From positions 1 to 40,118 of the IMG/VR virus record IMGVR_UViG_3300031730_000013: a stretch of 40,118 bases of DNA. One strand, given 5' to 3'. Source of the stretch: a virus. Below, piece by piece: positions 1 to 40,118 of the stretch (its first letter is position 1; the number at the start of each line of letters is the position of its first letter). The notes beneath the pieces were generated by a model, which saw only the letters and a program-made list of their open reading frames with translations, made no database searches and was not told the DNA's origin. The translations under genes and the position numbers were made by a program.

Positions 1-453
1 GAGGATCGGTCCCGACACGGCGCTGCTGTTCCAGTTGATGGCGAGCGGCCCGTTCTGATTGCCGACAGGTCCGCCGAGATCGACGAAGGCGAAGGCCGGC
101 TTGTTGGCCGCGGTGTCGTTGTAGATGACGCCGAAAGCGCCATTCGCAAAGCCGCCGGCATCCTGCGCCACAGATACCGAATTCGCCGCGAATGTCGGCA
201 CGTTCGCGACCTCTGTCCAGGTGACGCTCGCAAGCGTCACCGGTCCAGCATAGCCGGTGGCCAGCGCGACCTGATTGGCGCTTAGATCGGTGCCGCCGCC
301 GCTCGATCCCCAGAATGGATTCGCGATGTTGACCGTCAGCGCCGGCAAATTCGAGACGATGCCCAGCTTGACGGTATCCGCTGAAAAGTCGTGCTTCTTC
401 TTAAAGCCGTCGAGCAGGGCCTGCGCGAACCAATGAACGTCACCTCTTGCCAT
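1..453 (-). CDS. Phage structural protein, partial (3' end outside window)
   Basis: An open leftward frame of 151 codons begins with ATG at 453 and runs off the left edge. A good Shine-Dalgarno (GGAGAA) lies just upstream. The start reads MARGDVHWFAQALLDGFKKK, followed by Ala/Gly/Asn-rich, beta-looking sequence. It lies 12 nt after the 129-aa gene and two genes after the portal, so it is probably a virion or head-associated protein. I do not recognise the family. That it is coding is fairly sure (RBS, operon spacing, codon use); the function is inferred from position only. Confidence 0.6.
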   Translation of the reverse strand, partial: MARGDVHWFAQALLDGFKKKHDFSADTVKLGIVSNLPALTVNIANPFWGSSGGGTDLSANQVALATGYAGPVTLASVTWTEVANVPTFAANSVSVAQDAGGFANGAFGVIYNDTAANKPAFAFVDLGGPVGNQNGPLAINWNSSAVSGPIL

Positions 454-465
454 TTCGTTCTCCAG

Positions 466-855
466 TCAAATGTCGAATTGCGCTTCGTGTCGGAAGAGCT
501 CGATGTCGAGGTCCATGCCCTCGTAGAGTTGCCGGCCGTCCTGGCCGTTGATGGGCTCGACAACAACGTCGACACCCTTCCCGAGAGCTTGGCCGATGGT
601 CCCGGCAATCAGTGCGGATTCCCCGCCGGCAGGGATTGCCGCGAAGCTTGATGCGATGCCTGCGCGAGAGACGCGCCCTTGATCAAGAGAGCGGAAGACG
701 AAAGCGCTGTCGCCTTCGCGCTCCCAGTCCGACGGAAATGTTGCCTTGCCGAGCTCGCGGCCGTCCCCGTCGTAGATGACGTAGGCGCCGCCGACGAGCG
801 CCGCCGCAAGTGCGTCGCGTTGCAACTGCCGGCCTGCTTTCGTGAGCGTGCTCAT
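466..855 (-). CDS. Conserved phage protein of the portal operon (129 aa)
   Basis: The ATG at 855 overlaps the portal stop codon (ATGA), so the gene is translationally coupled to the portal. The 129-aa product starts MSTLTKAGRQLQRDALAAAL and contains a short predicted strand segment (GGAYVIYDGDGRELGKATFP). The C-terminus is acidic. It has no signal peptide or membrane segment. The frame stays open upstream inside the portal gene, but that part is an out-of-frame shadow. It is likely a small head or neck accessory protein; no family is recognised. Confidence 0.6.
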   Translation of the reverse strand: MSTLTKAGRQLQRDALAAALVGGAYVIYDGDGRELGKATFPSDWEREGDSAFVFRSLDQGRVSRAGIASSFAAIPAGGESALIAGTIGQALGKGVDVVVEPINGQDGRQLYEGMDLDIELFRHEAQFDI

Positions 856-2579
856 CTGATCTTCTCCAGCGCCTCGGCGATGTCGCGGACGTTGCTGTGT
901 TGGTCGCCGACCAAGCGGATCTCTCCGACCATCTTGCCGGTCACTGGATCCCGCCCCGCGGTGACGACCTTCGTCAATGGCGCCGGCGCGGCCTGGACGT
1001 TCGTCTCTCCGTAGACCTTGACGATCGGCGCCGGCTGCTGTGGGACCGTGATGAAGGTGTCTCCGGCCTGCGGTTGCGGCAGTGCCGCGAGAGCCTTCGC
1101 GAGCGCGTCTGCCTGGCGCGCCGGGTCGAGCAGCGCCAGGGCATCGGCCAGCATCTTCTCGGCGGCCGTCGGCTCGGGCTTCGTGGCTTTCGTGTCGCCG
1201 GCGACCGGGACCGTCCCACCCGGCGCGGTGCCGCCAGTAGCGCCAGCAGCACCCTTCGGCAGAATCGGTGTGCCGTCCGGATTCATGCCGGCCGGCACCG
1301 GCGTAGGCCATGCTTCCTCGCGCTGCTCCGGCGTCATCGCATCGCGGTCCAGATCCTCGCGGATCTCGTCCGGCGTCAGCGCCTCCAGGTCGCCATAGAT
1401 CTTGTGGATCTCGGCTTGCGCCTTCGGGTCGACGCGGTTGACGACCTTGAACTGGAACCGGAGGCCAGTAGCGCTGAGAAAACGCTGCACGAGCGTCGTC
1501 ATGTGCGATTCGATGAAGCGCAGGAGAGGCATCAAGCCCTCTTCCTTAGCGGTATCCGCCATCTGCTCGCCGCTCGCGCGGTTCACCTGCTTGATGAGCG
1601 CGGACGGCGAGATGCTGAAGGCGAAGCAGACGATTCGAGCAAGCCATTCGTCATACTCGTCCTTCAGGACCGCGTCTTTCGGAAACACGATCTTGTCGAG
1701 CGACGGAATGAAGCGCATCTTTCGTTTCTGCGCGCTGTTGCCCTCCATCAGCGAATCCCACCAAACCTGAAAGTCCTGGATCTGCTTTGAGGTCCATGTG
1801 GCCGGCACCTGAGCGAGCGCCTCTGGCACGTTGCCTGAGGTGTAGAAATCGAGTTGGCTCAATTGACGACGCATTGCGATGTTGACCGTCATCAGCACTT
1901 GCTCGACAGGGCTCAGGCCGTAGACGCGATTCGTGCGCGGGTTGCGCATGCGGTAGAACAACTGATCGCGAGAATAGTCACTGGCCGGAATGCCTTTTAG
2001 CACTTGCTGGTATGCAACGCTCGGCGGCAGCGGCGTGCGGCCACCGTCATCTAGCACGCGCTTGATCGTGGCCGGGTCGATCAATTCCAGCGCGTAGATG
2101 TCTCCTCCGCGAGTGGCGCGCGGGTAGATCACGATCGCGTCGAGCACGAGCAAATCTTCGAGCTGCATTCGCAGCCACTGCGGCCAGTCGTGTTCTTTGT
2201 CCGGCGACGAGAGGAAGTCGCTCACCCTCTCGATCTCGGCCTTGTACGCTTCCGCCGAATCGCCCTTCTTAACGGGCACGATCTCCCAATCGAAGGCCTC
2301 GATCTGGTCCTTGCGAGTCTCGATGACGAGCCGAAGTAGGTCGTACCCGTCAGCTATGCCACGGAGGTCGGCGAAGCCAATGGCCTCGCCCTCGCGCGGC
2401 TGGATGCGGAGATTGAACCCGACCGGATAGTCGAGGGCCCGGCCTTCGGTCTTGTCCTGCGCGAGAGGAGCGAGTGGTTGCGAAGGGCCGAAGAAGTTGT
2501 CGGGTCCGACGCCGCTGACGACGTATCGCACGCCCTGCATCAGCCGCTGGACCAGGCTCGGTTCGATGTTCGTGCCCAT
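852..2579 (-). CDS. Phage portal protein
   Basis: Portal proteins form the dodecameric ring at one capsid vertex through which DNA is packaged and ejected and to which the tail attaches. The sequence has the usual portal features: an N-terminal wing/clip region with the segment YDLLRLVIETRKDQIEAFDW, then the stem region around LIDPATIKRVLDDGG and NPRTNRVYGLSPVEQVLM, then a crown region near PSALIKQVNRASGEQM. The C-terminal 130 residues are Pro/Ala/Gly-rich and low in complexity. ATG at 2579 (MGTNIEPS) is my choice of start. An in-frame GTG at 2657 would add 26 basic residues and lies only 18 nt from a perfect palindrome. The gene is transcribed away from the protease and capsid genes, which is unusual for a head module. 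Confidence 0.85.
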   Translation of the reverse strand: MGTNIEPSLVQRLMQGVRYVVSGVGPDNFFGPSQPLAPLAQDKTEGRALDYPVGFNLRIQPREGEAIGFADLRGIADGYDLLRLVIETRKDQIEAFDWEIVPVKKGDSAEAYKAEIERVSDFLSSPDKEHDWPQWLRMQLEDLLVLDAIVIYPRATRGGDIYALELIDPATIKRVLDDGGRTPLPPSVAYQQVLKGIPASDYSRDQLFYRMRNPRTNRVYGLSPVEQVLMTVNIAMRRQLSQLDFYTSGNVPEALAQVPATWTSKQIQDFQVWWDSLMEGNSAQKRKMRFIPSLDKIVFPKDAVLKDEYDEWLARIVCFAFSISPSALIKQVNRASGEQMADTAKEEGLMPLLRFIESHMTTLVQRFLSATGLRFQFKVVNRVDPKAQAEIHKIYGDLEALTPDEIREDLDRDAMTPEQREEAWPTPVPAGMNPDGTPILPKGAAGATGGTAPGGTVPVAGDTKATKPEPTAAEKMLADALALLDPARQADALAKALAALPQPQAGDTFITVPQQPAPIVKVYGETNVQAAPAPLTKVVTAGRDPVTGKMVGEIRLVGDQHSNVRDIAEALEKIR

Positions 2580-2674
2580 CGTCTCGCGTGCTGCCACGGC
2601 CTGGGACCCCCGTTTATGCGGCGGCACCGCCGACCTTTGCGATTGTTTTCGCAGCACGGCATGGAAGCCCGATG

Positions 2675-2697
2675 CAAGTGGTAAGGCTTACCACTTG
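2675..2697. promoter_or_regulatory. Perfect 11-bp inverted repeat in the divergent head-gene promoter region
   Basis: The arms CAAGTGGTAAG and CTTACCACTTG flank a single central base (2686). The palindrome sits in the intergenic region between the leftward portal gene and the rightward protease gene. It has no loop or T-tract, so it looks like an operator for a dimeric regulator rather than a terminator. The same half-site CAAGTGGT recurs at 27774-27781 in the other divergent intergenic region. Binding by one of the two LuxR-type HTH proteins encoded in the window is possible but not shown. Confidence 0.55.
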
Positions 2698-2777
2698 GCC
2701 GCGCTCATCAGCGCAATCGCGCTTGAAAATTCGCCGCGAATGTTGTCAGCCATCCCGCCCTCATCGGAGCGTCGCCC

Positions 2778-4457
2778 ATGAAGCTCTTCGCGCAGATCCG
2801 CAAGGTCGATGAGGCGAAGCGCCTGGTCTTCGGCCGGGCCGCCGAGGAAGCGGTCGACAAGGCCGACGAGATCATGGACTACGCGTCCAGCCGGCCGCAC
2901 TTCGAGAAATGGTCGGCCGACATCGCCGCGGATACCGACGGCAAGAGCCTCGGAAACGTGCGCGCCATGCACGGCAAGGTCGCCGCCGGCAAGCTGACCG
3001 GCATCGACTTCTCGGACAGCGATCGCGCGGTAGACGTGTGCGCGAAGGTCGTCGACGACAACGAGTGGAACAAGGTGCTCGAAGGGGTCTACACCGGCTT
3101 CAGCATCGGCGGCAGCTACTCGAACCGGAAGGTCGAGAAGATCGACGACCGCAGCATCACGCGCTACACCGCGATCCCGACCGAGATCAGCCTCGTCGAC
3201 CGGCCGTGCATGCCGGGCGCGAAGTTCTTCGAGGTCCAGAAGGCCGATGGCAGCCTCGCGAAGGTGGACTTCAAGCCGGCCGAGCCGGAGCCGGTCGACG
3301 TCACCGGCACGCCGGACGAGGTCGCCGAGCTCGGCAAGGCGATGAACGAGCTCGGGCTCTCCGTCACGCAGGTGATCGAGAAGATCAAGGCGCGCGGCGA
3401 TGTGACGCCGGGCGAAAAGAATGCCGCTGTCGCGAACTACGGCGACGTGACCTACGCCGACGAGGCCAACAAGAAGTACCCGCTCGACTCCGCGGAGCAT
3501 GTGCGCGCGGCGGCGAGCTACTTCGGGAAGTCCGCCAACCGCAGCAAGTACAGCGCCGCCGATCAGGAGAAGATCGACGCGAAGATCGGTGCCGCCAAAA
3601 AGAAACTCGGCGTCGGTGAAGACGCCGAGAAGGCGGAGATCGCGCTGACACTGCGCAAGGGACTGTACACCTGCGGGGCGCTCGCCAACCTGCTCGCGCA
3701 GATCGAGTACATCAAGAGCTCGGTCGAGTACGAAGCCGAGATGGAAGGCGACGGTTCCGCGCTCGGCGGTCGCATCACGCAATGGCTCGCCGACGGCGGA
3801 TCGATCCTGACGGACATGGTCGCCGAAGAGGTCGCCGAAGCGACCGCGGCGAAGGGCGACACGGCCGCCGTGATGGCGCTCGCCGAGCGCGCCGGCGCGC
3901 TGCAGAAGGCGCTCATCCTGGATCTCGCCAAGGTCGGGGCGCGCAACAGTGCCGCCGATCAGAAGCGCATCCAGGAGATGCACGACCACTCGGCCGCCCT
4001 CGGGGCGAAGTGCGCCGCTGGCGATGCCGCTGCCGAAAAGGCCGCGAAGGTCGAGGCCGCGCGCGCGCTCCTGAAGGCAAGGGTCGCCGATCCGGACGCG
4101 CTGGCCGCCAAGACAGGCGACGAGATCCTGAAGCTCGCCGAGGCACTGCCGAAGGCCGAAGACGCGAAGCTCGAAAAGCTGATCGCCGAGACCATCGCCC
4201 CGCTGCAGAAGGCGCTTGACGCCGCGGCCGTGCGGATCAAGCAACTTGAAGACCAGCCGGCGCCGGCCCGCGTCTCGTTGCGCGCCGTTTCGAAGGCGGC
4301 CGACGTGATCGAAGACCCGCTCGCCAAGGTGACGCCAGACAAGCCGGCGCCGGTCGTCGACTCGCACGGCGAAGAGCACGAGGCTGCAAGCCTCATCAAA
4401 TCCCTGCATGCGCGGGGCGGTGTCTCGATGACGCTGCCGGCTGCGTTGCGTCCTTGA
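2778..4457 (+). CDS. Prohead protease (XkdF-like) fused to scaffold, with DUF6582-like insert
   Basis: The N-terminal ~150 residues look like a phage capsid-maturation serine protease of the XkdF/prohead type. Candidate catalytic residues are His65 (in VRAMHGKV), Ser109 (in GFSIGG) and Glu136 (in TEISLVD). Residues ~210-280 match my memory of DUF6582 (KKYPLDSAEHVRAAASYF, then a Lys-rich helix). The C-terminal half is long, Ala/Lys/Glu-rich and predicted coiled coil, as expected of a scaffold. At 559 aa it is long for a protease alone, which supports a fusion. The start has a GGAGCG Shine-Dalgarno. The capsid gene follows after 46 nt. In such phages the protease cleaves the scaffold and the capsid protein during maturation. 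Confidence 0.8.
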   Translation: MKLFAQIRKVDEAKRLVFGRAAEEAVDKADEIMDYASSRPHFEKWSADIAADTDGKSLGNVRAMHGKVAAGKLTGIDFSDSDRAVDVCAKVVDDNEWNKVLEGVYTGFSIGGSYSNRKVEKIDDRSITRYTAIPTEISLVDRPCMPGAKFFEVQKADGSLAKVDFKPAEPEPVDVTGTPDEVAELGKAMNELGLSVTQVIEKIKARGDVTPGEKNAAVANYGDVTYADEANKKYPLDSAEHVRAAASYFGKSANRSKYSAADQEKIDAKIGAAKKKLGVGEDAEKAEIALTLRKGLYTCGALANLLAQIEYIKSSVEYEAEMEGDGSALGGRITQWLADGGSILTDMVAEEVAEATAAKGDTAAVMALAERAGALQKALILDLAKVGARNSAADQKRIQEMHDHSAALGAKCAAGDAAAEKAAKVEAARALLKARVADPDALAAKTGDEILKLAEALPKAEDAKLEKLIAETIAPLQKALDAAAVRIKQLEDQPAPARVSLRAVSKAADVIEDPLAKVTPDKPAPVVDSHGEEHEAASLIKSLHARGGVSMTLPAALRP

Positions 4458-4503
4458 GCAACCTCCCAACCCTGGCCCAGTCATCCGACACGGAGACCGA
4501 ACC

Positions 4504-6030
4504 ATGAATGCTGCCGTCACTGCCGAAACCCTCGCCCTCATCAAGGCGGCGCAGGGCACGCCGAACGCCGATCTCGCGAAGGCATGGACGCAGAGCGCCT
4601 CGGCGATCAGCGGTATCACCGCCTACGACCTCGAAGCGCCTTCGAAGAAGCTCTACCCTGTCATCACGCCGCTGCGCAACGAGACGCCGCGCGTCAGCGC
4701 GAAGGGCGGCATCCAGGCGAACTGGCGCGCCGTCACCGGCGTGAACACCAACAAGACCCCGCTGGGCCTGAGCGAAGGCAACCGCGGCGGTGTGATGGCG
4801 ACGACAACGGCCGACTACACGGCGGCCTATCGCGGCTTCGGCCTGGACGACTACGTGACGCTCGAAGCCGACTACTCCGGCGAGGGCTTCGAAGACGTGA
4901 AGGCGCTCGCCGTCGAGGGCTTGCTGCGCTCGGTGATGATCGGCGAGGAGCGCATGATCCTCGGCGGCAACAACGGCCTGGCGCTCGGCAACACGCCGGC
5001 GCCGACGCTGACCTCCGCCGCAACCGGCGGCGCGCTGACCGGCAACGTCTCCTACGGCGTCGCCTGTGTCGCGCTCACGATGGACGGCTACTACCGCGCG
5101 GCCGTCACCGGTGGCGTCGTGCAGACGATCGCGCGCGTCAGCGCCGGGCCAAGCAGCAATACCGACACGGTCAACGGCGGCACCGCGCGCCCATCGGCGC
5201 AAGCGAACGTCACCTCGGCGGCCAGCGCCAACGTCTCGACGATCTCGGCTTCGGTCACGGCCGTCGCCGGCGCCGTCGCATACGCGTGGTTCTGGGGCCT
5301 GGCCGCCGGCAACTTGACGCTGGGCGCCGTCACGACCATCAACAGCGTGCTGATCGCCGCGGCCGCAGCCGGCACCACCGTATCGCCGGGGCAGTCGAAC
5401 TACAACGCGCTGACCCTGACCGACTTCAGCCGCGACTCGCTCGTCTTCGACGGCTTGATCACCTTCGCATCGCAGTCCTCGCTCGGCGCCTATCAGAAGA
5501 CGCAGGCGACTGGCACGCCGGGCACTGGCACGCCGCTGACGCCGGACGGCAAGGGCGGCGTCGTCGAGATCGACACGGCGCTGAAATCGTTCTGGGACGT
5601 CTACCGGTTGTCGCCGACCACGCTGTGGGTCAACTCGCAGGAAATGGGCGCGATCTCGGCGGCCACCGCGAATGCGTCGACGACCGGCGCGCAGCGCATC
5701 GTCTTCGCCACCGAGCCGGGCAAGGTCATCGGCGGCGCGGTGATCACGCGCAGCTACCTGAACAAGTACTCGATGGACGGCAACACCGAGCTCCAGATCA
5801 GGCTGCACCCGAACATGCCGCCCGGCACGATGCTGTTCACCACCTCGCGCCTGCCGTACCCGCTGAGCAACGTCACGAACGTGCTGCAGATGCGCATGCG
5901 GCGCGACTACTACCAGGTGCAGTGGCCGATGGTGACGCGCAAGTACGAGTACGGCGTCTATGCCGACGGCGTCCTGCAGAACTACTTCCCGCCGAGCCAG
6001 GGCCTGATCACCAACATCGGCGCAAGCTGA
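4504..6030 (+). CDS. Major capsid protein with internal Ig/Fn3-like insertion
   Basis: A 508-aa protein directly downstream of the protease/scaffold. The N-terminal ~170 residues and the C-terminal ~180 residues (WVNSQEMGAIS, LHPNMPPGTMLFTTSRLPYP, MRRDYYQVQWP) look like HK97-fold capsid sequence. Between them, residues ~175-300 are Thr/Ser/Ala/Val-rich and end AGAVAYAWFWG...TTINSV, as in Ig-like or fibronectin-III-like surface domains inserted in capsid proteins. Such domains sit on the capsid surface and may bind glycans or mucus. The function rests on position and general resemblance. Confidence 0.8.
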   Translation: MNAAVTAETLALIKAAQGTPNADLAKAWTQSASAISGITAYDLEAPSKKLYPVITPLRNETPRVSAKGGIQANWRAVTGVNTNKTPLGLSEGNRGGVMATTTADYTAAYRGFGLDDYVTLEADYSGEGFEDVKALAVEGLLRSVMIGEERMILGGNNGLALGNTPAPTLTSAATGGALTGNVSYGVACVALTMDGYYRAAVTGGVVQTIARVSAGPSSNTDTVNGGTARPSAQANVTSAASANVSTISASVTAVAGAVAYAWFWGLAAGNLTLGAVTTINSVLIAAAAAGTTVSPGQSNYNALTLTDFSRDSLVFDGLITFASQSSLGAYQKTQATGTPGTGTPLTPDGKGGVVEIDTALKSFWDVYRLSPTTLWVNSQEMGAISAATANASTTGAQRIVFATEPGKVIGGAVITRSYLNKYSMDGNTELQIRLHPNMPPGTMLFTTSRLPYPLSNVTNVLQMRMRRDYYQVQWPMVTRKYEYGVYADGVLQNYFPPSQGLITNIGAS

Positions 6031-6060
6031 TCGGGCGCGACACCTGACGAGGCAGCATCG

Positions 6061-6080
6061 CGCGGGGCTTCGGCCCCGCG
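6061..6080 (+). terminator. GC-rich hairpin after the major capsid gene
   Basis: CGCGGGGC-TTCG-GCCCCGCG forms an 8-bp stem with a stable UUCG-type tetraloop. It lies 31 nt after the capsid stop and before the next gene. It lacks a strong T-tract, so it is more likely a partial terminator or an mRNA-stabilising hairpin that raises capsid expression relative to downstream genes. Confidence 0.55.
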
Positions 6081-6113
6081 TCTCCATCAGCAGCGGCACA
6101 AGGAGCCCAGGGC

Positions 6114-6302
6114 ATGAACCAGTTCCCGCAAGAGTCGATGGTCCCATTGCAGATTCCGGCCGGCATGGGCTCAAGCATTTCGATTGGCGGCTTCTCGCTG
6201 CAGGCCGACGAGGAAGGTCTCGTCGTCGTGCCGAAGGATCTCGCGGCCGAGCTCAAGGCGCACGGGCTGACCGAGCCGAAGCCGAAGATCAAGAAGCCCT
6301 GA
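6114..6302 (+). CDS. Small head-module protein (62 aa)
   Basis: A 62-aa product (MNQFPQESMVPLQIPAGMGS...) ending in a Lys/Pro-rich tail (EPKPKIKKP). It has a good AGGAGC Shine-Dalgarno. It lies between the major capsid gene and the first head-tail connector, where many siphophages carry a small unknown protein. The sequence has no cysteine, no membrane segment and no recognised domain. Confidence 0.6.
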   Translation: MNQFPQESMVPLQIPAGMGSSISIGGFSLQADEEGLVVVPKDLAAELKAHGLTEPKPKIKKP

Positions 6303-6320
6303 CCGGAAGACGCCGCTGCC

Positions 6321-7088
6321 GTGAACTTGACGACCGTCCTCGCCGTGAAGCAGTTCCTTGCGATCACCCAGTCGGGCAGCGATGCGCTGATCGCCTCGCT
6401 GATCGCGCGCGAGTCCGGGCAGATCCGGAGCTACACGCAGCGGCCTTTCCCGATCATCACGCAGACCGCGCGCCGGCTGAACGGCACCGGAACCTGCATG
6501 CTGACGCTGCCCGACCAGCCGATCCTGACGATCGACTACCTCGCGATCAACGGCGTCGAGGTGCTGGCGGCGACGAGTGAGACGGGCCCTGGCTACCGCT
6601 TCGACGAGACCACGCTGTACCTGCAGGGCGGCGCGCGCTTCCCGATGGCGCGACAGAACGTGGTCTGCAGTTGGACCGCCGGCTACCGGCAAGAGATCGA
6701 CGCGACGGTGCCGGCGGCGAACGTGCCTCTGTGGATCCAGGACCCGGGATCGCCGGCGTTGATCTACGGCATCGTGAACAGCGCGAACGGCAGCGCCTTC
6801 GCCGCGACATCGAACGTACCGCAGCCGGGCGAGTACAGCTTCAACGCGCCGCAGTTGACCTTCAACGCGGCCGATGCCGGCACCGCGATCTCCATCGACG
6901 CAGCCTACATCCCGCCGCCGGTCGAGCAGGCGTGCATCGAGATGGTCGGCATCGACCTCAAGGCGCGCGACAACCTCGGCATCAAGAGCAAGACGCTCGC
7001 CAACGAGACGATCAGCTACGACGGCAAGGGCATGAACGACAGCGTCAAGGAACAACTCAACCCGTTCCGCAGGATGGCGCCGGTATGA
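6321..7088 (+). CDS. Head-tail connector (gp6-like adaptor)
   Basis: A 255-aa protein with a GTG start. The N-terminus (TTVLAVKQFLAITQSGSDALIASLIARESGQIRSYTQRPF) is the all-helical pattern of connector proteins of the HK97 gp6/SPP1 gp15 type, which sit under the portal. The central region (residues ~60-200) is an unusual beta-rich insertion. The C-terminal helix (QACIEMVGIDLKARDNLG) returns to connector-like sequence. Position after the capsid gene and the overlap (ATGA) with the next tail-completion gene fit the call. Confidence 0.7.
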   Translation: MNLTTVLAVKQFLAITQSGSDALIASLIARESGQIRSYTQRPFPIITQTARRLNGTGTCMLTLPDQPILTIDYLAINGVEVLAATSETGPGYRFDETTLYLQGGARFPMARQNVVCSWTAGYRQEIDATVPAANVPLWIQDPGSPALIYGIVNSANGSAFAATSNVPQPGEYSFNAPQLTFNAADAGTAISIDAAYIPPPVEQACIEMVGIDLKARDNLGIKSKTLANETISYDGKGMNDSVKEQLNPFRRMAPV

Positions 7089-7546
7089 GCGACGGCCTCA
7101 TCGTCGACATCCGCGCAGAGACCTTTCTGGCCAGCCTGCGCGGCGCGGCCGATCGCCTGGCTGCGAATCTGTTCCGAGCCGTCACCCGGCTGTCGATCGA
7201 GATCCAAACCGCTATCAAGCGCAAGCTCGCTGGCGAGGTGCTGCACACCCGCACCGGCACGCTGCGCCGATCGATCAATCGCCTCGTCACGCAGGACTCG
7301 CACGGCGTCGTCGCGACCGAGGGCACGAACGTGCGCTATGCCGCGGTGCACGAGTACGGGTTCAACGGGCAGGTGACCGTCGGCTCGCACGTTCGCAAAC
7401 TAGCGAGCGGTGGCACGGCCAACGTGCGCCAGCACGCGCGCACGATGGTGATGCCGGAGCGGTCCTTCCTGCGCTCGACGCTGGCGGAGTTCCGACCCCG
7501 CATCCAGAGCGAGCTGCGCGCCGCCGCGCTTGAGGCGCTGCGATGA
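7085..7546 (+). CDS. Tail-completion/neck protein (HK97 gp10-like)
   Basis: A 153-aa product starting MSDGLIVDIRAETFLASLRG at an ATG that overlaps the connector stop. The pattern of a helical N-terminus, then HTRTGTLRRSINRL, NVRYAAVHEYGFNG and the C-terminal MPERSFLRSTL, is typical of HK97 gp10-like/virion morphogenesis proteins, which join the head to the tail. Its place between the connector and the tail terminator supports the call. Confidence 0.8.
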   Translation: MSDGLIVDIRAETFLASLRGAADRLAANLFRAVTRLSIEIQTAIKRKLAGEVLHTRTGTLRRSINRLVTQDSHGVVATEGTNVRYAAVHEYGFNGQVTVGSHVRKLASGGTANVRQHARTMVMPERSFLRSTLAEFRPRIQSELRAAALEALR

Positions 7547-8001
7547 CGCGCGAACCGATCTATGCCGCCGTCTTCGCATTCTTCGCCGCGCTGACGATCG
7601 GTGGCTCGCCGGCCTTTCTCACCGCGACGCGCAAGCTAGCCACCTGGGAAGACGTGGAGCCTGAGGCGCAACCGGCGCTGCTGATGCGCCAGGTGAGCGA
7701 GAACGCGAACTATCGCAAGGGCCTGCCGACGATATGGACATGCCAGATCGTGCTGCTGCTCTACGTCAAGACACAGGCCCAGAACGTGCCGGATGTCGTG
7801 CCTTCGGTCGTCCTGAACCCGCTTCTCGACGCGATCGAGGCCGCGGTGATCGGCGGCATGGATGATCCGAGCAGCCTGTCGGCCACGCTCGGCGGTCTTG
7901 TCTCACACTGCGCCATCAAAGGCGACGTCCAGTATTTCGAGGGCACGCTCGGTGACGACGCCGTCGTTGCGGTGCCGATCGAGTTCCTCACGAGTCCCTG
8001 A
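7543..8001 (+). CDS. Tail terminator-like minor tail protein
   Basis: 152 aa, overlapping the upstream gene by ATGA. The N-terminus (MTREPIYAAVFAFFAAL) and the beta-rich C-terminal half (VQYFEGTLGDDAVVAVPIEF) resemble lambda gpU-type tail terminators, which cap the tail tube once it reaches full length. Its position just before the tail tube gene is the usual one. Confidence 0.65.
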   Translation: MTREPIYAAVFAFFAALTIGGSPAFLTATRKLATWEDVEPEAQPALLMRQVSENANYRKGLPTIWTCQIVLLLYVKTQAQNVPDVVPSVVLNPLLDAIEAAVIGGMDDPSSLSATLGGLVSHCAIKGDVQYFEGTLGDDAVVAVPIEFLTSP

Positions 8002-8018
8002 GCACCAGGAGAACAGCG

Positions 8019-8762
8019 ATGCAGTACAGTTTTGGCAGCGGCACCATTTACGGCAAGCGGAACGACGCCGGTCTTTCCGGCCCCGCGACCCCGGTCCTGC
8101 TCGGCGCGCTACAAGGCGCGAGCGTCGAGTTCTCCCTCACGGTCAAGGAACTGTTCGGGCGCAAGCAGTTCCCACTGGCCCTGGGCCGAGGTACCGGCAA
8201 GATCACCGGCAAAGCCGACTTCGCGCAGTTCAACGCCCAGGCCTTCAACGACCTGTTCTTCGGTTCCGGGACGGTCGCGACCGGCTCGACCAGGACGGCC
8301 GTAGAAGAAGCGGCGACGGTCACGGCGAACGTCGTCAACGTCTCGCACAACACCACGTTCACGGCCGATTACGGCGTGATCGCGGCGCTGACAGGCTCGG
8401 TGTACTCGCGCGTTGCGAACGCCCCGGTAGGCGCGCAGTACACCTGCAACGAGACCACCGGTGCGTACGGCTTCAACTCGTCGCAGAACAACGTCGCGCT
8501 GAAGATCAGCTACCTCTACACCGACGCGGCGAACGGCAAGCAGATCACGATCACGAACCAGCTGCTCGGCAACGCTCCGACGTTCGCCACGGTGCTGACC
8601 GAGACGTTCCAGGGCAAATCGTTGACCATGGTCCTCAACCTCTGCATGTCGTCAAAGCTCTCGATGGCGACGAAGCTCGAGGACTTCACCATCCCGGCCT
8701 TCGACTTCTCGGCGATGTCCGATGACGCCGGAAACATCGGCACCATCAGCTTGGAGGAGTGA
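8019..8762 (+). CDS. Major tail tube protein
   Basis: A 247-aa protein with an AGGAGA Shine-Dalgarno, placed between the tail terminator and the tail-assembly chaperone genes, where the tail tube subunit belongs. It has the beta-rich pattern of tube proteins, with segments such as GALQGASVEFSLTVKELFG, YTCNETTGAYGFNSSQNN and the C-terminal EDFTIPAFDFSAMSDDAG. A diverged paralogue of the whole protein is encoded at 13273-14385. Confidence 0.75.
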   Translation: MQYSFGSGTIYGKRNDAGLSGPATPVLLGALQGASVEFSLTVKELFGRKQFPLALGRGTGKITGKADFAQFNAQAFNDLFFGSGTVATGSTRTAVEEAATVTANVVNVSHNTTFTADYGVIAALTGSVYSRVANAPVGAQYTCNETTGAYGFNSSQNNVALKISYLYTDAANGKQITITNQLLGNAPTFATVLTETFQGKSLTMVLNLCMSSKLSMATKLEDFTIPAFDFSAMSDDAGNIGTISLEE

Positions 8763-8775
8763 TCGAGTGGGAACG

Positions 8776-9177
8776 ATGAGCGATGTCATGATCGCGGGCG
8801 TCTCCGAACAGGCGCTCGTGCGCGTCCCGACAGAGCGCAGCCGCGGCGGCGAATGGGTGACGCTCGGCGACGAGCAATACCGCATCCCGCCGCTCGCGTT
8901 CCGCGCGATCCAGGATCTCGGCGAGGACATCGAGAGCCTGAAGAACATCGTCGGCCGACCGTCGCCTCAGCAGATGGGCGTCGTCGGCCGTATCGTACTG
9001 GCGGCCATGCAGCGCAACTATCCGTCGATGACGATGGAACTGCTCGACGACATGCTGGACATCGGCAACTACCAGGCCGTGCTCGGCGCCGTGCTCAGCA
9101 TCGGCGGATTCCGCAAGGCCGAGGGCGCGCCGGGGGAAGCGCTGGCGTCGATTGGGACGTCGTCTACGTCAGCCTGA
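8776..9177 (+). CDS. Tail-assembly chaperone (gpG-like)
   Basis: A 133-aa product starting MSDVMIAGVSEQALVRVPTE; a GTG at 8767 is an alternative start. It lies between the tail tube and the tape measure, the place of lambda gpG, which coats the tape measure during tail assembly. A run of five G before the end of the frame (9132-9136) would let ribosomes shift by -1 into the downstream frame and make a longer G-T product. The 0 frame ends 39 nt after the shift site. Confidence 0.7.
   Translation: MSDVMIAGVSEQALVRVPTERSRGGEWVTLGDEQYRIPPLAFRAIQDLGEDIESLKNIVGRPSPQQMGVVGRIVLAAMQRNYPSMTMELLDDMLDIGNYQAVLGAVLSIGGFRKAEGAPGEALASIGTSSTSA
9132..9138 (+). other. Probable -1 programmed frameshift site of the tail chaperone genes
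   Basis: GGGGGAA at 9132-9138, read in the 0 frame as CCG GGG GAA. A P-site tRNA on GGG can re-pair perfectly one base back. The second frame is open for over 300 nt, lacks a good start and ends inside the tape-measure start, as in lambda G/GT. The A-site codon would not re-pair well, so the mechanism may be single-site slippage. Confidence 0.6.
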
Positions 9178-9458
9178 TCGACGCCTTCGGCTGGACATGG
9201 GAGTACATCGACGAGGAAATGACGCTGCCGCGGCTGGACGCGATCAGCGCGCACTGGCGCAAGGTGCCGCCACTGTCGGTGAGCGTCGCGGCGATCGCGG
9301 CCGTGCTCGGCGCGACGCCGGCGGCAAGAGGATCAGGAAAGACCGGCGGCGCGCCTAAGCCGCCGGTCGAGCAAGACCTGAACGCGTTGATGGACCTCCT
9401 CGGCGCCTCGGGTTTCTCTCAAGGAAAACCGGAATGGCTGAAGGCGGCAACGAAGTAA
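9132..9458 (+). CDS. Tail-assembly chaperone T extension (-1 frame, gpGT-like)
   Basis: A frame at -1 to the G-like gene encodes GVDWDVVYVSLIDAFGWTW, EYIDEEMTLPRLDAISAHW and a Gly/Ala/Pro-rich C-terminus. The WTWEYIDEEMTLPRL pattern is typical of gpT-like extensions. There is no convincing start codon or Shine-Dalgarno of its own, which supports expression as a G-T fusion. The stop at 9456-9458 lies inside the tape-measure gene, as in related phages. Confidence 0.65.
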   Translation, partial: GGSAGVDWDVVYVSLIDAFGWTWEYIDEEMTLPRLDAISAHWRKVPPLSVSVAAIAAVLGATPAARGSGKTGGAPKPPVEQDLNALMDLLGASGFSQGKPEWLKAATK

Positions 9459-12400
9459 ACGTCAAGTTCGGCGCCTCGATCGACGACCTCAAGTCGAAGC
9501 TTGGCGAGGTCAGCGGCATCTTCGACGAGTTGCTCAAGCACTGGAAAGGCTTCGCTGCTGCTGCGGCCGGCGGAGCCGCCTTCTCCGAGATCATCGGCGA
9601 CACGATCAAGATCAACAGCGCGGCCAACGGCCTGAGCAAGACGCTCGGCATCACGGCCGAAGAGGCCGGCACGCTCAACACCGCCCTGGGCGACATCGGC
9701 AGCGACGCCGAGACCTATAGCGGCGCGTTCCTGAAGTTCAATCGCAGCCTGCGCCAGAACAGCGAAGAACTGAAGAATCTAGGCGTCGATGTCGCCGGCT
9801 TCACCAGCGGGCAGAAGAGCTCGAATCAGCTATTCCAAGAGGCGATCAAGATCGTCGGCCAGTACAAGCCCGGCATCGATCAGACGCAAGTCGCGATGCA
9901 GCTGTTCGGCCGCAACGTCGACGATGTTCGAAAGCTCCTCAAGCTCAACAACGACGTGCTGGAAGAGGCGCGCAAGAAGAACGAAGAGCTCAACCTCACG
10001 ATCACCAAGGAAGGTCTCGACGCAGTCAAGAAGTACAAGCTCGCGTTGAACGACGTGCACGATGTCTACGACGGCATCGTCAAGACAATCGGCGAGGCCG
10101 TGATCCCGATCTTCACCGAGAGCGCGAATCAGCTTGCGTCGTTCGGACCGACGATCGTGGAGGGTACGAAGTACGCCGTCGGCGTCTTCGTTGAGCTTTG
10201 GCGCGGCGCGCGCGACTTGGTCTTCGAAGTCGTCGGCGCGATCGTCGACATCGCCGGCGCGGTACGCGATGCTCTGCACGACTTGTTCGGCGGCGAGACG
10301 TTGTCCGCGATGCAGATCTTCAAGAACGCGCTTGCGGTCGTGCAGATCGTCTTCATCGGCTTCCGGATCGCGGTCGAGGAGGTCGTGAACATCGTGAAGA
10401 CCGGCATCGCGGTGATGTCCAGCGCCTTCGGCTACTTCGCGACCGTGGCCGACAAGGCCCTGCATCTCGACTTCGCCGGCGCGAAGGCCGAGTTTCAGGC
10501 CGGGGTCGATGAGCGCAACCGGATCCTCGCTGAGGGCGTGGCGCGCGCTGTGGCCATTGCGAGCAAGGGCGCCGAAGATCTGGACCGAGCGGCAATGCGC
10601 CCCCTTACGCCGCAGGCCCAGGGCACGCCAGCGAACGCGGCGCCAGGAAGCGGCACCAAGACAACCCCCATCGTCGACAAGACCGCCCAGGCGCAGGCAG
10701 CGGCCCTTGCTGCGGCCCTGATGCAACTGCAGAAGGCCCAGGAAGAAGGATCGCTGGCGCTGGCCAAGGAATACCTCGCCGAGAGCCAGTCGCTGCTTGA
10801 CGATCAGTACAAGCAGAACCTGGTCAGCATCGACACCTACTACGCGACGAAGCTGTCGATCGAGAAGGCTGGCATCGACCTGTCCATCGCCGCCAAGCAG
10901 CGCGAGCTCGATGCCGCCAAGGCCGCAGAGAAGGCAGTGCCGGCTGGTGCGGCGCATGAGGCCGAGCGCGTCAAGATGCAGACGCAGGAAGCCAAGCTCC
11001 TGGCCGAGGTCAACATCCTGACGGCGCAGCGCGGCGATGTCGAGCGCAAGAACGCTGCTGAGTTCAGGATCGCGCAGCAGCAACGCATAGATGCGCTATC
11101 GCAGGTGGCTGTCGGCGCGCAGAAGTCGAGCGCAGACAACCAGATCGGCCGCGAGAAGTCGGACCTTGATGCGCTGCGCCAGATGCGCCAGATCAGCGCC
11201 GACGAGGCGTTCGAGATCCAGCGCAAGCTCGAAGAGCGCAGTTTCGCCGCCGCCGCCGAGGCGCTGGACGCCAAGCAGCAGCTTGTGCATGACGATGTCG
11301 TCAAGCAGGCCGAGCTCAATGCCGAGCGCCTGAACCTCGAACAGCAGCATCAGAACCGAATCGTCGAGATCGACCGGGCGGCCACGCTGCAAAGCGCGCG
11401 CTACAGCCTCCAGGCGCAGCAGAGCGTGCAGGACGGTTTCGCGACGATGGTCGATGACCTCCTGACCGGCGTCGACAAGATCAGCGACGTATGGCGGAAG
11501 TTCGAGATCAGCATCGCGAACGCCTTCACGCATCTGATCGCCCAGAAGTTCACCGACCAGTTGTTCGACGTCACCGGCATCAACAAGGCGATCGACACGA
11601 TGGTTAACGTCGTCACGACGGGCCTCCAGACGATTCTTTCGAAGTTCATCACGACGAAGACAACTCAGGTAGTTCTAGAGAACACTACCGCCGCCAAAAC
11701 GAAGGCCGTCGAGAGCGCATCCGCAGCTTCTTCGGTTGCGACGGAGAGCGCAGCTGTCGCACAACGTACGGCAGCAGAGCTCGAGGCAGAAACCATTCGG
11801 ACGGCGTCCGCGACGAGTGGGTCTACTGCCCGCATGGCCCTGATAGAGACCGAAGGTGTTGCTGCAATCACCATGCAGCAGGCGGTCACTGTCGCAGGGA
11901 TCCTGGGGTACGCAGCAGAGGCCGCAGTAGCGGCCATGGCATCGGTTGCGGCCATTCCGTTCTACGGGTGGGCGATGGCGCCTGAAGTCGGGGCGGCCAC
12001 CTATGCGGCTGGCTTGGCCTACTTGGCATCAGCCGCTGGTGGTTGGGGCGATGTGCCTGAAGACCAACTCGCGCAAATTCACAGAAAGGAAATGGTGCTT
12101 CCAGCTCCGCTTGCCGCGGGCATTCGAGACATGATTGGAAGCGGCGGCGTTAACCCGCTGATGCAGGCCACCACCATGATCAATCAGGCATTCGCGCAAG
12201 GCGCATCCGCCGACCATGGCTATGGCGCTGCCGCGGCGAACGGACCGCAATGGTCGATGCCGACCGCGGCCTTCTCCTCAGTCGCCCAAACCCGCGCCGG
12301 CGCGTCGCCGAGCTCGAGCGCGATCGACGCGGCCCGACAGGGAGTTGCCGGTGGCCAGGGCGACGTGCACCTGCATGTATCCGCGATCGATGGCCAGGAC

Positions 12401-12490
12401 GTGAAGCGCTTCTTCGAGCAGAACAAGCGCCCGCTCGCGAACACGCTACGCCAGATGGGACGGGACGCCATGCCGGTGAAGGGCGGATGA
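9434..12490 (+). CDS. Tape measure protein
   Basis: At 1018 aa this is the longest protein in the window, directly after the G/T genes. It has long helical and coiled-coil stretches (residues ~420-680, Gln/Glu/Ala/Lys-rich), an early hydrophobic helix (WKGFAAAAAGGAAFSEIIG), and a hydrophobic Ala-rich region around residues 810-880. By the usual rule of about 0.15 nm per residue, the tail would be roughly 150 nm long. The start overlaps the end of the T frame. Confidence 0.9.
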   Translation: MAEGGNEVNVKFGASIDDLKSKLGEVSGIFDELLKHWKGFAAAAAGGAAFSEIIGDTIKINSAANGLSKTLGITAEEAGTLNTALGDIGSDAETYSGAFLKFNRSLRQNSEELKNLGVDVAGFTSGQKSSNQLFQEAIKIVGQYKPGIDQTQVAMQLFGRNVDDVRKLLKLNNDVLEEARKKNEELNLTITKEGLDAVKKYKLALNDVHDVYDGIVKTIGEAVIPIFTESANQLASFGPTIVEGTKYAVGVFVELWRGARDLVFEVVGAIVDIAGAVRDALHDLFGGETLSAMQIFKNALAVVQIVFIGFRIAVEEVVNIVKTGIAVMSSAFGYFATVADKALHLDFAGAKAEFQAGVDERNRILAEGVARAVAIASKGAEDLDRAAMRPLTPQAQGTPANAAPGSGTKTTPIVDKTAQAQAAALAAALMQLQKAQEEGSLALAKEYLAESQSLLDDQYKQNLVSIDTYYATKLSIEKAGIDLSIAAKQRELDAAKAAEKAVPAGAAHEAERVKMQTQEAKLLAEVNILTAQRGDVERKNAAEFRIAQQQRIDALSQVAVGAQKSSADNQIGREKSDLDALRQMRQISADEAFEIQRKLEERSFAAAAEALDAKQQLVHDDVVKQAELNAERLNLEQQHQNRIVEIDRAATLQSARYSLQAQQSVQDGFATMVDDLLTGVDKISDVWRKFEISIANAFTHLIAQKFTDQLFDVTGINKAIDTMVNVVTTGLQTILSKFITTKTTQVVLENTTAAKTKAVESASAASSVATESAAVAQRTAAELEAETIRTASATSGSTARMALIETEGVAAITMQQAVTVAGILGYAAEAAVAAMASVAAIPFYGWAMAPEVGAATYAAGLAYLASAAGGWGDVPEDQLAQIHRKEMVLPAPLAAGIRDMIGSGGVNPLMQATTMINQAFAQGASADHGYGAAAANGPQWSMPTAAFSSVAQTRAGASPSSSAIDAARQGVAGGQGDVHLHVSAIDGQDVKRFFEQNKRPLANTLRQMGRDAMPVKGG

Positions 12491-12494
12491 GGCA

Positions 12495-13100
12495 ATGGGA
12501 AACGCCCTATACCCGACGCTGGCTGGCCTGACCTGGAACAACAAGAAGGTCCCGGAGTTCAACACCATCATCCAGCGCTCGGTCGACTTGAGCGAACTAC
12601 GCGGATCGTTCACGAGCACGCCAGTCTACAACTGCACGCTAACCTACGATCTGCTGCGCGACGACTCGACATGGAACGAGCTCGACTCGCTGATGGGATT
12701 CTTTCTTGCGAGGCAAGGCAAGTTCGATTCCTGGCTGTTCCTTGATGACAGCGATTCGGTCGCGCTGCTCGAAGACTTCGGAACCGGCGACAACGTCACG
12801 ACCGGCTTTCAATTGACACGCTCGCTCGGCGCCTTCACCGAAGACGTGAAAAACATCGGTCTGAGCCCGAGCATCTACAAGGCCGGCGTCCTGCAGTCGG
12901 GAGGGAACTATTCCATTAACTCCACTGGCCTAGTGACATTCGTATCGGCGCCAGCCGCGAATGCTGCGCTCACGTGGTCAGGCACCTACTACATGCGCTG
13001 CAGATTCAAGGAAGATACGAGCGAGTTCAACCAGTTCATGTATCGGCTTTGGGAAGCCAAGCAAGTCGAGTTCATAGGCTCATTCGGGACGAAGATATGA
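12495..13100 (+). CDS. DUF2460 family distal tail protein
   Basis: 201 aa starting MGNALYPTLAGLTWNNKKVP. The pattern of YPTLAGLTW near the N-terminus, TYDLLRDDSTWNELDSLMGFFLARQGKFDSW-type sequence and a final YRLWEAKQVEFIGS matches DUF2460, found in tail tips downstream of the tape measure in siphophages and gene transfer agents. Position, length and overlap (ATGA) with the next gene agree with this. Confidence 0.8.
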   Translation: MGNALYPTLAGLTWNNKKVPEFNTIIQRSVDLSELRGSFTSTPVYNCTLTYDLLRDDSTWNELDSLMGFFLARQGKFDSWLFLDDSDSVALLEDFGTGDNVTTGFQLTRSLGAFTEDVKNIGLSPSIYKAGVLQSGGNYSINSTGLVTFVSAPAANAALTWSGTYYMRCRFKEDTSEFNQFMYRLWEAKQVEFIGSFGTKI

Positions 13101-13273
13101 AGAGCGCCAGCGCCGCGCTAATCGCTCTCCTCGCGGCATCGAAAGAGTACGCGATGACGGAGACTTACACCTTCACGCTGATCGACGGATCGACGCTCGT
13201 CTACACGGTTGGAGATCCTGATAACGGGACGCAGGCGGACCCGAGCGAGATTCAGGCGCCGATCATCACGTAA
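13097..13273 (+). CDS. N-terminal fragment of a split DUF2163 tail protein
   Basis: A 58-aa product, MKSASAALIALLAASKEYAM then ETYTFTLIDGSTLVYTVGDPD. This is the N-terminus of DUF2163/BR0599-type tail proteins, which normally continue directly into a region reading KRGxxRxxIGxEVD. Here the frame stops instead, with TAATG overlapping the start of an inserted gene. The continuing sequence (PIVKRGTIRNVIGVEVDEIS) appears 1.1 kb downstream at the start of a separate gene. The gene therefore seems to have been broken by insertion, and the two halves may work as separate chains. Confidence 0.75.
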   Translation: MKSASAALIALLAASKEYAMTETYTFTLIDGSTLVYTVGDPDNGTQADPSEIQAPIIT

Positions 13274-14385
13274 TGGACCAATACGTCTTCAGCGCTGGTG
13301 CTCTCTTCTACAAGCCAAGCGGAAATTCTCCCACGCCGATGCAGTTCGGTGCATTGCAAGGGGTCACGCTGACGGCATCTTTCGCTGAGCGCCAGGCCTA
13401 TGGCAGAAATGTCTTCCCTCTCAAGATCATGCGAGGAGCAGGAAAACTGACGGGGCAAGCTCATTTCGCGTCAATCGACGCTCGACTGTTCTCTGATTTG
13501 GTCGTTGGGAACAGCGCCCCATCATCGGGCGCTATCAGGATCGTCACGGACGAGCCGCATACCGTCTCAAGTGCGTCAGCAAATGCGGCCCATGCCGCAA
13601 ATTTCGTCGGCGACCTAGGCGTTGTCAGGGCCTCTAATTCGGCCGCTTACGAGCGTGTGTTGTCGGGTCCTATCGGGCGGCAATATACCTGCAACGAGAC
13701 GACAGGGGTCTACGGATTCGATTCGCCTCAGAACGGCAAAGATATTCTTCTAAGATACTCATGGCAGGATTCTTCATCCGGATCATCGGTCGCACTTCAA
13801 AATCAGCAGCAGGCCGCGTCTCCGTATTTTCAGATAGTTCTCAATGAGAGTTTTCAAGGACAGCAGATGACGGTTGTCCTGAACGCCTGTTGCAGCACAA
13901 AACTTTCAGCCCAATTCAGCAAAGATGATTTCACGATCCCGCAATTCGAGTTTGTCTCTATGCAGGACTCGAACGGGGTTGTCGGAACAATAAGCCTAGA
14001 ATGGCCTAGCGATCTTGAGTTCGCAGGTCAAGTAAATCTCGTCGCTCCTGCTAATTGTGGTCTATCTCCATCGGTCGGCCTGACTATCAGCGGACTTGAT
14101 GCCGCAGCGACATATCTCGTCACGGAGCCGTATGGATTGCCGCAAGTCGCGTGGTCCGCGTTCCCATCGGGTAACTTGTGGCAGCACGCGGTATATATAG
14201 GAAATGGCAATTCGACGCTGTATCAATTTGGCGACGGCATCCAATACTCATCGCCGGAGCAGGCGAGAGCTGCTTTCGTTGGAGGAAACATTACCGGATT
14301 TAGCAACTATACGTTCTGGATAAATGACAATAACCCGTTCGATGACCGCGGCGGCCTATCGGTGGTCATCTGGAAGTATGTCTAA
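13273..14385 (+). CDS. Tail-tube paralogue with C-terminal extension, inserted in DUF2163
   Basis: A 370-aa protein. Residues 1-~245 are a diverged copy of the tail tube protein at 8019-8762. Shared features include FGALQGVTL/LGALQGASV, GRNVFPLKIMRGAGKLTGQA/GRKQFPLALGRGTGKITGKA, QYTCNETTG(V/A)YGF, and FQGQQMTVVLN/FQGKSLTMVLN. The remaining ~125 residues (from DLEFAGQVNL) are new, beta-rich and Gly/Asn/Tyr-rich, and end GGLSVVIWKYV; the family is not recognised. Codon use is clearly less GC-rich than in the neighbours, which points to recent acquisition. It could be a minor or alternate tube subunit carrying a surface or binding domain. Confidence 0.75.
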   Translation: MDQYVFSAGALFYKPSGNSPTPMQFGALQGVTLTASFAERQAYGRNVFPLKIMRGAGKLTGQAHFASIDARLFSDLVVGNSAPSSGAIRIVTDEPHTVSSASANAAHAANFVGDLGVVRASNSAAYERVLSGPIGRQYTCNETTGVYGFDSPQNGKDILLRYSWQDSSSGSSVALQNQQQAASPYFQIVLNESFQGQQMTVVLNACCSTKLSAQFSKDDFTIPQFEFVSMQDSNGVVGTISLEWPSDLEFAGQVNLVAPANCGLSPSVGLTISGLDAAATYLVTEPYGLPQVAWSAFPSGNLWQHAVYIGNGNSTLYQFGDGIQYSSPEQARAAFVGGNITGFSNYTFWINDNNPFDDRGGLSVVIWKYV

Positions 14386-14388
14386 GCC

Positions 14389-15090
14389 ATGAGTGACCCA
14401 ATCGTCAAGCGCGGCACGATTCGCAACGTCATCGGCGTCGAGGTCGACGAGATCAGTGTCAGCCTGCTGTGCAACAGCGATACGTTGGTCGGCAACATGC
14501 CGCTGGCACAGTTCGCGCGTCAGGGCGGATTCGACGGCGCAAGGCTTGTCGTGACGCGATCATTCTCGGCAAGCCATGCCAGCTCGGCCTGTGGGACCCT
14601 GCATCTGTTCAGTGGCCGCGTTGGACCGCTGACGATCAGCGGCAGCGAAGTCGCAATGACGATCAAGTCGGACCTTGAACTGCTTGACATCATGATGCCG
14701 CGGAACACCTACCAGGCATCCTGCATGCATACCCTCTACGACTCGGGCTGCAACCTGAGCGCCGCGACGTTCACGGTCACCGGAAACACCACTGGCGGCA
14801 GCACGACGAGTGTCGTCAATTCGAATCTCGCGCAGGCCGACGGCTACTTCAGTCTCGGCGTCATGCAATTTACCAGCGGGCAGAACAACCAAGTCGCAAG
14901 ATCGGTCAAGGTGTACGCGAATGGCTCTCTCACTCCGGTGCAACCACTGCCATTTGCGCCGGCCGCTGGAGATCATTTCACTGTGCGCCCTGGGTGCGAC
15001 AAGCAGCAGGCGACGTGCAATGTCAAATTCTCGAATCTCCTGAACTTCCGCGGATTCCCGTTCATTCCGACGCCCGAAGCGAGTTATTGA
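14389..15090 (+). CDS. C-terminal part of split DUF2163 tail protein
   Basis: A 233-aa product that starts MSDPIVKRGTIRNVIGVEVD, which is mid-family sequence for DUF2163/BR0599 proteins. It goes on with FDGARLVVTRSF, TIKSDLELLDIMMPRNTYQA, CMHTLYDSGCNLS and the C-terminal signature PGCDKQQATCNVKFSN then NFRGFPFIPTPE. The family N-terminus is on the separate frame at 13097-13273. Codon use returns to the high-GC pattern. The protein belongs to the distal tail, next to the NlpC/P60 and tip proteins. Confidence 0.85.
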   Translation: MSDPIVKRGTIRNVIGVEVDEISVSLLCNSDTLVGNMPLAQFARQGGFDGARLVVTRSFSASHASSACGTLHLFSGRVGPLTISGSEVAMTIKSDLELLDIMMPRNTYQASCMHTLYDSGCNLSAATFTVTGNTTGGSTTSVVNSNLAQADGYFSLGVMQFTSGQNNQVARSVKVYANGSLTPVQPLPFAPAAGDHFTVRPGCDKQQATCNVKFSNLLNFRGFPFIPTPEASY

Positions 15091-15548
15091 TGGAGGCGTG
15101 GCGAACGGCCGTCGTCGAGGAATCGAAGAGCTGGCTTCGGACTCCCTGGGCACATGAGGCCAGAATCAAGGGGGCCGGCGTCGACTGCGGCCAACTGATC
15201 ATCGCCTCATTCATCGGCGCAGGCCTCGTGCCGCATTTCGAGACCGGCTCATACCCTCAGGACTGGATGTTGCATCAGGCCGGAGAGCGCTATCTTGGAT
15301 GGGTCGAGCAGTACCTTGACCGGGTCGACGTTCCGCGGCCCGCAGATGTCGCCGTGTGGCGCTTTGGGAAGTGCTTTTCCCACGGCGCGATCGTCATCGA
15401 TTGGCCGCTCATGATCCACGCGTACAGGCGAGAGCGCTCTGTGGTCTATGGGGACGCAACCAAGGGCAGCATCTCGCGTGAGCATTTGGCAGAGGGCGGA
15501 ACGGTCGACCGCGAGGTGCGCTTTTATTCCATCGCCGGGAGACTCTGA
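15090..15548 (+). CDS. NlpC/P60 family tail-tip peptidase
   Basis: 152 aa with the start at 15090 overlapping the previous stop (TGATG). The active-site Cys33 is in GVDCGQLIIAS and the His98 is in FSHGAIVIDW. Both lie in the usual context of NlpC/P60 cysteine peptidases, which cleave peptide cross-links of peptidoglycan. Placement between DUF2163 and the tip protein is standard for siphophages such as lambda (gpK position), so it likely opens the cell wall during DNA entry rather than at lysis. Confidence 0.85.
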   Translation: MEAWRTAVVEESKSWLRTPWAHEARIKGAGVDCGQLIIASFIGAGLVPHFETGSYPQDWMLHQAGERYLGWVEQYLDRVDVPRPADVAVWRFGKCFSHGAIVIDWPLMIHAYRRERSVVYGDATKGSISREHLAEGGTVDREVRFYSIAGRL

Positions 15549-18331
15549 TGGCAGGCCTGTTCGGCAGCAGCAAGACGATCAACAACACCGAGAACAAGAT
15601 CGGTGCGCTGCGCATTCAGAATTCTTCGCAGGGTCTGCCAATACCCATCGTCATCGGCAAGACGCGCCTAACGTCGAACCTACTGTGGTATGGAGACTTC
15701 ACGGCAATTCCTCACACCGAGAGCCAAAGCTCAGGCGGCAAGGGCGGTGGCGGCGTCACGACCGATACAACCACATACACCTACACCGTAGGATCGGTTT
15801 TCGGTCTGATGGAAGGCCCTTCGATTCAGGCCAATTTCATACAGAGCATCTGGTCGAACAAAGACTTCTACGACTCTTCAAATCTCTCGCTCCTCGGGCT
15901 TAGCGAGTTCCAAGGCACATACGTACAGACGCCTTGGAGCTACCTTACGACCAATCACGCCAACGAAGCGCTCGCGTATCGCGGCACCGTCTACGCGGCT
16001 ACCGGCGCATTCGATCTCGGCGGCAGCGATGGGCTGCCTAATCTTTCGTTCGAGGTGGTCGGGTTTCTGGGGAGCACTGACCAGAACACGGCGAACGTGA
16101 CGAGTCTTCTGCTGACGGCTGACAAGTTCGGCGCGGGCTGGCCGAGCGCTCATCTCGGAAGCCTGACCGAGTTCTCGGCTTACTGTGCCGCAGCGGGATT
16201 CCTGATATCCCCAGCGCTCGTTGCGCAAACGCAAATGTCGTCTCTGCTGACGGCGCTGATGCAGATCGGAAACACCGCTGTCTATTGGTCCGACGATCTT
16301 CTGAAGTTCAAGCCCTACGCCGACACGGCGGTCGGAAGCTACACACCCGACCTGACGGTGCAGTATCACCTCGGGTATTCAGACTTCATGCCGGACCCCG
16401 GAGTTGATCCAGTGGTGCTGGACCGCAAGCGCCAGGCCGACGCGTACAACAGCGTCAAGATCGAGTGCTTAGACCGCGGCAATCAGTACAACCCGTACGT
16501 TGCCGAAGCCAAGGACCAATGGGCGATCGACACTTACGGCCTGCGCCCGATGGAGCAGATCACGGCGCACGCGATCTGCGACCCCGCGGTCGCGCGCACG
16601 GTGGCGCAGACAATCCTGCAGCGCGTCCTGTACGTGCGCAATGTCTACAAGTTCAAGGTCGGCTGGCGCTACGGTCGCCTGGAGCCGATGGACATCGTCG
16701 GCATCACCGACGCGAAGCTCGGACTCGCCGACCAAGCGGTGCGCATCATCAGCATCGAGGAGGACGGCGAAGGGTACCTCTCGATTGAGGCCGAGGAACT
16801 CACGATCGGCGTCTCTACGCCGGGCTCCTACAGCACGCAGGGCTCATCCGGCAGCACGCCACAGAGTGCCGTTCCACCAGGAAACGCCACAGCGCCGGTG
16901 ATGTTCCAGCCACCGCTCGCTCTGACCGGCGGCTCGCCCCAGCTCTGGCTCGGCACGGCCGGCGGCCAGAACTGGGGCGGCGCCGAGATCTGGGCAAGCC
17001 AAAGCGGAAGCTCGTACCAGCGCATAGGCATCGTGACCGCGCCGGCCCGTTTCGGCACGCTCACGGCGAACTTCGCGCTCGGCAGCGACCCGGACACAAC
17101 GAATAGCCTCGCGGTCAACCTGAACGCATCGAACGGCGTGCTGACATCGGCCGCCAATGCCGTCGCAGACGCCGGCGGGACGCTGTCCTATGTGAGCGGC
17201 GCCAACGCCGCGGCGCTCGAGCTTATCGACTACACCACGGCCAACCTCACATCGGCCTTCAACTACACGCTCGGCGGCTATCTCCGCCGCGCGCAGTTCG
17301 GCACCGTGTCGTCTGCGCATGCTTCTGGATCTCAGTTCATGCGCCTCGACGGCGCAGTCGCCGCGGTCGACGTCCCGACCTCTCTCTTCGGCACGATGAT
17401 CTACGTCAAGCTGCTGAGCTTCAACACCGTCGGAGGCGCGAAGCAGGATCTCGCGGACGTTTCCCCATATACGTTCAACGTCGTCGCACAGATCATCACC
17501 GACGGCAGTGGATACCCGTTCTACGCCGACACCTCTTCGACGGCTAACACGCCGGCGAGCGGACACGTGCGCTGGAACAATGCGTCGCAGGCGAATGCGA
17601 CTTCTCTCTACTTCAGCGAGACATCTTCTGCCGGAGCGAATCTCACTACGTACTTGACAAGCGTCGGCAGCCTAGGATTCATCGACCTTCGAGATCCGCA
17701 GGACGCGAACAAGTGGGCGAGCTACAAGATCGTGTCCGGCAGCTCGGCCAACGGCGTGCATACCTTCGGCATCACGCTTCAGGCCAATGGGGTTGCCTTC
17801 CCGAACAACGAGCCGATCACGGCGTCTTTCAATCCAACCGTACCGAACGGTCTCGGCAGTGTCGGCCTCAACATGCCGGCGGCCATTTTCTCGGTCGCCA
17901 ATTCACCGCTCACGTCGAACGGGACGATTGCCGTCACATTCAACGGCGGCGCCAACGGACAGGTTCCGACCTGGTCAGCGAACGGTGTCGTCTGGGCGAA
18001 TCAGAGCGCGTCGTCCCAGTCCAATCTGACGATCAATCCGCAGACGGCGAACTACACGCTCGCGGCCGGAGATTTCAACGTTCCGACCAGCGTGGTCGTG
18101 AACAGTTCTTCCAACTTGGTGCTGACCGTCCCAAGCAATGCCAACCTATCGCTAGCGAATGGCAGTTCGGTGGTGTTCACGAGGCAGGGAAACGGCACGC
18201 TGACTGTCTCTTCGCAGGCCAACGTTACGGTGCACAACACATCATCTAACACGCTGCGCGCTCAATACAGCCCGGGCGCTTTGGTCAAGGTTGGAACAGA
18301 TGAATGGAACCTATTCGGTGATCTGACGTGA
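15548..18331 (+). CDS. Tail tip / host-specificity protein (J-like)
   Basis: A 927-aa protein, start overlapping the NlpC/P60 stop. The first ~430 residues are the conserved tip core (MAGLFGSSKTINNTENKIG; GLPIPIVIGKTRLTSNLLWYG; later WRYGRLEPMDIVGIT and EGYLSIEAEEL). A low-complexity Ser/Thr/Gly/Pro linker follows at ~440-465. The C-terminal half is made of beta-rich repeats with SxxSNLT and NANLSLANGSSVVFTRQGNG motifs, as in tail-tip and fibre-like domains. The C-terminal part is probably exposed for host recognition. The LamG gene follows with a 4-nt overlap. Confidence 0.8.
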   Translation: MAGLFGSSKTINNTENKIGALRIQNSSQGLPIPIVIGKTRLTSNLLWYGDFTAIPHTESQSSGGKGGGGVTTDTTTYTYTVGSVFGLMEGPSIQANFIQSIWSNKDFYDSSNLSLLGLSEFQGTYVQTPWSYLTTNHANEALAYRGTVYAATGAFDLGGSDGLPNLSFEVVGFLGSTDQNTANVTSLLLTADKFGAGWPSAHLGSLTEFSAYCAAAGFLISPALVAQTQMSSLLTALMQIGNTAVYWSDDLLKFKPYADTAVGSYTPDLTVQYHLGYSDFMPDPGVDPVVLDRKRQADAYNSVKIECLDRGNQYNPYVAEAKDQWAIDTYGLRPMEQITAHAICDPAVARTVAQTILQRVLYVRNVYKFKVGWRYGRLEPMDIVGITDAKLGLADQAVRIISIEEDGEGYLSIEAEELTIGVSTPGSYSTQGSSGSTPQSAVPPGNATAPVMFQPPLALTGGSPQLWLGTAGGQNWGGAEIWASQSGSSYQRIGIVTAPARFGTLTANFALGSDPDTTNSLAVNLNASNGVLTSAANAVADAGGTLSYVSGANAAALELIDYTTANLTSAFNYTLGGYLRRAQFGTVSSAHASGSQFMRLDGAVAAVDVPTSLFGTMIYVKLLSFNTVGGAKQDLADVSPYTFNVVAQIITDGSGYPFYADTSSTANTPASGHVRWNNASQANATSLYFSETSSAGANLTTYLTSVGSLGFIDLRDPQDANKWASYKIVSGSSANGVHTFGITLQANGVAFPNNEPITASFNPTVPNGLGSVGLNMPAAIFSVANSPLTSNGTIAVTFNGGANGQVPTWSANGVVWANQSASSQSNLTINPQTANYTLAAGDFNVPTSVVVNSSSNLVLTVPSNANLSLANGSSVVFTRQGNGTLTVSSQANVTVHNTSSNTLRAQYSPGALVKVGTDEWNLFGDLT

Positions 18332-19095
18332 TCCTATTCTCGACAGCACCACGCCGCCTTACCGTCTCACGCGAGCGCCAGCGCGGAAACATCGCGCCCG
18401 TGTTGCTTGGAGTGATTGCCTCTGCCTACCGTAAACGGCGCCTTGGCGATTCGGCTACGTATCGCGCAGCCGTGATTGCAGATTCCCCGGCCGGCTATTG
18501 GCGCCTGGCCGAGACGACTGGAAACACCGCAAACAATGAGATCGGCGGGCAGCCGAATGGAACCTACACAGCCAACTTCACGCTCGGCGGTTCGACGCTG
18601 CTGAGCGGAATTTCTTCACTCCAATTGACCGGGTCAGGCTATGTTCAGCTTAGCTCGGGTTATTCATTCACTAGCAACTTCACCATCGAGGCGCTGGTCC
18701 GACGTGCGGGTACGAACGCCGCTCACGGCACCGTCATGATGCGAAGGTTCAACGCGTATATGTTCGCTGCCCAGGATAGTCAATTAATCCTGAACAAAGA
18801 TCAGAGCGCTGTCGTCGGCACGGCGAATGTCACCTTAAACGATGATTGGCCGCATCATGTCGCGGTCACGGTGACTTCGGGGAATGTCTGGACTCTTTGG
18901 CACAACGGCGCCAATATGGCATCGGGATCGACAACAGCGTTCGGCGCCGGCACCACGCCGTTTTTCATCGGCACCGACTTCTCATCCGTTTTTGCCGACC
19001 AATTCATCGGCGGCTTGGGAGAAGTCGCGATCTACAGCACTGCGCTATCCTCCGGGCAGATACTTGCGCACGCGCAAGCTGCTGGACAGGCTTAG
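18328..19095 (+). CDS. LamG/concanavalin-like lectin tail protein, probable receptor binder
   Basis: 255 aa; the start overlaps the tip protein stop. Residues ~50-250 form a LamG_3/concanavalin A-like domain: SPAGYWRLAETTGNTANNEIG, FTSNFTIEALVRR, NDDWPHHVAVTVTSGNVWTL, and GGLGEVAIYSTALSSGQI. Such domains bind carbohydrates or host-surface ligands. The gene ends the rightward morphogenesis operon and meets the leftward glycosylation operon tail to tail, with one base between the stops. Confidence 0.85.
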   Translation: MILFSTAPRRLTVSRERQRGNIAPVLLGVIASAYRKRRLGDSATYRAAVIADSPAGYWRLAETTGNTANNEIGGQPNGTYTANFTLGGSTLLSGISSLQLTGSGYVQLSSGYSFTSNFTIEALVRRAGTNAAHGTVMMRRFNAYMFAAQDSQLILNKDQSAVVGTANVTLNDDWPHHVAVTVTSGNVWTLWHNGANMASGSTTAFGAGTTPFFIGTDFSSVFADQFIGGLGEVAIYSTALSSGQILAHAQAAGQA

Positions 19096-19096
19096 A

Positions 19097-19801
19097 TCAT
19101 CCCGCCAGGAATCCGCCGTCGACAACCATTGTGGTCCCAGTGGTCCAGCGCGACGCGTCGCTGAGCAGGTACAGGACCGCATCCCGAACCGCCTCAGCCG
19201 TGCCGAAGCCGAGCGGGTGCTTAGCGGCGTAGGCCGCGCGCGCTGTCTCCGGCATGCGACCGGTCACGCGGGCATGCATGGGGCTCTCGAAGGCACCGGC
19301 AGCCACGCAGTTGACGCGGATGCCACGCGGCGCCAGCTCGATCGCCGCGCAGCGCGCCATGGCCTCGATTGCAGCCTTCCCGGCGCTATAGGCTGCCATG
19401 CCGGGCGTGCCGCGGTGCGCGGCGACGCTGGACATCAAGACGATGCTGCCGCCGTCGGCCATGACGCCCCTGGGGGCTGCCGCGCGCAGGATAGCGAAGG
19501 CGCTGTCGGCAGCCATCATGGCGGCGCGATATTGATCATCGGAGGTCAGGCGCAGGGGTTGCACCAGCTCGACACCGGCGCAGTGCACGATGCCTTCGAA
19601 TAGGGGCACCCTAGCGACGTCGTTGGCGTCCGGGAACTGCCGATGGACAGCGAATTTCACCGCCGATGTCACGCTAGCGCAATTCATAAAGTCGGCGTCT
19701 CCGCGACCGACAAATTCGAGCAACGACCCATACCCGCGTAGCGCGTCTCCAATCGCCGCGCCGAGGCCGCCGGTGGCGCCGGTGATGAGGTAGCGCTTCA
19801 C
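19097..19801 (-). CDS. Short-chain dehydrogenase/ketoreductase (FabG-like)
   Basis: A 234-aa Rossmann-fold SDR. It has the NAD(P)-binding motif TGATGGLG (residues 8-15), HCAG near residue 73, the catalytic Ser in VLMSSVAAH (~124), and Tyr138/Lys142 in YSAGK. The C-terminus GTTMVVDGGFLAG is typical of FabG-type 3-oxoacyl-ACP reductases. The KAS III-like and ACP genes lie just upstream in the same operon, so a role reducing a short ketoacyl-ACP is likely; reduction of a keto-sugar is the alternative. The start overlaps the previous gene (ATGA). This is the last gene of the operon. Confidence 0.85.
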   Translation of the reverse strand: MKRYLITGATGGLGAAIGDALRGYGSLLEFVGRGDADFMNCASVTSAVKFAVHRQFPDANDVARVPLFEGIVHCAGVELVQPLRLTSDDQYRAAMMAADSAFAILRAAAPRGVMADGGSIVLMSSVAAHRGTPGMAAYSAGKAAIEAMARCAAIELAPRGIRVNCVAAGAFESPMHARVTGRMPETARAAYAAKHPLGFGTAEAVRDAVLYLLSDASRWTTGTTMVVDGGFLAG

Positions 19802-20145
19802 TGCAGTCGCCGGTGCACCAGCACCGCCGCTCCGGTGTCCGGGTCTATGTGCTCAACCGTGGGGCCGCACCAGCAGTCGGCGCTGGCGACGTGTGCGCGC
19901 TGCGTCCTGGCGTCGAGGTGGGACTGCAGCACGTGGATCTGTTGCCGGGCGCGCTGCAGTGCACCGGCCATTTCCGCGTACTCGGCGGCGTCCCCACGCC
20001 GGGCCTCGGACATCATGCCGACAGCGTTGCGCAACGACGCCAGCTCGCGCTCCCGATCGCACCAGCGTAGCACGATGGCGCGCAGGCTCTTCCAGAAAGG
20101 TGCCGTACCGTGGCCTGGGGTAGCTTTGTCGTAGGACCGCATCAT
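19798..20145 (-). CDS. Small phage protein, coiled coil with CWC motif (115 aa)
   Basis: Starts at the first of two adjacent ATGs (20145), which overlaps the KAS stop (TGATG). The middle of the 115-aa product is helical (RERELASLRNAVGMM, EMAGALQRARQQIHVLQ), and the end has DCWCGPTVEHIDPDTGAAVLVHRRL. This C-terminal pattern is common in phage cargo genes. The function is unknown. It is one of several phage-type small genes inside the sugar/acyl operon. Confidence 0.55.
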   Translation of the reverse strand: MMRSYDKATPGHGTAPFWKSLRAIVLRWCDRERELASLRNAVGMMSEARRGDAAEYAEMAGALQRARQQIHVLQSHLDARTQRAHVASADCWCGPTVEHIDPDTGAAVLVHRRLQ

Positions 20146-21119
20146 CACACCTCGATGAGTTCGCAAACATCCATGCGCATGCCGCTGATGACTGCGCCGG
20201 CCCACGCCCACCCAGATCCAAACCCGAAGAGCGCGAACCGACTCAGTTGCGCCGACTGCTGCCCGACCATGTCGCACAGCAGCAGCGGTATCGAAGCGCA
20301 TGAGCAGTTTCCGAAGCGCTCGACGTTGCTCGGGATCTGCGCGGTCGTGAAACGCTCAAGCAATTTCGACTTGCGCACGACCTGATCGAGCATAAATCTG
20401 TTGGCCTGATGGAATAGGAGATAGTCCGGCGACGGTGCGATATTGAGCACGTCTTCAATCAGCCGCGGCACTTGTTGCAGCGCGAAGCTCATGACGCCGG
20501 CGCCATCCATGTGCAAGAACTCCCCGCGCTTCTGTTGCAGCTGCTCGTTTCTCATGCCGTCGTTGCCGAGCACGAAATGCGAGAGCACGCGGTCCCCGAC
20601 GACGGCCGTTGCGCTTCCGGCGTCGCCGAAGAGCGGGCCGGTTGCGCGGTCGAACGGATCGGTGATGGAGCTCGATGTGTCGCCGACTAGAAGCAGCACG
20701 CGGTCGCCGCTATAGCGCGCCAGTTGCATTGCCAGCCACAGGCCATAGACGTAGCCGGCGCAGGACCAGTTGACCTGAAGTGCGGGCGCGCTCTGCGGGA
20801 GGTTCAGCGAACGATGCAGGCCGAAAGCCGAAGCCGGCACCGCAAGGCCTGGCGTCTGCGTGACGTAGACCAGCGCACGAACGCTCGACGACTTCCATTC
20901 CAGTTCGGCCATCAGCCGCTGCGCCGCAGCCAGGCACATTGATTCCGTCGTGTCTTCGGCACTGGCGCGGCGTCGGTGCTGCACGCCGGTGAGACGAGCG
21001 GCATCATCGGCGCCCGGCGGGAGTTGGATGTTCGCGACTGATCCCTTCGGCACGACCGTGACGACGCCCTGGATGGACGCGTTAAGCGCCTCGGCCAGGT
21101 TGCTGTTGCGGGTGATCAT
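20145..21119 (-). CDS. 3-oxoacyl-ACP synthase III-like (KAS III/FabH-like)
   Basis: A 324-aa thiolase-fold enzyme with a complete catalytic triad: Cys120 in QVNWSCAGYVYGL, His237 in LLFHQANRFML, and Asn271 in ERFGNCSCASIPL. KAS III enzymes condense an acyl-CoA with malonyl-ACP. Here an ACP gene lies directly upstream and a ketoreductase downstream, so together they could make a short beta-hydroxyacyl-ACP. This gene set (ACP, KAS III, ketoreductase, aminotransferase, acyltransferase) is known from bacterial flagellin-glycan islands, where the acyl group modifies an amino sugar. Finding it between phage genes is unusual. Confidence 0.85.
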   Translation of the reverse strand: MITRNSNLAEALNASIQGVVTVVPKGSVANIQLPPGADDAARLTGVQHRRRASAEDTTESMCLAAAQRLMAELEWKSSSVRALVYVTQTPGLAVPASAFGLHRSLNLPQSAPALQVNWSCAGYVYGLWLAMQLARYSGDRVLLLVGDTSSSITDPFDRATGPLFGDAGSATAVVGDRVLSHFVLGNDGMRNEQLQQKRGEFLHMDGAGVMSFALQQVPRLIEDVLNIAPSPDYLLFHQANRFMLDQVVRKSKLLERFTTAQIPSNVERFGNCSCASIPLLLCDMVGQQSAQLSRFALFGFGSGWAWAGAVISGMRMDVCELIEV

Positions 21120-21126
21120 CGCGGCC

Positions 21127-21357
21127 TCACAGCCCGGCCAGCGCCATCAGATCGGCAACGGTCTTCGCCTTCGAGATCGCGACGCCGTCGACCTCGCGGC
21201 CGCAAATAGAGTCGATCTCGGCGACGACCATGACGATGGACATCGAATCCCAGAGACTGGTCGACAATAGATCAGTCGTCTCGGTGACCTGGGCCTCAAG
21301 AATCTCGCTCAGTTTCGCCAGCAGGGCCGTTCTTGTCGTCGCCATGATCGCTTCCAT
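21127..21357 (-). CDS. Acyl carrier protein
   Basis: A 76-aa product from ATG 21357, which has an AGGAG Shine-Dalgarno 7 nt upstream; a second ATG at 21345 is possible. It has the short four-helix ACP pattern, with the phosphopantetheine Ser in LWDSMSIVMVVAEID (DSM in place of the usual DSL). It lies 7 nt upstream of the KAS III-like gene, so it probably carries the acyl chain made by KAS III and the ketoreductase. It would need a host phosphopantetheinyl transferase. Confidence 0.8.
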   Translation of the reverse strand: MEAIMATTRTALLAKLSEILEAQVTETTDLLSTSLWDSMSIVMVVAEIDSICGREVDGVAISKAKTVADLMALAGL

Positions 21358-21814
21358 CTGGTGCTCCTGTCTTGGTGGTGGTGGGTAGTGGCGGCTCGCG
21401 CCCTTCAAGCACGGCTCGTAATGCCTTGTCGTAGTCGATGCTCAGCGCGGCGCAGATGCCCCGCACCGTGAGCTCGATCATCACAGCGCCGGCGCGACAG
21501 CCCTCCTTGTCGTCGACCATAAGCGCGAGGTCCAGCGCGTTGCGCCCGGCCTCGATCAGCGACATGGACGCGGCGACGAAGTCGTCTGCCCCGGGCTCAA
21601 AGTCGTGCTCATCGACGGCGCGAGCGACCACGAGCATCGTCTCGCACACGGAGCGCACGAGCTCCGGCATGCTGCCCTTCTGCAGCGCGCCGAACATGAT
21701 CTCGTCGGTCGACTCGCGGATGGCCTTGCGCGTGGGTGCTGTGGGCAGCGGACCGGATCCGCGGTCGATCGGTTCGGAGCGGCCGGCGCGGATCAGGTCG
21801 AGTTCTTGCTTCAT
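21296..21814 (-). CDS. Phage protein of unknown function (172 aa)
   Basis: The ATG at 21814 overlaps the stop of the 122-aa gene. The middle is helical (ELVRSVCETMLVVARAVDEHDF, SLIEAGRNALDLALMVDDKE), with conserved-looking MIELTVRGICAALSIDYDK. The C-terminus is Gly/Asp/Lys-rich and its last ~20 codons overlap the ACP start. It has no membrane segment or recognised domain. It seems to be one of the ordinary phage small genes in the operon. Confidence 0.5.
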   Translation of the reverse strand: MKQELDLIRAGRSEPIDRGSGPLPTAPTRKAIRESTDEIMFGALQKGSMPELVRSVCETMLVVARAVDEHDFEPGADDFVAASMSLIEAGRNALDLALMVDDKEGCRAGAVMIELTVRGICAALSIDYDKALRAVLEGREPPLPTTTKTGAPDGSDHGDDKNGPAGETERDS

Positions 21815-22179
21815 GGACGCCCCATAAAATTGGCGTAGGCATTGCCAGCCATCGCTGCCACGAGTCCGGCATCGGCGATGGCTTGACGCACTCCATCCGG
21901 GAATTTGTAGCAGTCGTGCGGGAAATCACCGTACTCGACGCACACGCAACCATCGCCGCATGGCGCTTCGGCCTCGTGCTTCACGATGACGCCAAGACGC
22001 TCCATCGCATCCTGCGCGCTCCCGCCGTCCACGTCCGTAAGCGTGTCCCGGAATTCGCGCGCGCACCAAGCACCAAACGCCGCCAGCTTCAGCATGTCGG
22101 CCAGCGCCGTTTCCGTCCATCCGTGCACGATGCCTTGCGCGCAGTCAACCGTCAGGTCCGCTTCGGGCAGCATGGTCAT
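21811..22179 (-). CDS. Conserved phage small protein (122 aa)
   Basis: The ATG at 22179 overlaps the glycosyltransferase stop (ATGA). The 122-aa product has the pattern AAFGAWCAREFRDTLTDVDGG, SAQDAMERLGVI, CGDGCVCVEYGDFPHDCYKF then PDGVRQAI. I recognise this as a widespread but unnamed phage cargo family. The Cys/His cluster (CGDGCVC...HDC) suggests metal binding. Function unknown. Confidence 0.6.
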   Translation of the reverse strand: MTMLPEADLTVDCAQGIVHGWTETALADMLKLAAFGAWCAREFRDTLTDVDGGSAQDAMERLGVIVKHEAEAPCGDGCVCVEYGDFPHDCYKFPDGVRQAIADAGLVAAMAGNAYANFMGRP

Positions 22180-24149
22180 AGCGCCGGCGCCATCGCACCA
22201 ACGACTCCGGGCGCAGTTCTGAACATGCGATTGCCGCTGGCCTGAATCTCCTCGTGCTGCTCGAAGATGGTCTCGACTGCGGCCAGGAAGCCGCCAACGG
22301 CATGCGGCCGAGGCTGGCCGTAGAACAGCGCACGCAAGTCGGTCGCGAGAAGCTGATCGCGCAGGCTCTGCCGCTTGTGATGGTCGACGATCAGGTCAAC
22401 GGCGCGCTCGATGTAGTCCGGCACGTTGGAGGCCACAAGCCAGTCATCGAGGCCGACATGCCGAAGCTGCATCGCGTCGAAGCGCTCGTGCGGCTCCTTG
22501 CCTTCCATCGCCAGCACCGGGATGCCGAGCAGCATCGAGTCGACGTTCGAGTTCGTGCCGCCGAACGGGAAAGTGCCGAGGTGAAGATGGCAGCGGCGCA
22601 GATGGTCCATGTACTGGCTGTAGTGCGCGCGCTCGTAGATAAGCGCCGTCGGCAGGTACTCGCGGATCTCGGCCGCTCCCTGGTGAAGGTTGGCGCCGGC
22701 CATGTTGATGAAGAAGTGGAACTCGACTTGCGGCGCGGGAGATCCGAAATCACGATTCGTTCGCTTCACGCGCTGATCGATCTCTCGAAGAGCATCCATG
22801 AACCTCGCGTTGAGCTTGCACAGCATCGCCGGCACAGCGACCCGCACAACGGCCGGCAAATCCTCGCGCAGCGGCTCGGGCAGCACGGCGTCGGTCCGCA
22901 TCACGTACCGCGCCGAGCCGAACGGCATTGTCACGACCTTCTCGGAGAAGAGCTCGGGCTCGGCGATCGCCCCCTCTTCGCAGACGACGTAGTCCATGCA
23001 CGGAGAGCGACTTGATGCCGGGTGGCCCAGCGTCATGAACTGGATCGGCGCGAGGCGTACAGAGGCCAGCACGACCCACCACAGCGCCATGCCGAGCGAC
23101 GGGTAGTAGATCATGTCCGGCGCGATCTCCGTCACCTCTGCGATGAGCTTCGCGAGGATCAGGTTCTCCGAAGGCACCTCGCGCCACTCGTCGAAGGTGG
23201 CCTTGCCGATATCGTCGATATCGGTCGAGCGGCTCATGCCGACCAGGTAGAACCGATCGCGCAGTTGCTTGATGATCGGCGCGTAGCAGCGGTACATGGC
23301 GTGCTGGCTGCCGAACCACTCGCAGCAGACGAGGATCACCGGCTTGTCGCGCCTATCCTTGATCTTGCGGCGCCCGAGCACGCGGTCGATGCGCGGCATG
23401 GCGACCTGATGGTGATCGAGGAAGCGCGCGAAGATGCGATGAATCGTCGCCTTGGCATCGTGCTTGTCGCTGCGCAGCGCGTAGCTCGTGTACATGTAGG
23501 CGTCCGACAAGGACGGCAGCACGGCCGGCGACGGGATCACGTCGGCAAACAGATGATGCAGGCCCAACAGGAACTCGTGCCGCTCCTGGGCCTTCGGATG
23601 GATCGTCAGGAGCGCTGAAAGCATCCCGGCCCACAGCGAGAAGATCAGCTGCGGCTGCTTCTTGAAGGTCGCTTCGAAGTCCATGTCGAAGCTCGATCGC
23701 AGAGAGTACGTCACGAGGAACTTCACCAGCGAGGCGCCGTTCTCGAAACGCAGCTTGCGCACATCGACCTCCTCACCCGGCATCGTTGCCAGTTGGGCGA
23801 GCAGGTGATCGGATGTGCCATAGGCGCTCTGCCGGAAGCAGACGTCCATGATCGCGTGTTCGCTCGCGAAGGTATCCAGGCCGTCCTGAGAGATCGAGAA
23901 CAAAGGATCGGCCAGCATGGCGATGACGGCCGAGCAGAAACGCGTATAGAGCTGCCTGTAGAGGTCTGGCACGGGCGGGTAGCCGATGAAGACGCCTCCG
24001 ATCTTGATGCGGCGCAGGGCCTGGACAAGCAACTGACTCGCCTCTTCGTGCTTGCGCTGGTAGACCGCGCGCTCGAACTGCTCAAGCGAGACGTTGTGGA
24101 TCATGACGGTGCTCGGCGCGATTGCCGAGGCTTGGTTCTCTTCGCTCAC
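22176..24149 (-). CDS. HMW1C/GT41-like protein glycosyltransferase
   Basis: A 657-aa product from GTG 24149, which has a strong AGGAGG Shine-Dalgarno and overlaps the LuxR stop (GTGA). The N-terminal ~270 residues are helical. The C-terminal half is a GT-B domain with TLGHPASSRSPCMDYVVCEE (around residue 375) and GTFPFGGTNSNVDSMLLGIP (around residue 525), then KEPHERFDAMQLRHVGLDDWL. These are the nucleotide-sugar and acceptor-site patterns of HMW1C-like GT41 enzymes, which put hexose on Asn of adhesins, and of related O-GlcNAc-type transferases. Length matches HMW1C (~620 aa). It probably acts in the cytoplasm on a virion or host protein, with a sugar made by the operon. Confidence 0.8.
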   Translation of the reverse strand: MSEENQASAIAPSTVMIHNVSLEQFERAVYQRKHEEASQLLVQALRRIKIGGVFIGYPPVPDLYRQLYTRFCSAVIAMLADPLFSISQDGLDTFASEHAIMDVCFRQSAYGTSDHLLAQLATMPGEEVDVRKLRFENGASLVKFLVTYSLRSSFDMDFEATFKKQPQLIFSLWAGMLSALLTIHPKAQERHEFLLGLHHLFADVIPSPAVLPSLSDAYMYTSYALRSDKHDAKATIHRIFARFLDHHQVAMPRIDRVLGRRKIKDRRDKPVILVCCEWFGSQHAMYRCYAPIIKQLRDRFYLVGMSRSTDIDDIGKATFDEWREVPSENLILAKLIAEVTEIAPDMIYYPSLGMALWWVVLASVRLAPIQFMTLGHPASSRSPCMDYVVCEEGAIAEPELFSEKVVTMPFGSARYVMRTDAVLPEPLREDLPAVVRVAVPAMLCKLNARFMDALREIDQRVKRTNRDFGSPAPQVEFHFFINMAGANLHQGAAEIREYLPTALIYERAHYSQYMDHLRRCHLHLGTFPFGGTNSNVDSMLLGIPVLAMEGKEPHERFDAMQLRHVGLDDWLVASNVPDYIERAVDLIVDHHKRQSLRDQLLATDLRALFYGQPRPHAVGGFLAAVETIFEQHEEIQASGNRMFRTAPGVVGAMAPAL

Positions 24150-24391
24150 GCTCTTCCTCCTGAAGCAATCATTTCGGACCACACAGGTGCTCGGACGAGG
24201 AGACCTTCTTTCGCCGCGACAACAGCAGGCTCTCCGCGCGATCCGACATCGAGCGCGCGGTATAGGCGCTTCACCTGCTCATGCACCGTCGATCTATGTA
24301 GGCCGATGCGTTCTGCGATCTCGCGCTCGTAGAGGCCGGCGCAGAGCATGCGGATGATTGCTCGCTGCTGCGGAGACAAGACGGCGCTCAC
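24146..24391 (-). CDS. Single-domain LuxR/GerE-type HTH regulator
   Basis: 81 aa consisting of one LuxR-type HTH: LSPQQRAIIRMLCAGLYERE, IAERIGLHRSTVHEQVKRLY, then RALDVGSRGEPAVVAAKEGL. No receiver or ligand-binding domain is present. It overlaps both neighbours (ATGA with the aminotransferase, GTGA with the glycosyltransferase), so it is co-expressed with the operon. A close paralogue with the same C-terminal VAAKEGLLVRAPxW is at 31088-31324. It may control the operon or the late genes. Confidence 0.8.
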   Translation of the reverse strand: MSAVLSPQQRAIIRMLCAGLYEREIAERIGLHRSTVHEQVKRLYRALDVGSRGEPAVVAAKEGLLVRAPVWSEMIASGGRA

Positions 24392-25440
24392 GCGATGGCC
24401 ATTTCAAGCGTTCGGCAAACATAGGCGACATCGTCTTCTGTCAGCGACGTATGGAACGGCAGGCCTAGCGAATGCTTGCGCAGGTCTTCCGTGATCGGCA
24501 GCGACGGCGCTGAACTGCGCCCGGCGAACTGTGGCAACTCGTCGATAAACGGTCGATACCATTGCTTGGTCGCAACGCCCCGCTCTTGCATGCACAGGCC
24601 GACGTATCCGGCGAGCCGGCTGGCGGGCAACTTGATGACCAGCAAGGATCCGGAATCATCGGGAGGTCGCTGCAGCGTCACCGGAATGCCTTCGAGGCCG
24701 CGGCGGTAGGCCCCGGAGACGATTCGCATGCGCGCCGTTGTCAAGATCCGGCGCGAGGCCGACAGCGATGCGAGCGCGACCGCGGCGTGATACTCGGACA
24801 TCTTGGCATTCGTACCGTAGTGACCGAAGGCGATGATCTCGCGGACGCGCTGAAGCAAGAGATCATTGGCGCCGCTGACCACGCCGCCCTCTCCTGCACC
24901 GATGGTCTTTGTGGCATGCAGGCTGAAGGTCGTCAGCACAAGCGGATGACGGGCTGCCTCTTGTTGCGGCAGGGCGCCGGCCGCATCGATCACGACCGGA
25001 ATGCCAGTGTCTTGTGCGAACTTGCACCAGGGGTCAGTCGGGACCGGCATTCCGAACGCGGCGACCGGCACGACAGCGCACTCTCGCACGGGTATGCCTT
25101 GCGCGATCTCAGGCGTTAGCTGCCAGGTGAGCGGATCGACATCGCATAGGATGGGTCTGAGGCCTGCATTCCACACGGCCTGCCCGGTGCCGACGAACGT
25201 CATCGCCGGGACCAGGACAGGGGCGCGAGGAGGCAGGTCAAGCGCGCGCAGGGCGGACTCGATGGCCAGCGTCCCGTTGCTGACTGCGACGGCACGATAT
25301 CCCAACGCGAACGCAAGCTCGGATTCCAACTCGCGCACCAGCGGACCGCCGTTGGTGTAGATCTTCGCGGCGTCTATGCGCAGCAGGTACGGGCGCAGCT
25401 CGTCCGCTGTCGGCATGTCGGGGACAAGAAGTTTGATCAC
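24388..25440 (-). CDS. DegT/DnrJ/EryC1-family sugar aminotransferase
   Basis: A 350-aa PLP enzyme. The PLP Lys178 is in TFSLHATKTIGAGEGG, the cofactor Asp152 in VIDAAGALP, and the N-terminal YTNGGPLVRELESELA and SNGTLAIESALRAL are family-typical. DegT-family enzymes (VioA, PglE, ArnB types) transfer an amino group from glutamate to a nucleotide-bound keto-sugar. No 4,6-dehydratase is in the window, so the keto-sugar would have to come from the host. The start overlaps the DUF2591 gene (ATGA). Confidence 0.85.
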   Translation of the reverse strand: MIKLLVPDMPTADELRPYLLRIDAAKIYTNGGPLVRELESELAFALGYRAVAVSNGTLAIESALRALDLPPRAPVLVPAMTFVGTGQAVWNAGLRPILCDVDPLTWQLTPEIAQGIPVRECAVVPVAAFGMPVPTDPWCKFAQDTGIPVVIDAAGALPQQEAARHPLVLTTFSLHATKTIGAGEGGVVSGANDLLLQRVREIIAFGHYGTNAKMSEYHAAVALASLSASRRILTTARMRIVSGAYRRGLEGIPVTLQRPPDDSGSLLVIKLPASRLAGYVGLCMQERGVATKQWYRPFIDELPQFAGRSSAPSLPITEDLRKHSLGLPFHTSLTEDDVAYVCRTLEMAIA

Positions 25441-25829
25441 AACTCGACCTCTTCGCCGAACTTGCTGGCGACGTAGGCGCGCATCGCGGCGATGAGCAGT
25501 GTTGGACCGAAAGCAGATGTCCGAGTTTCTCCATCGTCATTGAATGCGCCAGGTCCAACCTCTGCGGTCCAAAAGAATCCGCTACCGTCATCGGCAGGGT
25601 CTGACGGACCGGCAGACTTGTCGCATGAGGTGCCGATGCGCTCGCGCTCGATGATCTCGAAGCCATCATCCGCGTTGGTTGACGGTCGATAGGCATCACC
25701 GCAAACAAAAGGACCGCCGGCGGCATAGCAAGTCGATCTATCGGCGGTGACATGCCATTCCCAGCCCTGCGCATTCGCCACCGCTGCATCCAGCAGCGCG
25801 CCCTCGAGTTCGCTGACCTTGTACTTCAT
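25437..25829 (-). CDS. DUF2591 (NinX-like) phage protein
   Basis: 130 aa starting MKYKVSELEGALLDAAVANA and ending PTLLIAAMRAYVASKFGEEVEL, the characteristic ends of DUF2591 proteins, which occur in many phages (NinX-like). It usually sits in phage early or cargo regions. Here it separates the aminotransferase from the small upstream gene, with overlaps on both sides. Function unknown. Its presence shows that the sugar/acyl operon is embedded in true phage context. Confidence 0.85.
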   Translation of the reverse strand: MKYKVSELEGALLDAAVANAQGWEWHVTADRSTCYAAGGPFVCGDAYRPSTNADDGFEIIERERIGTSCDKSAGPSDPADDGSGFFWTAEVGPGAFNDDGETRTSAFGPTLLIAAMRAYVASKFGEEVEL

Positions 25830-26008
25830 GATTGGTTCTGCTCTCGATTGAATGCCGCAAGCGCCACATCCGATGTTTGATCTTGAATACGGCGCTGCTC
25901 CACCAGATCAAGTTCTTGGTCCGCAGACCGATTCGGCCATTCGCGCATGATCGCCTCAAGCACCGGATTCAGTCGCTTGAGCGGAGAAGGCGTCGGCAGC
26001 GAACTCAT
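25826..26008 (-). CDS. Small protein of unknown function (60 aa)
   Basis: ATG at 26008, just 4 nt after the Rieske stop, with a GGGTGAAGCG ribosome-binding region. The 60-aa product starts MSSLPTPSPLKRLNPVLEAI and is charged, with EWPNRSADQELDLVEQRRIQ. It overlaps DUF2591 by ATGA. The upstream open part of the same frame lies over the Rieske gene and is a shadow. No domain recognised. Confidence 0.45.
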   Translation of the reverse strand: MSSLPTPSPLKRLNPVLEAIMREWPNRSADQELDLVEQRRIQDQTSDVALAAFNREQNQS

Positions 26009-26012
26009 CGCT

Positions 26013-26903
26013 TCACCCGGCCGATCGATTCTCGAATTCCAAAGCCGCATGCGCCTCTCGGAATCTTTCGATGCGATCGTCCTTCGGGCCGAGGCGACCT
26101 CGACGGCCGCGCGGCACCAATGCGCAGATGGCAGCATCCTCGCGGAAGACGCGCTCGTTCGTGGCGGCGACAGTCGAGAAGAAATGGTTCAGCCGGGCCG
26201 GCGCGCTAGCCTGCACGAACAAGCGGCTGATGAAGTCCGTTCGGCCATCAGCCCGGGGCAGGTAGTGCTGCATCGAATAGGTCCAGCCGCGCGTCGTCGC
26301 GATGCAGGCGTACGGGAAGAGGTGAGCATGCGCGTAGTCGAAGGGCAGTCTGCTCTCGAACTGGCGGCCGATACGGTCCAGTTGGGCGCCCTTCATGGAC
26401 TCGAAGTATTCGACCGATGAGCCTTCGACGAACCTATCCAACATCGTGCGCGATAGGCCGAGCGTGGCCAGCGTTTCCGGGTGCACGTGCGCGACGTGCT
26501 CGTTGTCCAGCGCGTTCTCGACTGCGACGGTCCAATGGCAGTCCATGACGAAGCGCACTGCCGAGTGCGGCCGCAACGCGCCCAGGCTACCGCCGGTCGG
26601 GTCAACAGGATCGCGAACGCGGAACGCGTCCTCGCTGAAGAAGAGAAGCTCGCCGGCCCAATCCATCGAGAAGCGATTCACATCCTTGGCGCGCGCGCGC
26701 CTGCCGTGGTAGGCGCAGACCGGCGCTTGATTGCCCCGGCCATCCGAATAGATGCGCGCGCCGCGGTGCGGGCACAGGCCATCCCACACCACGACATCGT
26801 CGTCGAAGTTGGTCGCCACAACCTGGTCGCCGCGCCATGGAAGCGCAACGAAGTCGCCGGGGTTTGCGAGCTCGCTGCGGTGCGCGAGAAGATGCCAGGT
26901 CAC
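26013..26903 (-). CDS. Rieske non-heme iron oxygenase
   Basis: A 296-aa protein with both parts of a Rieske oxygenase alpha subunit. The [2Fe-2S] ligands are Cys44/His46 (LCPHRGAR) and Cys63/His66 (PVCAYHGRR). The mononuclear iron motif is ENALDNEHVAHVH (Asp133, His136, His141). Such enzymes hydroxylate or otherwise oxidise small molecules using electrons from a reductase, which is not present here and would have to come from the host. In this operon it could oxidise the acyl group or the sugar. The start overlaps the acyltransferase gene (ATGA). Confidence 0.85.
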   Translation of the reverse strand: MTWHLLAHRSELANPGDFVALPWRGDQVVATNFDDDVVVWDGLCPHRGARIYSDGRGNQAPVCAYHGRRARAKDVNRFSMDWAGELLFFSEDAFRVRDPVDPTGGSLGALRPHSAVRFVMDCHWTVAVENALDNEHVAHVHPETLATLGLSRTMLDRFVEGSSVEYFESMKGAQLDRIGRQFESRLPFDYAHAHLFPYACIATTRGWTYSMQHYLPRADGRTDFISRLFVQASAPARLNHFFSTVAATNERVFREDAAICALVPRGRRGRLGPKDDRIERFREAHAALEFENRSAG

Positions 26904-27664
26904 GCGATCGCCTTCGCCGGCACGCCGAACACCGTAGCGCCTTCCGGGACGTCACGACACACCACAGCGCCTGCCCCAATCGTTGCGCCATCGCCGATTC
27001 TGACCTTCGGCAGCACCTTGGCACCCACGCCAAGCGACACCCCGTCGCCGATGCGCACGCCGCCCGTCAGGCAGACGTAGCTGGCGAAAGTGCAGAAATC
27101 ACCGACAACGCAGTCGTGCCCGATGCTCGAGTACGTGTTGAGGATGACGTGTCGGCCGATCGTCGTGCGGTCCGAGACGAGCGTGACCGGGAAGAGCAGC
27201 GCGCCGTCGCCGATCTCGGCCTGGCCGATGATGCTGGTCGGGTCGATGTACTGCGCGAGCATCTTTCCGGCCAGGGAGTGGACGATCTTCGCCCGGGCGG
27301 CCGGGTCGGCGACCGCGACCATCACGCGGTCAGCTGCGCCGACGGCATCCGGCGCCAGCGCGCCGACGATGCCGCGCAGATCGAGGTCCGCCGCGGTGCC
27401 GGTCAGGAACGCGTCGTCGAGGAACCAGATCGGTGCCTCGGCGTTCCATCGCCGCATCCAGCTCGCCAGCTCGCGGCCCAGCGCGCCGGCGCCGGCGATC
27501 AGCGTGCGCGTGCCGATCCCCTCGCCGCGCATGCGCCCGAGCGCGCGGTACAAGGTGCTCGGTGCGATCCCCTCTTGGCGAGCGCTTTCGTTGGCGCCCT
27601 GGCCGCCCGACAGATGCCGGACCAGCGCCCGCTCGGTGGCCGAAGACATGCGACTGCTTTTCAT
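26900..27664 (-). CDS. NeuD/PglD-like sugar N-acyltransferase with N-terminal HTH
   Basis: The C-terminal ~200 residues are a NeuD/PglD-type acyltransferase: a Rossmann-like part (TRTLIAGAGALGRELASWMR) and then a left-handed beta-helix of hexapeptide repeats (IIGQAEIGDGALLFPVTLVS; IGHDCVVGDFCTFASYVCLT; GVRIGDGVSLGVGAKVLPKV). The His in SSIGHDC is the likely catalytic base. The first ~50 residues (RALVRHLSGGQGANESARQE, then GIAPSTLYRALGRM) form a helix-turn-helix not normal for this family. Starts at 27664, 27649 or a GTG at 27682 are possible. This is the first gene of the leftward operon and would acylate the aminotransferase product. Confidence 0.8.
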   Translation of the reverse strand: MKSSRMSSATERALVRHLSGGQGANESARQEGIAPSTLYRALGRMRGEGIGTRTLIAGAGALGRELASWMRRWNAEAPIWFLDDAFLTGTAADLDLRGIVGALAPDAVGAADRVMVAVADPAARAKIVHSLAGKMLAQYIDPTSIIGQAEIGDGALLFPVTLVSDRTTIGRHVILNTYSSIGHDCVVGDFCTFASYVCLTGGVRIGDGVSLGVGAKVLPKVRIGDGATIGAGAVVCRDVPEGATVFGVPAKAIA

Positions 27665-27712
27665 GGACGCGCAGTCTGACACGAGCAGTCGCGTCGCGCA
27701 ACCGCTTGCTTC

Positions 27713-27722
27713 ATAGCGCTAT
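27713..27722. promoter_or_regulatory. 10-bp palindrome and operator-like half-site in the divergent intergenic region
   Basis: The 154-bp region between the leftward acyltransferase gene and the rightward secreted-protein gene has a perfect palindrome, ATAGCGCTAT. At 27774-27781 it also has CAAGTGGT, the same 8-mer as each arm of the 2675-2697 palindrome. No clear sigma-70 promoter was found by eye. The region is where the promoters of both divergent operons should be. Confidence 0.4.
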
Positions 27723-27818
27723 CATGTAGGCAGCACCAGTTTCGGGCTTGCGCTGTGCTGGTTCCGTGCTACGCAAGTGGTCTAATCTTGCTGCCAAACG
27801 CGGCCGAAAGTCTCCAAA

Positions 27819-28517
27819 GTGCAACTTCTGAGAACCGCCCTGCTCGCCGCATTCATTCTTGAGGCGGTACCGGCCGTCGCCGAGACATGCCCCGCGACGC
27901 CGACATGCGACCCGCGCACGGAACCCGACCGCAGCAAGTGCGGCCCCGAGCTCGGCGGCAAGAGCCTGACGCCGGCCGGTAGTTGGCGCGCCTACTGGTG
28001 GCGCATCAGCGGAGATTCCGGGCAGCCGCTGTGGTGCAGCTACCTTTTCACATGCCTGGAAAAGTTCTGCACCGTCAAACCGGACACCGCGCTTGCGATC
28101 ATGGATACGGTCCTAAGCGCGCCGACTATCGCGCAGGGCCTCGTCGCGGCGAACACCGCATTCGCGATCAAGCCGGCGGCCGGATCTCAAGATGAGTACG
28201 ACTACCTCAACCTAAGGTACATCGGCTGCCTGGCGCTGGATGCGGCCCCGCCGGCGACCGCTTGGGCGCCCGGGCATGTCTCGCCATGCAAGGCGCCGAT
28301 TCCGCCATCGACGGCCATCTACACTGCGACCGGCGGGTCGATCTACACCGTCGTCAACGGCAAGATCGGCGCGCCGACCGGACGCCGGGCGACCGCTGGA
28401 GCAGCATGCATTTGTTCGGCCGTCGACATCGTGAACAGCACCGGCGGCGTGACCAGCCACTACTGCCCGCTCTCTGCTGGACCGCCGAACGAAGTCACCC
28501 AAGTCAAGAAGCAGTAG
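27819..28517 (+). CDS. Secreted protein of unknown function (232 aa)
   Basis: GTG start. A typical Sec signal peptide (residues 1-~21, LLRTALLAAFILEAVPAVAE) is followed by a Cys-rich mature protein (CPATPTCDPRTEPDRSKCGP; WCSYLFTCLEKFC; CICSAV; HYCPL), so disulfides in the periplasm are likely. It is the first gene of the rightward operon after the divergent region. I do not recognise the family. A periplasmic or cell-surface role during infection is possible; lysis is an alternative, given the membrane-protein genes downstream. Confidence 0.65.
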   Translation: MQLLRTALLAAFILEAVPAVAETCPATPTCDPRTEPDRSKCGPELGGKSLTPAGSWRAYWWRISGDSGQPLWCSYLFTCLEKFCTVKPDTALAIMDTVLSAPTIAQGLVAANTAFAIKPAAGSQDEYDYLNLRYIGCLALDAAPPATAWAPGHVSPCKAPIPPSTAIYTATGGSIYTVVNGKIGAPTGRRATAGAACICSAVDIVNSTGGVTSHYCPLSAGPPNEVTQVKKQ

Positions 28518-28523
28518 GAAATC

Positions 28524-28961
28524 ATGTCGGACATCCATCTACACTTCGAAAAGGAAGTGCATCTGCATTTCCACATCCCGGGCGCCATCCAATTCCTGGA
28601 AGCCCAATTCTCAGACCTGAAGGATCTCATCATGGCCACCAAGGAAGAACTCGCCGCGCAATTGACCGACATCCAAGCGACCGAGGATGCGGAAGCGACT
28701 TCGCTCGCCACACTGGCAGAGAGCTCGCAGACCGTCGCGACCGACATCGCACTGCTGCTCGACAAGATCAGCAACACGCCGGCCGGCGTCGCCACGCAAG
28801 CCGATCTCGACGCATGGGCTGCCGCGCTCACCTCGCTGAAGTCCAAGCAGGGTGCGAACGCCTCGGCCATTGCCGCGGCTCTCGCGACGCTTCAGGCCGC
28901 GGACGCCTCGGCGAATCCGCCGCCACCCGCGCCCAGTCCGGAACCGACCCCGGCGCCCTAA
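28524..28961 (+). CDS. Helical small protein with His-rich N-terminus (145 aa)
   Basis: The N-terminus MSDIHLHFEKEVHLHFHIPG repeats His-Phe units. The middle is Ala/Thr/Glu-rich and helical, and the C-terminus is a Pro-rich tail (PPPPAPSPEPTPAP). An internal ATG at 28632 (MATKEELAAQLTDIQATEDA) has its own reasonable context and may give a shorter form. It starts 6 nt after the secreted-protein gene. No family recognised. Confidence 0.55.
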   Translation: MSDIHLHFEKEVHLHFHIPGAIQFLEAQFSDLKDLIMATKEELAAQLTDIQATEDAEATSLATLAESSQTVATDIALLLDKISNTPAGVATQADLDAWAAALTSLKSKQGANASAIAAALATLQAADASANPPPPAPSPEPTPAP

Positions 28962-28977
28962 CCGGGCATGAGCCAAA

Positions 28978-29262
28978 GTGGCGATCGATCTCGGCAAGGC
29001 TGAGCTCGAGCATGAGAACGAGCGGCTTCGTGAGTCGCTCGCTTCCATGATCTCCCGCCACGCGTCGCTTGTCGAAAGCCTCGGGCTTTGCTGCATGCCG
29101 AAGGGCGACTATCTCGCCGCTCAGACGCACATTGCCGAGGCCATCTCATCGCTGAAGGCGGTAGACCTCGCCGTTCACGCCCGCTGGCCAAAGATCGAAA
29201 CTCATTGGCCGCTGACGCCGTTCGATCGACAGCGCGCCGAAGAGAATTGGGCTCCCGCGTGA
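28978..29262 (+). CDS. Small phage protein, coiled coil (94 aa)
   Basis: GTG start, 16 nt after the previous gene. The first part is a coiled coil (LEHENERLRESLASMISRHASL), followed by CCMPKGDYLAAQTHIAEAI and a Trp-containing end. It looks like a normal phage small gene. Function unknown. Confidence 0.5.
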   Translation: MAIDLGKAELEHENERLRESLASMISRHASLVESLGLCCMPKGDYLAAQTHIAEAISSLKAVDLAVHARWPKIETHWPLTPFDRQRAEENWAPA

Positions 29263-29266
29263 TGCC

Positions 29267-29539
29267 ATGTCGATCCCGATTCAACCTCGCTTCTGGTCAT
29301 CCGCCAACGAGCACAGGACAGTCGCGAGGCATCGAGGGGCGCAGCTTGATCTGGCGGTAGACGTCGGTGTGCCCGGGCTGCCGGAGCACACGGCCGAAGT
29401 GGACTTCTTCGGGGCGCGCGGCGAGTTGCGCGAGCTGTCGCAGGGGAAGCGTGAAATGACCCGCGCAGAATGCAGCGCCGTGATGGCGCTGCTGGAGCGA
29501 ATGGCTGCCGCGGCCCGCGCGGCGTTCGGACTGGAGTGA
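29267..29539 (+). CDS. Small phage protein (90 aa)
   Basis: ATG at 29267, 4 nt after the previous stop. The 90-aa product starts MSIPIQPRFWSSANEHRTVA, with a helical C-terminal part (ECSAVMALLERMAAAARAAF). No signal peptide or domain recognised. It belongs to the rightward 27.8-30.8 kb operon. Confidence 0.45.
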   Translation: MSIPIQPRFWSSANEHRTVARHRGAQLDLAVDVGVPGLPEHTAEVDFFGARGELRELSQGKREMTRAECSAVMALLERMAAAARAAFGLE

Positions 29540-29542
29540 GCG

Positions 29543-29698
29543 ATGGATCTGCTGCACGTGATCGTAGGCGCCGCAGGCGGCGCTGCCGCGATGGCCGGAT
29601 GGGCTGCGTGGCGTCTCAAGGGTTCCTCGGACTGGACAGGTTCCCTTGCTCGAATCTTCGGCGGCGGCGGCCCCACTCCCATCGTCCCCGACAAGTGA
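29543..29698 (+). CDS. Single-TM small membrane protein (51 aa)
   Basis: A short gene that starts ATG 3 nt after the previous stop and has a clear membrane helix (LLHVIVGAAGGAAAMAGWAAW) and a Gly/Pro-rich C-terminus (GGGGPTPIVPDK). It is too short for many gene finders. It is the first of four consecutive membrane-protein genes, so it may be a small holin-like or accessory lysis protein. Confidence 0.55.
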   Translation: MDLLHVIVGAAGGAAAMAGWAAWRLKGSSDWTGSLARIFGGGGPTPIVPDK

Positions 29699-30090
29699 GA
29701 CTGCCGGCCTATCTATTGGTGCTGATGGTTACCAGGCACAACATCTGGGGGCTTGTCGCGGCCGACGAACAGGCCCGCGTCTGGAACATGCTCGGCGCCA
29801 CATCGATGATCGGCCTGCTGGCCGTCGTGTGGGCGCGTTGTTTCAGCGCAGCGCCGGCAGCCGTGACCGCGGTTTGCGCGTGGTGGGCTTACGAAGAAAT
29901 GCTTGTCGCCGGGTGTTCTGCCTGGCACCTTGCGGACCCGTGGGTCTTGGGCCCGGGCCAAGAGCTTTGCAGCTCGCGCCTCGGGTTCCGACTCGGAATG
30001 TTCAGCCTCGTTGCGATCGGCTTCCTCGCTGCAGCACTTCTCGATGAACTCAAGCGCCATAGAGCGCCCAACAACCTCACCGGAAAGTGA
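29695..30090 (+). CDS. Membrane protein, 3 TM (131 aa), candidate holin
   Basis: GTG start overlapping the upstream stop (GTGA). Likely membrane helices are an N-terminal one near RLPAYLLVLMV, another near MIGLLAVVWARCFSAAPAA, and one near LGMFSLVAIGFLAAALLDEL. The end is charged (KRHRAPNNLTGK). It fits a small phage membrane protein of holin size and topology, but no holin motif is decisive. Confidence 0.55.
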   Translation: MRLPAYLLVLMVTRHNIWGLVAADEQARVWNMLGATSMIGLLAVVWARCFSAAPAAVTAVCAWWAYEEMLVAGCSAWHLADPWVLGPGQELCSSRLGFRLGMFSLVAIGFLAAALLDELKRHRAPNNLTGK

Positions 30091-30097
30091 TCATGCA

Positions 30098-30499
30098 GTG
30101 TCCGCCGAGCTGAGCATTGCCTCGACCTGCGCTGTTGCGAGCGCCGTTTGTGTACCCATCCTGTCCAGTTACGGAATTGACCTTCCGAGTGGGATTTGCG
30201 GAGCCGTAGGGGTCATCATCGTGCAGACCTTCATCCCCCGCGAGGAAACTCCGGTGTCGTACAAGCGGCTCGCGGCAGTGACATTCGCCAGCGTGCTCAC
30301 CGCATCTCTGGTGGCGCCGATCGCGGCGCAAGCAATGTCCGCGACCGCACCGACATGGATTACTGCGGCGCAGATAAGGGGGATCACCGCGGCCATCGTC
30401 GGTGGGTTTGCCCAGCCCATCGTCATCTGGTTCAAGCGGGTCGGCCTGCCGCTTCTCGGCGCCCGAGTGAAGGCATTCTTCGGGGCTAAGGATGCGTGA
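30098..30499 (+). CDS. Membrane protein (133 aa), candidate holin
   Basis: GTG start (MSAELSIASTCAVASAVCVP), 7 nt after the previous stop. Membrane segments are near the N-terminus, around GICGAVGVIIVQTF, LTASLVAPIAAQAM and ITAAIVGGFAQPIVIWF. The C-terminal end is positive (RVGLPLLGARVKAFFGAK). The size, topology and place in a run of membrane genes suggest a lysis or membrane role. Confidence 0.55.
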   Translation: MSAELSIASTCAVASAVCVPILSSYGIDLPSGICGAVGVIIVQTFIPREETPVSYKRLAAVTFASVLTASLVAPIAAQAMSATAPTWITAAQIRGITAAIVGGFAQPIVIWFKRVGLPLLGARVKAFFGAKDA

Positions 30500-30827
30500 A
30501 ATGGAACTGCACGAACTCATCAATCTGGTCGCCTGCTTGATCTTCCTGGGGTGGCTGCTGCTGATCGCCGAGCGCATGCCGAGCAGGGGTCATCTGCTCG
30601 CTCAGGTCGTCACGGTATGGCTTGCCGTTATGGCTGGGTGGCAGGCCATTGGCCCCTTCTTCCAGGCGATGGACCAAGTCACGTGGAGTACTGCGCTGTT
30701 CCACGGCATGGCGGCCTTCGCGTCGCTGCTCTGCCGCCGGCAGATCGTCTCCTTCCTCGACATCTGCTTCCCACCGAAGTCGCGGCCCGCGCGGCGCGCC
30801 ATCGATCCCAAGGGGCGCAGCGCATGA
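30492..30827 (+). CDS. Membrane protein, 3 TM (111 aa)
   Basis: ATG at 30492 overlaps the previous stop; ATG at 30501 is an alternative. Membrane helices include LINLVACLIFLGWLLLIAER, HLLAQVVTVWLAVMAGWQAI and FHGMAAFASLLC. The C-terminus is basic (RPARRAIDPKGRSA). It is the last of the membrane-protein series; no endolysin follows in the window. Confidence 0.55.
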   Translation: MREMELHELINLVACLIFLGWLLLIAERMPSRGHLLAQVVTVWLAVMAGWQAIGPFFQAMDQVTWSTALFHGMAAFASLLCRRQIVSFLDICFPPKSRPARRAIDPKGRSA

Positions 30828-30840
30828 AGTTCCCGGTGCC

Positions 30841-31326
30841 GTGAAGGTGTGGCTCAGCAAGCATGCCCTGCGCGACGGCACCGTCAAGCAGGCGGAAGCT
30901 GAGCCCGCCAGCGGCGAATGCATTGCCGTCCGCGTCGACGGGCGCCTGAGAGACTACTTCTCTCGCGAGTGGCACCCGACCCGCGAGGAGGCCATAGCCA
31001 GAGCGCAGGAGATGCGTGACGCGAAGGTGCGCAACCTCCTGCGTCTGGTCGCCCGGCTTGAGGCGATGTTGACGCGATACCAGACCATCAGCGCGCCTCC
31101 GCGACGAGTCTTGACCACAAGGGCGCCCGCACGAGAAGGCCTTCCTTGGCTGCGACGACTGCGAGCTCACCGCGCGATCCGACGTCGAGCACGCGGCAGA
31201 TGCGCTGTACCTGCCCTTGAACCCAGCGTCTCGGCAAGCCCAACCGCTCGCCGATCTCGCGGTCGCGCAGGCCGCTGCAGACCATGCGCACGATGGCGCG
31301 TTGCTTGGGAGAGAGCGAGGTCATAG
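30841..31326 (+). CDS. Conserved phage small protein; C-terminal half probably not native
   Basis: GTG start. The first ~80 residues (KVWLSKHALRDGTVKQAEAE; YFSREWHPTREEAIARAQEM; RNLLRLVARLEAML) match a common phage family that normally ends near this point. The frame stays open to 31326, but that part lies antisense over the LuxR-type gene at 31088-31324 and is Arg-rich shadow-like sequence. The reading may have lost its native stop by junction with the leftward block. Function unknown. Confidence 0.5.
   Translation: MKVWLSKHALRDGTVKQAEAEPASGECIAVRVDGRLRDYFSREWHPTREEAIARAQEMRDAKVRNLLRLVARLEAMLTRYQTISAPPRRVLTTRAPAREGLPWLRRLRAHRAIRRRARGRCAVPALEPSVSASPTARRSRGRAGRCRPCARWRVAWERARS
31088..31324 (-). 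CDS. Single-domain LuxR/GerE-type HTH regulator, second copy
   Basis: 78 aa: LSPKQRAIVRMVCSGLRDRE, IGERLGLPRRWVQGQVQRIC, RVLDVGSRGELAVVAAKEGL. About 60% identical to the LuxR-type protein at 24146-24391, including the C-terminal VAAKEGLLVRAP that goes beyond the HTH. It is the last gene of the leftward region before the convergent rightward operon. The two paralogues could bind similar sites, such as the CAAGTGGT-type palindrome. Confidence 0.75.
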   Translation of the reverse strand: MTSLSPKQRAIVRMVCSGLRDREIGERLGLPRRWVQGQVQRICRVLDVGSRGELAVVAAKEGLLVRAPLWSRLVAEAR

Positions 31327-31349
31327 TTCGGCCTCGGCGCGCTTGAGCA

Positions 31350-31637
31350 TCATCCGCCCCAATGCGCCCGCCCAAGCGGCGATGCCATCTCTGCCTGCAC
31401 TGCGCGCCACATGCGTTCGAGGCCGGTGCTTGGAAGCCAGACCTCACCATCGCGGATGACGTGCCACAGGCGCACGTCTCGGCCATGCGGCTTGAGGACG
31501 CAGTCAAAGCGGTAGCCGTTGATGCGCAGGACGAATTCGCCTGGCTCTCGCATGTCGTCGCGCAGCCCGGGCGCCTGCCGTGAGGCGATGTCGACCTCTT
31601 CACGAGTCGGCCAGTGCGATGACGCTTCGTTGAGCAT
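31350..31637 (-). CDS. Small phage protein (95 aa)
   Basis: ATG 31637 (MLNEASSHWPTREEVDIASR); no strong Shine-Dalgarno is seen, so a later start such as MREPGEF is possible. The middle reads FVLRINGYRFDCVLKPHGRD, a beta-hairpin-like segment. No domain recognised. It lies just outside the left boundary of the cassette array and 25 nt before the LuxR-type gene. Confidence 0.45.
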   Translation of the reverse strand: MLNEASSHWPTREEVDIASRQAPGLRDDMREPGEFVLRINGYRFDCVLKPHGRDVRLWHVIRDGEVWLPSTGLERMWRAVQAEMASPLGRAHWGG

Positions 31638-31643
31638 GAATCG

Positions 31644-31856
31644 TTAACGAGTCGGAGAAATCACGTTAGGCGGCTCAGGCATTGGCATCCACGCCTTTAC
31701 CTCGTCCGGTTCAAACCATCCGGCAGCGGCATCGAAACATCGCATGCTCGCGTCCCATCTGGCAGGCCAGATATGGCAGACCGCGGCCTGCGGGTCATAG
31801 ACCGCACAAAGTTGACCGTCTGCTGGCTCCGCTTGTGCAAGCGTCTTCCACTGCAT
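31644..31856 (-). CDS. Cassette 1 gene: unknown protein (70 aa)
   Basis: ATG 31856 with a strong GAGGAAAG Shine-Dalgarno; the longer open frame upstream is inside attC1. The product starts MQWKTLAQAEPADGQLCAVY and has Trp/Pro-rich sequence (CHIWPARWDASMRCF; WFEPDEVKAWMPMPEPP). Its last codons read PNVISPTR, crossing the cassette boundary at 31665 into the phage flank. It is antisense to its attC. Confidence 0.6.
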   Translation of the reverse strand: MQWKTLAQAEPADGQLCAVYDPQAAVCHIWPARWDASMRCFDAAAGWFEPDEVKAWMPMPEPPNVISPTR

Positions 31857-31885
31857 CGTTCTTTCCTCGTTGTCAAACCAGCCGC

Positions 31886-31970
31886 CTAACCCTTCGTTCA
31901 ACCGGACGCGCGACAGGCCGCCGCGCTCCGGGCCATTGGTCACGCGCGCCGGTTAACTCCGACGTTAGGC
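31886..31970 (+). repeat. attC site 1 (end of cassette 1)
   Basis: R'' GCCTAAC 31886-31892, R' GTTAGGC 31964-31970. Inner boxes GTTCAACCGG and CCGGTTAAC pair, with one extrahelical C on the + strand. Spacers are 5 and 6 nt, as in canonical attC such as that of aadA1. About 85 nt long. Confidence 0.85.
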
Positions 31971-31971
31971 G

Positions 31972-32439
31972 TCACCAATTCGCCCACACCACCGGCCGCA
32001 GGTTTGCAGGCAAGTACAGCGGGTGACCAGGGTGGCCATCCTTCGTCAGGCGCAGGTAGTGCAGGCGCGGCACCAGCAGGCGCACCGACTGATCGCGCCC
32101 CTTGTACGTGCCGTGGGCGCCCCACGCTGCCACTACCACGCCAGCGCCGCGCGCCAGATCGCGCAGGGTGTTGTCGTTGTCCCAACCAACCGGCTCGGCC
32201 GCCTTCTTCATGTCGGCCGGCTGGATCGCGCGGTAGGCAAAGAGGTTCGTCATGCACAACGCCTCGTAACCCCAGGCCCGCGCGAACCCGATGCACCGCC
32301 GAATGGTCGGGTCGTCATTCGTTTCGTCGGCAGTGCTCGGGTTCAGGCCAATGAACATGGCATAGGGGCCGCGCCCCCATCGGCGCCACAAGCTGTAGCG
32401 GTAGGTGCGGCAAGCGCTTAGGGTCGCGGCGCGCTCCAC
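31972..32439 (-). CDS. Cassette 2 gene: DUF1643 family protein
   Basis: GTG 32439 gives 155 aa: VERAATLSACRTYRYSLWRR, GPYAMFIGLNPSTADETNDD, PTIRRCIGFARAWGYEALCM, then MTNLFAYRAIQPADM and VVAAWGAHGTYKGRD. This is DUF1643, a family of unknown function known from phages and mobile cassettes. An ATG at 32532, coupled (ATGA) to the cassette 3 gene, would add 31 residues read through attC2. The stop lies 2 nt from attC1. The gene is antisense to its attC. Confidence 0.85.
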   Translation of the reverse strand: MERAATLSACRTYRYSLWRRWGRGPYAMFIGLNPSTADETNDDPTIRRCIGFARAWGYEALCMTNLFAYRAIQPADMKKAAEPVGWDNDNTLRDLARGAGVVVAAWGAHGTYKGRDQSVRLLVPRLHYLRLTKDGHPGHPLYLPANLRPVVWANW

Positions 32440-32457
32440 CGCTCCACCACCAGTGAC

Positions 32458-32577
32458 GCCTAACCCCTCGCTCGAACCGAGCCCCAACGGCTGGGAAGGA
32501 TTGGGGCACTCGTGAATTTCAAATGTGTTCATGCTTCTCCTTTGGCCGTTGGTGCCGGCTCAGCTCGAACGTTAGCG
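32458..32577 (+). repeat. attC site 2 (end of cassette 2)
   Basis: R'' GCCTAAC 32458-32464, R' GTTAGCG 32571-32577, about 120 nt. Inner pairing is GAGCC/GGCTC and CCAACGGC/GCCGTTGG. The region GTGACGCCTAAC is the exact complement of the start of its own cassette, GTTAGGCGTCAC at 31964. Confidence 0.75.
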
Positions 32578-32804
32578 GGCACCTTTGCAGCCACAAGTGC
32601 GGCTTCGGCGTTCTTGCGCTGCATGATCGAAAAACGAATCGTGTCGGCAGCGGCCTGCGTGAGTTCCTGATGCAGAGTCTTCAACTCGCCCATAGCTTTC
32701 TCGATGCCTCGAAACTTCTTGGCGTACTCTTCATCGAGTTTCAGCAAACGATCGAAAGCTTCTTCTACTGACGGTTTAGGCCAAAGGCCTTTTGCTTCTG
32801 TCAC
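32529..32804 (-). CDS. Cassette 3 gene: helical protein (91 aa)
   Basis: GTG 32804 (MTEAKGLWPKPSVEEAFDRL) with an AAGGAA Shine-Dalgarno; the longer frame upstream lies in attC3. The product is helical and charged (EEYAKKFRGIEKAMGELKTL, QRKNAEAALVAAK). It runs across the cassette boundary (32571) into attC2 and ends with TGA at 32529 that overlaps the ATG at 32532. Function unknown. Confidence 0.6.
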   Translation of the reverse strand: MTEAKGLWPKPSVEEAFDRLLKLDEEYAKKFRGIEKAMGELKTLHQELTQAAADTIRFSIMQRKNAEAALVAAKVPANVRAEPAPTAKGEA

Positions 32805-32821
32805 GGGTGAATTCCTTTCAC

Positions 32822-32912
32822 GTTCGAACGGTCGTTCGAGCCGAGTGTCCCCGGCGTGGATTCTGTGGTCATTCCTCCGTGGCCGGGTCACCGGCTCAAC
32901 TCTGCGTTAGAG
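32822..32912 (+). repeat. attC site 3 (end of cassette 3), degenerate R''
   Basis: R' GTTAGAG 32906-32912. The R'' position has TTCGAAC (32823-32829) in place of a consensus RYYYAAC. L boxes GTTCGAGCC and GGCTCAAC pair with an extrahelical C on the + strand. The degenerate box may reduce its recombination. Confidence 0.65.
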
Positions 32913-33407
32913 CGCATCAACACCGTTCACCACGCCCGCCGCGCTTGCCACCATTGAAGGCGCCCAGCCACCGCGCGCCACGCGCAGCCAGCCTTCGTAG
33001 CTGCCGGTGTCGCTGCCGAATGCGCTGGCCTTGTTGTCGACCAGCCAGCGTGCCAGTTCCTCGGGCGTCTCGAAGGCCGGGCTGATTGGCGTTCCTTCGG
33101 TCGTGTCCTCGTACATCATCAGGTGCGTGCGCTGCTCGGCGGGCCAATCGGGCATGTAGTCGTCTTTGTGCGGGCGCTGGCCTGCCCACTGCTCGTAAGT
33201 CATGACGCGGCTCTCCGGGTCGGTGCAGTGCTCGGGGCGCCAGCCGGTCTTCCACTTGGCGCACTCCTCGTCCCACTCGTCCACGCGCGGCTGGTAGCGG
33301 TCGCCCGGGTACAGCGGCTTGTAGCGTTCTTCATGGCCGCGCATGCCGCCAGTCCAGTGCTTCGGGTGTTGCCAGTCGGCCGGCACTCGCCTTACTTCTC
33401 GTCCCAT
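32907..33407 (-). CDS. Cassette 4 gene: MGREVRRVP-type conserved phage protein (166 aa)
   Basis: ATG 33407 with a CAGGAGAA Shine-Dalgarno. Starts MGREVRRVPADWQHPKHWTG, with MTYEQWAGQRPHKDDYMPDW, EDTTEGTPISPAFETPEELA and GWLRVARGGWAPSMVAS. I recognise this as a family common in phages, of unknown function. The TAA stop is formed by the attC3 R' core, inside its own cassette. Confidence 0.75.
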   Translation of the reverse strand: MGREVRRVPADWQHPKHWTGGMRGHEERYKPLYPGDRYQPRVDEWDEECAKWKTGWRPEHCTDPESRVMTYEQWAGQRPHKDDYMPDWPAEQRTHLMMYEDTTEGTPISPAFETPEELARWLVDNKASAFGSDTGSYEGWLRVARGGWAPSMVASAAGVVNGVDAL

Positions 33408-33434
33408 CGCTGTTCTCCTGCATCCGTCGGATGC

Positions 33435-33501
33435 GCTCTAACTCTTCGGTCAAGCGGACCATGCGCCTGCGGCTCCCGGCCGCTTACCTCAAACGTTAGG
33501 C
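33435..33501 (+). repeat. attC site 4 (end of cassette 4)
   Basis: R'' GCTCTAAC 33435-33442, R' GTTAGGC 33495-33501. L boxes GGTCAAGCGG and CCGCTTACC pair, with an extrahelical C on the + strand. The 33430-33442 segment matches its own cassette start (GTTAGAGCGCATC) over 13 bp. Confidence 0.8.
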
Positions 33502-33713
33502 GTCAAAGCCAATCGGGCGCGCTTGGTCATCTCAAGAACTGCGTCACGCTGCCAATCTCGATCATCCGTCCCATCAATCCGGCCAGAAAGCGTATCCGAA
33601 CCGTACTGACGAATAGATTCAAGCGCATCGCGCAACCGCTCATTCTCAGCACGCAGAGCCTGCAATGCCGCGAGTCTGTGTTCCACAGCCATCGTCTCGT
33701 AGTAGTCACTCAT
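33489..33713 (-). CDS. Cassette 5 gene B: small coiled-coil protein (74 aa)
   Basis: ATG 33713 overlaps the zinc-ribbon gene stop (ATGA). Product MSDYYETMAVEHRLAALQAL then RAENERLRDALESIRQYGSD is a coiled coil of a type common in phage small genes. The last residues TPNV are encoded by the neighbouring attC boundary. Cassette 5 therefore carries two genes. Confidence 0.6.
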   Translation of the reverse strand: MSDYYETMAVEHRLAALQALRAENERLRDALESIRQYGSDTLSGRIDGTDDRDWQRDAVLEMTKRARLALTPNV

Positions 33714-33850
33714 GGCCTCTGTTCTCCTTGGCAAAGCGGGCACGGCAGCAAGCCATCGCACCACGGGTCGGCGCCGTCACCGTGGCAGCGCGGGCACTCG
33801 GGCTCGTCGTCGCTGTCGTCGTATTCGGCTTCAAGGTTTGTTGTGTCCAT
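33710..33850 (-). CDS. Cassette 5 gene A: zinc-ribbon microprotein (46 aa)
   Basis: ATG 33850 with a GGAGG-type ribosome-binding site. The 46-aa product has an acidic start (MDTTNLEAEYDDSDDEPE) and two Cys pairs in a DnaJ-like zinc-ribbon context: CPRCHGDGADPWC and CPLCQGEQ. A role in binding nucleic acid or a protein partner is possible but unknown. Translation is coupled with gene B. Confidence 0.65.
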   Translation of the reverse strand: MDTTNLEAEYDDSDDEPECPRCHGDGADPWCDGLLPCPLCQGEQRP

Positions 33851-33873
33851 AGTCCTCTGCCTCCGTTCACCGC

Positions 33874-33930
33874 GCCTAACCCGGCGGTCAAGCGGACTTG
33901 CTGCGCAAGCCGCTTACCTCTACGTTAGAA
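33874..33930 (+). repeat. attC site 5 (end of cassette 5)
   Basis: R'' GCCTAAC 33874-33880, R' GTTAGAA 33924-33930, 57 nt. L boxes GGTCAAGCGG and CCGCTTACC pair with an extrahelical C on the + strand. The central loop is TTGCTGCGCAA. Confidence 0.85.
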
Positions 33931-33937
33931 GGCATCC

Positions 33938-34177
33938 TCACGCCCGCGTTGTTTCAATCGTCACGCCGTGGTGATCAGCTACCAGAGTCTGCACGCCACC
34001 GAAGGCAGCAAGCAACTCGTCGGCCACTTCCTCATGGAAACCTTCGCTGATCGCTTCCACCTTCGCCGTGATCTGTTCGACCGGGATGACATCGCGTGTC
34101 TTGATGCGCAGCCGGTACTTGATCCGAAGACCGTTGTTCGGGCAGTTTGTGAAGAACTCGGTTGTATATGCGTTCAC
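33938..34177 (-). CDS. Cassette 6 gene B: small protein (79 aa)
   Basis: GTG 34177 (MNAYTTEFFTNCPNNGLRIK) overlaps the stop of the DpdA-like gene (GTGA). The product has YRLRIKTRDVIPVEQITAKV, then FHEEVADELLAAFGGVQTLV and HHGVTIETTRA. I recognise the pattern from other phage and cassette ORFs, but no function is known. The longer open frame upstream is a shadow. Confidence 0.6.
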   Translation of the reverse strand: MNAYTTEFFTNCPNNGLRIKYRLRIKTRDVIPVEQITAKVEAISEGFHEEVADELLAAFGGVQTLVADHHGVTIETTRA

Positions 34178-34923
34178 AGCAGGCTTCCTTGGTCGGCCAG
34201 TTGAATCTCGGGAACGATGAAGCCCCAGCGGGCCGGCGCGTTGTGCGATTCGATCCGCTCGCGCATCACTGCGGCGCGGGCCTCCTTTGTCGGCGGGCTG
34301 TAGGTGCCACGCCACGCCGAATCAATGCCGATGTTCTGCGCCACGTTCGTGCTGTCTGCGCTGCTCAGCGGCAGGCGCGAGAAAATCTCAGGGTTCAGCA
34401 TGCGCAGCCCGTGCACCTTGCACAGCGGCTCGCCATCGTCGTTGCACAGCACGCGCATGGCCCGCGCCATCTGGCCCCACCATGCGGCGCTGCCAACCGT
34501 AGCAAACTCACCCGAGCTGCCAATGCAGATGCGCGGGTACGCGGCGGCCAGCCGCTCAAGCCGGGCCAGGCTCTCGTGCATGTGCCACACGGGCGCCCCG
34601 AACCACTTCGGCAGCGGCCACTCGGCCAACAACGCATCGTTGTCGGCCTCGTTGCCGTCGATCACGTCCGGAATCACCGCGAAGTCGCAGGAAGGCACGC
34701 GCTTGCACATCGCCGCCCACTCATAGAACCCGGCCCAGTTCAGCACCGGCTCGCCCTTGCGCCACGCCGAGAATGCCCCGTTGTCAATGGCGAAGCTCTG
34801 GCAGCATGCAATCGCAATCGCCAGTTGGTGCGGCGTTCGGTAGCTCACAAAGCCATGCCCGGCCGTCAGCAGTCGCACTGCGGCAGTCTCTGGCGTTGCG
34901 GGTAATCCGTGGTATGGCACCAT
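34174..34923 (-). CDS. Cassette 6 gene A: DpdA/TGT-like protein (249 aa)
   Basis: ATG 34923. Patterns are GHGFVSYRTPHQLAIAIACC, SFAIDNGAFSAWRKGEP, CDFAVIPDVIDGNEADN, GAPVWHMHESLARLERLA, CIGSSGEFATVG and SADSTNVAQNIGIDSAW. The family seems related to tRNA-guanine transglycosylase-like enzymes, including phage DpdA, which insert 7-deazaguanines in DNA. Candidate catalytic Asp residues are in IDNGAFSAW and VIPDVIDG. No preQ0 synthesis genes are in the window, so substrate would come from the host. The assignment is tentative and based on remembered patterns. Confidence 0.6.
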   Translation of the reverse strand: MVPYHGLPATPETAAVRLLTAGHGFVSYRTPHQLAIAIACCQSFAIDNGAFSAWRKGEPVLNWAGFYEWAAMCKRVPSCDFAVIPDVIDGNEADNDALLAEWPLPKWFGAPVWHMHESLARLERLAAAYPRICIGSSGEFATVGSAAWWGQMARAMRVLCNDDGEPLCKVHGLRMLNPEIFSRLPLSSADSTNVAQNIGIDSAWRGTYSPPTKEARAAVMRERIESHNAPARWGFIVPEIQLADQGSLL

Positions 34924-34945
34924 TTGTGTGTTTCTCGTTGCAGCC

Positions 34946-35002
34946 TTCTAACCATTCGATCAAGCGGACCAGAGTACAGGCCGCTTATCTCAAACGTTGG
35001 GC
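34946..35002 (+). repeat. attC site 6 (end of array)
   Basis: R'' TTCTAAC 34946-34952, R' GTTGGGC 34996-35002. L boxes GATCAAGCGG and CCGCTTATC pair with an extrahelical C on the + strand. Bases after the boundary (TTGGGCTTCAG) belong to the phage flank. With the left junction (GAAATCACG) they rebuild an uninterrupted site. Confidence 0.8.
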
Positions 35003-35124
35003 TTCAGCGTGGCGCACCGAGCAAGGAATGCCTCGCGTGCCTGGCGCGGCGGCAGCGGGTTGTCGGCAACCGTGGTGCCGTACTTCGCGACGCCCATTAC
35101 AGTGATATCGCTTTCATCGCTCAA
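34990..35124 (-). CDS. Small phage gene, 3' end interrupted by the cassette array
   Basis: A leftward frame starting TTG 35124 (coupled to the previous stop) or ATG 35097, reading MGVAKYGTTVADNPLPPRQA, REAFLARCATLKPNV. The last codons are made by attC6. If the array were removed, the frame would read on as LKPNVISPTR and stop, so the original protein would be 41 or 50 aa. The array insertion costs only about six residues. Function unknown. Confidence 0.45.
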   Translation of the reverse strand: MSDESDITVMGVAKYGTTVADNPLPPRQAREAFLARCATLKPNV

Positions 35125-35843
35125 TGCGTCGCCGCCGTCTCGCCGCCATGCGCGCGCAGCAGCGCGGATTCCGGGCCGTCGGCCGCGATCTCGGCATCCG
35201 TCTTCGCGCCGCCATTCGGAAATGGGCTCTTGCCGCCGGCGTCGAGCGCGGCCTTGGACTTCTCGCCGTCCGATGCTGCCGGTGCCGCAGCGCGATTGCG
35301 TTTCTGCTTCGGTGCCGGCGGCTCGTCCTCGATGTCGGACTGCCCATCGCCTTCGACCTCCGGGCCGAACATCAGCATCTGCACTTCGGTGCGCTTCAAA
35401 CCGGATAGCTTGCCGCGCAAGGAATCGCTCAAGCCCAAAGCATCGATGGTCCACTGCACCACGACGCCGGCCGCCTGAGGCTGCAGCGACACGCGATACG
35501 CCTTGACGTCGGACAGCACAATGTTGCTGCTGCCTCCCATGCCGATATCGATCGTCACATTGCACCCGGTCTGCTCGTAGACCCACGGCAGGCGCTTGAC
35601 GTGCTCGCCGACGCCGGTCAGCTCCGCGGTCTCGATGCCGTCGAGCTCACCCTGCTTCTTGCCCTGCGCCCTGCGGTAGAACATGCCGGGCAGGAAGCCA
35701 TCGAACATGGCCAGGACGCCCGCGCCGAGCGTGGCCTGCAGCAGCATCTGAGCGCCCGGCAGTTCGTCCGGCTTGCGTTCCTTGGAGGTGAGGGTCCGCA
35801 CGTCTAATACCTTGACGCGCGTCAGATCAGATAATTCAAACAT
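35121..35843 (-). CDS. Phage recombination-module protein (240 aa)
   Basis: ATG 35843 with AGGAGCGA Shine-Dalgarno. The N-terminus MFELSDLTRVKVLDVRTLTS is followed by beta-rich sequence (CNVTIDIGMGGSSNIVLSDV, VVVQWTIDALGLSDSLRG) and a low-complexity Lys/Ala/Pro-rich tail. I recognise this as a family common near phage recombination genes, of unknown function. The ribosome-binding site lies inside the 3' end of the homing endonuclease gene, whose own start repeats the same leader. Confidence 0.65.
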   Translation of the reverse strand: MFELSDLTRVKVLDVRTLTSKERKPDELPGAQMLLQATLGAGVLAMFDGFLPGMFYRRAQGKKQGELDGIETAELTGVGEHVKRLPWVYEQTGCNVTIDIGMGGSSNIVLSDVKAYRVSLQPQAAGVVVQWTIDALGLSDSLRGKLSGLKRTEVQMLMFGPEVEGDGQSDIEDEPPAPKQKRNRAAAPAASDGEKSKAALDAGGKSPFPNGGAKTDAEIAADGPESALLRAHGGETAATH

Positions 35844-35856
35844 TGCATTCGCTCCT
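35805..35856 (-). repeat. Duplicated translation-start region (partner at 36397-36448)
   Basis: Both copies have AGGAGCGA, 5 nt, ATG and then MFEL..(.)T.VKVL: MFELSDLTRVKVL here and MFELDSFTKVKVL at the endonuclease gene. Nine of thirteen residues are identical, but the codons differ (TTT GAA TTA here, TTC GAA CTC there). The copy here is AT-richer. This looks like insertion of a homing gene at the 5' end of the host gene with rebuilding of the start. Confidence 0.7.
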
Positions 35857-36435
35857 ATATGTTTCGCCGCGCTCGATGCGGGCGATAGTCAACCAATCAA
35901 CGCCGAATTGCCTCGCCAATTTCCGGCGCGACACATCACTTTGCAGGATTTCTCGAATGGCAGCCACCTGGGAGTCATCGAGCTTTCGCTTCGACTTGCC
36001 AAGGCGCATTGAAGCCGCCTTGCGTGCCGGAGAGTGGAAATTTATCAACCCGAGGGCGACGGCATGCCGCGAGTTCTCGGAACTCGTGCACCATTCAAGG
36101 TTGGATGCGCGATTATTGGTTTTGACCGCATCCTTGTGATTGATTTCAAGCCCGTCGCCTTCCGGCGATGGCAGCCAAGTTGCGGCGACTGCGCGATGTA
36201 CGAGCATGCTGCGCCCCGGCCTGTTATCGCGATGCAGGGTGACCTTTTGATACCCGTCGCTGCGCAACACCGGCTTCATCCATCGCCCTTGCACCGTCAT
36301 CAGGGCGCCGTTCGATCGCTCAACGACTCGCGGCAGCGAACGGATCGAACCGTCTTCGCTCACGGCATAGAGGCCTTCGTAACCCGGCAGCGGTCGGAGC
36401 ACCTTGACTTTCGTGAAGGAATCGAGTTCGAACAT
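35836..36435 (-). CDS. HNH homing endonuclease (NUMOD4 - HNH - HTH)
   Basis: 199 aa. After 13 residues copied from the downstream gene's N-terminus comes NUMOD4-like LPGYEGLYAVSEDGSIRSLP, then an HNH region (LVHRAVAATWLPSPEGDGLE, INHKDAVKTNNRASNLEWCT) and a C-terminal HTH (KRKLDDSQVAAIREILQSDV, SRRKLARQFGVDWLTIARIE). HNH homing enzymes nick or cut a target in an intronless allele and so spread. The stop overlaps the next gene's ATG region. The gene is probably selfish and still intact. Confidence 0.85.
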   Translation of the reverse strand: MFELDSFTKVKVLRPLPGYEGLYAVSEDGSIRSLPRVVERSNGALMTVQGRWMKPVLRSDGYQKVTLHRDNRPGRSMLVHRAVAATWLPSPEGDGLEINHKDAVKTNNRASNLEWCTSSENSRHAVALGLINFHSPARKAASMRLGKSKRKLDDSQVAAIREILQSDVSRRKLARQFGVDWLTIARIERGETYRSECNV

Positions 36436-36459
36436 TGGTGTCGCTCCTGGTCGTGCGGG

Positions 36460-36648
36460 TCAGCCCGCGAAGTGCTTTTCGAACAGCCGCTCCAGCGCCG
36501 TGATCTGGCGCTCGCTGAGGCCGCTGGTGTCATCGCCGCCGCGGGTCTTCTCGACGATCGATTCGATGAACTTGTTCTCCCACTCGGACACGTCGGCGGT
36601 GTCCTGCAGGCCGGCGACGCGCTTGACCATGGTGTTGATGGTCGTCAT
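36460..36648 (-). CDS. Small phage protein (62 aa)
   Basis: ATG 36648 (MTTINTMVKRVAGLQDTADV) overlaps the 108-aa gene stop (ATGA). The product is acidic/helical, with SEWENKFIESIVEKTRGGDD, TSGLSERQITALERLFEKHF. It belongs to the leftward recombination operon. The C-terminal LSERQITALERLFEKHF is a pattern seen in small phage proteins, function unknown. Confidence 0.6.
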   Translation of the reverse strand: MTTINTMVKRVAGLQDTADVSEWENKFIESIVEKTRGGDDTSGLSERQITALERLFEKHFAG

Positions 36649-36971
36649 CGCGCCACCTCGACCTGCCGCCCGATCGTCTTGCCGTAGCCGATGAGGTCGG
36701 CCTGCACCGCGCGAAACGCCGCGCAGCCGCCGCAGTCGGCGCGCAGCAGGTCCAGCGTGTCGAGCGCGGCGCGCATGTAGAGGCGTTGGGCGAGCGCGAA
36801 CTGGTCCGGCGCTGCGTCTCGTGGCACCAGGTCTTGCAGGGTGGCGCCGGCGCTGTCGACGATGTTGAGGGTGGAGGCCATCAGTAGCGCGCGGCTCTGG
36901 TTCTTCGCGCGCACGAGGCGCGGTTCCTCGCCTTCGACGGCGGTCTTTTTGGATACGACGTAGATGCTCAC
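36645..36971 (-). CDS. Small phage protein (108 aa)
   Basis: ATG 36971 (MSIYVVSKKTAVEGEEPRLV). It has RAKNQSRALLMASTLNIVDS and a C-terminal part with DCGGCAAF and DLIGYGKTIGRQVEV. No clear domain. It lies 132 nt downstream of the exonuclease gene, and this gap shows only short GC-rich palindromic bits (for example GGGGCCCC near 36991) and no gene. Confidence 0.55.
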   Translation of the reverse strand: MSIYVVSKKTAVEGEEPRLVRAKNQSRALLMASTLNIVDSAGATLQDLVPRDAAPDQFALAQRLYMRAALDTLDLLRADCGGCAAFRAVQADLIGYGKTIGRQVEVAR

Positions 36972-37103
36972 GATGGTCCTTGTGGTTGGGTGCGGGGCCC
37001 CGTCGCGGGCGGGCTATTGGCCGGTTCGTTGGGAGCAGACAGCTTTGAATGCACCGGCCTCAGGCGGCATCGCCGCCCCGCGTTGATCAGTCTCTGCGTG
37101 CGC

Positions 37104-38909
37104 TCACGCCGCAGCCTCCTCTTTGCCGTACAGCACGGCCATCGCATTGACGTGGCTCGCCAACTCGGAGCAGATCTGCCGGAACTGGCGTTCGGTGTAG
37201 AGCATTGATCGCGCGTCCACCTTCGCCGGATTGATGCGCAGCACGTTGGCCAGGAATTGCGCCGAGATGGTGAAGCCGAGCCGTTTAGAGATGACGCCAA
37301 GGTTCAGGGTTGCGGGCTCGTCGCCAGCGGGGGCCGCGGCGGCGGCTTGCCCTGAACCCATTGCGCCGCCGCGCGGGCTTGCATCGGCAGAGGCCGCGCG
37401 GTCGGTAGCGTCGGCCGTTGCCGGCTCTGCCTTCAAAACCTGTTGCGTGGTCTGCCCTTCGGGGTATTCCTTCGTTGCGGCCTGCGCCAGCGCTGCGGCC
37501 GCCTGCTGCGCAGCGATATGCGCCGCTTCCTGCTCGCGCGTTCGCTGCTCGGCAGCTGCAACGCGCGCCGCTTCCGCCTCCGCGGCCTTGCGCGCCCTCT
37601 CGGCCTCGGCCGCCTTGTGCGTCGTGATGCGCGCATCGACCAGCAAACAGAAGTCGCTCTCCGGCTTGTGCACCATCTGCGACAGGTCGGAGAACAGAAA
37701 CTCGAACCCGTCCGCCTTGGCCTTGAATGCGAACAGGTTCGCGCGGATCGAACGCCCCGCGTTGTCGGCTGCGATCTTGGCGCCGGCGAGCGTCGTGTCG
37801 AGCGCGTCATGCACGCTGTCGAGCGAGCGGCGCCCCTTGATCGCACCCGCGAAGTCGGCCGTGCAGTAGGGCGCCTGCATGCGCATCGGCGCGATCTCGG
37901 CGTTGATGGCGGCGATGTGCAGGTCCAGGGCCTTGCGCGCCTTCGTGATGGCCTCTTCCTTGACCTCGACCTTGCGGCGCGTGACGAGCTTGTCGAGATC
38001 CAGGCGCACGACGCGCGCTTCGGCGCTGATGTCGTCGATCGCCTTGAAGAGCGCGTCGATGCTGGCCGTCTGGCTCAGGGCATGATCTTTCGCCGCGGCC
38101 AGGCGCGATTCCACATCGCCGCACCACTTCACGGCCTTCTCGGCGTCGGCGAAATCGGTGTCGGTGCTCAGGCTGCGGTTGACGCTGCGGATGGCCGCCA
38201 ATGCCGTTTCCTTGAACTCGGCGAGGTTGCTGGCCGTCACCATGCCAGTGACTTCGATGCGCAGGGCGGGGAGGGTTTCCGGAGCCTTCCCGGCGGGTGC
38301 GGCTGGCGCGCTGGTCGGCAGCGCATACGTCGCCAGGTCGCGCTCGAACTGCGCCCAGCCGTCGACGATCTCCTGGCGCAGCGCCATGTCGGGCATGTAC
38401 CAGACGTGCCGCTCTTCGACCAGGGTGCCTTCGGCGTCGAAGTTGCTGGCCATGAACAGCACCCGCCCGGCGCCGCTGACGAGCAGCTGCTGCTCCATCT
38501 GCACACGGTGCATCAGCGGGATGTCGAACGAGCCATCATGGGACGGCATCGAGGCGCGAAGACCCGCGTTCAGGGCCTTGTGCTCGAACGCCGTCGTTTC
38601 GTCCATCGTCAGGCCGTCGAAGCTGGCAGATAGTCGGCCCAAGCTGGCGGTGACCGGGTACAGCTCAGCGCCGATGAGCTCTTCGGCCAGCGGCCTGGCC
38701 AGGGCTTCGAGGCGGTGGCCGTTGTCGAAGCGTTTTTGCGTTCCGATGTCGACCTCGGCGGCGATGCCGGTGTGGATCTCGCGCAGCAGTTCGACGCGCG
38801 TCTTGTAGGCGCTGCAGCCGAGCATGGCCGGCGCGTCGCTGGCGTTGAAGTGCTGAGCGCGATAGGCCAGCCATTCGGGCGAGCCTTGGATCAGGTCATG
38901 GATCTTCAT
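37104..38909 (-). CDS. YqaJ-type viral exonuclease with DUF1351-like and C-terminal domains
   Basis: 601 aa. The N-terminal ~200 residues are a YqaJ/lambda-exo nuclease: GSPEWLAYRAQHFNASDAPA, HRLEALARPLAEE (Glu68), SASFDGLT (Asp98) and FEHKAL (Glu109/Lys111). Next comes a long coiled-coil stretch (~230-500, DUF1351-like, Ala/Glu/Arg-rich). The last ~80 residues (NLGVISKRLGFTISAQFLAN, YTERQFRQICSELASHVNA) are a small domain often found in phage recombination proteins. The gene overlaps the next (38906). It resects dsDNA ends for annealing-type recombination. The fusion makes it about three times longer than the core. Confidence 0.8.
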   Translation of the reverse strand: MKIHDLIQGSPEWLAYRAQHFNASDAPAMLGCSAYKTRVELLREIHTGIAAEVDIGTQKRFDNGHRLEALARPLAEELIGAELYPVTASLGRLSASFDGLTMDETTAFEHKALNAGLRASMPSHDGSFDIPLMHRVQMEQQLLVSGAGRVLFMASNFDAEGTLVEERHVWYMPDMALRQEIVDGWAQFERDLATYALPTSAPAAPAGKAPETLPALRIEVTGMVTASNLAEFKETALAAIRSVNRSLSTDTDFADAEKAVKWCGDVESRLAAAKDHALSQTASIDALFKAIDDISAEARVVRLDLDKLVTRRKVEVKEEAITKARKALDLHIAAINAEIAPMRMQAPYCTADFAGAIKGRRSLDSVHDALDTTLAGAKIAADNAGRSIRANLFAFKAKADGFEFLFSDLSQMVHKPESDFCLLVDARITTHKAAEAERARKAAEAEAARVAAAEQRTREQEAAHIAAQQAAAALAQAATKEYPEGQTTQQVLKAEPATADATDRAASADASPRGGAMGSGQAAAAAPAGDEPATLNLGVISKRLGFTISAQFLANVLRINPAKVDARSMLYTERQFRQICSELASHVNAMAVLYGKEEAAA

Positions 38910-39958
38910 TGCCGGCTTTCCTCGCGCTCCATGTCACCCACGAAGTCGTCGGCGTCACCGGCGCTGGCGCCAGCCGCAGCCGTGGGCTTCAGTGCCAGCA
39001 CCTTGGCGCGCTGCTCGTCCGTGAAGGCGTTCTTCGCGGAGAGCATCGCCAGCAGCACCTCGGGCGTTTTTTTGCCGTCGGCGACCAGCTTGGTCCAACC
39101 GGGAATGGCCTTGTCGAAGTCGGTTGGCGCAAGGGCTGGCAGAGCCTTCGGAGGAGGCGGTGGCGGCGCCGCGTTCTCGTCGATCTCGAACCAGTCCTTG
39201 GGCGCACTCATGTCGTCGCGCAGGCTGGCGTAGATGCGCTTCAGGCTGACCACCTGGGCGGGTTGGATCGCGTCCAGGCGGCGCTGGATGCGCTTCTCGA
39301 TGTGCTCGCGCGTGACGCCGAAGGTTGAGAAGGCCTCGACCATCTTGAGCATCGCCTCGGGGCTCGTGTCGGCCTTGGCCTTCAGCGTCACGTCAGCCTG
39401 CTGCATCGCAGCCTCGGTCACGTCGCCTGGTACCGACGCCAGGATGCAGGCACGCAGACGGCGCTGCGCCTGGTTCGCGCACAACTCGTAGATGTCGCGC
39501 TCGTCGGTCAGCTTGTAGCCGCCCTTCTTCGTGTCGCGCCAGTGCCGCACGATGAACTGCAGCCGCTTGCTATTGCGGCTCTGCAGGTCCACGCAGAAGG
39601 CCTCGACCTCGGAGAACGGCACGCCGCCGGTATCGACGCCGCGCTGCAGCTCGCGCCAGCCGCTGTCCATGTTGCCCCACTGCTGCGAGATCGCTTCGGC
39701 CGCGCGAATGCTGGGGCCGGAGATATCGCTGCCGCCGCGGGCGAACTGGTACATCGCCTTCTCGGCCAGCGTCACGCGCGAGAACGCGTTCAGAATGCGG
39801 TCCATCGCCGCAACCTCGTCGCGCGGGAAGCGCTCGGCCATCAGGTACTTCGTCTGCGTCTCGGCAAGTTCTCGGCTTTGATTCTGGCGAGAGCCGGCGC
39901 TGTCGTGAGGTGCAAGTGCGGTGCGCGCAGCGAAAGGCGATTCAATTACGTCGTTCAC
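38906..39958 (-). CDS. Conserved phage recombination-module protein (350 aa), candidate annealing protein
   Basis: 350 aa with MAERFPRDEVAAMDRILNAF, YQFARGGSDISGPSIRAAEA, FIVRHWRDTKKGGYKLTDER, NQAQRRLRACILASVPGD and FGVTREHIEKRIQRRLDAIQ. This is a common phage family of unknown function found next to YqaJ-type exonucleases. Position and co-occurrence make a single-strand-annealing or recombination-mediator role plausible, but I cannot show it. The C-terminal ~90 residues are Pro/Ala-rich and variable. Confidence 0.65.
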   Translation of the reverse strand: MNDVIESPFAARTALAPHDSAGSRQNQSRELAETQTKYLMAERFPRDEVAAMDRILNAFSRVTLAEKAMYQFARGGSDISGPSIRAAEAISQQWGNMDSGWRELQRGVDTGGVPFSEVEAFCVDLQSRNSKRLQFIVRHWRDTKKGGYKLTDERDIYELCANQAQRRLRACILASVPGDVTEAAMQQADVTLKAKADTSPEAMLKMVEAFSTFGVTREHIEKRIQRRLDAIQPAQVVSLKRIYASLRDDMSAPKDWFEIDENAAPPPPPPKALPALAPTDFDKAIPGWTKLVADGKKTPEVLLAMLSAKNAFTDEQRAKVLALKPTAAAGASAGDADDFVGDMEREESRQ

Positions 39959-39979
39959 GTTCTCGTTCTCCGTTGGTGA

Positions 39980-40117
39980 TCAGTGGAAGAACCGCCCGAA
40001 GACGGCGATCAGGACCCAGATCGACAAGCCGACCATGACGCCCCAGACAAGGATCCCGGCGCCTTCCGGCGCGCGGCGGCGCGGCAGGTGCGGCGCTTGC
40101 TCAGCGCCGATCTCGCT
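39980..40117 (-). CDS. Single-TM membrane protein, partial (5' end outside window)
   Basis: A leftward frame open at the right edge encodes EGAGILVWGVMVGLSIWVLI then AVFGRFFH and stops at 39980. The hydrophobic stretch is one membrane helix after an Arg-rich region. It lies 21 nt upstream of the next gene, consistent with the same operon. No start visible, and function unknown. Confidence 0.5.
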   Translation of the reverse strand, partial: SEIGAEQAPHLPRRRAPEGAGILVWGVMVGLSIWVLIAVFGRFFH

Positions 40118-40118
40118 G

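Follow-up and report, generated by a model that had tools for sequence, protein, structure and literature searches.

In Pseudomonas syringae pv. tabaci, a viosamine island comprising vioA, vioB, vioS, vioR and acp underlies the modification of flagellin with N-(3-hydroxybutanoyl)-2-O-methyl-viosamine (PMC3927599). Similarly, flagellin islands of enterobacteria combine a GT41 glycosyltransferase with genes for an acyl carrier protein (ACP), FabG, an acyl ligase and NeuD (PMC4875605). Protein glycosylation by phages is known in few systems; in mycobacteriophages, capsid and tail tube proteins are known to carry glycans, according to the citation of Freeman et al. (2023) in PMC12619734. In literature searches, no phage-borne HMW1C or GT41 enzyme appeared among the titles listed.

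The window analysed here is an IMG/VR virus record of 40,118 bases. An operon of 13 genes runs on its minus strand from 27682 (or 27664, if NeuD starts at its second Met) down to 19097, surrounded by phage tail, portal and early genes. Families were assigned with Pfam, NCBIfam and PDB sequence searches, and with PHROG for phage genes. The features, with the operon in its order on the minus strand, are:

26900..27682, minus: NeuD/PglD/VioB-like sugar N-acyltransferase of the hexapeptide family, with an extra N-terminal HTH-like segment (TIGR03570, 171.9 bits against a cut-off of 160.8)
26013..26903, minus: Rieske non-heme iron oxygenase, VanA-like (Pfam Rieske, VanA_C and Ring_hydroxyl_A)
25826..26137, minus: small ORF, start uncertain; coordinates of the longest ORF; 4-nt overlap with NinX
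25437..25829, minus: NinX/DUF2591 phage protein (PF10765, E 5.7e-15; phrog_4389)
24388..25440, minus: VioA-like DegT sugar aminotransferase (PF01041, E 1.4e-52; HATK..GEGG lysine motif)
24146..24391, minus: LuxR/GerE-type HTH protein, 81 aa (Pfam GerE, E 3.9e-8)
22176..24182, minus: HMW1C/NGT-like GT41 protein glycosyltransferase, 668 aa (Pfam HMW1C_N and GT41)
21811..22179, minus: small protein p21811, overlapping its neighbours by 4 nt on either side
21296..21814, minus: p21296, conserved helical protein with homologues near GT41 in both module types described below
21127..21408, minus: acyl carrier protein; real start probably at 21345-21357; DSM site; aligns with PP-binding proteins
20145..21119, minus: KAS III-like 3-oxoacyl-ACP synthase (Pfam ACP_syn_III and _C; PDB 4efi, E 4.5e-61)
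19798..20145, minus: small ORF, its ATG overlapping the KAS III stop
19097..19801, minus: FabG-like SDR, predicted 3-oxoacyl-ACP reductase (Pfam adh_short_C2, E 7.9e-40; phrog_3142, FabG-like; S-Y-K motif)
18328..19095, plus: LamG-domain virion-type protein, convergent neighbour (Pfam Laminin_G_3; phrog_8510, virion structural protein)
15548..18331, plus: tail tip/host-specificity protein (Pfam Phage-tail_3; phrog_1101)
34174-34923: tRNA-guanine-transglycosylase-like gene

Adjacent operon genes overlap by 4 nt or 1 nt at 8 of the 12 junctions, and the remaining gaps range from -62 to +7 nt; the block thus looks like one translationally coupled operon. Its gene order is more than chance, since diverged phages show the same order at protein identities of 38-61%. 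The operon is confirmed as real, and the coordinates and the Pfam match to NinX bear out the initial annotation, which had described 13 closely packed leftward genes mixed with phage genes such as DUF2591. A siphovirus-type tail cluster on the plus strand (TMP, DUF2460, hub, tip and LamG protein) converges on the operon and ends 2 bases short of the SDR stop. Neither RmlA nor RmlB was seen in the 40-kb window, no operon gene matched a methyltransferase in Pfam, p21811 had no match in Pfam or PHROG, and promoter and terminator scans gave no excess over shuffles.

A likeness to Pseudomonas flagellin-glycan islands had been pointed out in the initial annotation, correctly as to content. Counterparts of VioA, VioB, VioS (KAS III), VioR (3-oxoacyl-ACP reductase) and ACP, the same five sugar and acyl genes as in the P. 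syringae island (PMC3927599), are all present, and the likeness extends to the flagellin glycosylation island of P. aeruginosa PAK. The transferase, however, differs, a 668-aa GT41 standing in place of the 1173-aa VioT of P. syringae. The phage operon also lacks the VioM methyltransferase and any flagellin linkage, adds a Rieske oxygenase and p21296, and has phage genes interleaved. Lacking VioT, VioM and flagellin linkage, it falls outside the definition of the P. syringae kind. By analogy, it may work like a phage-borne flagellin viosamine island with an HMW1C-type transferase.

The GT41 protein carries HMW1C_N and GT41 domains over its full length, both above the Pfam cut-off, and aligns end to end (residues 30-628, E 1e-73 to 1e-75) with protein N-glycosyltransferases of the Actinobacillus pleuropneumoniae type (PDB 8p0o and 3q3e). 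It is nevertheless a distant relative of HMW1C/NGT, has no adhesin partner and is linked to dTDP-amino-sugar genes. Against the NCBIfam equivalog for UDP-glucose:protein N-beta-glucosyltransferase (NGTferase, NF049992) it scored 301.7 bits (E 1.1e-89), far under the cut-off of 1000, so that donor and linkage may differ from those of NGT; the linked genes suggest a dTDP-amino sugar as donor. In a tree of 27 cellular and 17 phage GT41s, the latter from two or more unrelated types of phage, all phage sequences formed one branch (support 99/99; 100% of bootstrap trees) with every cellular sequence outside it. Thus, the phage genes look like an old phage lineage rather than repeated recent captures.

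The initial annotation had named non-functional catalytic residues as evidence against its proposal; by sequence, the residues are present in the SDR, KAS III, DegT, Rieske and NeuD proteins, and the motifs appear intact. In particular, C120, H237 and N271 of KAS III are invariant in seven phage copies, as are C44, H46, C63 and H66 (CxH/CxxH) and the mononuclear iron residues H136, H141 and D256 of the Rieske protein. The aminotransferase has the PLP lysine motif, NeuD has the GHD histidine, and the SDR carries Ser-Tyr-Lys, with Arg instead of Lys in the L002 homologue. The window ACP has no Pfam match of its own; it aligns with PP-binding homologues that occupy the corresponding position in other phages (L003, L004 and others), with the serine of DS[ML] or ESL kept. 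Active sites have been kept in spite of residue differences of 40-60% among most copies, which argues for selection on function. Further, PDB matches of NeuD include VioB (7txp), and the best NCBIfam match of the VioA-like protein is DesI, a dTDP-4-dehydro-6-deoxyglucose aminotransferase, under its cut-off. The L002 homologue of NeuD matches HTH_29 weakly.

Related GT41s and sugar genes occur in about 20 environmental phage contigs. A single-protein GT41 scan of IMG/VR gave no match, but a VioA query followed by a GT41 profile did find relatives. The VioA query returned 10 contigs, all 10 with GT41 and a NeuD-like gene in the vicinity; the KAS III profile returned five, each with the GT41 module; and the GT41 profile returned 18 IMG/VR contigs and 19 genome contigs. 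A betaproteobacterial MAG contig with phage genes was among the GT41 relatives. INPHARED phages held no relative of the window GT41, and DegT and KAS III matches there were weak. The order NeuD-Rieske-VioA-GT41-p21296-ACP-KASIII-SDR is kept in four phage contigs: L002, L003, L009 (where RmlB and other ORFs are inserted) and L028, which is a MAG contig with phage portal and tail genes as well. The downstream part of the module is present in L015 and L052. A second module type (L004-L008, L010 and L020) consists of VioA, usually RmlB, GT41, NeuD, an AMP-ligase, a Gfo/Idh oxidoreductase and ACP, and several members add a methyltransferase and a GT2-radical SAM protein. Its logic is close to that of the enterobacterial islands, which join GT41 to sugar, NeuD, ACP, and FabG or acyl-ligase genes; those islands, however, lie at host flagellin loci and have a SPINDLY-type GT41 (PMC4875605), while the window operon is phage-borne and its transferase HMW1C-type. 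RmlB of L004 exceeds the TIGR01181 cut-off (dTDP-glucose 4,6-dehydratase), which supports dTDP-4-keto-6-deoxyglucose as the starting compound. No VioA was found within the 39 kb read of L023. Among tip homologues in IMG/VR, only a minority have the module nearby, which makes it accessory.

Cellular GT41 relatives often have an adjacent VioA-like gene. In L041 the GT41-VioA pair comes after two flagellins, fliD and fliS; the GT41 relatives of L037 and L040 have flg genes as neighbours, and in L044 about 4 kb separate GT41 from a flagellin, all these flagellar names having been read from sequence. Protein is thus the expected class of acceptor. No flagellin signatures were found near the Burkholderiales GT41s, which leaves L037, L040, L041 and L044 as the basis of the flagellar link.

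We consider it probable that an activated, N-acylated 4-amino-4,6-dideoxyhexose is made by the enzymes of the operon and coupled to protein, with a head or tail protein of the virion as the likeliest acceptor. The VioA-like enzyme would transaminate dTDP-4-keto-6-deoxyglucose, which in this phage would come from host RmlAB and in several relatives from a phage-encoded RmlB. KAS III, working with the phage ACP, would form a short 3-oxoacyl-ACP, the SDR would reduce it to 3-hydroxyacyl-ACP, and the NeuD/VioB-like protein, a predicted N-acyltransferase for 4-amino sugars, would transfer the acyl group onto the 4-amino group. The Rieske enzyme, with host reductase or electron carriers, is predicted to hydroxylate the sugar or the acyl chain. 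The soluble GT41 would then move the sugar onto protein in the cytosol, most probably onto a head or tail component of the particle, either ahead of assembly or while it proceeds, and the phage might benefit by masking or altering the particle surface. The comparative case for the pathway is strong, and families, motifs and recurrence with GT41 support the N-acyl amino sugar and protein glycosyltransferase proposed in the initial annotation; the case for a virion target is moderate.

The virion target is favoured by gene position in another phage type (L024 and L025), in which GT41 lies inside the virion operon, between head and tail genes, in the order head-tail adaptor/portal, putative scaffold, major head protein, small genes, GT41, tail protein and fibre. 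The phage of L025 also has NeuD-like and VioA-like genes directly before its terminase genes, the latter recognised on reading the sequence. The general absence of integrases also speaks for a virion acceptor: the window and six of the seven other virus records searched gave no match, and G003 gave a partial one, a result limited by fragmentary records and by other routes to lysogeny. The MAG G001 has many integrases, as expected of a bacterium. For the adjacent LamG adhesin or tip, the candidate acceptor of the initial annotation, sequon counts in the tip gave no motif-specific signal. The tip has 22 NxS/T motifs against about 12 in shuffles, with 21 of the reversed [ST]xN; its observed/expected ratio is 1.5 in module-bearing phages and 1.03 in others, the reversed motif being equally frequent, and the pooled forward/reverse ratio of tips is 0.96 with the module and 0.90 without. 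Sequon enrichment was rejected as acceptor evidence after this reversed-motif control, and individual conserved tip sequons, picked by eye, were dropped, the N25 site missing in L015 and L052. LamG proteins occupy the equivalent position in L012 and L028, and in several phages with the module the tip is followed by another protein. As candidate acceptors, the tip and the LamG protein are a guess, possible but unproven.

Alternatively, the same pathway could modify a host protein such as flagellin, thereby blocking superinfection or altering the cell surface. The cellular GT41-VioA pairs adjoining flagellin (L041) and a sugar set matching that of flagellin islands speak for this, and a phage without flagellin would need a host acceptor if the enzyme had kept flagellin specificity. 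In addition, the window operon is convergent with the late genes, on the opposite, early-type strand, and includes NinX and HTH genes; it may be expressed early, which counts against the virion reading. We nevertheless regard a host target as unlikely, given the GT41 inside the virion operon of L024 and L025 and a phage clade set apart from cellular enzymes, which does not look like repeated captures of flagellin enzymes. The near absence of integrases also makes a benefit through lysogenic conversion doubtful.

Two further readings move the target away from protein. The operon might make a small acylated metabolite or modify DNA: DNA-modifying phage glycosyltransferases are common (PMC12619734), p21296 weakly resembles nucleotide pyrophosphatase folds, and the window includes the tRNA-guanine-transglycosylase-like gene. 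This appears very improbable, as GT41 is a constant partner of the pathway. To our knowledge, GT41 members of known activity act on protein, as PDB names also indicate. Decoration of lipopolysaccharide or another surface glycan, that is, seroconversion, is the least probable reading. It draws on enzyme types shared with O-antigen synthesis, where dTDP-4-amino sugars and NeuD-type acyltransferases are also found; the transferase, however, is a soluble HMW1C/NGT-type protein glycosyltransferase, and no operon gene matched membrane glycosyltransferase, flippase or polymerase families.

Returning to glycosylation of virion proteins, the closest phage precedent is that of mycobacteriophages, where the modification of virion proteins is established while here it is proposed from comparison; the hosts differ, and the sugar proposed here appears to be N-acylated by means of a dedicated ACP and KAS III. 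If true, an acylated dideoxy-amino sugar, the phage's own acyl-ACP and a phage-specific HMW1C-like transferase would together form a viral glycosylation pathway of unusual completeness. The existence of two alternative cassettes points to selection for variability in particle chemistry. More tentatively, a dedicated phage protein-glycosylation family can be envisaged, in which one monophyletic phage GT41 lineage, common to unrelated phage types, gives variable acylated amino-sugar coats to particles. The sugar cassettes of such a family, KAS III/ACP/SDR/Rieske on the one hand and AMP-ligase/ACP/Gfo-Idh/methyltransferase/GT2-radical SAM on the other, would be interchangeable. In terms of application, the operon is a defined enzyme set and offers new protein glycosyltransferases whose donors may include acylated dTDP-amino sugars.

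Homologues of p21296 lie beside the module in L002, L003, L009, L010, L015, L021, L022 and L028. Its AF2 model is all helical (pLDDT 85), with weak MazG/HisE-like matches, and assignment to a known enzyme was dropped, since a good structure model gave no significant fold match; its sequence is too weakly conserved for a profile scan. As p21296 is found near GT41 in both module types, a role as GT41 partner is the simplest guess. Another small product of the operon, the 81-aa HTH protein, is identical at 49 of 71 residues to part of the product of 31088-31603.

The glycosylation operon contains the window's NeuD gene and one of the two HTH paralogues listed here.

Window 26900-27682 and L002 8371-9126: NeuD acyltransferase with an additional HTH-like N-terminal segment.
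Window, minus strand, 24146-24391 and 31088-31603: two HTH proteins of LuxR/GerE type, paralogous to each other.

Compared with the window and L002 copies, the NeuD proteins of L003 and L009, which like L002 are phage contigs with the operon's gene order, lack the HTH-like segment. The two HTH paralogues are identical at 49 of 71 residues.

The following were noted at other loci, in phages of the module and in one bacterial MAG.

L005 10226-11995 (second module type): GT2 glycosyltransferase that appears to be fused to a radical SAM domain.
L023 9210-10043: PhyH-type dioxygenase, before GT41.
L041 2263-12999 (Pseudomonadales MAG, cellular locus): consecutive genes for two flagellins, fliD, fliS, a VioA-like protein, GT41 and methyltransferase-like proteins.

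A Rieske enzyme is also present in the L023 phage module, and the PhyH-type dioxygenase is likely a second hydroxylase there.

Outside the operon, the following genes were noted.

Window 8019-8762, plus strand: phrog_8234 paralogue 1.
Window 13273-14385, plus strand: phrog_8234 paralogue 2.
Window 18328-19095, L012 14543-15991 and L028 9527-10330: LamG proteins 3' of the tail tip.
Window, minus strand, 34174-34923: gene for a protein of 249 aa with a match to phrog_887, queuine tRNA-ribosyltransferase, at E 1e-65.

Paralogue 2 has approximately 130 additional C-terminal residues relative to paralogue 1, and the stretch holding it is the GC minimum of the window (0.54). A second phrog_8234 copy also occurs in L028, a MAG contig with phage genes, between the hub and DUF2460. 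The three LamG proteins share an N-terminal motif resembling QRG.I.P.LLGVIA; in other module phages, an unrelated small protein occupies this position after the tail tip. The phrog_887-matching product is possibly a DpdA-like enzyme modifying DNA or tRNA bases.
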